Shown piece after piece: positions 1 to 64,000 of a DNA stretch of 64,000 bases. The notes below the pieces were generated by a model. It did not search any database. It saw only the letters and a list, made by a program, of their open reading frames with translations, and was not told the origin of the DNA. The first letter of the stretch is position 1. The number at the start of each line of letters is the position of its first letter. The stretch comes from Prostheceraeus crozeri (lineage: Eukaryota > Platyhelminthes > Polycladida > Euryleptidae), in assembly GCA_907163375.1 (NCBI GenBank), contig CAJQUW010011309.1, positions 1 to 64,000 of the forward strand, in the 5' to 3' direction. The position numbers were made by a program, and so were the translations under genes.

Positions 1-15
1 TCATAAATTTAGGCG

Positions 16-1825
16 AGTAGTAAGAAAACGGCGAACACGATAGGCGCAAGATGGCCGCCGTGTGCTGAGGTCCCCCCCTTGGTCGCAGTGTCGTGAAGTG
101 CCGGCGAGTTCGCTGAGTCCCCCCTTGGCCTCGCAGTGGTGGCCCTTGGGTGTCTTTGTCCGACGCCTGGGGCTTGGGGACTGTTCGGTTGACGTGGGCG
201 CTTATCTAGGTAGTCTTGGTTAAATGTGGATGTTTTGGGTGTGTAGTGTCAACGCCGCTGGCAGAGAAAACGGAGGAGATTCGGCCTTCAGTCGTGCAAT
301 TCTGTTCTATATGGTGACATTTGAAAGCAATTCGGAGATAACAAATTATTCGCTGAAGTTCCCCCCCTTGTGCCCGCTTGCAACGATCTTGGCTTCTAGT
401 GGAAGGATTTGTCGAGTGAGGTGTCATTTGAAGCTAAGAGTGCGACCAATTACTGACAACCACGGTTGTTCTATCTGTCATCGTTTACCTGTGAGACGCA
501 TTTAGATTTTAGGTCGGAGCTACCAGAAAAAATCCTAAGTGTCGAGAGTGACTATTGTATGGGGAAAAAAGTTAAAAAAATTTTCTCCAACAGTGTGACT
601 TTCGACCTGGGACCCTGTTACCAACGTCTTTGTTTCATCAATTTCGCTGAACCCCCCCTCTTTGTCTAACTTTGGTTCTAGTGAACGGATTTTGTTCGTT
701 CGAGTTGAATTGGGAAGCGGATGGGAAACACTGCTCTCCGTCCGCATTTCGTGCGAGTCGAACGGAGCTAGCCGGTTCAAAAGTTAGAGCGGTTACAAGC
801 TTTTAGGTCGGAGCTGCACCTTGAAACGATCCTAAGTTGTCAGACGTGACTTTGTATGGGAAAAATTAAAAATTATCAAAGTGTGGAATTCTCGACCTGG
901 GGAGAACCTGTTGACCCAAGTTTGTTTTTCATTCCATTTCCGCTGACCCGCCCCCCCTTTGTTCTAACGCTTTGGTTTACTAGTTGGACGGATTTTCGTT
1001 CGTTCGAGCTCTGCATTGGGAAAGAGGATGTGGAAACCCACCTGGCTCGCGACCGCTCATTTTTGCCGTTTGCTGCAGTCAATCGGAGGCAGTCCGTTCA
1101 AAAGTTAGAAGGGTTACAAGATTTTAGGTCGGAGCTCGCTTACCTGAAAAAATCCTAAGTGTCAGAGTGACTTTGTATGGGTAAAATTTTGAAAATTTTC
1201 CAAAGTGTGGAATTTCGACCTGGAACCTTTACCAAAGTTTGTTTCATCAAATTCGCGACCTGACCCCCTCTTGCGTTCTAACTTTGGTTCTAGTGGACGG
1301 ATTTTGTTCGTTCGACTTGCATTGGAAAGAGGATGAAACACTGCTCGACCCAATTTTTCGTTGCGAGTCAATCGGAGCAGCCGTTCAAAAGTTAGAGCGG
1401 TTACAAGATTTTAGGTCGGAGCTCACCTGAAAAAATCCTAAGTGTCAGAGTGACTTTGTATGGGAAAAATTAAAAATTTTCCAAAGTGTGGAATTTCGAC
1501 CTGGGACCTTTACCAAAGTTTGTTTCATCAAATTTCGCTGACTCCCCCCCCTTTGTTCTAACTTTGGTTCTAGTGGACGGATTTTGTTCGTTCGACTTGC
1601 ATTGGAAAGAGGATGAAACACTGCTCGACCGCATTTTTCGTTGCGAGTCAATCGGAGCAGCCGTTCAAAAGTTAGAGCGGTTACAAGATTTTAGGTCGGA
1701 GCTCACCTGAAAAAATCCTAAGTGTCAGAGTGACTTTGTATGGGATAAATTAAAACTTTTCCAAAGTGTGGAATTTCGACCTGGGACCTTTACCAAAGTT
1801 TGTTTCATCAAATTTCGCTGACGGC
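16..1825 (+). repeat. Left terminal inverted repeat with tandem ~280-bp units
   Basis: An outer ~340-bp section is followed by about five tandem units, recognisable by TTTTAGGTCGGAGCT near 507, 807, 1120, 1407 and 1688. Each unit carries a C-run followed by a short TTTG-type segment. The inner units (1120-1820) are nearly identical. The outer ones differ from them by many single-base insertions and deletions. The last unit breaks off at about 1820, where the promoter of the first gene starts. Small open frames inside the units are by-products of the repeat. Confidence 0.88.
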
Positions 1826-1840
1826 TTTGGAATCAGCTTG

Positions 1841-1898
1841 ATGTTATTGTCCAATGAGGATCATCATCCAATGAGAATCAAGCATTTCTTTATAAATA
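1841..1898 (+). promoter_or_regulatory. CCAAT motifs and TATA box before the first spliced gene
   Basis: TATAAATA lies at 1891-1898, about 100 bases before the ATG at 1991, with two CCAATGAG motifs (about 1851 and 1869) upstream. Copy B keeps the same layout (TATAAATA at 37904-37911, ATG at 38006), although the terminal repeats outside it have diverged. A start about 30 bases after the TATA box would leave a ~70-base leader. Confidence 0.7.
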
Positions 1899-1990
1899 GC
1901 GAGCCTTCCACAGTGAGAATCATTCCATCGATGAATCCACACGAGTGACGGACGCACAATTTTCTCTCTCTATTCTATTATCCAACTAAA

Positions 1991-2766
1991 ATGGTAAGTC
2001 GCTACTTCCCTCCCTCTCCTCTTGAACGTAAACTTAATACAATCTTTTTTCATTTTCAGGCATTACTCCATCTGCTGCACTAGTAGGACAAAATGACGGT
2101 CCAAAACGTTACAAGGTTCGCTCCGATCAGATCATCTACAACTGAGGGCCAGTGGAAGAAACAACCAAGGTACATAATCCTACACCGCTACAGCGTAAAT
2201 TTAAACAAGTCTTGCGTTATGACGATCATAGCGTAGTACTCCAAACGGGAATGCTCCCTTCCACGGATGTCAAGATAATGCGCAATCAGTATGGGGACTA
2301 CATACTGATCCCGTGAGTACGTACATTCGCCGCCAACTCGATATTATTGAGGAGTACGTGACATTAAATATGGACATTCCTTACTCCTCTTGCTCAAGAG
2401 TGGAAAGCGAGAGATGACAAGGATACTCCCTATAGAAAGATTTGGGATGGTAATCAAATTTGCCTACCGGTATCACATTGGTGTACTTACTATAAGAAGG
2501 AGGGAGATCATTCAACAATCATCACATGCGACGAGCTCGGAGAAGGTACTTGGGATATCCTTTTCAAAGTGAATGGACTATATTATGGTCAGCACAAAGA
2601 TAATAAAATAGCCTCTCTCTCCATGCATATGGAATCCATCCTATATATTCCAAAACCAGCCAGCGTAGATGACATAATTGATCAAATCCTCAACAGCAGT
2701 GGTACGAAGCGCAAGTCGGAGAAGAATGCTACATCAAAACGCAAATCAAAGAAGGAGAATTACTAG
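1991..2766 (+). pseudogene. First spliced Polinton gene, unknown function, frameshifted
   Basis: I do not recognise the family. The first coding exon appears to be only the ATG (1991-1993), followed by an intron at 1994-2059 (GTAAGT ... TTTTCAG, 66 bp) and an exon starting GCATTACTCC. Copy B has the same arrangement with a 67-bp intron. Conserved blocks include RYKVR, KVHNPTPLQRKF, YIRRQLDIIEE, LYIP and a lysine-rich C-terminus (KRKSEKNA, KRKSKKENY) that could be a nuclear signal. Copy A has in-frame stops and indels (near 2071, 2141, 2314 and 2380); copy B has different indels, so neither locus encodes a full protein. It is the first gene inside the left repeat and has its own TATA box. The product was perhaps about 220 residues, basic at its end. 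Confidence 0.6.
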
Positions 2767-2800
2767 TCCTTTCCTAACTCTACCCTATGACAATTCGCTT

Positions 2801-2926
2801 ATGTGCTTTGAGTGTCGTAGACGTGGTCTTATTAGATACATTTTACTTCTTCGTTGCCATCATATCATTTGTGTATTTTGTCGTGAAAAGCATCGATGTA
2901 ATTCTTCATTTTGTAATATGTTATAG
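2801..2926 (+). CDS. Small Cys/His-rich zinc-binding protein, 41 aa
   Basis: The ORF contains a Cys pattern MCFECRRRG ... RCHHIICVFCREKHRC ... FCNML, which looks like a minimal zinc knuckle or half a RING domain. Copy B (38824-38949) is open over the same length and differs at only a few residues, which argues for a coding sequence. The reading frame stays open upstream over the end of the preceding gene in both copies, so it may instead be an exon of a longer product. Function unknown. Confidence 0.45.
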   Translation: MCFECRRRGLIRYILLLRCHHIICVFCREKHRCNSSFCNML

Positions 2927-2960
2927 AACGCTTCCTTAGATGTGTAAATTTCCGTTTTAG

Positions 2961-3509
2961 GCTTCTATCATCATTTTTATGGATTGTGAGGGTGAACCTG
3001 TACAGGAGCTCAGTGCTATTGCTATGAACAATTGGACATATCAGATTGTTAGTGTCTATCATCAACATGCCAACTGCGATCCCAATGTTGATCAATGGGC
3101 GAGAAAACACATTCATGGACTTAATCTGAAATATTTGCAAGACTATGGCTTTTCTTGTGAGAGTGCTCTTCTTATTGACTTTAAACGATGGTTAGCTGCT
3201 TTCAATGTTATACGCATCTTTTGTAATAATCCTGGTAAGGAGAGGAAAGTATTTCCCAATCTAATCATTGATGATATTTTGCTCCCGCCTTGGGATAGTA
3301 GAGTGAATCAACATTATCATGAAGTCACGAAACGTTTTAAGGATTTGTGTGTTCCTATTTTGTCTGTTCGTTGTAGTAGCTACGTTCATAACCAATGCTT
3401 CTTTCCTCCTTACCTCAACACTGCCAAAGTCCTGTATGGTTATCATTGCTCGCTGTATGATAGTTATCAGCTGTATCTATTTTATCTCTTTCAAACCATT
3501 GATTTATAA
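2961..3509 (+). CDS. DEDDh-like 3'-5' exonuclease candidate, ~176 aa
   Basis: The first ATG is at 2979. The protein opens with D-x-E (Asp2, Glu4: MDCEGEPVQELSAI), has HIHGL at about 45-48 and ends with HCSLYDS (His156, Asp161). This is the order of exonuclease motifs I, the HG loop and motif III in the DnaQ/DEDDh fold. The motif II Asp is less clear; Asp98/Asp99 in LIIDDILLPPW are candidates. The six codons before the ATG (encoding SIIIF) supply the usual first beta strand. They follow a TCCGTTTTAG acceptor-like site at 2951-2960 that is conserved in copy B, so the real N-terminus may come from an upstream exon. AATAAA follows the stop at about 3530. The role is probably proofreading or end processing for PolB, but the family call rests on motifs only. 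Confidence 0.55.
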   Translation, partial: ASIIIFMDCEGEPVQELSAIAMNNWTYQIVSVYHQHANCDPNVDQWARKHIHGLNLKYLQDYGFSCESALLIDFKRWLAAFNVIRIFCNNPGKERKVFPNLIIDDILLPPWDSRVNQHYHEVTKRFKDLCVPILSVRCSSYVHNQCFFPPYLNTAKVLYGYHCSLYDSYQLYLFYLFQTIDL

Positions 3510-3596
3510 TGCATGCTTGTTACCGTTATTCAATAAATGTTACTATGAGAAGAGTTGTTGTTTTCATGCAATGGATGGGTTAGATAAAGGGCGATC

Positions 3597-4007
3597 ATGT
3601 CTTTCTCAAACGACTGCGGAACATTACGTTTTCATAGGCAAAGTTTAAAAGGAGCTGTTCAAGATTATGTGATAAATTTTCATAAAGATGAGACTGACAT
3701 CGAAGCAGTGCTCGATGATGCTAGCACTCTATTTCTAGAGTTAATGAATACATTCTCTGATAGCATTGTCATGGCGCGATTAGTTGCGAAAATTAAGTTT
3801 AGTCATTTTGGAAAGGAAGAGGTGGAAACTCGCTCTTTCCATTTTACTTCTTATTCAATGGAAGTGGTAGATCACCCCGAAGAATTTTTTAAAAGACATA
3901 TGATAAAAATTGCTGAACGTCTTAACGCATTTAACCATCATGGTAGCAGTCTAGTGATTGAAGCGATTTCAGATATTCACATTCAACTTTCCATAAAGAA
4001 AAATTGA
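3597..4007 (+). CDS. 136-aa protein paralogous to a PolB N-terminal domain
   Basis: The pattern F-H-F ... EVVDHPEEFF ... ERLNAFNHHGSSLVIEAI ... IHIQL matches residues ~160-235 of the element's own PolB (FHIPSSP, EVVDYESW, IDKFNERDSGLIFDGI). A related stand-alone domain is, from memory, common in invertebrate Polinton proteins, but its function is unknown to me. It is intact in copy B (39628-40035), suggesting selection for longer than the neighbouring broken genes. It lies between the exonuclease-like gene and the RING-like gene, whose ATG follows within three bases of its stop. Confidence 0.65.
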   Translation: MSFSNDCGTLRFHRQSLKGAVQDYVINFHKDETDIEAVLDDASTLFLELMNTFSDSIVMARLVAKIKFSHFGKEEVETRSFHFTSYSMEVVDHPEEFFKRHMIKIAERLNAFNHHGSSLVIEAISDIHIQLSIKKN

Positions 4008-4009
4008 AA

Positions 4010-4333
4010 ATGCAGTGGTACTTGATTGTAGCACAACTGGTTTTCGAGCTATGTCTGCTCACTCTCGAAGTATATTCCTTCTGTACATGCGTCTATTATT
4101 TAGAAAAGGCTAGCAAATTCATATCTTCAAAAAGACTTGCTATAGACATCAGTAACGGTGAAACTATGTGTTGCGATGTATGTAAACGAAAGGATGGAAA
4201 TGAAAAGCGCATCTTCAAGAGATGTAAGCATGCTTTTTGTCAACGCTGTTTCATACGTAATTGCATTCAACTTTGCCAATGTAACCACTGTGATATTGCT
4301 CATTTCGAGTGTCACTTATGCCGCAATAGTTAG
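4010..4333 (+). CDS. Membrane-anchored RING-like zinc-finger protein, truncated
   Basis: I place the start at ATG 4010 because copy B begins at the equivalent ATG. Residues ~2-33 form a hydrophobic, probably membrane-spanning segment (YLIVAQLVFELCLLTL). After it come CCDVCKRKDG, CKHAFCQRCF and clustered Cys/His residues ending FECHLC, resembling a RING or PHD-like cross-brace. Copy A has a TAG where copy B has a TGG codon, removing the last ~11 residues including a Cys-x-Cys pair. The likely role is a membrane-tethered E3-ligase-like or scaffold protein; no enzyme activity can be read from the sequence. Confidence 0.6.
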   Translation: MQWYLIVAQLVFELCLLTLEVYSFCTCVYYLEKASKFISSKRLAIDISNGETMCCDVCKRKDGNEKRIFKRCKHAFCQRCFIRNCIQLCQCNHCDIAHFECHLCRNS

Positions 4334-4384
4334 TACCTATGCAAATGTGGTAAAGATAGGTTTTAGCAAAGACTAACACGGAAA

Positions 4385-4741
4385 ATGGCGAAACGTAAAA
4401 TGACGAAACGTAAAAGTCAAAAGTTTTCTTCAGCCATTCAAGCTCTCCGACGAATGAAAGCAAATCAGCGATACAATGCTATACGACATGCTAACGATAA
4501 ATTCATTTGTGAAATTATTTCTCATGTGAGAAAGTTGAGGACGAAGAAATTAGCACCAAAACAACGAAAGTTACTTAAGCGATATGCTACAAAATTGCGT
4601 TTCATCTCCAATCCTAAAGTCGCCCTTCAAAGAAAGAGGAAAACTCTAACACAAAAGGGCGGTTTCCTTTCAGCAATACTTCCAATGATAGCTCCTGCCG
4701 TGGGCAACCTATTGGGAAATATCTTTGGCTCTAAGCGTTAA
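4385..4741 (+). CDS. Basic core-like protein with GG site and hydrophobic tail helix
   Basis: The 118-residue protein is highly basic for its first ~85 residues (KRKMTKRKSQK, RKRKTLTQK). QKGGFLSAILPMIAPAVG follows, and the C-terminus is short and amphipathic to hydrophobic. The Gly-Gly followed by a hydrophobic helix resembles a cleavage site of an adenain-type protease and the layout of adenovirus core or lytic proteins; this is inference. It is conserved in copy B (40397-40756). Its end overlaps the region just before the ATPase start. It probably binds DNA inside the capsid. Confidence 0.6.
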   Translation: MAKRKMTKRKSQKFSSAIQALRRMKANQRYNAIRHANDKFICEIISHVRKLRTKKLAPKQRKLLKRYATKLRFISNPKVALQRKRKTLTQKGGFLSAILPMIAPAVGNLLGNIFGSKR

Positions 4742-4772
4742 TTATGCAAATGTTGAGTCTCAAAGTAATAAA

Positions 4773-5372
4773 ATGGATTTCAGACTTCAATGCGATAAAG
4801 TTCTGACTGTATCAGGTCCATCTCATGCAGGTAAAACTGTTTTCACGCTGAATTTATTGGATAAAAGAAGGGAGTTGTTTAGGGAACCTATCAATCGAGT
4901 GATTTGGTGTTATGGTATTTATCAACCGTCGCTGTTTCAGGAATTGCAAAGTCGCAACTTTATTCGACATGAAGGAATTATTCCAGTGGATAAACTTCAG
5001 TCTAATGATGTTGTTGTATTGGATGATTTATTAAAAGAAAGTAAGAATTCAAAAGATGTTACAGATATGTTCACTCGCGCAGCACACCATAAAAGGTGTT
5101 TTATCATCTATATTACACAAAATTTGTTTCCTGATGGAAAAGAAGCTCGTACACGAAACCTGAATACACACTATTATGCTATTTTCAAGAATCCGCGAGA
5201 TAAAAGTCAATTTGAAATTTTAGCGCGACAAGTTGCACCCAGAGGATCAAAAGCCTTAATTGAAATTTTTCAAGCAGCTACTGAAAAACCATACGGTTAC
5301 TTATTCATTGACTTTACGCAAGAGTGTCCGGAAGAATTTAGATTTCGAAGTGATATTTTGAAAACTCCATGA
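4773..5372 (+). CDS. Genome-packaging ATPase (FtsK/HerA/A32-type)
   Basis: The protein has 199 residues from ATG 4773, which fits the ~200 residues usual in Polintons. Walker A is GPSHAGKT at residues 15-22 and Walker B is DVVVLDDLL at about 82-90. TQNLFPDGK and RNLNTHYYAIFKNPRD are typical later family motifs. The enzyme would hydrolyse ATP to pump element DNA into the capsid. An open frame extends upstream to 4725 without an ATG; copy B shares ATG 40788, which supports the start used here. Copy B has a Thr-to-Ile change in Walker A and a nonsense codon. Confidence 0.9.
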   Translation: MDFRLQCDKVLTVSGPSHAGKTVFTLNLLDKRRELFREPINRVIWCYGIYQPSLFQELQSRNFIRHEGIIPVDKLQSNDVVVLDDLLKESKNSKDVTDMFTRAAHHKRCFIIYITQNLFPDGKEARTRNLNTHYYAIFKNPRDKSQFEILARQVAPRGSKALIEIFQAATEKPYGYLFIDFTQECPEEFRFRSDILKTP

Positions 5373-5385
5373 TTATCTACAAACT

Positions 5386-6078
5386 ATGAGTTCTTATTCT
5401 CGCATGATTGTTATTCCTCAGGATGAATATGTACAATTGACTGCCATGCAGCAAGTAAAGCAACCTCTTGCAAATCAAATGTATAGGAAAGAAATAGATT
5501 ATCAGCAAAATGTTCACATCAAAGATCCACATCGTGCTGTATTATTACAATCGGAAACTGTTGAGCAATTGAAAAACTTGAAGAATAAGATGCGTGACTC
5601 TGTATCGACTGCTACACCTTTAGCATCTCGCGCACATGCCATATCTCTTTTCAACAGTATTGAACCCCATCTCAATGTAAATGATAGAGGAGAAATCATT
5701 ACAGATGAAAATAAAGTGATTGATGCTTCACGTTATGAAGACTTGATTCAGTATGCGACACGTAGAAAGCGCCGTCAGGGCTATGTTCCACCTGGTTGGT
5801 CATACTTTCTTAAACTATTGAAAAAGCATAATGTGCCAAAATTTGCTTTAAATAATGAGACATTGAAAGAACTTGATTCAACAGTGGCTACTACTCCAAT
5901 GCTTCAGGCGATGAAAATGCCAACAAATTGGTTTAAGACGTCACCTGCTACATCCCCTCCCACACTCACTAAGCAAACAAGAGGAAGAACTCGACGTAGA
6001 TCTACATCGCCACTAAAACTGGTAAAAGGAAAACGTAAAACAGCTCCTCCTAGGAAATACATGTTCTCAGACTATTAA
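5386..6078 (+). CDS. Conserved Polinton protein of unknown function, 230 aa
   Basis: Near the N-terminus is VIPQDEYVQLTAMQQ, and mid-protein YVPPGWSYFLKLLKKHNVPKF looks like a short folded module. The C-terminal third is rich in Ser, Thr, Pro and Arg/Lys and ends KYMFSDY. The start, 13 bases after the ATPase stop, is shared by copy B (41402). From its position between ATPase and integrase and its start pattern, I believe it belongs to one of the family-wide unassigned Polinton proteins, but I cannot name which. No catalytic motif is visible. Confidence 0.6.
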   Translation: MSSYSRMIVIPQDEYVQLTAMQQVKQPLANQMYRKEIDYQQNVHIKDPHRAVLLQSETVEQLKNLKNKMRDSVSTATPLASRAHAISLFNSIEPHLNVNDRGEIITDENKVIDASRYEDLIQYATRRKRRQGYVPPGWSYFLKLLKKHNVPKFALNNETLKELDSTVATTPMLQAMKMPTNWFKTSPATSPPTLTKQTRGRTRRRSTSPLKLVKGKRKTAPPRKYMFSDY

Positions 6079-6079
6079 T

Positions 6080-6271
6080 ATGAAGCAGATGTGTTGCTTG
6101 CCATGTAATGAGCCGCCAGAGGTGAATGTCGTTGTCACTTGCACTTGCTGCGCCAGCTCTCATAATGAAACCCTAAGCAATGTGAACACGATCGCAAAAC
6201 CGCTAAAGCTAAATGCTGCAGTTGTTGTAAATGTAGAAAGGCAAGAAAGAAAAAAGATGAGAAGTAGGAAA
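6080..6271 (+). pseudogene. Small Cys-rich ORF, fused to integrase by a 1-base loss
   Basis: The ORF starts right after the preceding stop with MKQMCCLPCNEPPEV ... CTCCASSHNE. In copy B (42075-42275) it continues as a separate 66-residue Cys-rich protein (KSCGWCKCKK) ending after the integrase start, in another frame. Copy A lacks one base near 6170 (GAAACCCTAAG versus GAGACTCCTAAG). It therefore slips into the integrase frame and produces an apparent 421-residue fusion. The lost frame still codes Cys-rich sequence (CCSCCKC) up to the TAG near 6271, so the separate ORF is probably ancestral. Confidence 0.6.
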
Positions 6272-7345
6272 AAGAGTCAGCCGTCATCGACTGAACGTTT
6301 GAAGTCAATCTATTATGATGTAAAACATCCGGCAGGATTTGCATCTATCAAGAAATTATCAAAAGCGAGTGGTCTTCCACAATCACAAGTGAAACGATGG
6401 TTAAAGGGTCAGGCTACCTATACACTCCACAAACAAGCGAAAAAGAAGTACCGCACCCGCCATTATATTGTTCATGACATCGATGAACAGTGGCAAGCAG
6501 ATTTGTGCGATGTTGCCTCCATTTCAAAACATAACTCGGGCAATAATTTTATTTTAACCGTCATTGATATTTTCTCGCGTTATGCGTGGGCTCAACCTTT
6601 AAAAACTAAAGAAGGGAAAGGAGTAGCAAAAGCATTCCAAACAATTTTTCGAGAAGGTCGCATTCCAAAAAGAATTCAGAGTGATCAAGGAAAAGAGTTT
6701 GAAAATCAGCATGTGACAAGATTATTTGAGAGGCATGACATTGAGTTGTTTAGTGTAAAGAGCGCTTATAAAGCTGCACTCGTTGAACGTTTTAATCGCA
6801 CATTAAAAAATCGCTTGTGGCGACATTTTACTGCCAACTTGACACAAAATTGGACAAAGGTTCTACAAGATACACTCCATGCCTACAATCACTCTATCCA
6901 TCGTTCTATTGGACTCAGACCAGTAGATGTAAATGCTGACAATGTAGATAAAGTGCGCGAATCATTCCAACGTAAACGCACTCATGTGAAAAGTGATGTG
7001 AAAATTGGCGATAAAGTTCGTATCTCAAAAGTGAAAAGTGTTTTTGCTAAAGGGTACCTTCCGAATTGGACAGAGGAGGTATTTACAGTATCAAGGATTA
7101 ATCAAAAAGACTCTCCGACCACCTACAAGTTGAAAGATTACGATAATGAAGAAATTGAGGGTAGCTTTTACCGCGATGAGATTGAGGTAGTCACTGAAAG
7201 TGAAACATATTTGGTAGAGAAAATCATTCGATGTAAAAAACGGCAAGGTGAAGAATGGTGTCTTGTTAAATGGACTGGTTATCCTTCAAGTATGAACTCT
7301 TGGATGCGTCGTGCCGACATCTTTCATCTAAGTGATCGACAGTGA
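6257..7345 (+). CDS. Retrovirus-like DDE integrase with C-terminal chromodomain
   Basis: I take ATG 6257 as the true start because copy B begins at the matching ATG (42241). The frame is also open back to 6080 through the fused Cys-rich ORF. After an N-terminal helical region (LKSIYYDVKHPAG, WLKGQATYTLHK) comes the rve core. Its catalytic triad is Asp in WQADLCDV, Asp in IQSDQGKEF and Glu in ALVERFNRTLK, with 33 residues between the last two. The C-terminus YLVEKIIRCKKRQ ... WCLVKWTGYP ... SWMRRADI is a chromodomain, which would steer insertion toward methylated histones. The enzyme inserts element DNA into chromatin. Copy B lacks the chromodomain through deletion. Confidence 0.92.
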   Translation: MRSRKKSQPSSTERLKSIYYDVKHPAGFASIKKLSKASGLPQSQVKRWLKGQATYTLHKQAKKKYRTRHYIVHDIDEQWQADLCDVASISKHNSGNNFILTVIDIFSRYAWAQPLKTKEGKGVAKAFQTIFREGRIPKRIQSDQGKEFENQHVTRLFERHDIELFSVKSAYKAALVERFNRTLKNRLWRHFTANLTQNWTKVLQDTLHAYNHSIHRSIGLRPVDVNADNVDKVRESFQRKRTHVKSDVKIGDKVRISKVKSVFAKGYLPNWTEEVFTVSRINQKDSPTTYKLKDYDNEEIEGSFYRDEIEVVTESETYLVEKIIRCKKRQGEEWCLVKWTGYPSSMNSWMRRADIFHLSDRQ

Positions 7346-7386
7346 TTCATGCAAAGTTGTAACTAACAATGTTTAGGGTTTGAGCT

Positions 7387-7842
7387 ATGAATCCAACTGC
7401 CTCATTTTATTCACGACCCTCCTATGTAAGTGGCGGAGGACAAATTTACATCGGTGCTCGCCGCCAACGTGGAGGTAGCATACTTGGTGCACTGAAATCT
7501 GTTGTAGCACCTCTCATATCCAATGTCGGTAGATCTTTAAAACGAAATGTTTTAAGTAATGCCGTTGGCTTTGCTGGTGATGTTGCTAGTGATCTTTCCA
7601 GAGGTAGAAGTTTTAAGAGCAGTTTGTTGAATCGTGGGAAGGAACGCGGTTTAAAAACATTGAAGCAGACCATTGCTGGTGTTACTCAAGGAAAGAAATC
7701 ACCTAAACGAATGAATAAAGGAAGGAGGAAACATCGCGGAGCTGGTAAGGTGCGATCTTCAGTCAAAAGGCATTCACGCAAACGTCGCAGAGGCTCTAAT
7801 CATTCATCAGGCGCTAAACGACGACGCTGCTATAACTTCTAA
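7387..7842 (+). CDS. Second basic core-like protein (GG site plus amphipathic helix)
   Basis: The 151-residue protein has an aromatic N-terminus (FYSRPSYVSGGGQIYIG), then RRQRGGSILGALKSVVAPL, a Gly-Gly followed by an amphipathic helix. A long Lys/Arg-rich tail ends AKRRRCYNF. The order resembles adenovirus pVI/core precursors: a protease site, a membrane-active helix and DNA-binding tails. That comparison is by layout only. It ends two bases before the capsid gene. Copy B keeps only the tail and has lost its stop. Confidence 0.6.
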   Translation: MNPTASFYSRPSYVSGGGQIYIGARRQRGGSILGALKSVVAPLISNVGRSLKRNVLSNAVGFAGDVASDLSRGRSFKSSLLNRGKERGLKTLKQTIAGVTQGKKSPKRMNKGRRKHRGAGKVRSSVKRHSRKRRRGSNHSSGAKRRRCYNF

Positions 7843-7844
7843 TC

Positions 7845-9122
7845 ATGGAGTGTAAAACTTCCGGTTTTTGTTTGTTCGATCAACAAGCCATACAGACAGA
7901 TATTCTTAGTTCAAGTATTGTAGATTATCATCCTCGAACAGCTGAGAATGCTGGCCCCATTGAATTTGTTATTCCTGGTGGTAGTGATGACTACATAGAT
8001 TTGAGTTATGCGATGCTTGATTTGAGGTTTAGAATTCAGCAAGCAGATGGAACTGCTATTGACGATACACATAAAGTTGGACTGAACAATTTACCATTGA
8101 CTACATTACTTCGTGATGTTTCTCTAACGATTGGAGAGCAGCAAGTGGAAGGTGGTCAAAGCGATTATCCCTATAAATCATATTTCAATCATGTATCACA
8201 GTTTCATCCAGCAGCACAAAAAAGTCATATGGAAGCCATGGGATGGTACAGAGATGAAGCAGGAAAATTTGATGTTGAAACAAACAGTGGCTTTGTAAAG
8301 CGATCTGCTATGATTAAAGATAGTAGAGTATGTCAGCTATATGGTCCGCTGAATTTAGACTTCTTTAGACAGTCAAAGTTTTTACTGTGTAATACCAGCA
8401 TGCGACTCAAGCTGACATTGAATAAGCCTGAATTTGCGCTGAATGCATTTGCTAAAGTTGACAATTTTAGAATTCATGTGGAAGATATTGCACTTTACAT
8501 TCGTCGAGTAGTACCGAATCCAAGTGTCATTAGAGGGCATGCTGAAGGCCTTAACCGCCAAAATGCCATTTACCCCATTCAGCATACAAAGCTTCTCACC
8601 TTTACAATTCCGAAAGATCAAAAGAGTTTCATGAAAGATGGCCTCTTTCCATCGGAAGCACCGAAGCTCCTCATGGTGGCAATGGTTGAAAATGATGCAT
8701 TTAATGGTAATATAAAGAAGAATCCTTTCAATTTTAAACACAATCAGTTAAGTGAAATTGCTTTACGTGTAAATGGTGTGAGTCATCCTGGTCCACCCTA
8801 CAAACCAGATTTTGCTTCAGATCAATTTATGCGCAGTTATGTTGATTTTATGGATGTTTTTGGCTTTTACAATACGGATGACACCAACGGACTGACTATG
8901 AAAGAGTTTAAGAGTGGATATACTATTTATGCATTTGATTTGACTGCTGACAGCGATATTAGTGCACCCTATCGTCAAGCGAACGTGCCTCATAATATTC
9001 GTTTGGATTTAACGTTCAAAAGAACACTACCTGAGACGATCAATGTATTAATTTATGCAGTCTTCGATTCAAATATTGAAATTACAAAGTATCGTGACGT
9101 GATTCTTCAGTATAATCGTTAA
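7845..9122 (+). CDS. Major capsid protein candidate (F54H12.2-like family)
   Basis: The 425-residue protein contains family motifs I recall from 'uncharacterized protein F54H12.2-like' Polinton proteins: DYHPRTAENAGPIEFVIPG near 28-46, DDYIDLSYAMLDLRF, NPFNFKHNQLSEIALRVNG, YAFDLTAD and a C-terminal VLIYAVFDSNIEI. These proteins are thought to be double jelly-roll capsid proteins; I infer that here from family knowledge, not from structure. It lies between a core-like protein and the protease, whose ATG overlaps its stop (ATGAG at 9122). It would form the capsid shell. Copy B (43333-44602) is interrupted. Confidence 0.75.
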   Translation: MECKTSGFCLFDQQAIQTDILSSSIVDYHPRTAENAGPIEFVIPGGSDDYIDLSYAMLDLRFRIQQADGTAIDDTHKVGLNNLPLTTLLRDVSLTIGEQQVEGGQSDYPYKSYFNHVSQFHPAAQKSHMEAMGWYRDEAGKFDVETNSGFVKRSAMIKDSRVCQLYGPLNLDFFRQSKFLLCNTSMRLKLTLNKPEFALNAFAKVDNFRIHVEDIALYIRRVVPNPSVIRGHAEGLNRQNAIYPIQHTKLLTFTIPKDQKSFMKDGLFPSEAPKLLMVAMVENDAFNGNIKKNPFNFKHNQLSEIALRVNGVSHPGPPYKPDFASDQFMRSYVDFMDVFGFYNTDDTNGLTMKEFKSGYTIYAFDLTADSDISAPYRQANVPHNIRLDLTFKRTLPETINVLIYAVFDSNIEITKYRDVILQYNR

Positions 9123-9583
9123 TGAGTTGGTTGACTGCTGACGATATTAAGACTAAAGTGCAGCGTAATGCAGACGAAGCGACGTTGAAAGCTTTCGATA
9201 ATGTCTATTCACTCGATACCTTACCACCTGCAGTAAATCACTATCCCATCTTTATTGTGCTAAACACTCATTCACAGAATTTAGGCGGTGAGCATTGGAA
9301 AGCGATCTTTATTGGAGAAGACCGACGTGGTGAACTATTTGACTCTCTTGCTCAACCTCCAAATATACCAACACAGCAGTGGTTGAGAAAACATACGCGT
9401 CAATATCAGCGAAATGAACGCATACTACAACATCCACTTTCATCAACGTGTGGTGCTTTTGTACTGTACTTCATCTTAAGACGTTTACATGTATCTCGAT
9501 TTGTATCTGTTATTCAAAACTTTTCATGTAATCCATCCTCTAATGAAAAAATGATTTGTAAGTTCTATCATGATTTGAAATAA
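9122..9583 (+). CDS. Adenain-like cysteine protease (capsid maturation)
   Basis: The protein has 153 residues. The triad order His58 (EHWKAIF), Asp74 (ELFDSL) and Cys110 (SSTCGAF) is that of the adenovirus/Ulp1-type C5/C48 proteases, with Gln104 in QHPLSS region as a candidate oxyanion residue. It would process structural precursors; the GG-containing basic proteins at 4385 and 7387 are plausible substrates. The stop TAA lies inside an AATAAA signal at about 9580, and the convergent TBP-like gene ends only 26 bases further on. Copy B has an early nonsense codon. Confidence 0.88.
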   Translation: MSWLTADDIKTKVQRNADEATLKAFDNVYSLDTLPPAVNHYPIFIVLNTHSQNLGGEHWKAIFIGEDRRGELFDSLAQPPNIPTQQWLRKHTRQYQRNERILQHPLSSTCGAFVLYFILRRLHVSRFVSVIQNFSCNPSSNEKMICKFYHDLK

Positions 9584-9609
9584 AAACATCATGTTGGAAA
9601 AATTGTTTT

Positions 9610-10155
9610 TTATTTTACAATCCGCTGGGTACGTACATACTCAATGAGATAGTCTAGGATCATATTTGCTTGTACATGAGATTTTAGTCCAGTAATGATC
9701 ACTTTACTATTATGAAAGATTGCCACATGCACAGGTAACCAACAACTAATGAGAGCTGCAGGAAAAAGTTCGGGTTCATAACACAAACTGTAACTGCTGG
9801 TACGAATCTTCAAAAATGATAGACTGTCACTCAATTGAGTAGAGATCACCATATTGTCCACAGTCAGATTCGACATCACACACCTCTCCCTCTTCCATAT
9901 CCGACGTAGTAGTCTTTGTAGCTCTAAGCGCATTGACTGCGCCGATGAATGAGAAAGGGCGCCGAGAATCTGTACAGTCCCATTTGGGAAGAGTTGAAGA
10001 TTCCGTGAATTGTTCATCTTCACCACTAACATTTGAGGACGACCCGGGTAATACTTGCTGTTTGGAAGCTGTTGGTGTAATGTTGTGAGATCGATTTTGG
10101 TGTAGAGTCTGAAGCGACGGAGAATGTTGACGATGGTGTAGCGATGGCGCTTCAT
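9610..10155 (-). CDS. TATA-binding protein (TBP) homolog, 181 aa
   Basis: The start is the ATG at 10155, giving 181 residues, the size of a TBP core. Two direct repeats are visible. Repeat 1 (8-86) has TIVNIL, KIDLTTLH, YYPGRPQMLVVKM, LQLFPNGT and ILGALS. Repeat 2 (94-175) has SNLTVDN, YEPELFPAALIS, VAIFHNSKVIITGLKS. These align with the TBP signature order. Both minor-groove Asn positions (10 and 96) and three of four DNA-kinking Phe positions (56, 131, 147) are kept; the fourth is Pro40. It probably binds core promoters, perhaps the element's own TATA boxes. The first ~330 coding bases overlap the 216-aa gene in another frame. Copy B has a homolog with a one-base loss. Confidence 0.85.
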   Translation of the reverse strand: MKRHRYTIVNILRRFRLYTKIDLTTLHQQLPNSKYYPGRPQMLVVKMNNSRNLQLFPNGTVQILGALSHSSAQSMRLELQRLLRRIWKRERCVMSNLTVDNMVISTQLSDSLSFLKIRTSSYSLCYEPELFPAALISCWLPVHVAIFHNSKVIITGLKSHVQANMILDYLIEYVRTQRIVK

Positions 10156-10477
10156 GATGAAAGAATGAGTAAATTGAGCGATGTACCTTCCTTTTATACT
10201 TTTCCCAACTACCTTGATGAAATGTGAAGTTAGTATGAAGTTGGGAATGATAGAGTTGAATTCGCCGATTGTTGACGCGCAACCAGATGCGATTTCCAAT
10301 ACGTGAATGTCTTTTCATATAGAAGTATTTTAAATCCTTCATGATATGATGTAGAGATTGAAAATGGCGATAAGATAAAGCAAACTCTCTTCTCACATTT
10401 CCAGTTGAATCTTTGAAATAGACGTTTCGATCATGATCCGTTTCAATACGTTGTAGGGAATCTAATTTCCAACTCAT
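9827..10477 (-). CDS. 216-aa protein overlapping the TBP-like gene; paralog of its neighbour
   Basis: Residues 1-105 (WKLDSLQRIETD, NVYFKDS, HHIMKDLKYFY, IQLYHSQ, WEKYKRKVHRSI) align with the 122-aa gene upstream. The last ~110 residues are hydrophilic and acidic (GEDEQFTESS, DMEEGEVCDVESDCG). They are encoded by the same DNA as the TBP-like N-terminus in another frame. Copy B keeps this C-terminal frame open to the identical stop (45301), although a TGG-to-TGA change interrupts its middle. Function unknown. The repeated pattern of beta strands then a helix with LTxRQFxxL is loosely like a PC4-type ssDNA-binding domain, a weak guess. A TATA-like GTATAAAAGG (minus strand, about 10191-10200) lies within its coding sequence, ~40 bases before the TBP-like ATG. 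Confidence 0.65.
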   Translation of the reverse strand: MSWKLDSLQRIETDHDRNVYFKDSTGNVRREFALSYRHFQSLHHIMKDLKYFYMKRHSRIGNRIWLRVNNRRIQLYHSQLHTNFTFHQGSWEKYKRKVHRSIYSFFHHEAPSLHHRQHSPSLQTLHQNRSHNITPTASKQQVLPGSSSNVSGEDEQFTESSTLPKWDCTDSRRPFSFIGAVNALRATKTTTSDMEEGEVCDVESDCGQYGDLYSIE

Positions 10478-10499
10478 GGTGCGTGATAGTCATGTCTGA

Positions 10500-10868
10500 T
10501 TAAGATTTGCATAGTAGGGCGATGAACTCACGACGAATAAATGTCATGATGGAGCGATGTATGTATCTTCTATACTTCTCCCAATTGTATTTGCGAAATG
10601 AGAAACAGTTTGCGGAATGAGAATGGTAGATTTGAATTTCATTTCTGTAATGTTGAAGCCAAACTTGATCACCCAGGGAGATGAATCTTAATGTTTCAAA
10701 ATATTCCAAATCCCTCATGATATCATTGAGGTTGACAAATTGTCGCCATGTTAATGTAATTCCTCTTGATGTATGACCATGAGAATTTTTGAAATGTACG
10801 TTTCCATCACGATCAACTCTGATATATTGTAGAGAGTCCAAAATCCAAGTCTTCATGATGTTATGCAA
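10500..10868 (-). CDS. 122-aa paralog of the 216-aa protein, unknown function
   Basis: Conserved blocks are ILDSLQYIRVDRDGNVHFKNS, LTWRQFVNLNDIMRDLEYF, LGDQVWLQHYRNEIQIYHS and WEKYRRYIHRSI. Copy B keeps it fully open as 120 residues (45990-46352) with a two-codon in-frame loss, the kind of change expected under coding constraint. The start could be Met1 (10868) or Met5 (10856). It lies head to head with the first WEVG gene: the two starts are about 24 bases apart, so they share a very compact promoter. It may be a small nucleic-acid-binding protein, but this is unproven. Confidence 0.65.
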   Translation of the reverse strand: MHNIMKTWILDSLQYIRVDRDGNVHFKNSHGHTSRGITLTWRQFVNLNDIMRDLEYFETLRFISLGDQVWLQHYRNEIQIYHSHSANCFSFRKYNWEKYRRYIHRSIMTFIRREFIALLCKS

Positions 10869-10891
10869 AGTTGCAGATTAGCAATATAAAA

Positions 10892-12289
10892 ATGTCGTTT
10901 TATCATATTTTGCTTAGCAATGCGGCTACAAAGAGATTTACTAGTAATCGAGCCGCAGTCTTTTCTACTCCCATTGATCATGCACAACAGCTAAATGGGA
11001 ATTGGGAAGTGGGTGTCACTCAACTTGTTTATAGCAACTGTGTCTATACTTTTGATCATGAGGTGATGACTATTAATATGAGACGTACAGCTGCTTACCA
11101 ATGTGAAAAGGGCTGCCGAGTATACATTCCACAGTGGTCAAAGAAAGATCTCTTATCATGTAAAAAGTTTATATATGATTTCTTGAATAAAGCGTGTAAA
11201 CATATTGCCCAATTTACTCCACACAATGATGATTATACTTATATACATCATGTAGTTGAGAAAGATTGGATTGTTGGTTTAAGTCCAAGTTTAAGAAATG
11301 ATTTAGGTTACCTCGCTAGCGCCTTGACAAGCTATGATAATTTTAACGTTAATTACCACATAAGTGCTCATAAACAGTTAATATATCGAGAGGAAGCTTA
11401 TTATGTAGATCTTATTCCAAAAAATGAGAAGACGTTGGTGAAGAAGATTGTGATTAAGCCAAGAAAGACAAACATGACTCCTGAAACATTATTGAAGAAA
11501 TTTAATTATCTCCTTCGAGTTGATGGTAAACAAGTGGCAACATTGACTTATATTAAATCATCTAATCATATTGCAATAAGTAAATTAAATGATGATGATC
11601 TAGTATTAATTTGTTCAAAAGATTTTCATCAGTTCTTGCGACATCATTCTGCAGCTGTTCATGGAAAATTTAATATGCAACATTTACCATGTGAAAGGTC
11701 AAATCAATTTGATACAGAATGGAGCGTATCTTTATACAGAAAGTGTGTAGAGCCTTTCGGTGGTATCTTACATGAAACAAGAGTGCTGATGCCTCGCATC
11801 ATTACTTCAGTTAAATTGGTTGTAGATTATTTAAATGAAGTGATTAATGACCAACATATTTCATTTTCTGAAAAAGAAGGTACTTTGTCTCTCACTATAA
11901 GTGGAAAAGGTATTGAACTAATTATGGATAAAACTCTAATGGACATTTTGGGTTTTGACCAAAATATCTTTAAAAGTGGTACTGTAACCAAAGCTAGCGC
12001 AGACATGTCGCTATCGCGTCGTATTAACTATTTTCAGATATATTCCAATATTGGTGAAGATGTACGTGTGGGAGATGTTGAAGCTCCATTGTTAGCAATG
12101 ATACCATACCAGCCAAAGAGCTGCAGTATTTTATCTGAGCATACTTTCAAGAAAGTGCATTATACAAAGCTGAAATCAAACTACATCCCACAAATTGATA
12201 TTGCCATTTATGACGATGCTGGTGCGTTGATTCCTTTTCATAAAGATGCTGTGACAAGTATCACACTCCATTTCCGAATGAAGAGTTAA
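10892..12289 (+). CDS. Capsid-associated Polinton protein 1 (WEVG family), 465 aa
   Basis: The start MSFYHILLSNAATKRF is chosen at ATG 10892 because the family begins this way and copy B agrees (46383). NGNWEVGVTQLVY near residue 39 and the C-terminal TSITLHFRMKS are family marks I know from invertebrate Polinton-like proteins. They lie beside capsid genes and are likely penton or minor-capsid related. No enzymatic motif is visible. It is followed by a second paralog in tandem (12329). In copy B it is cut at 46826 by the large deletion. Confidence 0.65.
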   Translation: MSFYHILLSNAATKRFTSNRAAVFSTPIDHAQQLNGNWEVGVTQLVYSNCVYTFDHEVMTINMRRTAAYQCEKGCRVYIPQWSKKDLLSCKKFIYDFLNKACKHIAQFTPHNDDYTYIHHVVEKDWIVGLSPSLRNDLGYLASALTSYDNFNVNYHISAHKQLIYREEAYYVDLIPKNEKTLVKKIVIKPRKTNMTPETLLKKFNYLLRVDGKQVATLTYIKSSNHIAISKLNDDDLVLICSKDFHQFLRHHSAAVHGKFNMQHLPCERSNQFDTEWSVSLYRKCVEPFGGILHETRVLMPRIITSVKLVVDYLNEVINDQHISFSEKEGTLSLTISGKGIELIMDKTLMDILGFDQNIFKSGTVTKASADMSLSRRINYFQIYSNIGEDVRVGDVEAPLLAMIPYQPKSCSILSEHTFKKVHYTKLKSNYIPQIDIAIYDDAGALIPFHKDAVTSITLHFRMKS

Positions 12290-12328
12290 TGCAAACGTAT
12301 GCTAATATATTTTTCCAATGTGAATAAT

Positions 12329-13849
12329 ATGGAAAGTGAAAATAAGGACTCGTTTCTAATCTACTTGCCCAGTAATGCTTCTATGAATAAATTTCCCAAA
12401 AATAAACCATCAGACTATCGAGTAGAATTAAATCGCCCACTGCATTTAGAAGGTGAATGGGAGGTTGGCGTTTCTAGTATTTGCTATGATAGCAATATTC
12501 AGAATGTGAATGATTTGGAAGAAATGATATTGACTCCTCGCACCCATGATGGAATAACGATGAATAATGCATTTCAGTTCCCATACAATTTAACATCAGA
12601 TGGAAAGTGGAACTATGAATGGATTCAGATAAAATCAGATTCTTATGAGCCATTTGGGAATGAGAAAATTATTAAGGCATTCAACAGTGGTAATACTTCC
12701 ATCATGAAGAATAAAAATCAGAAAGCTTATGAGTTTACTATCTATCATTGGAGTGGGAGACAGTTCCTCCGCTTTCATTCTTTTACTAAAGGTCTTACGC
12801 TGAGGTTGGATAGTGAATTCTATCCGCATCTCGGTTTTGGTCATGGACTACATCTAACGTCAATTGCTACTGCAAATGTTAGAAAAGTTTATTCAAATCG
12901 AATCAACAAATTTCATTATAGATTTAAAATATTTGATGAAGATGTTGTAGAATGCGAAGAACGCATCATTTTGAAAAAGCGTGGTGTTCAACCTTTATCA
13001 CTTATTGAGTTAGTAAAACGATGGAATGAGACTGTGGGTAAGAAGTATGGAGAGAAAATTATGGCGGACAAAAATAAGTTGGTTATTCAGAAATATAATG
13101 ACAAACTTACAGTTTATTTCTCTCCAACCTTGCGTCATTTTGTAAGACATTATACACCTATTATTGGAAGCGGTGTGGTATATGCTTCTCATGAATATCA
13201 CACTAAAGCTGATTCAGTTAATGATGAATGGTGGGTGGACATCTATGGCGATCGCATCAAGAAAATTTACCAGTCTTATGAAGAATCTAAAGTTGCTATC
13301 AATATAATGCCGCGTCTATATCATACAGTTGAAAGCTTCATTCATGTAGTAAATCCTTATATACAACAGAAGTTGAAGCATGTGATGAAAAGTAAATATG
13401 ATGTAAAGACACACCACATTTCGTTTTCAATTGAAAATCAACGCGTTGTTCTGAGACTGGGTGATGACATTCAATGTCAATTGAGTAAAAATTTGAAAAA
13501 ACTCTTTGGTTTTTCAATGCTACAAACTGTGTTTGCTGCTGCGCATACGATTGGTATAGAAACACCAATGACACTTGATAAACATGAACAGCACCTTTAC
13601 ATTCAAAGTGATTTGATTCTACCTATTTCTGTTGGTGAGAAAAAAGAATACATTTTACGTGATTTCATTCATGATAAAGACGCTTCATATGGAATAGTCG
13701 AGAAGATGTTTGAATCTATTTTCTATCATCCCGTCGTCAAACAAACTATACCCTCTATTGCTATCAAAATTACCAATGGTTTACAAGAGTGCATCCATGT
13801 GAAAGATACTAAATCCCTCATAACGTTAGTGTTTCGGAAAACAAAGTGA
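12329..13849 (+). CDS. Capsid-associated Polinton protein 2 (WEVG family), ~506 aa
   Basis: The paralog of the preceding gene has LIYLPSNASMNKFPKN, LEGEWEVGVSSICY and a final SLITLVFRKTK in the same positions. I favour ATG 12329 (ESENKDSF then LIYLPSN); an in-frame ATG at 12299 adds ten residues. Overall similarity to protein 1 is low outside these motifs, so the duplication is old. Having two such genes in one element suggests two structural roles, for example base and spike; this is inference. It is wholly missing from copy B. Confidence 0.65.
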   Translation: MESENKDSFLIYLPSNASMNKFPKNKPSDYRVELNRPLHLEGEWEVGVSSICYDSNIQNVNDLEEMILTPRTHDGITMNNAFQFPYNLTSDGKWNYEWIQIKSDSYEPFGNEKIIKAFNSGNTSIMKNKNQKAYEFTIYHWSGRQFLRFHSFTKGLTLRLDSEFYPHLGFGHGLHLTSIATANVRKVYSNRINKFHYRFKIFDEDVVECEERIILKKRGVQPLSLIELVKRWNETVGKKYGEKIMADKNKLVIQKYNDKLTVYFSPTLRHFVRHYTPIIGSGVVYASHEYHTKADSVNDEWWVDIYGDRIKKIYQSYEESKVAINIMPRLYHTVESFIHVVNPYIQQKLKHVMKSKYDVKTHHISFSIENQRVVLRLGDDIQCQLSKNLKKLFGFSMLQTVFAAAHTIGIETPMTLDKHEQHLYIQSDLILPISVGEKKEYILRDFIHDKDASYGIVEKMFESIFYHPVVKQTIPSIAIKITNGLQECIHVKDTKSLITLVFRKTK

Positions 13850-14154
13850 AGTCTTTATACAACATTTATTGAAATATGTACATGAATGTGAAGGAATAGA
13901 CTTTATACAACATCCACTGAAAATATATACATGAGCGCACTTCAATAAACATTGTTATATACAAAAAGTCTTTTTACTTCGTGAAGGGTGGAAATATACA
14001 GGGATAGGAAAAATGTCTTTCAGTGGAAAAGTCATCACATGGGGAATGTACAGATGTGGACACATATTCACAAGGAAAAAACAATCTCATGCGATACATA
14101 AAACAACAATGTTTATCTACAGAAATCAACATCAAAATACTAAGTTAAGGATGA
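13850..14154. other. Gap between convergent genes with a zinc-finger relic
   Basis: The gap holds two imperfect ~57-bp repeats beginning CTTTATACAACAT (about 13854 and 13911) and an AATAAA at about 13945. At 14038-14121 on the plus strand a degraded C2H2 finger can be read across a frameshift: GHIFTRK followed by NNLMRYIKQQC. It resembles finger 1 of the element's PolB (CGHIFTRKWDLTRH), although polB lies on the other strand. No intact gene is present. Confidence 0.5.
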
Positions 14155-17100
14155 TTATGCTAAGACGTCTCCTGAATGTGGTAGTGTGAGTTTAATTCTT
14201 TTGGGTGGTGGTATGTTTGTGTCAGGATGTCCATGTGGAAGAGATATGTTGTGTTCTAGCCAGCACCTCTTATCCTCCCATGCTGAAAGCGCCCGTTTCC
14301 TAAAAGTATGAGTTTTGATCTCATGCGACTTAGATTTTAAGATTGTCATATTGACAAACGTTATATTTTTATTTCTATAGGCTTTCCTGAAATTCTTATG
14401 TTTCATGTTAGAGACCAATGATCTTGATATGCCTTTAGCGCGCTTAATGCTATCATCACTATCCTTTAATTTCATAGAATACATTTTAGGGCGGAGGAGA
14501 ATCATTTCAGCTATCTCCTTCCCTGCTGTCTCATCCTTAAAGCAGCCAAGTTTTGCCTTATTTTTGATGGAGTATAGTGGATGATTAGCAGGATAATTTG
14601 ATGTATCAAAATATCTTTCTAAAGATTTTCCTACTTCATTAAAATTTAAATCTTTTTGAGTGGTAATACCTAAAAAGAAACTATCTGTGTCACCACCCAA
14701 CAAACGAACCTCTTTTACGAGAGGACACGGTTTTAGTATTTTATAGAAGAGTTGATACATTTCAAGCTTGGAGTAATCTAGAACAGCTTGACCAATATAG
14801 ATGGGTTTGCACAACTCAACTTCAGATTTTATCATTTTAATACCTACAAGATCCTCATCGATTATGTCTCTATCGATGAATAGAGGTGATGAGATCAATT
14901 TGTGATACTTTTGATCATCATTAACTAGTTTGTAGTTTACGCGCTTTCTAACATCCTCCATCGTCTTACCAAATAGACTGTTGTTCTTATATTTATAAAA
15001 ATCTTTTTCAAAATTATTTTGGGCTAGTGCACGTTTCTGACTGTTACTATCTATGTAGGGTTTGAGGAAGGCTTTCTGTCTAAATTTAATAATGCGGTGA
15101 ACTCTTTTTAAAATCATGCCCATTTCTAAATAAAATTTTAAGATGCTAAAGTGGACTAGATAGTTTTCCTTATCATATTGAGTGAGTAAAAGTTTGCGAC
15201 AAGGCTTATACTTGGGTTGTCCACATGATTCTAAATCTTTATGAAATTGTTTCATAAAGTCGGAAAACATATCTTTACTCACTTCACCTGATTCGGGTGC
15301 GAGTGGAAAATCTACGGTTTTATGTTTAATATTATTTGGATAGATTAGATCTATCTCAAAATAATATCCCCATTCACCTTCATCTGGAATTGCTAGTATG
15401 TTGGAAGGGTTGGAGAAATGTTGAATTTCACTATCATCTAACCAGCTAAACTCAGAGTGAGGTAGCGGTTTGGATAATGAACTACCATACAAATTATTTT
15501 GGTCATAATACTTCAGATGAGTCTGGTCATTACCTACTATTTTTGATTTTAACCTATGTTTATTTACAAATGTGAGACCACCGCGAATTCCTCGCTCAAA
15601 TAAATTATACATCTCTGGATCTTGTAAGAGATGAATGGTCTCACCAGTCATTTTAAAAGCAGACTTAAATGACATGGCTGGCAGACTGACAAAGTGGACG
15701 GGATCTAACTTATCTTCTTCTAATGCCACTCGTCGAAACTCCTGAAATACATCAGCCAGCAAAAATACATCTAACTTAAGGTAGGCAATCATATATTCAC
15801 CAAATGTATGGCAGTCAAATTTTATCCATGCATCTTGTGCATGATCATAATCTTCGGTCTTACATTCTGCGCCGCTCAAATCATTTTTAAATTTATCTAT
15901 GGGCGGAAGAGAAGTCTCGCCGAGTTTACTAATTGCATCAAAATATGCATATGGAAAGACTCCTTTCCGTGTGATGACTTCATCGGTTAGATTTGGATAT
16001 TGTTTCTTAAGATTTTGTGTTAGTGGAAGAGACTTTAGATTTTGCACGAGAGAGGCCAGTGATGCAGTCATAAATTGGTAGGAATCTAAAAATTTTATAT
16101 CAAAATAGACCGTCTTATTTTCTTTAGTTTTATCGACAGGCACTTTTGCTGTCATGGCCATAAACTTCTCTCTCGTTTGTGCTATTACATCAAGCTTCCA
16201 CTCTTTCATTTGACCTAAACCTCCTTTTATTATCATATGGCTGTCGTAGCCCTTGAAATTATGGAAAATGACGGGTAATGTACGCCGCTTCATCCTCAGC
16301 GAAAAATTACATTTTGAACAGAGTGCGTTTCTAAATTTACCAGTGATGTGGTCATGGTCGCGCACTTTCTTAATCTTATCATCGTCAAATGTTTTCCTAC
16401 ATTTGGGGCAAACGTTGCAACTATCAAATTTTGCTTGATCATCTGCTGTCATATGCAATGATCTGCGATAGAGTTCACCATCATACTTTTGTTGAAATTT
16501 TACAGCCTGTTCGAGGAATTGTAGGAATTGGTAAATACAATCCTCACCTTGCCAGACGTGCATTTTATTTTTTCTATTTTGGAAATGGTCATGCCATACT
16601 TCATAGCAGGAAATGGCTGCTGGTCGATGGATGTTATCATCGATATAACATTCGATGTCAGCATAGATGACACGAAGAGGACTTAGTTCATCGCCATTCT
16701 CTCTATATGAAAACTCCTTATCTTTGGGCATGCGTTCCATTTGCAGTTTACCTCGCTTACACCACTCATAATGAGTTTCAAATTTGTTTTTACTCCTAAA
16801 GTTCCGAATGCATCTGTCACAGTAATAAATCTCTGATGAGGTAGAATTTCTTAAGTGGTGGTATAAGCGAGAGATTTTGGGAATGCCGCAGTAGTGCCAT
16901 TCCTCACTATCATCCTGTCTTACTAATAAAAGGTTGACAACATGATCATAACAACTCGAACGCGAGTTGTAGCGCACACCCTTCAATCCCTTTTCCCAAA
17001 CATGGAGAACTATTTTAATGTTGTTCAATTTTTCAAATTTTTCTATATCTTTAATTTTCATATCGTCACTATTACAGTCATCGAAGTTTAATTCATTCTC

Positions 17101-18129
17101 CCACTGCCTATAGCTATATGTACGATTTCGATTCGCATTGATATCATTATAGTGGAGAATGGAGAGGACAGCATATTTAAAACATTGCGATTCGCAATCG
17201 ACATTGATGACTGCTGTTTTGTTTTTTAAATTTTTTGGAAGTTTAAAGGAGCCTCGACCACTATGATTTCCTAATAAACTGATTTTAAATAAGGCGGACT
17301 CAATGCCGTCAAAAATGAGACCGCTATCGCGCTCGTTAAATTTATCAATATTTAATTTTAATCCTTGGATGTGAAAATTTATCCAAGACTCATAGTCTAC
17401 AACCTCGGTTGCAGGAGAGGAGGGTATGTGAAACTCCAACCTCTCTATTATTTGTCCAGTATGGTGGTCGATTTTTACATATTTTATTTTAAGATAGATG
17501 AGCGCCTTCATCCTAAAATTGTCTAAATTGTTGAAGAGCGCTTCTATCAATGATGAATTTTGATGAAACCATTCCTCAAAGTTAGCAATGGTTTCTGAGG
17601 AGTCCATCTGGTAGTTCCTCACTAAATTATTTATGGACACTTCAGTGAGTTGGATAGAGGAGGTACCGTTGGTGTAGCTATCGTTCGTGTGTGTATGTTG
17701 AAGTCTGTGCGAAGATAGTTCAAAACGTGTCTCGAAAGACTGAGCGCACAAGTCGCAAGAAAAGGAGACGACGTTAACAGAATCATCCCCACCTCCGGAG
17801 ATTGATGCCGGCTTAGGTCGACAAACACCTCGCTTGATGTGTCGGGTGAGATCCCATTTCCTCGTGAAGATGTGCCCACAGTCAGCACATTCCCACTCGT
17901 TACCATGTCGCGACAGTTCTGAGCTGGAACTCACATCGCCTGAAAGAGAAATCATTCTATCATCTCTGTTCAAGCCTCAGTGTATTGTTGCAACCTACCT
18001 TGACTCAATAACTCTAAACTTTCCTCGAGAAGGGAGGGCGTTGGTGATGAAGTTGATGCCTGAAATTGAGGAAGATGCTATGAACCACACGTTTGAGGGA
18101 GATGAGAGAGGAAATCTTCAACTTACCAT
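14155..18129 (-). CDS. polB: Family B DNA polymerase, protein-primed type, spliced
   Basis: By the exon model the protein has 1282 residues: ATG alone (18127-18129), intron 18060-18126, exon 17999-18059, intron 17940-17998, exon 14155-17939; phases agree. Without splicing, the nearest ATG in the long frame is 17955. In long-frame numbering (counted from 17973) the order is: two C2H2 fingers (29-51, 73-94); the domain shared with the 136-aa protein (160-235); a NVDCESQCFKYAVL region (257-270), possibly protease-like; a finger (385-405). Next come ExoI Asp439/Glu441, an EndoVII/HNH-like insert (519-555, DHDHITG), ExoII HNFKGYD (571-577) and ExoIII YLKLD (731-735). The polymerase motifs follow: A YDQNNLYG (823-830), B KNNSLFG (996-1002) and C GGDTDS (1093-1098). 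It replicates the element, probably with a protein primer. It starts divergently from the 143-aa gene. Confidence 0.92.
17940..18126 (-). other. Two short introns at the 5' end of polB
   Basis: Intron 1 (18060-18126, 67 bp) runs GTAAGT to AATTTCAG directly after the ATG. Intron 2 (17940-17998, 59 bp) runs GTAGGT to CTCTTTCAG. The middle exon (61 nt) joins both sides in phase and reads MASTSSPTPSLLEES. Copy B keeps intron 1 at 49000-49066 with the same 67-bp length and the same ATG/GTAAGT junction; its second donor is altered. Confidence 0.7.
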
Positions 18130-18422
18130 TTCAATGAAATCAAGTTTAAGGTTGATGCTTCAATAAGATAGAGACTTCACTCAATTAATATGTCTCAAAT
18201 TTGGAATTCACTTGTACACCTCAAATAATAGCAGAATTCGCTAGAGAATACTTCACTTATACGTCTCAAAGACAGAGTGAAATGACACGGATGTCACTTT
18301 GCTTATATCCTTTCATGCTCATCATTCATTGGCTGTTCATTCTGATTGGTTGCTTGTTGATACTTAAGAATTAGAAAAATGTTAAAGTTATCATTATTCA
18401 AAGTCAGCATTTCAAAGACAAC
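18130..18422. promoter_or_regulatory. Divergent promoter region between polB and the 143-aa gene
   Basis: The ~290-bp spacer contains near-repeats of TTCACTTRTACRYCTCAAA (about 18203 and 18248, with a weaker one near 18177) that could be regulatory sites. An ATATAAGC-like TATA occurs on the minus strand near 18300, and two ATTGG (inverted CCAAT) motifs lie at about 18327 and 18345. These motifs are seen in the sequence; their use is inferred. Confidence 0.4.
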
Positions 18423-18854
18423 ATGACAAGTCCTCCAACAACACCAAATGCCGCATTGGAGTTCTCCTCTCCATGCACATCAGCAAAGGTGCTCGTTACA
18501 CCAAATGCACCAAGAAAGGCGAAGGTGGAGAAGACATACAATCTCGACAATATACGAAAGTTATCGGAGGACGATGAAGAGGAGTTGCCCGACCTAACAG
18601 GCATACGGTGGAAATATTTACAATATGATGTCGAAGGGGTGATGGAGATGACCAGCAAGTCGCAGTTGCATCAAATATGGGAGTGGTACACCCCTAACTC
18701 CCAACCGCGAACCGTGGCGGAGTGGGCGTACATTGACAACGTGAGGGACGCTGCAGAAGAACGTTTAAAGCAGCTCAACTGTTTTTGTGATCTATGTGAA
18801 GTCAGACTCTGGGACGATATTGACGATGAAGACCTTTTAAAATACATGCCATAA
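18423..18854 (+). CDS. 143-aa acidic protein, unknown function
   Basis: A low-complexity Ser/Thr/Pro N-terminus is followed by an acidic block (LSEDDEEELPDLTG) and a likely helical C-terminal half (IRWKYLQYDVEGV, LHQIWEWYTPNSQPR, AAEERLKQL). It ends with a Cys pair (CFCDLC) and DDIDDEDLLKYMP. Copy B has a decayed version (about 49180-49477) in which RKYLQ and SQPRNEVE remain recognisable. AATAAA at 18853 overlaps the stop region. It could be a regulatory protein; nothing in it identifies a family. Confidence 0.6.
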   Translation: MTSPPTTPNAALEFSSPCTSAKVLVTPNAPRKAKVEKTYNLDNIRKLSEDDEEELPDLTGIRWKYLQYDVEGVMEMTSKSQLHQIWEWYTPNSQPRTVAEWAYIDNVRDAAEERLKQLNCFCDLCEVRLWDDIDDEDLLKYMP

Positions 18855-19055
18855 TAAATGTTTATTTCGTATTATCTTTGCTTTCATACTGACTTACTTG
18901 AATGGGGCTTTAGTGAATAATTTAACCATGTATACTTTTTCATTTGGAAATAGTAGCACGCTTAGTTTAACTTGCAAATCTTATAACATTTCATATGGGT
19001 GATAATGGTAGATGAAATAGTGTTAAATAAAATTAAGATAGCTTACATGATTCTG
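18855..19055. other. AT-rich spacer after the 143-aa gene
   Basis: The spacer is AT-rich with no open frame of note and contains the polyadenylation-like signal just after the 143-aa gene. It runs into the first copy of a ~533-bp duplicated block. Confidence 0.5.
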
Positions 19056-19590
19056 GGATAGCAATCGACTGCGATCCATGTGTAAAGAGCTTGTTAGACT
19101 ATGGAAGAGAGAAGTGTGTTATGTTGCGTGTGGCGCGTGAGTGTCCTCCCTTTCATTCCATTCATCAATTCGTCTCATTGATAGAGACAGGTAGAACTCA
19201 TGGCTCTCATAACGTATGCAATGGAAAGTTTTAGGCAACCTTCGACAGTTGGCTAAATGTCGCCCTGGCGCGAATGCATACTACGTTGAGACAGAGGCAA
19301 TCACTTGCAAACATGACGCAGAGAGGTTTAACAAGATTGACCATTGCCGAATGTCCCTTGCGGTATACATAGCTACGGGTTTCACCGCCGCCCTTTACAG
19401 GAACGCCCGTCGAAAGGAAGTATTACACCGAACTTCATTTGCAACGTTCAAGTTGACTGATAGCAGATTCAACTTAATGATAGTATTCGCCAGTCCGAAG
19501 ACTGCCCAGGGCAAACCGCGTGGAGGTTCTATCATGTCTTGCCCCATGGTGGCCCTTAAGAGAGCCGATGGTTCATTCTCGGGATTAGGT
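19056..19590 (+). repeat. Duplicated ~533-bp block, unit 1
   Basis: The unit begins GGGATAGCAATCGACTGCGA and ends at TCATTCTCGGGAT. It is almost identical to 19938-20471 (only a few differences, e.g. TATGG/TACGG and TGTCCTCCC/TATCCTCCC), so the duplication is recent. The two units flank the 83-aa gene, which is inverted relative to copy B. A plus-strand open frame of ~125 codons is the same in both but is not supported by copy B. Confidence 0.85.
19395..19547 (-). CDS. Possible 50-aa microprotein with strong Kozak context (unit 1)
   Basis: The ATG sits in GCCACCATGG, a textbook vertebrate Kozak context, and opens MGQDMIEPPRGLPWAVFGL. The same start and PPRGLPW..FGL stretch occurs in unit 2 and in copy B (50443-50529: MGQNTIVPPRGLPWTDFGL), where the rest of the frame differs. 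Upstream in-frame sequence (PENEPSALLRAT) is also conserved, so it could be part of a spliced product. The block may instead be untranslated sequence of the coiled-coil gene. Confidence 0.3.
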   Translation of the reverse strand: MGQDMIEPPRGLPWAVFGLANTIIKLNLLSVNLNVANEVRCNTSFRRAFL

Positions 19591-19593
19591 TGA

Positions 19594-19845
19594 CTATTGG
19601 CTTGAATAGTCAAGGGGTATGACGCTTAGATTGTCATAAACCCTATACCGCCGAGGTCGTACTGGTGCATCCGGCACCTTTCGGATGCGGGTGGTATTTG
19701 GAGTCCACACCTCATCCGTCCAAATGATCCTCTTGATCTTCCCCTTCTTCTCATCCTCATCCCACTCGTCGAGGATGACGAACTCGGGAATGGCGTTATC
19801 TTCATCAATGAAGACGGGAATGTTGTCGGCAGATGTGGCTTCCAT
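19594..19845 (-). CDS. 83-aa acidic protein, unknown function
   Basis: The ORF reads MEATSADNIPVFIDEDN, then FVILDEWDEDEKKGK, WTDEVWTPNTTRIRKVPDAP and a basic/aromatic end (PRRYRVYDNL). Copy B has the same gene (49643-49896) on the opposite strand relative to its element, with ILDEWDEEE still readable before a frameshift. A TATA box (CTATATAAG, minus strand, 19886-19894) is 41 bases before the ATG. In copy B the related CATATTTAAGC lies at about 49588. It may belong with the 143-aa protein to an early regulatory set, but this is a guess from size and charge. Confidence 0.6.
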   Translation of the reverse strand: MEATSADNIPVFIDEDNAIPEFVILDEWDEDEKKGKIKRIIWTDEVWTPNTTRIRKVPDAPVRPRRYRVYDNLSVIPLDYSSQ

Positions 19846-19885
19846 CGTGACTTCAAATTGAATGAGAAGCGCTACAATCTTCTAG

Positions 19886-19894
19886 CTTATATAG
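19886..19894 (-). promoter_or_regulatory. TATA box of the 83-aa gene
   Basis: CTATATAAG on the minus strand lies about 41 bases before the ATG at 19845. The upstream sequence GTTGAGCAATTCATTGTTGAA is conserved in copy B before a CATATTTAAG element, so the promoter moved together with the gene when the segment inverted. Confidence 0.6.
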
Positions 19895-19937
19895 GGTTTT
19901 CAACAATGAATTGCTCAACAGCGAATCAGAATGCTTC

Positions 19938-20471
19938 AGGGATAGCAATCGACTGCGATCCATGTGTAAAGAGCTTGTTAGACTACGGAAGAGAGAAGTG
20001 TGTTATGTTGCGTGTGGCGCGTGAGTATCCTCCCTTTCATTCCATTCATCAATTCGTCTCATTGATAGAGACAGGTAGAACTCATGGCTCTCATAACGTA
20101 TGCAATGGAAAGTTTTAGGCAACCTTCGACAGTTGGCTAAATGTCGCCCTGGCGCGAATGCATACTACGTTGAGACAGAGGCAATCACTTGCAAACATGA
20201 CGCAGAGAGGTTTAACAAGATTGACCATTGCCGAATGTCCCTTGCGGTATACATAGCTACGGGTTTCACCGCCGCCCTTTACAGGAACGCCCGTCGAAAG
20301 GAAGTATTACACCGAACTTCATTTGCAACGTTCAAGTTGACTGATAGCAGATTCAACTTAATGATAGTATTCGCCAGTCCGAAGACTGCCCAGGGCAAAC
20401 CGCGTGGAGGTTCTATCATGTCTTGCCCCATGGTGGCCCTTAAGAGAGCCGATGGTTCATTCTCGGGATAA
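19938..20471 (+). repeat. Duplicated ~533-bp block, unit 2
   Basis: This is the second near-identical copy of the block at 19056-19590, in the same orientation. It abuts the 3' end of the coiled-coil gene (stop at 20481-20483). In copy B the block is single or degraded (about 50060-50570) and a further related fragment lies at 50940-51030. Confidence 0.85.
20279..20431 (-). CDS. Possible 50-aa microprotein (unit 2)
   Basis: It is identical in start context (GCCACCATGG) and sequence to the ORF at 19395-19547. Because it starts only ~50 bases beyond the coiled-coil gene stop on the same strand, it could also be a downstream ORF of that transcript. Confidence 0.28.
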   Translation of the reverse strand: MGQDMIEPPRGLPWAVFGLANTIIKLNLLSVNLNVANEVRCNTSFRRAFL

Positions 20472-20480
20472 TTCAAGGAC

Positions 20481-21816
20481 TCAAGCTTGCCGCTTCGCCT
20501 CCGGCTCGTTCACGGAAGCAGGTGGTCGCTTCTCTTTGATATCTGTAAAGAAAGAAGTTGTTAGTTATTATCTTGAACTCTAAGTTACTTGTTTTAAACT
20601 TACAGATCTTCTCAGGACGTGGCTCGAACAGGAATCCTGTGATCGCCTCCTTGTGGTCGAATGTAAAGTGAAGGCATTCGATACCTTTTTTAGCCCTGCT
20701 ATAACACATCTCGTCTCTGCCACGTTCACAGAGGAGCGGTCTTGCGGGCACACGTCCTTTCTTGTCAAGGGGAATGTGGAGGCGACTTGATCGTCGAGTA
20801 CTGCTACTCATTACTTGCTGGTGCAGCTCCTGATTAGTCGCCACCACCTTCCCCAACTGCTTTCGCAGCCCTTCCACCTCCTCCCTCATCTTTCTTAACT
20901 CCTTCTCCTGACTCTCTCTCTCGATGAGGAGCTGCTCTTCTTTAGCCTTACTAGCGAGGTGCGAGAACCTCTCGCGATCGAGCTCTCCTTCTTTCTCAAA
21001 AAGACTAGCTTGAGTCTTCTTGAGCTCCTGAGTGACTCGCGAGAGGTTCTCGGAACTCGCTTTATAGAAGAAACAGTCCCTCTTCCACACCTCCAACTCA
21101 TTCTTCAGCTTGTCATAGTTATCAACCAGTGGTGGGCGCATAATGAAGTTGCGACATTGAGCCGCAATCCCACCACTGGTTGATAACTTAGCCGGCTGCA
21201 CCTCGCTATCGAGGTCAACGTCCCTCACCGACTCTACCTCGCTATCGAGGTAGACACTCTCGACTAGGTCAACCTTCGTCGAGCCTTTATCCTCCTCCTC
21301 TTCCTCACTGTCGCTGCTACTTGTAGCCGACTCATCGCTAGAGGAGGAGGAGGAGGATTTACTCGACTTCGGAGAAGACTCAATCGGAGTGGGTGAGAGA
21401 GCCTTTGCTGGCATGCTAGAAGATGGAGCCTCTGCTGTCGTGATAGACTCGACAGCAGACTGAGCCTCTAGAATCGGGGTGGGCGAGAGAGCCTTTGCTG
21501 GTGCACAAGATGAGGGAGGCTTTGCTGACGTGATAGCCTCGATAGCACACTGAGTCTCCAGAGCTTTCAACTCTGAGCTGAAGAGACTTTGCTTCGCCTC
21601 CTCAGTCAGCTCTGGTTGACTGCAGCTGCTATGCTTGGCATGCCACTCCGGTAGCGTCTCGACAAGGCGAGATGCATTATGGCTGCTACAAAAGTATCGA
21701 ATGCCCCCTACCATTCGCTTATGTGCACAAGAATGCTTCTTAAAGGCATCGCTACGAAAAATCTTTGAGCAGACGCAAAGCTTAAAAGCCGTCTTTGCAT
21801 TGTTGTAGTTAACCAT
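20481..21816 (-). CDS. Coiled-coil protein with N-terminal Cys/His motif, spliced
   Basis: The start MVNYNNAKTAFKLCVC (21816) directly follows an acceptor (TTCACTTCAG) at 21820. The N-terminus has C-x-C ... H-x-C-x2-H (FKLCVCSKIF, KKHSCAH), a possible zinc motif. Next come Ser/Pro repeats with two near-identical APAKALSPTPI/MPAKALSPTPI blocks, an acidic Ser stretch (SSDSEEEEEDKGS) and a long heptad-like coiled coil (about residues 230-340 of this start). The conserved C-terminal module has IHIPLD-type, PLLCERGRDEMCYSRAKKGIECL and ITGFLFEPRPEK. An intron at 20543-20603 (61 bp) separates the last exon, which ends NEPEAKRQA. Copy B has the same 61-bp intron (51112-51172). Function unknown; possibly scaffold or regulatory. 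Confidence 0.65.
20543..20603 (-). other. 61-bp intron in the coiled-coil gene
   Basis: The intron runs GTAAGTTT to TTTCTTTACAG on the minus strand. Reading through it gives a junk C-terminus; removing it gives YIKEKRPPAS...EAKRQA. Copy B, with an intron of the same length, encodes the matching YIHEKRPPAP...KEKRQA. Exon identity exceeds intron identity, which supports splicing. Confidence 0.75.
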
Positions 21817-21819
21817 TTT

Positions 21820-22388
21820 CTGAAGTGAAAAGGGGAAAACAATGATTATAATTCCGTAAACGTTTGATAGCAAACGGAAAAGAATGATTTTACACTTAGT
21901 GAGGAATGATAGATTTGAGTGTAGTGAGTGGCACTAGATCCCGTCGACAGCCCGAAGGCCTTGTACTGATCACTAGGGAAGTGAGAGATCTTCCCCGATA
22001 CCCGCTCTTTACAGCTGAAGACATCATTGTCACTGCCCCGAAGTGGTAACAGGAACGCCGAGTCAAAGGTAGTGATCAGTAGCTGGGATCCAACCCCTCA
22101 AAGCTGCCTTAGACTTAGTTACATTTCAAATCTGATAGCAGATTTGAACTCAGCATACTTGAAAACCTTAGTCTACATGTTAAAACTTTGAAAAAACTGA
22201 AAATTAAGAATTTTTAAAAAATTCCGCATTTTACTACTCATACTACTTTTAAAAAATTTTATCAGTAGTAAAGACACTATCAAACTCTATCACACAAACT
22301 TTGAAGTAAGAAGATAGCTTGCCTACTTCAAAAGATAGAGTCCTTTGCAACCCGATATCGGGAGCTCAGAGCGACGACCGTCGCTTAC
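21820..22388 (-). other. Probable 5'-UTR intron of the coiled-coil gene
   Basis: A donor GAG/GTAAGC (minus strand, GT at 22388-22387) lies ~45 bases downstream of the TATA box at 22431-22438. A pyrimidine-rich acceptor TTTTCACTTCAG ends at 21820, immediately before AAAATGG of the start codon. The interval is AT-rich and has no other convincing gene. Confidence 0.45.
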
Positions 22389-22430
22389 CTCGTCTTTCGA
22401 TGAAGTGATCAGACTTGCGTTGTCGGGGGT

Positions 22431-22438
22431 TTATATAT
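22431..22438 (-). promoter_or_regulatory. TATA box of the coiled-coil gene
   Basis: GCATATATAAACC on the minus strand lies upstream of the proposed 5'-UTR donor. Copy B keeps GAGCTATATATGCTG at the homologous place (about 51988-52002), even though most of the surrounding sequence differs. Confidence 0.55.
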
Positions 22439-22599
22439 GCTCGGAAGAAAACTTAAAATGGCTCTATCTCCGAAAGTATTCATCGTAGCGACATGCGGTT
22501 TGTTGCAAACGATTTGTCTCATCATTCTTTACAATATGACACCTGAACCATTCTCATATGACCACGGGAAGTTGGTGTGTCAGCACATGACCATGTAAC

Positions 22600-24569
22600 A
22601 TGCCACAAGTGAAAAAATTCCTAAGTGTGGGAGCTCCAGTGTGGTGAAAATTTTGAAAAATTTAAAACTTCCGAATTTTGACCTGGGACCTTTACCAAAA
22701 CATTTTCCATCAAATTTCGCTGACGTCCCCCCCCCTCTGGACAGCTTGCTTCGATCTTGGCTTCCAGTGGACGGATTTTGTCGAGTGAGGTGTCATTTGA
22801 AAGCTAAGAGTGAGACAAATTCAGTGAAAGAATCGGCTTGTTCCTATCTGTCTTCGTTTACATGTGAGACGCCATTTAAGATTTTAGGTCGGAGCTCACC
22901 TGAAAAAATCCTAAGTGTCAGAGTGACTTTGTATGGGAAAAATTAAAAATTTTCCAAAGTGTGGAATTTCGACCTGGGACCTTTACCAAAGTTTGTTTCA
23001 TCAAATTTCGCTGACGTCCCCCCCCCTTTGATCTAACTTTGGTTCTAGTGGACGGATTTTGTTCGTTCGACTTGCATTGGAAAGAGGATGAAACACTGCT
23101 CGACCGCATTTTTCGTTGCGAGTCAATCGGAGCAGCCGTTCAAAAGTTAGAGCGGTTACAAGATTTTAGGTCGGAGCTCACCTGAAAAAATCCTAAGTGT
23201 CAGAGTGACTTTGTATGGGAAAAATTAAAAATTTTCCAAAGTGTGGAATTTCGACCTGGGACCTTTACCAAAGTTTGTTTCATCAAATTTCGCTGACCCC
23301 CCCCCTTTGATCTAACTTTGGTTCTAGTGGACGGATTTTGTTCGTTCGACTTGCATTGGAAAGAGGATGAAACACTGCTCGACCGCATTTTTCGTTGCGA
23401 GTCAATCGGAGCAGCCGTTCAAAAGTTAGAGCGGTTACAAGATTTTAGGTCGGAGCTCACCTGAAAAAATCCTAAGTGTCAGAGTGACTTTGTATGGGAA
23501 AAATTAAAAATTTTCCAAAGTGTGGAATTTCGACCTGGGACCTTTACCAAAGTTTGTTTCATCAAATTTCGCTGACCCCCCCTTTGATCTAACTTTGGTT
23601 CTAGTGGACGGATTTTGTTCGTTCGACTTGCATTGGAAAGAGGATGAAACACTGCTCGACCGCATTTTTCGTTGCGAGTCAATCGGAGCAGCCGTTCAAA
23701 AGTTAGAGCGGTTACAAGATTTTAGGTCGGAGCTCACTCTGACACTTAGGATTTTTTCAGGTGAGCTCCGACCTAAAATCTTGTAACCGCTCTAACTTTT
23801 GAACGGCTGCTCCGATTGACTCGCAACGAAAAATGCGGTCGAGCAGTGTTTCATCCTCTTTCCAATGCAAGTCGAACGAACAAAATCCGTCCACTAGAAC
23901 CAAAGTTAGATCAAAGGGGGGGGGTCAGCGAAATTTGATGAAACAAACTTTGGTAAAGGTCCCAGGTCGAAATTCCACACTTTGGAAAATTTTTAATTTT
24001 TCCCATACAAAGTCACTCTGACACTTAGGATTTTTTCAGGTGAGCTCCGACCTAAAATCTTGTAACCGCTCTAACTTTTGAACGGCTGCTCCGATTGACT
24101 CGCAACGAAAAATGCGGTCGAGCAGTGTTTCATCCTCTTTCCAATGCAAGTCGAACGAACAAAATCCGTCCACTAGAACCAAAGTTAGATCAAAGGGGGG
24201 GGGACGTCAGCGAAAAATTTTTATCTCCGATTGCTTTCAAATTCACCATACAGATGCAGAATTTCACGCTGAATCCGAATCTGGCCTCCGTTTTCACATC
24301 CGAGGCCGCGTTTCGACACTACACACCAAAACATACCACAGGTTAACCAAGACAACCTAGACGGTCGCCCACGTCAACCTAGACGGTCGCCCAAGTCCAC
24401 CAGGCGGTCGCACACAGACACCCAAGACTCACACACTGACGGTCCAGAGGGGGGGGGGACGGCAGCAGAACCTCGCCGGCACATCACGACACTGGCGGAC
24501 CAGAGGGGGGGGGGACTCAGCGATGGCGGCCATCTTGCGCTATCTGGTGTTCGCCGTTTTCTTACTACT
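22600..24569 (-). repeat. Right terminal inverted repeat with internal palindrome
   Basis: From 24569 inward the sequence mirrors the left end: outer section to about 24220, then units in reverse orientation to about 23745. There the orientation flips: GGTCGGAGCTCACTCTGACA runs directly into the reverse complement of the same unit. From 22600 to 23735 the units again read in the plus direction, beginning with the divergent first-unit type seen at 350-505. The right terminus is thus a partial plus-oriented left repeat joined head to head to the true right repeat. Confidence 0.85.
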
Positions 24570-26429
24570 TGCGACTTTAGACCGAAATTCAGATTAACAC
24601 CACATAGGCCTAATTTTGTTCTTTTATCAAGCTTTATTATGAGCTTGATCGTTGTATCTCACATTTACACATGTACATTAAGTGCTTGAGGCAGCAATAT
24701 TTTCAATATTGTGCAACGGAAGCTTACTACATGAACATGTAGATCAGGCTATTGACGACTATATGACAATATCGAATTTAAAATACCGCTACCCTTGAAG
24801 ATTAGCTGTAGGAATTGATACCAAATAAGGGGACCTAATAGTAGGCCTAATTGATACCAAATAAGCCATAATAATGTACAGTAGGTCTAAAAGTTGACCC
24901 TAACTTAACTACTTCCGAGATGAGGCGCGCCAATGCCTCATGACCGGAGCTGCTGGCGAATCGATCGCAACTGGAAACTTCCGTTTCCACTCTCAGGTTG
25001 GTCCTTCTCAGATGGCATCCGATCAGGGTACCCGCTAGCTTCTCAGACTGTCGAATCTGTTGCTTTCGACACAACACTCAGACAGGTCATCCGGACGAAG
25101 TAGGGGAGGAATTCCTATCTTACTATTAAAACATGCAGCAAGTGGTGGCCAGCCGTCACTGGGGTCATCCTAATTCTCATGGCCAAGTCAATGGTGCACC
25201 TATGCCTTGGATTTTTTCCTTCGACTGCTTCACTCAGCGGAATAAATTCCACGTTCCCACCAGAGTCGACCACCTGGGAAGGTGTCCCAGTAGCGAGGGC
25301 CGACACGTCGAAGTTAGTCGCTACTGCTGCCAGTAATGACGCAGCGGCCAGGCACTAAGCCGCTGAGGAGGTTACTCCATACCGTATTACACCATTGACT
25401 TTGAATGTGTAAATGCATCATCAGTTCATTATTTTCATCGTTGAAGACTATACTTACTTTTCCAAATCAAGTCAAAATATCAATTGCTGAAAAATTCTGT
25501 CGTTGAACGTCAAACTTCGGAAGCTTGCAATGATAAGTGACTCCATTTGGTTGTTCTCGCTTAAATGAAGTTATCAAGAACCAATGATAACTGAAAGTAC
25601 TCTCATTGGACAATCAGGGGCAGGAAGACCAAATTTCCGTTTGAACGTAATGCAAATTGAAGTCTGAATTCTGACGAACTAGCATGTTGATGTCACATGA
25701 AACTTACACAGTCAGCAGGTTCCGATCATGAGGATTCGAATGATGCAAATTATATTCCGATTTGACGAATTCATCACGGAGAAAAATTGAGTCGCAAGCA
25801 AGTACTTTTTGTATGATAGAATGATTGCCAATTTGACGATTGTCGCTTGTGCGCTCCTTCATGATGTGCGTTGATCGTGCTCGGCCAATCACGCAAGTGG
25901 AAGGGAGGTGATTGCTCCCCTGTCTGTTTCTATCATTCAGCGCTGGCTTTTCGGTATCTGCTAGTGTTGTACCTCGGCCAGTAAAAAAGGAACGCATACA
26001 TACAACCCACAGACAGGCGAAATGAATCCATCTCTGTGAGTGCATCACATGAAATCGGTTTATCGCAGCAAGTCATCACCATCCAGCCACAGCTCTGACT
26101 TGCTGTAAACATAAACAAACTAGAGATTTTCCACCCCTTCATAAAGGACTTGACGCCTTGGTTAAGTTCAACATCTTTTCATGTTGATAGGAAAGCCACG
26201 TGTTGCTTGCATAATAAGAGATGGAAGAAGCAATGCCGCATCCTTCAGCCTCAGTAGGCTACTATTGAGAGGTCATGCAGGCAAGACTTCTCCACAAAAT
26301 TGATGAATATGATAGCAGTAGATATATCCTACGTGATATAGGAATAAGTTGGCAGGTTGGGGGCCCCCCAACTTGATCCAAGGCTCGGGCCCCCCCGCAA
26401 CGCGGGGCCAGCGGGGGTGGTTGTTACGC
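24570..26429. other. Host DNA without recognisable genes
   Basis: Sequence right after copy A. No ORF with a recognisable domain and no repeat with clear ends. Around 25121-25395 it is more GC-rich and lacks intact frames. It could hold an undetected exon of the host gene whose exons are at 29338 and 63012. Confidence 0.4.
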
Positions 26430-26650
26430 CCCTGGTTGAGAGTGAACAAGACAAGCTGGCAAACATGCACAATCACTGTTAAACACAAATTACTTAAAAA
26501 CACGCCACTCTACTGACGCCAAGGTCACAATTAAGCCACGCTACTGTCCACTACACTCTATCAACAAACTTAAACGCATTAGGATACTACTGGCTACAGA
26601 ACAGTAAAAGTAAATACATAAAACACGAAATGCTTAAGTACAGAACGAAG
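26430..26650 (-). repeat. Penelope-type 3' end segment, inverted copy
   Basis: It is the reverse complement of 27574-27785 over ~200 bases (shared GTAGCCAGTAGTATCCTAAT and GTGACCTTGGCGTCA). It ends next to a G/C-rich block (26358-26420). It is probably a truncated copy of the element that carries the GIY-YIG coding region at 27287. Confidence 0.65.
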
Positions 26651-27286
26651 AGGGGTGATTTACAGGCAGAAGTGTGGAGAATGTGACAAGCACAGAATTA
26701 AATATTTTGTTTATCTGCTTCGGTTTGCTAGAAGTGTGATTAATGCGAAATCGACGGCACATAGAGGAACCTATTAAGTGGGCAAAACGGAATTCCTAAT
26801 ACCTTACAGAGATAGGAAAAAAAGTCGTGCGTCGCTTGCGGATTAATGTGAGTTCCAGCAAAGTGCTTCGATTGCCAAAATTCCTTCAGATTCTAAGACT
26901 TCAGATCATTGCCCACAAGTTTTCTCCATAATGTTGGCCCTTCCGATCATTATTAAAGAAAGTGGCAGGCGTACGAAAATTAGTTCACTTGATGATTTCA
27001 CATCCTCTCCTCGGCATTGCTCACTGTATAGTGCATACACTGAATCGAATGTTAGCCAGACAGCCATATGTGTTTTGGTGTGTGCAAAGTGATATCACAG
27101 CACGCACCCATCTCTCACTGGCTCTGGTGTCCCCTGCTGACAGCTTATTGTTTGCCATTTCCAATAGCAAGTGATACACGAATTATCCATTCGGGAAGGA
27201 GCTGTAATGTGCCATTTCGACATTAAGGTTGCATACAATTCTTCCTTTCTAGGAAACCGAAGCACGCGCAGATGAATCTAATTCTG
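26651..27286. other. Host DNA between inverted segments
   Basis: No coding similarity recognised. Short frames only. Confidence 0.35.
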
Positions 27287-27566
27287 TGGTGACAAGTGCT
27301 ACGTGGGTGAGACATCTCGAAGAGCAAGGGAGAGGAAGAAAGAACACGAGAAGGATACGCGCGAGATGAACACAAGGTCTGCAATCAGTGAGCACTGTCA
27401 TAGGATGAATCATCGTCCTGCATTCGACACATTCGAGGTCATAGGAATTGAAGTGAACTGGAGACGGAGGAGGATAAAAGAAGGTTTTCATATCCTCAGC
27501 AACGACACGTTCAACCGAGACTGTGGAGTTGCAGTGGACCGCGTGTGGAAGTCTCTCTATCGGTGA
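27287..27566 (+). pseudogene. Penelope-like GIY-YIG endonuclease fragment
   Basis: GDKCYVGETSRRARERKKEH followed by SAISEHCHRMNH and RRRIKEGFHI matches the GIY-YIG C-terminal domain of Penelope-like retroelements (CYVGETSR, H, IKE pattern). The reverse transcriptase part is absent. It is followed by the 3' segment 27574-27785 and a CCTGAGGAAGG tail-like motif (~27794). Confidence 0.7.
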
Positions 27567-27860
27567 CTGCTTCTTTCTGTACTAAGCATTTCGTGTTTTT
27601 ATGTATTTAACGTTTTATTGTTCTGTAGCCAGTAGTATCCTAATGCGTTTAAGTTTTTGATAGAGTATAGTGGACAGTAAGCGTGGCTTAATTGTGACCT
27701 TGGCGTCATAGAGTGGCGTGTTTTAAGTAATTTGTGTTTAACAGTGATTGTGCTTGTTTGCCAGCTTGTCTTGTTCACTCTCAACTTGTCGTGCCTGAGG
27801 AAGGGTGGATCACCGAAAACTTGCCAATAAGAAGAAATTTTCGAAGAGGAGCATGACTAT
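27567..27860 (+). repeat. 3' region of the Penelope-like element
   Basis: It follows directly after the GIY-YIG fragment and is repeated in inverted orientation at 26430-26650. It extends through TGCCTGAGGAAGGGTGGAT, a type of sequence often seen at Penelope ends. Confidence 0.5.
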
Positions 27861-28053
27861 ACCACGGTATGTGAAGAATTTTTTTACTTTATGTACTGTA
27901 CATGTTGGACAATAAGTCAATATGTACATGTACTGTATTTAAGTATAGAAACGCAATAATTCATGAGTCAATACACGTATATACATTGTATGATGCATGG
28001 CATGATCTCAGAGCTCGTGTAGATTTCACAAAACTTCAAAATTCAGGAAGTTT

Positions 28054-28100
28054 GCATATATCGGCGGTTTTCGACTGTCCCTTGAGCCGCCGATATATGC
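28054..28100. repeat. Perfect 14-bp hairpin
   Basis: GCATATATCGGCGG (28054-28067) and its exact reverse complement (28087-28100) are separated by 19 bases. It could be a small foldback element or the end of a miniature transposon. No gene is associated. Confidence 0.6.
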
Positions 28101-29337
28101 GAATTCTACTGTATCACAATGCTTTAACAACGTTCTACACACATTGATAGATTTCAGTAACTTCAGCGATAAATATTGCCAGTACAACATAAGTCAAGAC
28201 CGCCGAGTAACTCATGAGAGTTAAAGTCAGACCTACCGAGGCTTTGCGCACCCCATGCGTACGTAGATCGTAGATTTAAGCAATTAATATTAAGCAAAAT
28301 GTACGTTATGTAAGTTTATCTAGGTATATGCACGTATTTAAAATATGGAGATGAAAGTGATACTTATTTTTGGTCATTTTGCTAAACAAGGCTTTACTTA
28401 GCCATGCATTTTAATTTACTGTGAGGTTTTTAAACTCATCACTTAGTAATAGTCAGACTTTTATTCAAGATACCAAAGAAAACTCCGATGCACTTTTTGT
28501 CAGCAGCAGCGTTGATAGAATATTGTTGGCAAGATTTTGGACTTTTTTTACTGCGTAAGACTCGCAACTTTAATTACATCATTAGAGGCTGCATAATGTG
28601 CCAATTGGCCGCATGACGAGTCTGTTGCGAAATTGCACGCAAGCGCGTTAAGAAACACAAAAAAAACAGAAAACGATTTTTGGCCATCTCTGTCTACTGA
28701 TTGAGAGTTAATACCTGCATATACGAATACGATGTGAATAACCACAAATTGTTTTTGCAAGATACAACAATGCTTATTTACAAAACTTCATCATTAGAGA
28801 TGACACGTCAACGACATAACCATCGCCTCACAAACATCACTTGGAAATGAAACGAATTCATGAATATTTCATCTGATTGTGCAAACAATTAGTTATTTCA
28901 ATTAAGATTCGAAGAAACTTAATAGAAATGGTGGGTTCAATAAAAGCCGTAATCATAGCAGCTGAAATCAATAAATTATGCTCATTTAACTCAGTGGCCA
29001 AAATCATGGCATTCCGGGGGCTATTTCAGGGCTAATTGGCTATTTCGCTAAAATTTAAGGGCGATTCCTGGGCTCGGCCGCCACCCTGAATGCAATAAGG
29101 CAGACATAAAGCAAATGAATTGTCGCAATTCCATCGGCGATAAGCTTTATCACATCAGATTTATGAATATATTGCCTGAAATCCTGATAATTCTTGCGTA
29201 TGCAACATAGGGGAGGTCAACTAGAAACGCAACTACGTAAAATTTTATGTTAAAAACCCAAGTTTGGGCTCTTGGATTTCTGTTAAAAAACCGGGGGTTT
29301 CGCCAATTTTACATACAAGCACTTATAGATGACATAC
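28101..29337. other. Intronic/intergenic host DNA
   Basis: AT-rich sequence with no coding similarity or repeat ends that I can support. Confidence 0.35.
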
Positions 29338-29579
29338 TTGTTCTTGCTGCTGTCCAAATTGTGCATTAAAGTACTCATCCATAAATTTATCCCTATCAAA
29401 ATAGTCCAACGGCATAAACAAACAATCCTTGAAAACGGCGAAATCGCTGTCGTTACTGAGAATAGCAAATGCACGCGGCTTCCGCTCCAAATATTGCTTT
29501 ACAATGATATAATCGGCTTCTCCAAAAGGAATGTTATAAAATTCACAATCAGCAACTCTAAGAGCATTTTCAATAGTCA
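29338..29579 (-). CDS. Exon of an XPG/PIN-type host gene (FAM120/asteroid-like)
   Basis: The exon is bounded by an acceptor TATTTTTTCAG (AG at 29580-29581) and a donor CAA/GTATGT. It encodes ENALRVADCEF, FGEADYIIVKQYL and FAILSNDSDFAVF, the EAD and DSDF acidic motifs of PIN/XPG-I-type domains. It begins with two bases of a split codon. The exon at 63012-63474 on the same strand ends with one base of that codon and carries the XPG N-terminal part, so the two can be joined directly. The exit phase is 0; the following exon would lie to the left and was not found. Confidence 0.6.
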
Positions 29580-29637
29580 CTGAAAAAATAGAAAATCAAA
29601 TCATAGTAATGACATGGATTATATTGTAGAGTGTGTA

Positions 29638-31225
29638 CACTGTAACCGCTGGATACGAAAATTACATACAAACATATACCAAAATCACATACAATTTGAA
29701 ACTAACATCTGATACGAGATTCTCGTATGTTTACAGAGATCTGGTATGTTTTTCATACGAAATCTCGCTGTACTTGCGTAGCGTGATTTGGTATGTAGCC
29801 GATACGAACTATTCTATTTGTGATTGGCTGTTTTACAATTAAATACCAGTTGTTCGTATGTTTTATATAAGAGAACCGATGCAAATTCGTCCTCATTCGT
29901 ATGTGTTTAGTATCAAGAGCTTTAAGTTACATGGCAAAAAATAAGTTATATTAAACACTACTGTCAAATGACATTTTTCCAGTAATACCACTCGTGAATA
30001 TTTCTTTGTGAAAGTGTGGTATTTAACTACTCGTAGATTGGATTTATTGTGAAAGTAACGCCGCATTTCATCGCATATTTTAGATAACCCGGTTAATCGT
30101 CGCTTAGCGCACTTAAATAATACCCGTATTGCCTTCACTTATCCTAATAGCTTGAAATCTAGATTAATTAATAACTCGTCCCGAAAGTGTAATAATAGTA
30201 AAGGTGTGTATCGTATTTCTTGTAAGGATTGTTCTAAGTCGTATATAGTAGAAACTGGTAGGAGTTTTGATGTTCGGATGAAGGAGCACCGTCATGCAGT
30301 CAGTTCCTTCGACACATAATAATTGCCCTTTCGGTTCATTCTTTTAGTAATAACCACGACCCTGATTTTGATAATTTTGTTGTTTTAAAAAGGAGTTCTG
30401 ATGTTAGCCTTCGTCGTATTTTTGAATCCGCTTTTATTAGTTCTGACCGTAATTGTAGGAATTTTAATTCCGGTTTTTCTTTCGTTGATCCTCTCACCTC
30501 AATCAGAGGTTTTGTTCTATTTAAATTGCACCTTATTCTTAGTTCTGTGGTTCTGTCTGCGATAATTCTATTTTCTAGTTTCGTTCTCCCTATCTCTATG
30601 CCCTCAATGTGCGTCTGTTTTTCACTCTGTATGCATCCTTGATTTTTGAGTTTTTTGTATGTTACAGTGTAAATTACAATCATTTTCACCCAGTTTGTCT
30701 TGATATTCGCAGTGCTCCGAACCGAAACGCGTCGATAATAAACATTCTTATTATAAAGTGAGGTTTACCTTCACATTTTACATGAAAAACCAATTTTTTT
30801 TCATTCTAATCATATTTTTGCGTCATGCATTACATGTGTCTTTATTCGGATTGATAATATGCTTAATTTCAAAATTACATTATGCATAATTGTTGATGGA
30901 TGAAATCTTGTTGATTATTCATGAAATGCCTTAGACTTACGTGTATTAAAATCGAATTCAGTATTGAAAGTAGGAGTCTTAAATGTCAACAGTAGTAACA
31001 TTAGTGTGATATTTATTGACAAAAGGCCTAAAATCAACATATATTAGAAATCATTGATGCTTTCCTTTAACATTGTGCTGGTATGGCTTTAGTATGTAAA
31101 GCATACCACATTTGAAATAACATACGAAAAGCATACAAATACATACCGAGAGAATACAGAAATATACCAAAAAATATTTTGGTATGCGTCCCTCTTATGT
31201 GATTGGTATTGAGCGCTTTACAGTG
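29638..31225. mobile_element. TIR element with TA duplication, ~1.6 kb, non-autonomous
   Basis: The ends CACTGTAACCGCT (left) and AGCGCTTTACAGTG (right) are inverted and flanked by TA (29636-29637, 31226-31227). The subterminal parts contain repeated GGTATGT/ACATACC motifs. No transposase is seen; the interior includes a Penelope GIY-YIG fragment. It lies 57 bases outside the host exon at 29338-29579. Confidence 0.55.
30070..30500 (+). pseudogene. Second Penelope-like GIY-YIG fragment
   Basis: Readable parts are AFTYPNSLKSRLINN, GVYRISCKDCSKSYIVETGR and VRMKEHRHAV, then DPDFDNFVVLKRSSDV and NSGFSFVDPLT. This is the end of a Penelope-type ORF with a GIY-YIG domain, where YIG has become YIV. 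It is frameshifted near 30320. It differs from the fragment at 27287, so it is a separate lineage. Confidence 0.65.
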
Positions 31226-31599
31226 TATACAGACTATAGTCTGGATGTTTTAAAACATGCTTTTTGAAAATTCCACTAAAAAAGACATTCTACATGGGAA
31301 TTACTGATATATAATGCAAACTCATAAACTCTGGCTTGAATAACATATTCTAAGCCTTCTAAATGTGTTTTGATGGTTAGATGGATCTGATAGTCACCAA
31401 TTGTACACATTTACTGTATATGCAAAAATTCTCAGCATCTAATACACATTCCTAGGTCGGGCGAGTGCAGTCGGGGAATCAAGGGTGTTGGTGTCTTGTA
31501 TTGACTTAATAGTTGTCATTCTCTTCAGATATTCAATGTACTGCAACAGATCTTTGCTGTCAAGATTAGAACCGCATGTTGCAGCAATACGTAGAATGC

Positions 31600-32063
31600 T
31601 AATAAAAGGAACGTAGCCTTGTCAGAGAAACATAGTCTGTTCAAAAAGTTCTCATCGGCGGCGATCCACTGTTGGAATTCACTGCACATAGTTACTCTCG
31701 CGGCTTTATCATCGGCGACCAGTTGCCAACAAAAAGAAAGTCTATACGGTTCAAATCGTAATGCAGCACGCTCCGACCGTAGAGAAAGAAATCTCAGCAA
31801 TTGCAGCTGCTTGCCGGATCGATGTAGAAGGATATTCTTCGAAGATGTCTTTAATTTCGTCAATCTTGTCGTCATAGCGCCGAGGTCTACCACATTGGGG
31901 TGCCTCCAAAGCTGAACCAGTCTCCTTAAACGTGTTGAAGATTGATCTCATTGTCTTATGAGTCGGAATGCTCGATACCCTTCCATTTCTAAGATGTCTT
32001 TCAACTTATGTCACTGAATCAAACTTTGCCATGAGAAGAACAACTTTAATACAGTCCTCGACA
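31600..32063 (-). pseudogene. Mariner/IS630-type transposase remnant
   Basis: The minus strand reads VEDCIKVVLLMAKFDS, then RSIFNTFKETGSALEAPQCG (helix-turn-helix with GRP motif), PSTSIRQAAAIAEISFSTVG and, in another frame, FLNRLCFSDKATF, the block before the first catalytic region of such transposases. The catalytic triad is not present. Stop and frame changes make it a relic. Confidence 0.65.
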
Positions 32064-32552
32064 GTCACCATTCTGTTAACAAATGCAATCACGCTGTGTT
32101 TTAACAACAAACGTTTGCATTTTCAAATGCCTAAGTTGACGATGCTTGAATTTTCAATCGATAATCAGATTTATGAGTTAAAATATCTATGAGTTCTATT
32201 GCCATTTCGCAATGCACTGATGCCATGCACAATGAACTAAATTATTCGAATTCTTTCCAGTGACGCATATCAATTTGAATGTTAAATTTTCATGTTAGAA
32301 TAGAGTGAAGTAACGTTATACCAGAATTCGTTATCGAGGTTTAAGTACTAAATATACTCAATTTATCATTTTTGATTTGTGATAGTGGTCTTCTAAATAA
32401 CAACACGTATGCATAATAAAACTTTAGAGCCTCAGGTACATTTTGGTGAAAAGTATTTGGCGATCCGATAAATCCGATAAATGTAGCGTCCGTGACATTG
32501 ATTGAAAGCAAGGTAAGGACTTAAAAATCACCCTGTATTACATTGTTGATTT
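32064..32552. other. Host DNA, nothing recognised
   Basis: AT-rich stretch without supported features. Confidence 0.35.
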
Positions 32553-33169
32553 ATTCAATATCTAAAAAGATAGAAGGAGAGCCAAAGCTGCAATATATGT
32601 CATCAATTATCATATATATTGTTTTTCCTATAATAACCCAATATTTCGGCTGTCACAGCCAGCTTCAGGGGAGCAAAGGTTTACAAGTTCGTATGGATTT
32701 CAAAATTTCTTAAAAGTCTATGGCATATTTGGCAACACAAGTAAGGATCATAGCACTGCAAAGGCGGTTCCCACCGCAGCCGCCAGCAGCCATGATAGCT
32801 CAATTTCCAGATCAGGTCAATCAGCCATATCTGAGAGTGCATTTTGCTGGAGAGTGCATGGCTGGTTGACCTGATCTGGAAATTGAGCTATCATGGCTGC
32901 TGGCGGCTGCGGTGGGAACCGCCTTTGCAGTGCTATGATCCTTACTTGTGTTGCCAAATATGCCATAGACTTTTAAGAAATTTTGAAATCCATTCGAACT
33001 TGTAAACCTTTGCTCCCCTGAAGCTGGCTGTGACAGCCGAAATATTGGGTTATTATAGGAAAAACAATATATATGTATATGATAATTGATGACATATATT
33101 GCAGCTTTGGCTCTCCTTCTATCTTTTTGATCAACTATGCTGCTGAAACGGAGCTTCTATTCAATATCT
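32553..33169. mobile_element. Large palindromic foldback element with 11-bp target duplication
   Basis: Arms at about 32565-32826 and 32860-33128 are near-perfect reverse complements (~260 bp each) around a 33-bp loop containing a GAGAGTGCA repeat. The right side has an unpaired ~30-bp tail (GATCAACTATGCTGCTGAAA...). ATTCAATATCT flanks the whole unit at 32553-32563 and 33159-33169. Inverted arms, an asymmetric tail and a long variable target duplication fit Penelope-like LTR structures, so I prefer that origin to a classic foldback transposon. Confidence 0.7.
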
Positions 33170-35640
33170 CTTTAGCTCCCCTCTCTTTTGTGGTTTGCGT
33201 ATTCTTTTAAGGTAATCATGTACATCTCATTTTTTTCATGTACTCAAACAGTTCATTCTTCAGCAATAATTTCCCGTCTGCTAATTCAGTTTATCATTGT
33301 GTCTATCTATCATTGGCGGACTTTCAATAGGGCGTCATTCCATTGTTGCACATGGTAATTAATCCTCATATATTGTTAGCTAGCTTCGGTATCCGATTGA
33401 TTGTTGTCACCACAAAGACAAATTGCTTTGTGTGCGTTGTTTTGTCAAGATATGACATTCTTCAATACTGATGGGCACGCCAAGAACTAGTCCCGAGGGG
33501 CAGAGAGATCCATTTTCCATTGAACATACTGCGAATTCAAATCTGAATTCTGACAAACTAAATCATTGACACCGCATTGAACGTACACAGTCAGTAAATT
33601 TGGATCGTAAGGAGTGGAACGATGTGAATAATAATTCCGCTTGATGAATTTATCACGACGAAACATTGAGTCAAAGATAGGGTCTTCAACATAGAAATTA
33701 ACAATACCATAGAAAGTCCTAGAATGGAAATTGCATGAAAATTATGGCACACGCCGGGGGAACTTAGTTGGGGCAAAATGCAAATTTTACGAGCTGGTTT
33801 CCTTGTTTTCTGGTTGGCATTTATATTTATCAAGCCAATTTGTGATCTGGATTGTTGCCCCTTGTCCAAAGATCATGTGTACAAAAGCAATAATGAATTT
33901 ACAGAAAACTGCAGCGACAGGATGATAAAGAAAGAAATCCTTTAAAACGTTCTGTACGTTCATCATTTTGAAATATCGTTCCTATAATCTATCAAGGGTA
34001 TAATCAGACATATATGCAACTTGTAATGTCGATTTACAAAAAATGCATTACTCTAGCTTGAAATCAGAGGCCAATAAAGCTTACAACATTCATTTTACTT
34101 TGAGGAACTTCCCTGCTCATTATATTCGAACAATTTTCAAAATCTTTGCATGCTTTCAAATGTCAGCTTCCAAAATATCATCGCACTATATCACATGTGT
34201 CATTCAATGAATAATTGAAAAGTTCCAGAGACATTTAATTTATCTGAGTGATGATTGTAGCTAAAGAAGCTTTCATTGTGATTATTTTAAAAAAGCGCTA
34301 GGTTTCGTTACCGCTTCAAGGAGAAATTATCCAATAATTAAGAATTTTTATCTGTGAATTCTTGAGATGTTCTCATAACCAGTCCCCTGACCACTCACAA
34401 TCATGGCTCTGTGAAACAAATTTTAAATCGTTCTCCAGTATTGAAAAAATGGATAATGGTTGTCAATGACTGCTACGTATAGAAACAGCATATTAACCAT
34501 TAGAATAGTGAGCTATTTCATAATGAAACAATACCATCATCTCACTTAAAATTCTCTTCAAGAAAATCCTGCATTAATTTGCTGTCACCCACTTCCACAA
34601 CTAACTTGACAAATAGTTTGACTATGATACAATGCATTAGATCTAAACCGATCTGCAAACCATAGATTTTTCCATGTGCCATCATTGTACATAAGCAAGA
34701 TATCAAACTTCCATTCTACATGTAGTGTACTATTATCTACTTCTATGGTCTTCAATGTGACAACGACAGCTCGTGTTTTCCTTGATACAACTTTCCTTAC
34801 GCATTGCGCGCGCTTGGCCAATCACGTATGCCAAAGGGAGAGCGATCATTCCACATCTCTCTACCATTGCATACATTGGCCGAGGTAGAATCGCGTCACC
34901 TCTAGAGTAACAGCGACAGACGAATCCATCTCCGTGGCTGTCACTGATTGATTCTTCAATGCATCGTAGAAAAATGCATCGCCTACGACTTTAAATAATA
35001 GACTGGAATCGTTCTGTATTCGCTTGTAATTTCAGTTTTTCATTATCTGGCGTCCATAAGTTGGCAAAAGGTTTTATCCGAAATTTAGCGATTGCGTAAA
35101 TGGGTGCACAGTTAGGTATTGCGTTGGAACTGGTGGTTCTTTTTTCATAGGAATGAAGATAGTGACTAAAGCTTCATGTTTGAGCATTTTTTTCACAAAG
35201 GCACATGTGTTTAAGTGCTTAATTATGCGATGAGACGTTTTACGGAAATGTGAAACAAAAATTGCATTGGGTCATATTCTGATGTGGAGTTTTTGTGGCG
35301 CATATTACTGGCAATCCATCTTTATTGATGTATGAGTAAAAAAGGTCATTTAATATAAATCGGCCAAGTGTCGATTTCATCTGAGATTGGTATCTGGGAA
35401 GCAAGTTTTCAGTAGGACGGGCTAATAGACAATCTGCGGTCAAACATCGCAAGCAAGATGACAAAAAATTGTTTCAGTCCAAATTTGAAGATTGGCTTTT
35501 GATATCAAATTTGTCAAAAGACTTTGGATGTACTCTTTGGATAAACTAAAAAAATAGCATTTCTGAAACTTGACTGCCTCTTCTGCACAGAAATGAAAAA
35601 TTAAGCACCAGAAGAATAGACTCTATGTCTCAATAGATAC
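33170..35640. other. Intronic/intergenic host DNA
   Basis: No recognisable coding domain or bounded repeat. Several frames of 60-90 codons lack any motif. Confidence 0.35.
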
Positions 35641-35940
35641 AGCAACCGTGATGGGTTCGGATCTGAATTCAATCCGGTTTCCGGATCGTCCGGGTCAAGG
35701 ACCTGGACGACCCGGGGGCTTTGGTTCAGGCAGACCCGCGCACACCTCCATCAATGAATGGTTTTAGACGTCACTACTACCCTTTACTGGGGGACTTGGA
35801 CGGTGCTAACACAGTCAGACTTTAATCTGGAGCACTGTGATCTAGTCCGATTGCCCTTCCTGACGACTTTCGGGGCTCGACCTCTGGACCGAAAGATCGC
35901 TAGGACAAGCACTTAACCACTGTGCCACGGAGACCACCAA
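35640..35940 (-). repeat. tRNA-derived SINE
   Basis: Read on the minus strand from 35936, GTGGCACAGTGGTTAAGTGC is a box A and GGTCGAGCCCC a box B of an RNA polymerase III promoter, followed by a body rich in CCGGGTCGTCC. It lacks the folded 3' half and ends expected of a functional tRNA gene. Confidence 0.55.
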
Positions 35941-36510
35941 AACCAAAAAACAGTAGGCCCACGCCTATGCAAAGGGCGGATCCCTGCTGTACATACATCG
36001 CTTTCCATCTAGGCCCATATTTTAGGCCTGTATGACAACCTATTCACACGATTCAATACCTTCATTAGGAGTACAAGTTTAAGGGCCGACCTATTGTGAT
36101 AGCCTTGGCATAAAGCAAGTAATTTTAATGCAAGCCTATAAGCGATAAACCCTGATGCATCGGTAGCCTAAAAACGTAGCTATGCATTTTGTAGGGCCAC
36201 GCAGCTAAAATGTACTTGTTTAGGCTATAACTCTGCAGCATGCAGGTTACCAATTATTGACTAGGCTTAGAGTCATTCGTCACCATTAGTCATCATTTAG
36301 AAATCATGATGTAAATTATTACCGTATATCATCTTTTAGTTTAGTCATCTGGAAACCAAACATGCACGGGCTTGGTAGGCTATGTAGCTACATGTAGATA
36401 TAGTCGCACGACGTAGCCTATAAATCTCCAGATTTCTTATACTAATTTACAGTAATTTTACAAGTGCCAGCGGTCATATGTTATTAGATTTACAAACAAG
36501 CGACGGAATA
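35941..36510. other. Host DNA, nothing recognised
   Basis: No supported feature. Short, repeated CTAGGCCTA-like words occur. Confidence 0.3.
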
Positions 36511-36632
36511 GAGAATTTACAGTCCGGGTCCATGGACTCGGAGCGGTGGACCCGACCCGAATTCAACCCTGGTTCGAATCAGAGACGTTGGTGCAAGAAT
36601 GCCCTCTAACCACAAGGCCGCCGGACTATCAG
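36511..36632 (-). repeat. Second tRNA-like SINE fragment
   Basis: The minus strand shows GGCCTTGTGGTTAGAGGGC (box A-like) and GATTCGAACCAGGG (box B-like) spaced as in tRNA-derived SINEs. A GGGTCGGGTCCACC body resembles the SINE at 35640-35940. Confidence 0.4.
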
Positions 36633-37061
36633 TTGATAGCGTAAATTAGCCAGGAAGGCACTGCTTTACCGCAGGCACGTGAAGAGCGGGGACTCCATGT
36701 TGTCCTCAACTTTTCTCAACGATGCTCTTGATTCTTTTCGGCTCTGGACGTGGATTCTCTTTCCTCCCATTTTTTCATGACGACGGAATAGCAGCAGCGG
36801 CGCTGAATTAAATTCACAGAGTAAAAAAGCGAGTGCGTGTCAAGTCTATCCTTTCATTAGTTTTACTATGTCTATGATCACAGCTCAACTTATGTTAGCG
36901 GCTTCCTTGTCACTATTGATCTCCTTTGAACAGAATTTATTCACATACACCAGTGGCTCCCAACCTTTTCATGTCTCAGTACCACTTGAGATCTTAACAT
37001 GTTCGCCGCGTACCACTTAGTCCCAAAGAAATTCTTTTTCTGTTAGGAAAGATATAATAAT

Positions 37062-37510
37062 AGTAAGGAATCCTCCCATTTGCGCACAGCGCCCCCCCCT
37101 CGTGAGCGTGAGTGAGTTGTTGTCTGGGTCGGCCGTCCGGGTTGGTCGTGGTCGGCCGTCCTGGTGGTTTTTGGTCTGTATCGGCTAAACTAAGCCTCGG
37201 ACGTCAAAATGGACCGCGGATTTGGGCTTTTTGGCCAATTTTAGGTATAGGGACATTGTTTCCAATAAATTTTGAGAAGGTGCTGACCCCCTTCTGGACA
37301 GTGACATCAATCTTGGGTTGTAGGGATCGTAGAAAGTCGTGCAATAGCTCGTTTGAAAGCTAAGAGTGAGACAGATTCATTGTAAGAAACGGCTTCTTTA
37401 TACCTTTCTTCGTTTAGTCTTGAGAGCGAAAAAACGATTTTTGAGCATCTCTGAAAAACGGCAGAGTTAGAATTTGTGTTTTTGGTCTGTAGCGGCTAAA
37501 CTAAGCCTCG
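37062..37510 (+). repeat. Left terminal inverted repeat of copy B
   Basis: It matches 52480-52926 in inverted orientation almost base for base (GCTAAACTAAGCCTCGGACG, GGCCGTCCTGG). A second tandem unit (about 37481-37800) repeats CTAAACTAAGCCTCGGAC and GGACCGCGGATTTGGGC, giving a ~320-bp period. Confidence 0.85.
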
Positions 37511-37903
37511 GACGGTAAAATGGACCGCGGATTTGGGCTTTTTGGCCAATTTTAGGTCTAGAAACATTGTTTCCAATGAATTTTCAGAGAAAAAGTGCTG
37601 ACAGTGACTTTAATCTTCGGTTGTAGGGATCGTAGAAAGTCGTGCAATAGCTCGTTTGAAATCTAAGAGTGAGACAGACACATTCATTGGAAACCACTGT
37701 TTGACAATACCTCCCTTCGTTAAGACTTAAGAGTGACTTTAAGATTTTTGATCATGTTGGAAAAGTGACGAAGGTTGAATTTTGTGCTTTGAGCTCTAGA
37801 GAGCGAACAAAGCATCAGACGAGAAAACTGAGACAAGATTGGGAATCAGCTTGATGTCTTTGACCAATGAGGATCGTCGTCCAATGAGAATCCAGCATTT
37901 CTC

Positions 37904-37911
37904 TATAAATA
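37904..37911 (+). promoter_or_regulatory. TATA box before the first gene of copy B
   Basis: TATAAATA lies 102 bases before the ATG at 38006, with CCAATGAG motifs upstream (about 37864 and 37881), the same layout as 1841-1898 in copy A. Confidence 0.65.
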
Positions 37912-38005
37912 ATGAGGTTTACAGATTAACAATCATTCTATCTTTGAGTCGCACAAGTGAAGGGCGCACATTCTCTCAGCTCAACTATCATATCATCCAA
38001 CTGAA

Positions 38006-38789
38006 ATGGTAAGTCGAAACTTTCCTCCCTCTCCTCGCTTGAGTGTTAACTTAATGGCATCTCTTTTCTTTTCAGGCATCTACTACATCTACTACATTTA
38101 CAGGACAAGATGGTGTTCAGGCGCTACAAGGTTCGCTGCAATCTTATGTTGAGGTCATTAGAAGAGACAACAAAGGTACATAATCCAACCCCACTACAGC
38201 GTAAATTCAGACAAGCCATGCGTTATTACGATCATAGTATACGATTATTTATATATTACGATTGCAAACGGGAATGATTCCTTCCGCTGATGTGGAGATA
38301 TTGAACAATCAGTATGGGGACTACGCAGTCATTCCTTTGAATCCATACATACGTCGCCAACTCGATATTATTGAAGAGTTTGCAACATTAAATATGAACA
38401 TCCCTACTCCCCTTAGTAAGGAATGGAAGGCGAAAGATGACAATGATACTCCTTATAGAAAGATATTGGATGGTGCAAAGCTTTCTTTACCACTATAGCA
38501 TTGGTGCTCATACTATAAAAAGGATGGAGATCAACTAACACCCATCAGATGTGAAGACCTCGCAGATGCCCCTTGGAATATGGGTTTTACTATCAGTGGA
38601 ATATATTATGGCTATCACCATAATAATAAATTAGCCTCTATATCGATGCATACTCAATCCATCCTATATATACCAAGGCAACCAGACGTTCATGTCATTA
38701 TTGATCAAATCCTCAACGAGAGTGGTACGAAGCGCAAGTCAGAGAAGAATGCTACCGGTAAACGCAAGTCAAAGGAGGAGAATCACTAA
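38006..38789 (+). pseudogene. Copy B version of the first spliced gene
   Basis: The ATG (38006-38008) is followed by an intron (38009-38075, GTAAGT to TTTTCAG, 67 bp) and GCATCTACTACATC. Indels near 38110 and 38240 and a stop near 38276 break it. The C-terminal half (38580-38789) is well conserved, ending KRKSKEENH. Confidence 0.6.
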
Positions 38790-38823
38790 TCCTTACCTAT
38801 CTGTACCTTATGACAATTCGCTC

Positions 38824-38949
38824 ATGTGCTTTGAGTGTCGTAGACGTGGACTTATCAGATACATTTTACTTCTTCGCTGCCATCATGGTATTTGTGTATT
38901 TTGTCGTGAACAGCATCGATGTAGTTCATCATTTTGTAATATGTTATAG
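38824..38949 (+). CDS. Copy B 41-aa Cys/His-rich protein
   Basis: MCFECRRRGLIRYILLLRCH is identical to copy A, with few later changes. The frame is complete from ATG to stop. Confidence 0.4.
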   Translation: MCFECRRRGLIRYILLLRCHHGICVFCREQHRCSSSFCNML

Positions 38950-38992
38950 GACTCTTCATCAGATGAGTTAAAATATGTAGTTTCCTTTTTAG

Positions 38993-39541
38993 TCATCTAT
39001 CATCATTTTTATGGATTGTGAGGGTGAACCTGTACAGGAGCTCAGTGCTATTGCTATTAACAATTCGTCATATCAAATTGCTAGTGTCTACCATCAACAT
39101 GCCAAGTGTGATCCCAACGCTGGTAGATGGGCGAGAAAACACATCCATGGACTTAATCAGCACTACTTGCAAGACTATGGCTTTTCTAATGAAAATGCTT
39201 TTCTTATTGACTTAAAAAGATGGTTAGCTGCTTTCAGTATTGTACATATCCTTTGTAATGATCCTACTAAGGAGAAGAAGCTATTTCCTAATTCAATCAT
39301 CAATGATATTCTACTTCCACCTTGGGATAGTAGAGTTAATCAACACTAACACGAAGTCACTAAACTTTTTAAGGAATTGAGTGTTCCCTTTTTAAGTGTC
39401 CATTGTAGTCGCTACATTCATAATCAATGCTTTTTTCCTCCATATCTCAAAACTTCTAAAGTAATGTTTGGTCATCATTGCTCTTTATATGATAGCTACC
39501 AACTGTATCTATTTTATCTGTTTCAAACTCAAAATTTGTAA
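38993..39541 (+). pseudogene. Copy B DEDDh-like exonuclease, nonsense-mutated
   Basis: DxE, HIHGL and the C-terminal HCSLYDS block are all recognisable. A TAA at 39347 replaces the Tyr codon of QHYHEV; the frame then stays alignable to the stop at 39539. The upstream acceptor-like TTTCCTTTTTAG (to 38992) and the SIIIF-encoding bases are conserved. Confidence 0.6.
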
Positions 39542-39627
39542 TGCATGCTTGTTAAAGTCGTTCAATAAATGCTTTATGAAAACATTTGTTATTTTCATAC
39601 AACGGGTGGGATAGATGAAGGATGACA

Positions 39628-40035
39628 ATGTCTTTCTCAAATGATTGTGGAACATTAAGTTTTCATAGACAAAGCTTAAAGGGAGCTATTCAAGATTATG
39701 TGATAACTTTTCATAAAGATGAGATCAACATCAAATCAGTTATTGGTGATACTAGCACTCTACTTTTGAAGTTAATGGATACGTTTTCTAATAGAATTGA
39801 AATGGCGAGATTAGTTGCAAAAATTCATTTCAGTCATTTTGGGAAAGAAGAGGTAGAAGATCGTTTCTTCCACTTTGCTTCTTATTCGATGGAAGTTGTA
39901 GATAATCCCGAAGAATTTTTGAAAGACATGGGGAAAATTGCTCAGCGTCTTGATGCATTTAACCATCATGGTAGCAGTCTAGTAACTGAAGCGATTTCAC
40001 ATATTCACATTCAACTTTGTATAAAAGAAACTTGA
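39628..40035 (+). CDS. Copy B 136-aa-type protein, intact
   Basis: The frame is uninterrupted (MSFSNDCGTLSFHRQSLKG ... FNHHGSSLVTEAI). It is one of the few undamaged genes in copy B and the paralog of the PolB N-terminal domain. Confidence 0.6.
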   Translation: MSFSNDCGTLSFHRQSLKGAIQDYVITFHKDEINIKSVIGDTSTLLLKLMDTFSNRIEMARLVAKIHFSHFGKEEVEDRFFHFASYSMEVVDNPEEFLKDMGKIAQRLDAFNHHGSSLVTEAISHIHIQLCIKET

Positions 40036-40037
40036 AG

Positions 40038-40394
40038 ATGCAATGGTACTTGATCGTATCACAATTGGTTTTCGAGTTGTGTCTGCTTACTCTCGAAGTA
40101 TATTCCTTCTACACATGTGTCTATTATTTAGAAAAGGCTAGCAACTTTATATCTTCAAAAAGACCTGCTTTAGAAGTTGTTAGTAAGAGTGAAAATATGT
40201 GCGATGTATGCAAGCGAAAGGATGGAAGTGAAAAACGCATCTTTAAGAGATGTAAGCATGCTTTTTGTCAGCGCTGTTTCATACGATACTGTATTCAACT
40301 TTGTCAATGTAGCCACTGTGATGTAGCTCATTTTGAGTGTCACTTCTGTCATAAAAGTTGGCACCTATGCAAATGTGGAAAAATCAAGTTATAA
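40038..40394 (+). CDS. Copy B membrane RING-like protein, full length (118 aa)
   Basis: Same hydrophobic N-terminus and Cys/His pattern as 4010-4333, but here the frame continues through HKSWHLCKCGKIKL. It shows the full C-terminus that copy A has lost to a nonsense codon. Confidence 0.6.
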   Translation: MQWYLIVSQLVFELCLLTLEVYSFYTCVYYLEKASNFISSKRPALEVVSKSENMCDVCKRKDGSEKRIFKRCKHAFCQRCFIRYCIQLCQCSHCDVAHFECHFCHKSWHLCKCGKIKL

Positions 40395-40396
40395 CA

Positions 40397-40756
40397 ATGG
40401 TTAAGAGAAAAATGGCGAAACGTAAAAGTCAAAAGTCTTCAAAATTTTCTGAGGCCATTCGAGCTCTTCAACGAATGAAAGGAAATCAGCGATATAATGC
40501 CATACATGCTAATGATAAATTTATTCGAGAAATTGTTTCTCATTTGAGAAGTTTGAGGACGAAGAAATTATCACCATACCAACGAAAGTTACTTAAGCGA
40601 CATAGAAAATTGCGATTCATCTCCAATCCTAAAGTTACCCTTCAAAGAAAGAGGAAAACTCTAACACAAAAGGGCGGTTTTCTTTCAGTGTTACTTTCGC
40701 TGTTAGCTCCTGTAGTAGGTAACCTATTGGGTAGCATCTTTGGTCCTAAGCGTTAA
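40397..40756 (+). CDS. Copy B basic core-like protein
   Basis: Intact; it keeps the basic first part and QKGGFLSVLLSLLAPVVG, i.e. the Gly-Gly and hydrophobic helix of 4385-4741. Confidence 0.55.
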   Translation: MVKRKMAKRKSQKSSKFSEAIRALQRMKGNQRYNAIHANDKFIREIVSHLRSLRTKKLSPYQRKLLKRHRKLRFISNPKVTLQRKRKTLTQKGGFLSVLLSLLAPVVGNLLGSIFGPKR

Positions 40757-40787
40757 TTATGCAAATATTGAAACCCAAAGTATTAAA

Positions 40788-41405
40788 ATGGATTTCAAAC
40801 TTCAATGTGATAAAGTTCTGACTGCATCAGGTCCATCCCATGCAGGTAAAATTTTTTTCACTCTGAATTTGCTAGATAAAAGAAAAGAGTTGTTTAGGGA
40901 ACCTATCAATCAAGTGATTTGGTGTTATAGCATTCATCAACCGCCACTCTTTCAGGAATTGCAATGTCGTTACATTATTCGAAATGAAGGAATCATTCCA
41001 GTGGATAAGATTCAGTCCAATGATGTCGTTGTATCGGATGATCTATTAAAAGAAAGCAAGAATTCTTAAGATGTTACAGATATGTTCACTCGCGCAGCAC
41101 ATCACAAAAGATGCTTTATAATCCATATCACGCAAAATTTGTTTCCAGATGGGAAAGAAGCCCGCACACGAAACCTGAATACACACTATTACGCTATTTT
41201 TAAGAAACCACGAGATAGAAGTCAATTTGAAATTTTAGCGCGACAAGTTGCGCCAAGAGGTTCAAAAGCCTTAATTGAAATTTTTCAAGCAGCAACTGAA
41301 AAACCACACGGTTACTTATTTATTGATTTTACACATGAGTGTCCAGAAGAATTTAGATTTCGAAGTGATATTTTGAAAGAGCCTATGATTATCTACAAAC
41401 TATGA
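40788..41405 (+). pseudogene. Copy B packaging ATPase, inactivated
   Basis: Walker A reads GPSHAGKI (the Thr that contacts Mg-ATP is Ile), Walker B reads SDDLL, and a TAA at 41067 interrupts the frame. The downstream part (41082-41405) is well conserved. Confidence 0.85.
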
Positions 41406-42073
41406 GTTCTTATTCTCGCATGGCTGTTATTTCTCAGGATGAATATGTGCAATTGACTGCTATGCAACAAGTAAGACAACCTCTCGCAAATCAGATTTAT
41501 AAGAATGAATTAAATTATCAGCAAAATGCGCATATCAAAGATCCACATCGTGCTGTATTATCATAATCGGAAACTGTCGAAGATTCAAAAAGTTTGAAGA
41601 ATAGGATGCGTGACTCTGTTTCGACTGCTACACCTTTAGCATCTCGTGCACATGCAATGTCCCTTTTCAACAGCATTGAACCATATCTCACTGTGAATGA
41701 TAGAGGTGAAATCATTTCAGATGATGATGAAATTATTAACGCTTTACGTTATGAATACTTGATTCAGTATGCAACACGCAGAAAGCGCCGTCAAGACTAT
41801 GTCCCACCTGGTTGGTCTTACTCTCTTAAACTATTGAAAAAGCACAATGTTCCAAAATTTGCTTTGAATAATGAAACATTGAAAGAACTTGATTCCATTT
41901 CAGCAGTTGATGCTACTTCATCTACTTCACAGGTTAAAAGCAAAATTAGAATGCCAAGAAATTGGTTTAAGAGAACACCATCTAGATCCCCTCCCACACC
42001 CATCAAGCAAACAAGGGGGAGAGAACGACGTAGAAGAACTCCTCCAAAGAAATACATGTTCTCAGACTATTAA
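41402..42073 (+). pseudogene. Copy B 230-aa-type protein, nonsense-mutated
   Basis: Matches 5386-6078 from MSSYSRM to KYMFSDY. A TAA near 41565 replaces a Gln codon, and a short segment before the basic tail differs. Confidence 0.65.
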
Positions 42074-42074
42074 T

Positions 42075-42275
42075 ATGAAGCAGATGTGTTGCTTACCATG
42101 CAATGAGCCGCTGGAAGTAAATGTAACTGTGACTTGTACTTGCTGTGCCAGCTTTCACAATGAGACTCCTAAGCAATGTAAACGTAAATCCCATAAATCC
42201 TGTGGTTGGTGTAAATGCAAAAAGGTAAGAAAGCAAAAACATGAGAAGGAGAAAGAGTCAGTCGTAATCGGATGA
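42075..42275 (+). CDS. Copy B Cys-rich ORF, 66 aa, separate from integrase
   Basis: MKQMCCLPCNEPLEVNVTV, then CTCCASFHNE and KSCGWCKCKK; it stops after ESVVIG, 34 bases past the integrase ATG (42241), which is in a different frame. It serves as reference for the frameshift in copy A. Confidence 0.5.
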   Translation: MKQMCCLPCNEPLEVNVTVTCTCCASFHNETPKQCKRKSHKSCGWCKCKKVRKQKHEKEKESVVIG

Positions 42276-43095
42276 ACTTTTAAAGTCAATATATTATGAT
42301 GTAAAACATCCGGAAGGATTCGCATCTATAAAGAAATTGTCAAAAGCGAGTGGTCTTCCACACTCACAAGTTAAACAATGGTTAAAGGGTCAAGCTACAT
42401 ATACACTCCACAAACAAGCGAAAAAGAAGTACCGGACCCGTCATTATATTGCTCATGACATTGATGAACAGTGGCAAGCAGATTTGTGTGACGTTGCCGC
42501 TATTTCAAAACATAACTCGGGATACAACTTATCTTAACCGTAATTGATATTTTCTCGCGTTATGCGTGGGCTCAACCTTCAAAAACTAAAGAAGGTAAAC
42601 GAGTAGCAAAGGCATTCCAGTCAATTTTCCGAGAGGGTCGTATTCCAAAGAGAATTCAGAGTGATCAAGGAAAAGAGTTCGAAAATCAGCATGCGAGAAA
42701 ATTATTTGAGAGATATGATATTGAGCTGTTTAGTGTAAAGAGTGCTTATAAGGCTGCACTAGTTGAACGTTTTAATCGCACATTAAAAAATCGCTTGTGG
42801 CGACATTTCACTATCAACATTAACACAAAATTGGACAAAGGTTCTACAAGATACGCTTTATGCCTACAATCACTCTATTCATCGTTCTATTGGACTCAGA
42901 CCAGCGGATGTGAATGCTGAAAACGTAGATAGAGTGCGTGAAACATTCCAACGCAAACGTAATAATGTAAAAAGTGATGTGAAAATAGGTGATAAAGTTC
43001 GCATATCAAAAGTAAAGAGTGTTTTTGCCAAAGGTTGTCTCCCGAATTGGACAGAAACAATTTTCACAGTTTCAAGTATCAATAAAAAGATATAA
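42241..43095 (+). pseudogene. Copy B integrase, broken and lacking chromodomain
   Basis: The ATG is followed within eight codons by a TAA. Frameshifts occur near 42530 and 42825. The catalytic region (QSDQGKEFENQ, ALVERFNRTLKNRLW) is still recognisable. The chromodomain is gone because of a deletion that joins it to the core protein tail at about 43093. Confidence 0.85.
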
Positions 43096-43332
43096 AGAGT
43101 AGTTTACTAAATCGTGGGAAGGAACGCGGTTTAAGAACATTACAGCAAACCTTAAATGATACTCAAAAAAGAAAGCACCTAAGCGAATGAATGTTAGAAG
43201 AAAAAGAAAACAGCGCGGAGGTAGTAAGAAGCAAACTTCAAACAAAACTAAGAAAAGGCATTCACGCAAACGTCGCGCGCGCTGTAATCTTTCATCAAGT
43301 GCTAAACGACGACGCTGTCATACCTTCAAATC
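43096..43332 (+). pseudogene. Copy B second core-like protein, N-terminal half deleted
   Basis: It starts abruptly at the bases encoding SSLLNRGKERGL and keeps the basic tail. The original stop is changed (TTCAAATCATGG versus TTCTAATCATGG in copy A), so the frame runs into the capsid gene. Confidence 0.65.
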
Positions 43333-44602
43333 ATGGAGTGCAAAACTTCAGGCTTTTGTTTGTTTGATCAACAAGCAATACAGACAGATATTCTTAGTTC
43401 AAGTATTGCAGATTATCATCCTCGTACAGCTGAGAATACTGATCCCACTGAATTTGTTGTTCCTGGCGCTAGCGATGACTACATTGATTTGAGTTATGCG
43501 ATGGTTGATGTGAGGTTTAGAATTCAACAAGAAGATGGAACTAAAATTGAAGATGCACTTGACGTTGGTCTGAACAATTTACCACTGGCTACATTTCGCA
43601 ATGTTTCTCTAACTACTGGAGAGCAACAGGTGGAAGGTGGTCAAAGCGATTATCCCTATAAAGCATATTTGAATGCTCTATCACAGTTTCATCCAGCAGC
43701 TCAAAACAGTCACATGGGAGCAATGGGATGGCATGGAGATCAAGCAGCACTATTTGATCGTGAGACAAACGCTGGTTTTGTAAAGCGATCTGCTTTGATT
43801 AAAGATAGTAAAGTATGTCAGCTATATGGTCCACTTAATTTAGACTTCTTCAGACAGTCAAAATTTTTACTCTGTAATACCAGTATGCGACTCAAACTTA
43901 CATTGAGTAAGCCTGAACTTTTGTTGAATGCATTTGCTTCAGCTGTGAAATTTATAATTCATGTAGAAGATATTACAGTATAGATTCGTCGAGTGGTGGA
44001 TAATTCAAGTGCAATTAGAGGGCATGCTGAGGGTCAACCGCAACAATCCCATTTATCCCCTTCAACATACAAAGCTTCTCACATTTACTATTCCTAAAGA
44101 TCAAAAGAGCTTTATGAAAGATGGTCTCTTTCCATCGGAAGCGCGAAAGCTCCTCATGGTAGCAATGGTTGAAAATGATGCATTCAATGGTAATGTCAAG
44201 AAGAATCCTTTCAACTTCAAACACAACAATTTAAGTGAAATTGCTTTGCGTGTAAATGGTGTTAGTCATCCTGGTCCACCCTATAAACCAGATTTTACTT
44301 ATCAATTTCTGCGTAGTTATGTTGATTATATGAATGTCTTTGGCTTTTACAACACAGACGACACCAACGGACTCACAATGAAAGAGTTTAAGAATGGATA
44401 TACTATTTATGAATTTGATTTGACTACTGACAGCGATATTAGTGCACCTTATCGTCAAGCTAACGTTCCTCATAATATTCGCTTGGATCTGTAGTTCTAA
44501 ACAACGCTAACTGAGACGATCAATGTATTAATTTATGCAGTCTTTGATTCAAGTATTGAAATAACTAAGTATCGTGACGTGGTTCTTCACTATAATCGCT
44601 AA
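43333..44602 (+). pseudogene. Copy B major capsid candidate, interrupted
   Basis: Same F54H12.2-like family; a TAG at about 43981, a frameshift near 44030 and a TAG near 44492 split it. NPFNFKHNNLSEIALRVNG and EFDLTTDSDI remain. Confidence 0.75.
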
Positions 44603-45056
44603 TGAGTTGGTTGAATGCTGGCGATATTAAGACTTAAGTGCAGCGTAATGCAGATCAAACTACGTTGAAAGCTTTTGATAATGTCTATTCGCTAGATACC
44701 TTACCGACTACAGTGAAACAGTATCCCATCTTTATCGTATTAAACACTCGTTCACAGAATTTAGAAGGTGAGCATTGGAAAGCTATCTTTATTGGAAAAG
44801 TGATGAACTATTTGACTCTCTAACTCAACCTCCGAATATACCAACACAGCAGTGGTTGAGAAAGCATACTCGTCAATATCAACGAAATGAGCGCATACTG
44901 CAAACATCCACTTCCATCAACTTGTAGTGCTTTCGTATTGTACTTCATTTTAAAACGTTTACATGTACACCAATTTAAATCTGTTATTCAAAAGTTTTCA
45001 TGTAATCCATCTTCTAATGAAAAGATGATTTGTTGTTCTATAATGATTTGAAATAA
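44602..45056 (+). pseudogene. Copy B adenain-like protease, inactivated
   Basis: A TAA replaces Lys12 of the copy A protein, and frameshifts occur near 44805 and 44905. The His block (EHWKAIF) is intact; Cys110 has lost its context (the sequence reads TTGTAGTGC where copy A has TGTGGTGC). Confidence 0.75.
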
Positions 45057-45084
45057 AAAAATCCTGTTAGAATTAAAATTGTCT

Positions 45085-45629
45085 TTATTTTACAATCCGT
45101 TCGTTATGTACATACTCGATTAGATAGTCCAGGATCGAATCTGCTGGCATTTCAGATTTCAGTCCAGTAATGATAACTTTACTATTGTGAACGATTGCAA
45201 CATGTACAGGTAACCAGCAGATAATGAGAGCCGCAGGAAAAGTTCTGGTTCATAATACAAATTAAAACTGCTGGTGTGAATCTTCATAAACGATACATCT
45301 TCACTCAATTGAGTATAGATCACCATATTGTCCACAGTCAGATTCGACATCACACACCTCTCCCTCTTCCATATCCGACGTAGTAGTCTTTGTAGCTCTA
45401 GGCGCATTGACTGCGCCGATGAATGAGAAAGGGCGCCGAGAATCTGTACAGTCCCATTTGGGAAGAGTTGAAGATTCCGTGAATTGTTCATCTTCACCAC
45501 TAACATTTGCGGTCGACCCGGATAGTACCTGCTGTTTGGAATTTGTTGATGTATTGTTGCGAGATCGATTTTCATGCAGAGTCTGATGCGTCGGAGAATG
45601 TTGACGATGGTGTAGCGATGACGTTTCAT
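45085..45629 (-). pseudogene. Copy B TBP homolog with one-base loss
   Basis: It begins MKRHRYTIVNILRRIRL and is alignable with copy A throughout. An A is missing from a run near 45240, at the YEPELF motif, shifting the last ~45 codons. The DNA at 45304-45507 is nearly identical to 9830-10033 in copy A. Confidence 0.75.
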
Positions 45630-45953
45630 GATGAAGAAATGAGTAAATGGAGCGATGTATCTTCCTTTTATACTTCTCTCAACTACCTTGATGAAATGTG
45701 AAGTAGACAGAAAGTTGTGAATGATAAATTTGAATTCGCTGTTTGTTAAGTCGCAACCATATGCGATTTCCTATGCGTGAATGTTTTTTCATATAGAAGT
45801 ATTTCAAGTCCTTCAAAAATGAGTTAGAGACTGAAAATGTCGATATGATAAAGCAAATACTCATCTTACATTTCCAGTAAAATCTTTGAAACATACGTTT
45901 CGTTCATGATCAATCTCAACATATTATAGGAAATCCAATTTCCAAGTCTTCAT
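45301..45953 (-). pseudogene. Copy B 216-aa-type protein overlapping the TBP homolog
   Basis: The N-terminal half is partly frameshifted; a TGA replaces Trp after FHQGS. Downstream the second frame stays open to exactly the same stop (45301) with CDVESDCGQYGDLYSIE unchanged. Confidence 0.6.
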
Positions 45954-45989
45954 GATGGAGTGTGACGTTGTGTTGAAGATAGTGTCTGA

Positions 45990-46352
45990 TTAAGATTTGC
46001 GTAGCAATGCGATGAACTCGCGACGAATGAATGACATAATGGAGCGATGTACACATTTTTTATACTTTTCCCAATCGCATTTGCGAAATGAGAAATAGAT
46101 GGAGAGATGAGAATGATAGATTTGAATTTCATTTCTGTAATGTTGAAGACAAACTTGATTACCCAAGGAGATGAACATCAATGTTTTAAAATATTCCAAA
46201 TCCCTCATGATATCATTAAGATTGAAAAATTGTCGCCATGTTAATGCAATTCCTTTCGATGTATTTCCACAAGAATTTTTGAAATGAACGTTTCCATCAA
46301 CTTTAATATATTGTAGAGAGTCCAAAATCCAAGTCTTCATGATGTTATGCAA
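45990..46352 (-). CDS. Copy B 120-aa paralog, intact
   Basis: Complete frame from MHNIMKTWILDSLQYI to REFIALLRKS; two codons are lost relative to copy A without shifting frame. Confidence 0.6.
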   Translation of the reverse strand: MHNIMKTWILDSLQYIKVDGNVHFKNSCGNTSKGIALTWRQFFNLNDIMRDLEYFKTLMFISLGNQVCLQHYRNEIQIYHSHLSIYFSFRKCDWEKYKKCVHRSIMSFIRREFIALLRKS

Positions 46353-46382
46353 ATTGGTAATGTATAGATCACCGAAATGAAA

Positions 46383-46826
46383 ATGTCAATCTATTATGTT
46401 TTGCTTAGCAATATGGCAACAAATAGATTTGTTGGTAATCGAGCTGCAATCTTTCCTACTCCCATTGATAATACACAACAGCTGAATGGAAAGTGGGAAG
46501 AAGGCGTCACCCAACTTGTTCACAGTAACTGTGTCTATACTTTTGATCATGAAGTGATGACTATTAATATGAAGCGTACAGATGCCTATCAGTGTGAAGG
46601 GGAATGTCGAGTTTACATTCCGCAATGGCAAAAGAAAGATTTCTCAACATGTAAAAAATTCGTCTTTGATTTCCTGAATAAAGCATGTAGACACATTGTC
46701 GAGTTCACTCCCCACAATGGTAAATATGATTATATGTATCATGCAGTTGATAAAGATTGGATTGTTGCTTTGAGTCCGAGTTTAAGAAATGATTTAGGTT
46801 ACTTTGCTAGCGCCTTGACAAATTAA
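46383..46826 (+). pseudogene. Copy B WEVG gene, truncated by large deletion
   Basis: The start MSIYYVLLSNMATNRF and NGKWEEGVTQLVH (WEVG has become WEEG) continue to SALTN, where sequence corresponding to copy A 11340-15897 is missing. It is joined to the interior of polB on the other strand. Confidence 0.75.
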
Positions 46827-46849
46827 GATAAATTTATAATAATAATATA

Positions 46850-49069
46850 TCTATTGATGGAAGAGCAGTCTCACTAAGTTTAGAAATGTTATCAAAGTAT
46901 GCATATGGAAACACTCCTTTGCGTGTGATGACTTCATCCGTCAAGTTAGGATATTGTTTCTTCAAATTTTGAGTACCTGGAAGAGACTTAAGATTTTGAA
47001 CGATATGCTAGTGATGAAGCCATGAATTGATAGGAATATAAAAATTTTATATCAAAATAGACTGTCTTATTTTCTTTAGTTTTGTCAACTGGTACTTTTG
47101 CTGTCATGGCCATGAATTTTTACTCTCGTTTGAGCTATCACACTTAATTTCCACTCTTTCATTTTTCCTAACCCCCTTTTATTATCATATGACTGTCATA
47201 ACCTTTGACGTTATGAAAAAGAACGGGTAGAGTACGCCGTTTCAGTCTCAGTGAAAAATTACATCTTGTACATAGCGCGTTTCTAAATTTACCAGTGATG
47301 TGATCATGGTTGCGCACTTTCTTGATTTATCTTCATCAAACGTTTTATTACATCTCGCACAGGCTTCACAACTTTCAAATTTTACTTGATGATCTGCTGA
47401 CATATTCAATGATCTGCGTTGGAGTTCAGAATCATATTTCCGCTGAAATTTGGCAGCGCTTTCGAGGGATTGTAAGAATTTATGTATACAATCTTCACCT
47501 TGCCAGACGTGCATTTTATTATTTTCATTTTTGAAGTAGTCATGCCACACCTCATAACATGATATGGCTGCCTCTTTATGAGTGTTATCATCAATATGGC
47601 ATTCGATGTCAGCATAGATGACACGAAGAGGACTTAATTCATCACCATTCTCTCTGTATGAAAACTCTTTATCTTTGGGCATGCGTTCTATTTGCAGTTT
47701 ACCAAGCTTACACCATCCATAATGTGTTTAAAATTCATCTTTTAACCAGAAGGGGCGCATACAACGGTCATATATGAAATACTCTCCTCTTCTAGATGTT
47801 AAGTGGGAATATAGTCGAGTCACTTTAGGAATACCGCAGTAATGCCAATTTTCACTATCATTTTAATATATTAGCAGGAGATTGACTACCCGATCATAAG
47901 TTGATGAACGGTTGTTGCAACCCACACCCTTAAGCCCCTCTTGCCAGATGTGAACAACTATTTCATTTTTATTTAGTTTTTCAATTTTTTCTATATCTTT
48001 AAATTTCATGTCTTCGCTATTGCAGTCATCAAACTTCAATTCATTCTCCCATTGATGATATTTACTTTTACGGAGACGGTTGTTCTGTACATCATGATAG
48101 TGGAGAATGGATAATACCGCATACTTAAAACACTGTGATTCACAATCTACAGAAATGACTGCATTCTTATCTCTTAACGTTTATGGAAGATTGAAAGAGC
48201 CTCGCCCACGGTAATTTTCTAATAGAGTAATTTTAAATTTGGCAGATTGTATGCTATTAAAAATTAGACCACTATCGCGCTCGTTAAATTTATCAATATT
48301 TGATTTTAGTCCTTGGATGTGAAAATTTAACCAAGCTTCTTTATCGACTACCTCTGTAGCAGGAGAGGAGGGTATGTAAAACACCAACCTCTGTACTATT
48401 TGACCAGTATGATAGTCAACTTAAACATATTTTATTTTAAGGTAGATGAGTGCTTTTATTCTAAACTGCTCGGAATTATGAAAGAGCGCATCTATCAATG
48501 TTGAATTTTGATGGAACTACTCCGGAAAATCAGCAATAGTTTCTGAGGATTCCATATGGTAATTTCTCACTACATTATTGAGCGATACTTCAGTAAGTCG
48601 AATAGAGGAGGTGCTGTTGCTATAACTATCATTTGTGTGTGTGGTGAAGTATGTGTGAAGATAATTCAAAACCTGTTTCAAAAGATTGGAAACAAAAGTC
48701 GCAAGTAAAGGAGACATGTTGAATAGAATCATCCTCACCTCGGGGGATTGATGATGGTTTGGGTTGACACACGTTGTCTGATGTGTCGGGTGAGATCGCG
48801 CTTCCTCGTAAAGATGTGCCCACAATCAGCACATGTTTTGGATGCTTCCCGCGACTGTATACTTGAGTTGGAACTGTCATCATCTGGAGGAGAAATCATT
48901 CTATCATCTCTATTGAAGTCATAGTTTATTTGTATACCCTCTTTCACTCAACAGTTGTAGAGCTTCCTTGAAAAGGGAGCGCTTTGATGAAGTAGATGCC
49001 TGAAATTGAGAAAAATGCTATTAACCTAACGTTTGAGGGAGATGAGTGATGAAATCTTTAACTTACCAT
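46850..49069 (-). pseudogene. polB: Copy B polB, N-terminal half only, heavily decayed
   Basis: Recognisable are the ATG-only exon (49067-49069) with a 67-bp intron (49000-49066), the zinc fingers, EVVDKEAW...ERDSGLIF, the ExoI block YADIECHIDD and part of the EndoVII-like insert. The ORF is broken in many places, and everything from about residue 690 on is deleted. Confidence 0.8.
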
Positions 49070-49179
49070 TTCAACGAAATTAAGCCAAAATCTGATACTT
49101 TGATAGTCAGAATGTAGTAATTGTAGCAAAGTTGGTGAAGCATAAGACACTTGACAATATTCCAAAGTTAGAATTACCG

Positions 49180-49477
49180 ACGGATGAAAAGATTAAGAAT
49201 TGTCGTCGACGAATGAAGAGGACTCGGAGGTGTGGCTAAATGTGCGGAGGAAATACCTACAATGCAATACAAGGGATGTGAAAATGAAAACGGACATTAT
49301 CCATCTCCATAATATAGGGAGATGGTATAGTACATCATCCCAGCCCCGGAATGAAGTAGAATCTTTGGTGTGTTGGCTGCAGCGGAGGAGCGCTTGAAGC
49401 AGCTTAAGTGTAACTGTACTGACTGTAAGAGCCTATGGGACAATGTGACTTCCGAAGCACTTTTAAATTATTTGTAA
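49180..49477 (+). pseudogene. Copy B 143-aa-type protein, decayed
   Basis: NEEDSEVWLNVRRKYLQCN and SQPRNEVES align with the copy A gene; frameshifted near 49375. The C-terminal Cys pair region (CNCTDC) is readable in another frame. Confidence 0.5.
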
Positions 49478-49642
49478 ATTGATTAATAAATGTTTATTTG
49501 CTTCATCTGCCTGTTTTTACTTAATTCTGGGTTAGTCCTTGTCTAAATGAGAATGGTTCTGATTGGCTGTTGAGGAATTCATTGTTGAAAGACATATTTA
49601 AGCTGGAAAATTGAAACACTACTCATTCACAATTATCTCATG

Positions 49643-49896
49643 ATGGAAGCTACATCTCCCGCCTTGGAAATTTCCGACATCATAATCCTCGACGAGTGGG
49701 ATGAGGAAGAAGTGAAGAAGTGCGAAAGCAAGGAGTGTGAGAAGAAGGGGAAGATAAAGAGTATGTATGGACTGACGAGGCGTGGACGCCTAATACAACG
49801 CGAATAAGAAGAGTGCCAGATGCTCCGAAACGTCCAAGGTGATACAAAGTCTACAATGACTTAAAGTTTGTTCCACTTGACTTTTCATCACTATAA
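49643..49896 (+). pseudogene. Copy B 83-aa-type protein, on the opposite strand to copy A
   Basis: MEATSPALEI, then ILDEWDEEEVKKCE; an extra lysine-rich insert and a frameshift near 49760 precede the conserved WTDE and TNTTRIRRVPDAP-type end. A CATATTTAAGC TATA-like element precedes it at about 49588. Confidence 0.55.
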
Positions 49897-49899
49897 AGT

Positions 49900-50440
49900 A
49901 TATTTCATGATAAATAAACCTACATACTGCATGTCTTTGTTTTGTAATGTATTGATCTAGAAATGGAAGAATTTAGATATGGGGTTAGTTGTATATATGG
50001 TTGTGAATATCATCACATTTATCATCGGTCTACTTTTCTATCAAAAGAGATCGTACCATTAGAGAAGACAGAAAGTGATTTTGTATACGTGTGGCGCAAG
50101 AGTGACCTCCCGTTTCATCCCTTCATCATTTAACCTCAGTGATAGAGGTAGTTCTTAAAAGAACTCATGGCTCATTCTCATATAACATATGCAATTTAAA
50201 AAGTAACCTGTGGCAGATAGCTAAGACTCAGCCGATTGGCGTTCAAAGTGCTACGCTAAGCGAAGAGACCACAACGACCGCTGGAAAGTCAGATTAAGGT
50301 AAGTCTCAGGCCCTTGCCATACTCATCATTACGATATCATCCGCTGTCTCAAGAGAGATCGCCTACCAACAGGAAGAATTATACCGAAATTCTCCTTAAC
50401 ATGCAACGTTTAAGTTGACTGATAGCAGATACAACTGTGA
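49900..50440. other. Decayed copy of the duplicated block region
   Basis: It contains sequence related to 19090-19300 (GTGTGGCGCAAGAGTGACCTCCC) with many differences. No open gene. Confidence 0.45.
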
Positions 50441-50442
50441 TT

Positions 50443-50529
50443 CTATTTTTTTATTTGTATGATAGATTCAGTCAGACCGAAGTCTGTCCAGGGCAAACCA
50501 CGTGGAGGTACTATCGTATTTTGCCCCAT
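50443..50529 (-). CDS. Copy B microprotein, 28 aa
   Basis: ACCATGG context and MGQNTIVPPRGLPWTDFGL, then a stop. It shares the PPRGLPW core with the two units in copy A. Very short, so the call is tentative. Confidence 0.22.
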   Translation of the reverse strand: MGQNTIVPPRGLPWTDFGLTESIIQIKK

Positions 50530-50980
50530 GGTGGTCTTTAAAAAGACCGCTGGTTCGTTCTCGGGATACGAATGCAGACTTAGGTTTGACCGATTCCGCT
50601 GAGAAAGACTTTAATCTCTCTGTCAGCGGCATCGACCTCCTCTACTACCGTCCGACTGTTAGAGGGCGGTATATACCCCACTCTGTTCAATTGGCATCAT
50701 CGTCAGTTGTTGATGAGCCAATTCGAGCAAGATTGTTGTATACTCGCTCTCTCCTCCATCTGCGAAAACACATTGAACAAGTTTCTCGGTTTAAGCCGAG
50801 GCTTGTCAGGGGAGATGACTGTCGTCTTAGGTGTGTCCATGGTGGAGATTGAAATGAAAATGAAAGAGAGGCAACGGTTTATATACCTCTCTGATACAAA
50901 GACATGATTCAGTCTTTCTAATAATGTGATTTATTCAGTCAGACCAAAGTCTGTCCAGAGCAAACCACGAGGAGGTACTA

Positions 50981-51590
50981 TCACTCTTGGTCCAAGTGGC
51001 CCTTAAGAGAGCCGTTTGTGGCGTTCACGGGACGTGGGATGAGACGGGAATGTGCTTGCCGCTTCTCCTTCGGCTCCGAAATGGGAGCTGGTGGACGCTT
51101 CTCATGGATGTCTGTAAAGAAAGAAGTAGTTAGTTATCATCTTAAATTTTAATTTAATCATTTTTAACTTACAGAGCTTTTCAGGGCGTGGTTCAAACAG
51201 GAACCCTGTGATAGCCTCCTTATGTTCGAATGTAAAAGGGAGGCATTCGATACCTTTTTTGGCTCTACTGTAGCACATCTCGCCTTTGCCACGTTCGCAC
51301 AGGAGTGGTTTTGCTGGCACACCTCCTTTCCTATCTAGGGGAATGTGAATACGACTTGACCTCTGAGCAGTGCTACTCTGCACTTGCTTTTGCAGCTCTT
51401 GCTTAGTCGTCACTACATTCTCCAACTGCTTTCGTAGCCCTTCTAATTCCTCCTTCATCCTTCTTATCTCCTTCTCTTGACTCTCTCGACTAAGAGCTGT
51501 TCTTCCTTGGCCTTGCGAGCGAAGTGCGAGAACCTCTCGCGATTGAGCTCTCCTTCTTTCTCAAGAAGGCTAGATTTAGATTTAGACTAA
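50981..51590 (-). pseudogene. Copy B coiled-coil gene, N-terminal half missing
   Basis: It keeps the end of the coiled coil, the IHIPLDRKGGVP and GKGEMCYSRAKKGIECL module and the 61-bp intron (51112-51172). The last exon reads past the copy A stop position. Everything upstream of about 51590 is lost, so the first ~270 residues are absent. Confidence 0.7.
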
Positions 51591-51599
51591 CTTTATAAA

Positions 51600-52479
51600 T
51601 GTCTTTATTGTATTTAGAAGGTTTGAAAACCTTATAAAACATCAAAAAATATCCGATTTAAACTTTTCGGCATTTAGTACTACTTATGAAATTTTATAAC
51701 TAGTCTGAAAATATAGATCTGACCAATAGATATCGAACCTTTTATGAATCAACTCAATCGGTGCACTAGAACCGAAGATACACCGTTTATAAGTATTGGA
51801 CCTACTTGATCAAAGTGATCACAAGCCATATACTGGCTAATCCGTAAGTCTGACAGCTTAGCTGATATCAGCAATGAAATTTTCTAAGTCAGGTTCCTAC
51901 GGAACCTTAGATTTTCGATATCGGAGCTCGAGAGAAACGACCTATCTCTGTCAATCTCTCAACTTAATGAAATTTCTCATTCGGTTCTCAGCATATATAG
52001 CTCGTGTTCACCCGCTGATGTGGCCTTTGCTCTCTTTCCCAAACTTTAAACGCTTCTATCTCCGGTTCTAGAGCTCGGATTGGCTTCCAAATTTAACAGT
52101 CATGTTTTCTCGCTCTCAGCTTTCATTTCAGCACTTACTCAACTTTCTCTGATCACCAGAAGCTGAGTTGAAAAAACTTTCGTTTTTTCAAAATAACCAA
52201 AATCGTGTAAAAATGCATGAAAATTGATTTTGAGCAAGTTCTCATTTGGAAACGAAGCCTTCCACAGGTCTGAAAATGTAGGATCCTAGAGAACAAAGTG
52301 TCCCCCGACGTCTTCACTCACTTCCAAATCCTCCGTTATTCATCGCCAAAAATCGAAAAAATCGATACATAAAAAATGCGAATTTTATTTCACTCCCACG
52401 ACCCTCAAAACCCATCACATAGATGCTAAACATCACACTGATTCCGAATCTGGTCTCAGTTTTCTCATCCGATGCTTAG
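51600..52479. other. 5' region remnant of the coiled-coil gene and inner terminal-repeat DNA
   Basis: It contains a TATA box on the minus strand (GAGCTATATATGCTG, about 51988-52002) and a GCTCCGATATCGAAA segment matching copy A near 22360. No open frame. It grades into repeat-like sequence from about 52340. Confidence 0.5.
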
Positions 52480-52926
52480 TTTAGCCGCTACAGACCAAAA
52501 ACACAAAAATTCTAACTCTTGTCGTTTTTTCGGAGATGCTCAAAAATCGTTTTTTCGCTCTCAAGACTAAACGAAGAAAGGTATAAAGAAGCCGTTTCTT
52601 ACAATGAATCTGTCTCACTCTTAGCTTTCAAACGAGCTATTGCACGACTTTCTACGATCCCTACAACCCAAGATTGATGTCACTGTCCAGAAGGGGGTCA
52701 GCACCTTCTCAAAATTTATTGGAAACAATGTCCCTATACCTAAAATTGGCCAAAAAGCCCAAATCCGCGGTCCATTTTGACGTCCGAGGCTTAGTTTAGC
52801 CGATACAGACCAAAAACCACCAGGACGGCCGACCACGACCAACCCGGACGGCCGACCCAGACAACAACTCACTCACGCTCACGAGGGGGGGGACGCTGTG
52901 CGCAAATGGAAAGATTCCTTACTACT
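52480..52926 (-). repeat. Right terminal inverted repeat of copy B
   Basis: Reverse complement of 37062-37510, including the G-run ACGAGGGGGGGGACG next to CTGTGCGCAAATGG and the terminal ATTCCTTACT. Confidence 0.85.
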
Positions 52927-53354
52927 TATAGTTCTTTTTTATTTCAAAGATTCGTCTCTGGAAATCACGTAGTTCTACATGAATGCTGTTTCAAGATACT
53001 GTGTCAAATATCTGCAATCAATTGCAGGTTGTGCATCGTTTTCTAAGAAATGTAACTTATATTATTTGTGAACACTTTTGGCTTGCCAAAGTTGAATGTT
53101 AATTTCTATGCTATAAGCATTTTCAGAATAGGTAATTTTGGCTTGCTGAGCTTCAAGCATAATTTAAAATGCAAGGTTTTGTCGATCGCTCAATAGATGT
53201 CATTGCATTGCCTGTCGCATTGATGCAACATCTATGCGCAAGACAAATCTTCATCTTTTAAGACTATGAAAAGTGATAAATTGCATAGAATTTTGTCGTC
53301 GATCTAATTTTCTCAAGCTGACCAACATTTCACGTAGTAAATTGGGTCTACGAC

Positions 53355-54015
53355 CAGTCGCGTGGCCAGGATTTCATTTCCGGGGGGGGGGCAATAAATG
53401 TGGCTTAATCAATATAAGCTTATACTCAATAATTTCGTAAATCAGAAGAAGCCCTAATACTCATTCACATCTGATTTGATTATGATCTGATATTGTCTTT
53501 TATTGATCATTCATGATACACGAGTAACATAAAATCATACAGTATATACAGGTTTATCGATGACAGCCACAAGCGTAGAATGAAGTCTAGGCTCTAACAA
53601 TATTGACTTAATGTAAGTGCCTCATCATTCGATACATGTGTCAATTGGAAGCAAATCGAAATAGAACAGGCGTTTATATACCCAGTCATGAATGGCCTCT
53701 ACTTGTGGGTGTCGCAAAATCGTGTCGTGTCCTGGCTACAAGCCATATCGAGACGTCCGTGACAGTACAACTAGTATCGATGCTCGACCGACTATCTGAC
53801 TGACAAATGAACATCTCTCGCGATCGTTGCGCAACAGGGGGGGGGGACATGCGAAAATTAACCACGCGCGCTACTGTAGGATTTCAGATTCTCACATTAA
53901 TAAATTAATAATTCGACATAGAATGAAGTTGATACACCCCTTATATAACACAAAGATTGTCCGCCGCTCAGATTTCATTTTGGGGGGGGGACATCCCCCC
54001 TTGCCTACGCCACTG
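53355..54015. mobile_element. hAT-type miniature element with 8-bp target duplication
   Basis: The ends CAGTCGCGTGGCCAGG and (reverse complement of right) CAGTGGCGTAGGCAAGG, each followed by a long G-run, are inverted. TCTACGAC is perfectly duplicated at 53347-53354 and 54016-54023. At 661 bp it has no transposase. Confidence 0.8.
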
Positions 54016-54299
54016 TCTACGACATGAACAGATTACATTATCATCTTGATACATATAGCCTACTTCTGACAGGTGCTCGCGTACCATCTGATGAGGCCTC
54101 GGCCCTCGCGTACCACTGGCATAAACATTTCAGCGTTGATGGTTCCCATCATTACTGCTTAGAGATAAAAGACAATAAAGGGCCAATTTTTGGACAATTT
54201 GAAGTGGCTCTCATTGGGTGTGGTTGTTCAGTAATTGATTCTTGTTGGTGAAAGGTTTGATGCACAGCGATTCAGCAATTTTCGCTTCGCATATGGCAT

Positions 54300-54500
54300 T
54301 TACATCACTATCTTTAATTTTTTTTCTTTGGTACATGTTCGTGCATTGAAATATCGGTGGTTGGTCTTCCTTTTAGGTACTCGCTGATTCGCTAGTGTAA
54401 CTGTACCGCATAACGCACAGTTACAAGTACATTTATAGATGAGGGAGGAGCATTCATCAAAAGGAATTTCACATTTTATTTCAAAAGGGAATAATATGTT
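54300..54500 (-). pseudogene. GIY-YIG-like Penelope fragment, reverse strand
   Basis: The minus strand reads KCEIPFDECSSLIYKCTCN, CALCGTVT and KRKTNHRYFN, which resembles the IYxCxCxxCxxxYVGxT...NHR pattern of a GIY-YIG domain with the YVG lost. Weak but spaced correctly. Confidence 0.4.
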
Positions 54501-54559
54501 CATCTTTCTCTTCATTTTCAATGAGAAGATGTTTATTAACACTAAAAGACAACTAAACA

Positions 54560-54995
54560 ATCTTCAACGAATTCTTTGTACGTCAAAATTCAGCGAAATA
54601 CAATAACATGTCGTCAAAAAAATGCCTTAACCCAAGATGTGGTACATGTGACTTTCTTAAAGAGGCATCTGAACACAACTTCAATGGAAAAACACTCAAA
54701 ATCAATTATTTCATGACGTGTTCAACACAAAATTTAATTTATGTAATAACGTGCAATTGATGTCAAAAAATTAGAGCCTACATCGGTGAAACTGGAAAAA
54801 CAATAAGAGAATGTACTCGAATTCATAAACAACAAATAAACCAGCCAAACTACAGTTAAAACTTATAGTCAGTGAACATATTGATATCTGTGGACATAAG
54901 AAATTCACAATATTTCCATTTTATAAAATGCATAAGAAATGATACCATAGCCTGAAAATGCAAGTAGAGATATTTTATTAACTCTTTTTCAGCCC
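54560..54995 (+). pseudogene. GIY-YIG fragment of a retroelement
   Basis: The plus strand reads KCLNPRCGTCDFL, NLIYVITCN, an in-frame stop, RAYIGETGKTIRECTRIHKQ and, frameshifted, IDICGHKKFTIFPFYKM. This is a Cys-rich plus GIY-YIG endonuclease tail. It is of a different subfamily from the two in the 24-31 kb region. Confidence 0.6.
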
Positions 54996-55309
54996 ACATT
55001 AAGACAACTATGATATATTTGCTATATTTATTGTATGATATGTACAATGCACATTTCTAAACTCAAATTTGTATCATTTCATATCAAAAAATCACAATTG
55101 TTAAAGCACCTGAACAATGAAAAACAGCGATCGTGCTAAAGTTTACAGTTTTAAACAAATTGAGATTTACTTGAATTTGTCACTGACCCACTGATTAATG
55201 GCGGGCGCTGGTGTAATTCATTGTGACTATTCAACTGTGGCAAAGAGGCGTACACTGTGAACAATGATGACCGAATTGTCTAACTGATCTGGAGCGCTAC
55301 GAACATATG

Positions 55310-57168
55310 CAGGGTTTTCGCGGTTTTCAAGGATCGATTTCCCAGCAGTTTCCAGGAGCATTTTGATGAAATTTCCAGGAGGTTTACATCATTGGATTTA
55401 CGAACGGATTTTACATAATACCAAACTACCAAATACAATTTTTTTTATAATATCTATTTTTAATTTCCTTAACCTATGGTGACCATTGTCCTATTCTATT
55501 TCCGCTATCAGCATCTGTAGTCGGTACAGTATATTAGACGTCTGTTTTGAACGTATATGCGGCAGTGTTTGGAATCTATGGTATTAGTATATTAATAGTA
55601 AGAATGAGTAGTGTTACAAGTCTCAAGATTTCCATTTTTGCCAGTTATTGGGCCAAAGCTGATCAATTTTAATTCGTTTCCACGAGAAAGCTCCATTGAA
55701 TTCTTTTAAGAACTGATTAATCCAATGGTTACAGTAGCATTGCCTTTGTACACTTGAGTATTGGAGAACGCCATCAGTCCTCATTAGGACTACTTTCATT
55801 AATAATTTAAATTAGTAAGCATTATATTCTATTATAAATGGCTGCTGGGATGATTTTCATCATCGTATGAGAATTGCATTCAATATGCAAGCGATAAAGA
55901 AACTGAATACCCAATAGCTTTAACCCACGTTTTCACTTCAGCCTCAATATGAATTCCGAGTGAATCTGACCAGTCCTTATAATTCATGAACTCTGGTAGC
56001 CTGGTAAGAAATTTATGATTTGTAACGGTTTATGTTTCAAGTACTCGGAGTACAATGTGGCTCCAACGCACTTTTGATCATTTAATCTACCTCTTTCTAT
56101 ATTGAGAAAATGAAACCTCTTGAAAATTACGGTTATGTCACAAAATAAACGATGTATTTACTGCTGTTGAGAGAAAAAGGTGACGAAAATTCGACATTTC
56201 AAGTTAGTGTTAAATCATTTTAGGCCACGGAATCCTGATTACCGAGATCTCAGAAAATAAACTCTTCCTTGCTGTATTTCATTTTAAAATGAATCAATTA
56301 AAAACCCAACGTTTCGTCGTCAGTGACTGAGGAATTCAGTCATTGTTATTCTTTCAATCATTTTTTGTTGCATATCCAGATATTTTCATTTTCATTTTTT
56401 AAAGAATTTCATTAAAACTGTCATAGACACGCACAAGTGTGAATACAGTCACCTGCAAGTGTTGGTAAAATAGAATAAAAGAATGCCTTTGCAAGTCTGT
56501 TTCAAATTCTTTTACACTATTAGAATTCTCCTATTGCTCTACAAAATTTGCATTGAATTCTAGAAAATATAAATGTTTAGCATGTGAGATAGAGATCCTG
56601 CCTACAAAATTTTGATATTTAAGTGACTATCAGACGACAATCTAGAACGCGAAACAAGTTATACTTCGTCTATACTTTAATAAGTGCTTCAGGGAAACTT
56701 TTCAAAATTTTCGGCGCACAGGTTTGCCGCTAGTGTAGAGCCTTAAATGCAAAAATGAACACGATCTTCAAGGCTTCATTTCAAATCATATCTGCCGGTA
56801 TTAAATATGTTCTCCAATGCACGAGTTGCTTCTTTTATAGACTGTGGACTGCCATAAAAAATGTGTTAATTAAACTTCCTAAAGTAGATGACTTTGACAA
56901 CATCTTTAAGATGCACAGCTGGAAAATTATTTTACAACAAAACTAAGAATGTAAATGAATTCATTGCATTTACTTTGTATGAATAAAAAGTATCACTAAA
57001 ACTACTGGTAATCAAGTAGAGATGACCTTATTCATCTGCAATAATCATAGAATTCCAGTAGTCTCCAGAAGGCTATGTACAAAATTTAATAGCCTATTCC
57101 AGGAGTTTCCAGAGATCTGGAAAACCGGTTTCGAAATTCCAGGAGTTTCCAGGAGCGCGAAAACCCTG
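55310..57168. mobile_element. Non-autonomous TIR element with 5-bp duplication
   Basis: CAGGGTTTTCGCG at the left and CGCGAAAACCCTG at the right are perfect inverses, flanked by ATATG (55305-55309, 57169-57173). TTTCCAGGAG motifs recur near both ends. The interior is AT-rich without a transposase domain; the superfamily is uncertain. Confidence 0.65.
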
Positions 57169-57173
57169 ATATG

Positions 57174-58615
57174 ATTGTAACAAACACGGACTTCAGGTGA
57201 GTGTGACACTGAAGAAGTTGATGATTATGTATTGATGAGATATGTGAACCGTCGTAAACAGGGCTTCAGTTCAATCGGTGTGTAAACTTCTTTTAAAGAA
57301 TGTAGACTTCATTTTTTTTCTTCATATTTGTGCTTTTAATTTACCTAGGGCTTCGGAGTGTTACGTTGGGTCATTGATTGGGTTGGCACGAAATATTTCG
57401 AAAAGTTCATTTTTTATTTCCTCCGAAGTTTATCGATGTTTATTTTTTTCGAGTGCTATGTCGTTTTTCTGATGTACTGATATCATATCGAAGTTCTGCT
57501 TATGAAAGGTATACTTTAATTAATCATTTGAGAATTAATTACTACTTCAAAGGCTGTGATAAGTAGGTGCTCATCAGTGGACTAGCTGATCTTTCTTTAC
57601 GAGCCAATCAAATCAAGACAGAGGCATATCCCGTTTACTATGAATACAGTTGCGGAAATAAGACTTCTGCAACGTTCGCCATTGTTCTATTCGTCGTTCA
57701 AGGAACGAATTATTCGATGAGTAAGCAATTCATCATTTGATTATTCCGCTATTTAATGTACAGAACATATTAAAGGACCATAATTATTTGGAAGTCAAAA
57801 ATTTTCGGTAAAGAGCTTCTTCATATATTAATCTAATCTGTCAAAATCACAGCTCACTATGTGCTTCAAGCGTTTGTAATCATATTGTGTGTACAAAGAT
57901 GTGGTACATTTCTATTGGATGTTGTGGTGTGGCGTGTGACAATGCCATAGCTGACACTCTTAAAGGGGATGAGATGCGGCAACAAACAAGAAGGCGCAAA
58001 TTTCAAAGGGACGAAAATACAATGTATGCGTAGACATGCTTGCAAAGCAAGTGGTGTATTGTCAGGTGGCCTATTGTTTTCGTGATATGAAAATCTGGTC
58101 AGTAGTAAGCATCTGGTCACCGAAGTGTGTTATGACTGATGAGCATAAAAGCTATAGTCGACAAAGTACGCTATGTAAAAGGAACTTTCTACCTGAATTC
58201 AATCCTTAGTCTCTGCATTAGAAATATGTTGATAAATAAATTAATCTCATTAAATTGGATGTAATCTCATTTTATCAATGTACATGCATGCCAAAAATTG
58301 CATAAAGCCTTTTGACTGGAGAAGTAAGTCGTATGCTAGTATTACATGTGATTGATTAGGGCTATTTGAACGAAATGTGATATTTGAAAATTTAATAAAT
58401 TATGAAACTATCAAAATGTCACAAATGCTATTGCCTGTAATCCATTAATTCTACCAGCAATAATAGCAATCATTGATTCAAAGATCAAATATGCTAGTAG
58501 AGACAACATACTGAATCCGAAATCTCATTTACATGCACGTGCACATGTACATAAAAGTCGAAGTAGAATTCATCCAGTATAATGAAAGAAATGAAGCGAG
58601 CAAACAACGGAAAGT
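57174..58615. other. Host DNA, nothing recognised
   Basis: A stretch near 57345-57435 (CCTCCGAAG, TTGGGTTGGCACGA) resembles the reverse complement of 61445-61530. No coding domain. Confidence 0.3.
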
Positions 58616-58621
58616 GTTGAG

Positions 58622-58726
58622 ATGGTGGACTTCTGCTTCGGTGGCGAGATGGGAGTGATACCAGAATTAGTGCAGGAATATGGGGCAACGGTGGAGGGGA
58701 ATCAGGAGGACGACGATGACTTTTAA
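58622..58726 (+). CDS. Possible small ORF or last exon with acidic tail
   Basis: MVDFCFGGEMGVIPELVQE and an acidic C-terminus (NQEDDDDF), followed at once by AATAAATA. The codons and the adjacent polyadenylation signal suggest a 3'-terminal exon or small gene, but nothing else supports it. Confidence 0.25.
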   Translation: MVDFCFGGEMGVIPELVQEYGATVEGNQEDDDDF

Positions 58727-59079
58727 AGCACTGAATAAATATAGTTGTTTAAAATTGAATTAAATAAAATTGTTCTCTAATGCCAATTTTATTGTTGATT
58801 AACATCATTGTCGATAAGCTCAATCGTTGCACCGGCCATATAACATGAACATATTCTATACAAACTGATAAATGCTGGTGATAAATGTTGACATAGCGCT
58901 CAAAATGTTAACTTCTAAATCTTCTAATTCGCATCAAAATTAGCAATGCAAAAGTTGAACTCAAAATTACGTGTTATCATTATGAAAGCGTCCTTCGGCT
59001 AGTCATCGCACCAGAATGACTTTTACATGTTATCACACAGCCGGAAATTTCCTTTCGTCACATAAATAGAAATAGAAAT

Positions 59080-59542
59080 AGAATGTATTTATTGCCTCAC
59101 AGTGATGCGGTGAATGCATTACAGAAGTCAAATACAAAGTTAAGAAATAATAAAAGTTAAAGATGAACTGTTCACATAATCAGCAGTTACAAAATCTTAC
59201 AAAGCTCTTTGCAAAACGAGACGATCTTGCAAAAGGCGCTTTTAGGACACATGAATTTCTTGGAGTTGGTAGCCTGTCTTGAAACATAACACGTAAAGGG
59301 TGGTCGCTATGATTAGCAACAATGTGAAATAGTTGGATACAAGCCTTGTCAGCAACAGATATAATATCATTATATGTGAAAGATTTGAAATAATTTGCTG
59401 CCCTTGACTCAACTCGAAGAAGTTGCTTATGTAAATAGGAGGGCATATTACATATACACGGATAACAATATAAAAGTACCGATCTAATAAAAACAACGTA
59501 ACGTAACAACGTAAATAATAAAATCATTCTTAATGTAAGCAC
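59080..59542 (-). pseudogene. LINE 3' end (reverse transcriptase C-terminus)
   Basis: The minus strand reads MPSYLHKQLLRVESRAANYF, then HIVANHSDHPLRVMFQDRLP and RSSRFAKSFVRFCN, the usual C-terminal pattern after the RT domain of non-LTR retrotransposons. It ends in a (GAAATA)n tail at about 59068-59085. Confidence 0.6.
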
Positions 59543-59575
59543 AGTTTAGTGACGGCAGCCCATTAAAACAATGTA

Positions 59576-61316
59576 CAGGGTGTACGTAAAGTAATTACAC
59601 AACTTAAATTTAGTCTCACGCAAAGAATATTCATCACAGACAATTCCTTAAATGCTCATTTTTTACCTCAAGACCTGCGATTTAGTATTCTGTTGTTGAA
59701 ATGCTGATATCCAAGAAACAAAATCACATAAAAATGAATTGTGGATTATGCCTGATTAATAAATAAATCATTAGGCCTGGTAAATTATCAATCTTTATAC
59801 AAAAACGATCGATGTATTGAAAACGGAACTGTCTATTCATCAGATAAAAGTCAAAAAATAAAACTAAGACGCATTAAACTGACAAACTAAAAAGCTATAC
59901 AGCATTTAGAACTAACGGAGAGTATGAGAAAAATGCTCACCATTCATAGCCAAACAAGCATCCACTCGCTCATCAAAACTGCAAATCACGCGCTGCAAAA
60001 CATCTTGAGTTATGTTGCTAACCGTATCCTGAATTTTTGTATGAAGATCATTCAATGAACCCCGTACTCCATCACGATGAACAACTTCCTTTAAGTAGCC
60101 GAATAACCAAAAGTTGTTCGGAGCGAGATCAGGAGACCTTTAAAAACAATCGTGGATTTTTGGAGATTAAGCGATGTCCAAAAATGGACTGCAATAATGC
60201 AATTGTTGCGTTCGCTTTATGTGGTGTAGCATTGTCTTGCTGAAACCAAAAAAAGACATCGATGTAAAGCAGGGAGGAAATCATCTTGAATGATGCTCCT
60301 GTAATGGTTTTGGTCGATATTCTCCGTACGGAAGAATGGGGTCACGAGTACTTTCCGAAATTGCCACCCAAACTGTAAGTCACTCCCCGTGCAAAGACTT
60401 TAGAACAGATGCGTGTGGATTTTATGAGCCCTAAATCCGATAGTTCTGGGAATTAACGCAACCATTCAACCAGAAGTGTGCCTCATCAGAGAAATAAATC
60501 TTAGAAAGTCTGAGTCCGCAAGCACCACATCACGAACCCACTAACAGAATATCACACGTTGTGACTGATCATCGGATTTAAGAGCAAGATAAAGTTGAAT
60601 TCGTAATGGATAAAGCTAAAGCATCTTGCAACACATATTGTGCTCAAAAGATACAGAGCAGCCAACTTGTTTTGAGATTTGACGCACTGAAGAAGAAGGA
60701 TAATCACAAATGATTACTTCAACGCATTCGGCATCACTCTCATTCGACGGCCGTCCACTGCGATGTCGGTCGAGAACGCCACCAGTTTCCTGGAATCGCT
60801 TGATGATGTCATTGATGGTTCTACGCTCAGGAATTCGACAATGACGTCCATAATTTGATGACCACTTCCTTTGAACAAAAGTGGCGGATCGTTCATTTTC
60901 GCAGTAAATTTCGACAATTTCTACACGTTGAGACACATCCAATCTGCATTCACGGACTGAATAGTGAACAGATGAATAACGATCGGGGAGGCTAACATCA
61001 ATACAAAGCGCGTGCGACAACAAATGAACAGTTGTAAGCAATGTTTTGCAGCGCGTGATCTGCAGTTTTGATGAGCGAGTGGATGATTGTTTGTATAAAG
61101 ATTGATAAATACCAGGCTTAATGATTAATTTATTAATTAGGCATAATCCACAATTCGTTTTTATGTGATTTTGTTTCTTGGAAATCAGCATTTCAACAAC
61201 AGAATACTAAATCGCAGGTCTTGAGGTAAAAAATGAGCATTTAAGGAATTGTCTGTGATGAATATTCTTTGCGTGAGACTAAATTTAAGTTGTGTAATTA
61301 CTTTACGTACACCCTG
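59576..61316. mobile_element. Tc1/mariner-type transposon with long TIRs
   Basis: CAGGGTGTACGTAAAGTAAT at 59576 is matched in inverse orientation at the right end (61316). TIRs extend over ~240 bp and TA flanks both sides. At 1741 bp it has the size of an autonomous member with a decayed transposase on the minus strand. The right TIR contains an inverted fragment of the transposase 3' end (61035-61085). Confidence 0.85.
59912..61000 (-). pseudogene. Mariner-type transposase, decayed
   Basis: Near 60920-60650 the minus strand reads QRVEIVEIYCENERS, TINDIIKRFQETGGVL, HRSGRPS and SSSVRQISKQVGCS (helix-turn-helix pair). Near the end it reads SPDLAPNNFWLFGYLKEVV, which precedes the third catalytic residue region, and finishes with FDERVDACLAMNGEHFSH. 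Frames change in the middle, so no complete enzyme is encoded. Confidence 0.75.
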
Positions 61317-61526
61317 TATATATTTCCACTAATTTAGAACCAGCAATTCCCAGAAACAGTTTTTTGAGAAACGAAGCCTGAAATAAAAACTCCAGGGCAT
61401 TGCCTACAGGCAATCAAGATTTCATGACTGTACGCGAATAGTTTTTCGCGAAGTATTTGATTTTATTTCCTCCGAAGCAAAAAATAAACTTCGGAGTTTT
61501 GCCAACCCTAGTCATTGATAATAAGA
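61317..61526. other. Host DNA with short hairpin
   Basis: CTCCGAAG and CTTCGGAG form a short hairpin (about 61471-61498). No gene. Confidence 0.35.
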
Positions 61527-62470
61527 TGATGAGTTTCTATCACGTGCTGTCTAGCAATGTAGCACTGGAAACCTATCCAAAGAACTGCACCCCAGCGTAC
61601 ACCACTCAACTGAGGCTACTGCGTCACTGCCCGGTGAATGGGAGGTGGAGGTGACAAATATTATCCACCAAAGCTGCATCGATATCTTCACTGCGGAGGA
61701 TTCCATCGCCGTGGTTGAGCAACAGTCACAACAGCGGGCTTCGAAAGTTCTGCTGGAAGGACCCAATCAAACTTGGATGAAGTTGAACTTGAAGAAGATT
61801 GCTGAGGACAAGGACGTTGATAGTGATGACGCTGTTATCAGAAGCTTATTGCTTAGTCAAACACTCATATGAGGATAGCGGTGATAGAGCTTGTCAATAT
61901 GGAGACACGCCGCATCAAGTACCGGTACACGGATCAGCGCTTCGTACTCCTCATAGACATGCATCTCGCCGCCATGCTGAAGCTGCAAGATGTGCTCAAC
62001 CCGGTAGACAATTATCCCTCCAATGTCGAACGGTTCACCATGTGAGTGAAAGATGCAAGGAAGCAGGAGGGCTACATCACGCGGTACGTCTTGGCTCACC
62101 GGTGTGCAGTTTAGTGGCAAACCAGCAAACACACTATACATCTCTGGACGAGCTGGTGACTGCCTTCCGGGTGCTTGTCACTAATGTAGTGCCAATAGGT
62201 CATGCTACACGTATCAAACTGGTCAGCAGCAGCAGCGACAAGATAGCACCTACAGCAACCTTGTTGCGCGCTTCATTATTTCTGTTCCTATTCAACAAAC
62301 CATTCAATCAAGAGTCCCAACTGAGCCAGAACGAGCTGATTACACTCGAGAGGAGAATCCATCCGATGCCACATACGATTTGAAATACTCTTTCATGGAC
62401 GAATTAACAGTGCAAGCACATCTACTTATGCAATATAAAAATAATCTTCGATTCGCAACCTAGTCTAAAG
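61527..62470 (+). pseudogene. Isolated Polinton WEVG-family fragment
   Basis: MMSFYHVLSSNVALETYPKN, then PVNGRWEVEVTNI-type sequence across a frameshift and IFTAEDSIAVVEQQSQQ, correspond to the start of the capsid-associated genes at 10892 and 12329. Later segments (LVTAFRVLVTNVVPIGH, ELITLERRIHPM) continue it in other frames. No other Polinton genes or terminal repeats surround it. It differs clearly from the copy A/B genes, so it comes from another Polinton lineage. Confidence 0.6.
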
Positions 62471-63011
62471 GCGAGTATAGAGACTTTCAAAACTAAGGGT
62501 GCAACCAACTATCAATGAATTATATGTACTCTGACTTTGATGGCATCATAGAACATATTTGTATGCCCGTTCCTTGACTGCGCCAAAGAAAGCATCATAC
62601 ATGCAAATTATTAGGTGGTTGCTTTCTCTACTACTACCAAGTCATCAACGAATAAAAGGTTCATACAAATTTTCAGGAAACTTCCTCATGATCTCACTTA
62701 TGATCCCATCCCACCAGAAATTTCTGCGACTGCTCCTGAATGACACCAGAGGCTGCTGCTCGAAATGAATAAAAATAGCCCTTCTTTGAACTCTCAACGG
62801 CTCCATTAATGTCAATGAAACGTCATAAAATCTCAAATCGGATATCTTAACACCGAAAGGATAGAATAGGAGCGGGGAAAAGTGTGTCCGTTGACAATGG
62901 CAAGGATTGATGCGCCCTATTGGACATAGAAATCGCTTAGTCTCGCTAATGTAAGCGCAAAGTATATCACTTATTTTAATTCAACCGCACTAAAATTTAA
63001 ATTTCGCTTAC
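62471..63011. other. Host DNA, nothing recognised
   Basis: No coding domain seen apart from short frames; it lies directly after the host exon donor on the minus strand, so it is probably intronic. Confidence 0.35.
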
Positions 63012-63474
63012 TCGTCGTCAATTCTGATGATAAAAATGTGGTTACATCAGATGATATTGACGATTGACCGTTCGGGATATCAAAATACGCCTGAACTCTT
63101 TGGTACTTTTCAACGAATCGAGACCTCCAAGTCGGCATTTTGGCTTCAGCGTGATTTTCCGAACTACCCATCGCTCCGTCAACAAAAATCACGAGGTTGA
63201 TACCAAAAGATTTTAGATGCGAAACAAACTTTTGTGTCCACTGATGATAAAGTGTTGCCTCTCCATTGATCAAATAAAAATCATAGGACGTTCCACTTCT
63301 GTAGATTTTGCCCATTAGTTTATGAAAATATCCTGATAGAAAAGAGCAGAAACAAACATAATCAACCAAAATTTCTATTTCGCCGCGCTTTTTTGCAAGC
63401 TCAATTAAGTCGACGAAACTCATGCAAGTTTGATAGTTACTCTCTATGTAAGTCATCAATCCGTTGAGCCCCAT
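63012..63474 (-). CDS. First coding exon of the XPG/PIN-type host gene
   Basis: It opens MGLNGLMTYIESNYQTCMSF, the conserved XPG N-terminal start (MGVxGLxxYIE in FAM120/asteroid relatives). Next come LVDYVCFCSFLSGYF, INLVIFVDGAMGSSENHAEA and WRSRFVEKYQRVQAYF. A CTTTTTCAG acceptor ends at 63489, giving a 5'-UTR exon junction, and GACGA/GTAAGCG at 63012-63010 is a strong donor in phase 1. That phase fits the exon at 29338-29579. The protein family is known for PIN-domain regulators of RNA or signalling; the exact ortholog is uncertain. Confidence 0.6.
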
Positions 63475-63488
63475 TGTAATGTCTGATT

Positions 63489-64000
63489 CTGAAAAAGAAT
63501 ATTCTGCATCAGTGATTATTCATAATCTTTACATATTCAGCATCACGTGGACATTTAACAGTCTACAAAGCTTAGTGATTAGAATGTTTTGTGATACATT
63601 AAATAAACCACTAATGTCATAATATGATCGTCGCATCTGAACGGCTAATAACCCATAATATGTGTGACTGCATGCATAGTACTGTACTAATAATTCATGA
63701 TTCTTTTCGCTATGTTATGCTCGCATAGATGCTTGCTCGTTGCGGCTTGCTCCAGACCGGCCCAGACTGGTCGGAAGTGGGCCAAGCAGTGCATTCTTCC
63801 AATCCTCTTGCCGAGAGACCCAACCGTGAAACGTGTTTGTCTCAAATCACAAATCCTCTCTTGATTTTCCACGCAACTCATTGACCGATGCGACTCTACT
63901 AATAAGGGGCATTTTAGTGCTCTCTCATTTCGATAAATGCATAAGGAGAGCGATTACAACCAGAAATCATTCATCTCCGGGTCGCTCTCGTCAAGCATCA
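63489..64000. other. Host DNA upstream of the XPG-type exon
   Basis: Probably the 5'-UTR intron of the host gene on the minus strand. No further exon could be supported. Confidence 0.3.

Follow-up and report, generated by a model that had tools for sequence, protein, structure and literature searches.

The locus and its genes

The window, by which the whole analysed stretch of 64,000 nucleotides from the flatworm Prostheceraeus crozeri is meant, contains two copies of a Polinton-like element. Its main features are listed below.

16..24569: element 1, with inverted termini starting AGTAGTAAG at both ends (termini read)
37062..52926: element 2, internally deleted, with inverted termini AGTAAGG (left) and AGTAGTAAGG (right; termini read)
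4773..5372, plus strand: packaging-ATPase-like ORF (weak Pox_A32 match, E 0.025)
6080..7345, plus strand: integrase, rve and chromodomain (Pfam)
7845..9122, plus strand: ORF assigned as major capsid protein (by position; homologues adjoin the TBP gene in lineages W and X, see below)
9122..9583, plus strand: Ulp1/adenain-like protease (weak matches)
9610..10155, minus strand: Polinton TATA-binding protein (TBP) gene, 181 aa (profile, PDB matches, residues and fold)
9827..10477, minus strand: ORF-B, 216 aa, overlapping the first 108 TBP codons (first 60%) in another frame (ORF analysis)
10500..10856, minus strand: ORF-A, a paralogue of the ORF-B N-terminal domain, 45% identical (sequence comparison)
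45159..45629, minus strand: second TBP copy, frameshifted between F and P of YEPELFP and ending after 156 aa (comparison of the window copies)

Element 1 (24.6 kb) ends in AGTAGT and carries the long inverted termini characteristic of Polintons/Mavericks; AGTAGT termini are described for Mavericks in the available part of PMC8097293. The long inverted termini of element 1 hold tandem repeats of about 280 nt, at 504-1822 and 22878-23742. Inspection by eye revealed no matching 6 bp that would represent a target duplication at element 1 or 2.

The integrase is clearly recognized, with rve at 41.9 bits and Chromo at 29.5 bits, both above the cut-off. Both matches of the protease are weak (C48, 19.5 bits vs a cut-off of 20.7; ASFV S273R, E 0.011). 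The Pfam scan of 7845..9122 gave no match, capsid families included, and its assignment as a major capsid protein is putative, based on position; the ATPase role of 4773..5372 is likewise presumed from gene order. Pfam, PHROGs and PDB scans of a 1272-aa ORF, a candidate PolB, return only endonuclease VII and zinc-finger parts, and its PolB motifs are presumptive. In the viral_contigs collection, no relatives were confirmed with the protein queries A1, MCP, ATPase, integrase and WEVG1, and the sole match to the PolB pattern, locus L001, was set aside, as it looks like a phage contig.

Identity of the TBP protein

The initial annotation had read the 181-residue minus-strand protein at 9610..10155 as a duplicated TBP core; coordinates, strand and length are all correct, and two of the checks it proposed, profile comparison and structure prediction, agree with that reading. 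The protein matches PF00352 in two stretches with 71.6 bits (curated cut-off 22.9; E 4.9e-20), and both repeats score far beyond chance. TBP is contained in 35 of the 36 PDB sequences that it matches (best E 2.1e-12), and in the fold and identity check every one of the 44 PDB entries matched at E ≤ 1e-3 is a TBP. The predicted structure adopts the saddle fold; since archaeal TBPs served as the alignment of the model, this prediction is not independent of homology. Folded as a single sequence, the protein gave a useless model (pLDDT 37.5). A search returned 61 homologous proteins, and every one of the 62 members of the resulting family alignment matches PF00352. Collectively, profile, fold and residues support the assignment of the product as a TBP.

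The gene was also said to be present in both element copies. It does occur twice, but the second copy is frameshifted and encodes only 156 aa, so that only copy 1 is intact in the window.

DNA- and TFIIB-contacting residues

Residue positions follow the yeast numbering of a table in PMC12529657, in the part available, and were mapped by hand onto an alignment with PDB sequences. As had been claimed, both groove Asn (N10 and N101) and three of the four Phe (F56, F131 and F147) are present. N10 is retained in 50 of the 50 family rows with a residue there and N101 in 62/62. The fourth intercalating Phe, yeast F99, corresponds to P40 of the window protein and is Pro in 58 of 59 rows with a residue; the complete set of four, a trait of canonical cellular TBP, is thus reduced to three.

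In yeast numbering, N69, N159, V161, F116, P191 and F207 are unchanged wherever a family row has a residue, and F190 and T215 are each unchanged in 61/62. Other contacts are substituted throughout the family: A101 by M (62/62), L114 by Q (58/62), V122 by Q (62/62) and T124 by L (56/62). The C-terminal lobe is also altered, with A, S or T for L205 and A for G192 in all 62 rows. This family-wide pattern identifies the N-terminal lobe as the more remodelled one.

The glutamates C.L3.2 and C.L3.4, which contact TFIIB, are retained as E127 (61/62) and E129 (62/62). According to the available text of PMC7221094, they are variable in viral TBPs, with about 40% conservation at one of them, and TBP is accompanied by a TFIIB-like protein in most of the viruses that encode it. 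The 18 window ORFs scanned, the TBP gene among them, yielded neither a TFIIB nor an RNA polymerase. Because the DNA contacts are changed (F99P, L114Q, V122Q) and both TFIIB-contacting Glu are kept, these residues suggest a re-aimed TBP that would work with host TFIIB and Pol II.

Copies, lineages and selection

The host genome (2.05 Gb, 14165 contigs) was searched, and 150 of 10983 loose candidates were scored. The best-scoring match is the canonical TBP of the host, on contig C9306; a gene on contig C3829 is presumably of the TRF2 type, which points to a bilaterian host. The 42 Polinton-type TBP loci inspected, a lower bound on the copy number, comprise 19 of a window-like lineage W, 3 of lineage X and 20 of lineage Y. 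The W copies are 80-99% identical to the window, and the X and Y proteins are 41-45% identical to the window TBP and 55% to one another. The TBP frame reaches at least 170 aa in 25 of the 38 loci with the start in view and is shorter in 13.

Polinton-type genes adjoin TBP at the 22 of 42 loci where the neighbours were read (11 W, 3 X, 8 Y): homologues of the protease, capsid module and integrase in the W and X copies, and PolB in the Y copies. The gene therefore belongs to a Polinton-like element, as first proposed; the neighbours at the W and X loci and the AGTAGT ends of element 1 both bear this out. No capsid gene was found near the Y copies on C11032 and C3824, read on both sides, or C243, read on one side; in the flanks of these copies, all integrase matches are weak (22-25% identity) and may stem from retrotransposons. 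The Y elements at L099-L101, L103, L104 and L108, with the flanks L114-L118, combine PolB and TBP in many copies, no capsid gene being found there.

The tree comprises 70 rows, four homologues below 155 aa having been left out, and the tool issued a long-branch warning. Sixty Polinton-type TBPs, namely 57 homologues from databases plus a single representative of each of W, X and Y, share one side of a branch with 100/100 support, and the host genes on C9306 and C3829 fall outside this clade. Polinton-type TBPs form an old clade of their own, separate from cellular TBPs. The 100/100 branch, to which the long-branch warning still applies, rules out that the host TBP was captured recently.

Among nine W copies, pN/pS is 0.41 for TBP, 0.22 for the protease and 0.23 for the capsid gene. 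Between the window and the copy L129 (84.5% DNA identity), TBP gives 0.27 within the ORF-B overlap and 0.37 beyond it, and the ORF-B frame 0.68. Against the close copy L128, the TBP values are 0.59 and 0.56, on 6 changes each, and in lineage Y selection looks weaker (0.58, five copies). The TBP frame is under purifying selection.

Overlapping frame and TATA box

ORF-A and ORF-B are tandem paralogues spanning 10147-10856 on the minus strand. ORF-B stays open for 108, 101 and 112 codons into TBP in single sequences from W, X and Y, respectively, an openness matched by synonymous reshuffling of TBP in fractions of only 0.0002, 0.001 and 0.0004 (5000 trials each). It is open for at least 90 codons in 30/38 loci, two of these without a stop in view. 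A PC4-like fold was considered for ORF-A and ORF-B and rejected, the hhalign P of 0.033 and 0.042 reflecting a faint, non-significant helix pattern. At L108, a pyrimidine tract followed by TTAG (2770-2846) directly precedes the Y ORF-B and resembles a splice acceptor.

A 209-nt block at 9827-10035 differs from its counterpart at about 45301-45509 in only 2 positions, against about 15% in the flanks; the next longest near-identical stretch elsewhere between the window copies is 72 nt. Dual coding was discarded as the cause, since the diverged copy L129 has no such island and conservation does not extend into the overlap past 10035. The block probably stems from gene conversion or recombination.

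Upstream of the TBP gene, and still within ORF-B, lies a TATA box.

10191..10198, minus strand: TATAAAAG, TATA box at -43 of the TBP ATG, within ORF-B (33/38 loci)

TATAAAAG stands at -43 in both window copies, although the ORF-B frame of copy 2 is broken. The pattern TATA[AT]A occurs at -40 to -50 of the TBP ATG in 33 of the 38 loci with the start in view (X, 3/3; W, 17/18; Y, 13/17). By eye, Ile-Lys is found at the corresponding place in 9 of the 11 subfamily-1 homologues with at least 14 upstream residues, in one case shifted by one residue; this dipeptide is what ATA-AAR would encode. Ile-Lys is absent from P0016, P0028 and two extended subfamily-2 rows. Another factor that may favour the TATA-box sequence is the coding of ORF-B (Tyr-Lys).

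A second promoter element

A different element precedes other genes of the window.

4338..4345, plus strand: TATGCAAA, -47 of ATG 4385 (basic protein, weak adenovirus pX match)
4743..4750, plus strand: TATGCAAA, -30 of ATG 4773 (packaging-ATPase-like)
7348..7355, plus strand: CATGCAAA, -39 of ATG 7387
10862..10869, plus strand: TATGCAAA, -30 of ATG 10892 (WEVG1)
12288..12295, plus strand: AATGCAAA, -41 of ATG 12329 (WEVG2)
10506..10513, minus strand: TATGCAAA, -36 of the ORF-B ATG 10477 (one mismatch in copy 2)

Of all 7-mers in the 90 nt upstream of 14 gene starts, ATGCAAA is the most frequent (6/14), and a top count of six arises by chance in 3 of 5000 random sets of 14 windows and in 6 of 5000 random sets of 14 ATGs. 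The count used 14 of the 18 listed starts; a non-ATG start, PolB with its uncertain start and two right-end ORFs were dropped, and none of these four has the motif within 90 nt. At -60 to -15, ATGCAAA precedes 6 of 14 gene starts vs 4 of 852 other ATGs. The motif is missing at 8 of the 14, including integrase, protease and, in W, the capsid gene. Motif-less genes trail motif-bearing ones with gaps below 15 nt (4773-7345 and 7387-9583), as if co-transcribed. No TATAWAWR, even with one mismatch, is found within 90 nt of the six motif-bearing ATGs.

The motif is unchanged in copy 2 at three of four alignable sites, compared with 28.5% of all 8-mers. It recurs in 10/10 or 11/11 W copies, which are closely related, at each of four promoters. 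The sequence ATGCAAAT, which is also the octamer bound by POU factors, is present at three W promoters (4339, 4744, 10512) and before ORF-B is retained in the diverged copy L129.

In lineage X, TAAGCAA precedes WEVG1 and WEVG2, AAAGCAA precedes the capsid gene in 3/3 copies, and the TBP gene has a TATA box only. The X homologue of the 7387 gene has AAAGCAA in one of three copies and TATAAAG at -51 in two of three, so that the two promoter classes are not clean. The pattern [TA]A[AT]GCAA, chosen after inspection of X, occurs before 3/5, 3/6 and 3/6 starts of the X loci vs 4/365, 5/360 and 2/360 other ATGs, and in the window before 3/14 starts vs 7/874 other ATGs. In two Y copies it precedes 0/5 starts each, vs 2/418 and 3/408 other ATGs.

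Proposed mechanism and alternatives

The initial annotation had also proposed self-directed promoter recognition. This proposal is strengthened by the host-type TATA box at the TBP gene and the different shared element at other genes, and it is now best regarded as likely: the Polinton TBP probably steers host RNA polymerase II to the genes of its own element. We somewhat favour a sequence of events in which host TBP would act first, starting early transcription of the Polinton TBP gene at its TATA box. The product would next bind other promoters of the element, where its conserved C-terminal stirrup (YEPELFP and both TFIIB-contacting Glu) would bring in host TFIIB and Pol II and thereby turn on the virion genes. 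A purely late role fails for Y, because this lineage keeps TBP with no capsid gene found and no motif at the tested starts.

The most speculative step is that the changed DNA surface, mainly N-lobe P40, M42, Q54, Q62 and L64, would confer a preference for TAWGCAA. Polar Q54 and Q62 facing the central G:C step would fit such a reading. That the Polinton TBP itself recognizes TAWGCAA is conceivable, with the balance leaning against it. The full combination, an ancient TBP with an N-lobe remodelled for TAWGCAA, acting with host TFIIB and Pol II, itself turned on by a host TATA box located within an overlapping gene, and together forming a private core-promoter code, is more tentative still and on the unlikely side. 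If true, it would amount to a cascade of two steps, with a single small viral subunit standing in for TBP and neither polymerase nor TFIIB supplied by the virus.

The principal competitor, though unlikely, is that the protein is an additional, ordinary TBP working at TATA boxes, including that of its own gene, either as a positive loop or to raise the dose, while TATGCAAA is an octamer for a host POU factor. The octamer at three W promoters, the TATAAAG in two of three X copies and the C-lobe contacts to the TATA half, most of which are conserved, all fit this view. The motif nevertheless sits at the TATA position, 30-47 nt from the ATG, at six starts devoid of TATAWAWR; its X form, TAAGCAA or AAAGCAA, is not an octamer, and the principal N-lobe substitutions hardly vary, if at all, within the family. 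Retained TFIIB contacts together with the loss of one intercalating Phe would suit a decoy that dampens host transcription or the antiviral response by occupying TFIIB of the host or TATA boxes, with no activation of the element. Such a decoy is improbable, as it leaves unexplained both the promoter element common to two lineages and the conserved groove Asn and three Phe.

Two further readings are less probable again, to about the same degree. A passenger, either a functionless captured host gene or a frame retained only through the ORF-B overlap, would account for the many broken copies (13/38 below 170 aa) and for the amplification of Y with weaker constraint (0.58) and no capsid genes found nearby; it conflicts with the TBP values of 0.27 and 0.37 beside 0.68 for ORF-B in the comparison with L129, with an old clade of no recent host origin, and with contact residues for DNA and TFIIB that are near-invariant in 62 proteins. 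TBP has roles with Pol I and Pol III as well, and the joint retention of PolB and TBP in Y elements would agree with a service to Pol III or to replication of the element, for example at its termini, rather than to Pol II genes; the common element, which precedes protein genes at the spacing of a Pol II TATA box, speaks against it.

Relation to known systems

The view that no Polinton TBP had been described is upheld among the matches listed in open PMC full text, the literature covered here, with subscription papers outside its scope. PMC7786948, PMC11464507, PMC12085832, PMC10675990 and PMC10132985 pair polinton with TBP and, in the passages available, concern other matters, among them TBP genes that mirusvirus-like elements carry in an alga (PMC10675990). 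In the available passages pairing adintovirus with TATA, no TBP is described, the matches being an author name and a primer, and PMC11071308 contains none of the searched words. The further claim of a new kind of promoter recognition was too strong, as TBPs or mimics of them are already known from giant viruses, mirusviruses, poxviruses and herpesviruses. The novelty lies in a TBP that is carried by Polintons and keeps its TFIIB contacts, with no viral polymerase or TFIIB detected in the element, and also in the TATA box before the TBP ATG, the overlapping ORF-B and the second element at the TATA position of several other genes.

The logic resembles, by analogy, that of the beta- and gammaherpesvirus late TBP mimics, yet would be built from a true TBP with TFIIB contacts. 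As far as the available text of PMC12529657 goes, these mimics (KSHV ORF24, EBV BcRF1) are TBP-like proteins that bring host Pol II to non-canonical late promoters (TATTWAA) with no viral RNA polymerase; L114, V122 and T124 are changed there too, to S, N and N. ORF24 is a large protein of several domains, annotated as far as residue 752; it works together with five further viral proteins, does not have the TFIIB Glu and possibly fails to bind TFIIB. In contrast, the Polinton TBP is a bare two-lobe protein of 181 aa, a sequence-level member of PF00352 that has kept the Glu and shows no extra N- or C-terminal domains.

Giant viruses and mirusviruses likewise carry TBP genes in dsDNA genomes; in the available parts of PMC12085832 and PMC10132985, TBP is found in 59% of mirusvirus genomes and that of the giant virus CpV-BQ1 is thought to redirect host Pol II. 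Their genomes are large, unlike Polintons, and CpV-BQ1 has two TFIIB genes. Poxvirus VITF-3, which is TBP/TFIIB-like, also ranks among the closest known systems. Host TBP and TRF2/TBPL1 have the same fold as the Polinton TBP, and host TBP the same TFIIB stirrup. Vertebrate Mavericks/Polintons share AGTAGT termini, length range, the integrase module and the putative protease module, according to the available part of PMC8097293, from whose text the words TATA, TBP and transcription are absent.

Implications for Polinton biology

Polintons are regarded as close to the ancestral stock from which many eukaryotic DNA viruses arose, and to our knowledge little is understood of how they control their own genes. 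With the TBP gene, this control can be tested using a single small protein and short stretches of DNA. As a natural TBP whose DNA contacts have changed while its TFIIB contacts are retained, the protein is also useful for understanding how TBP chooses its sequence, and it may represent a small-virus counterpart to the herpesvirus late switch.
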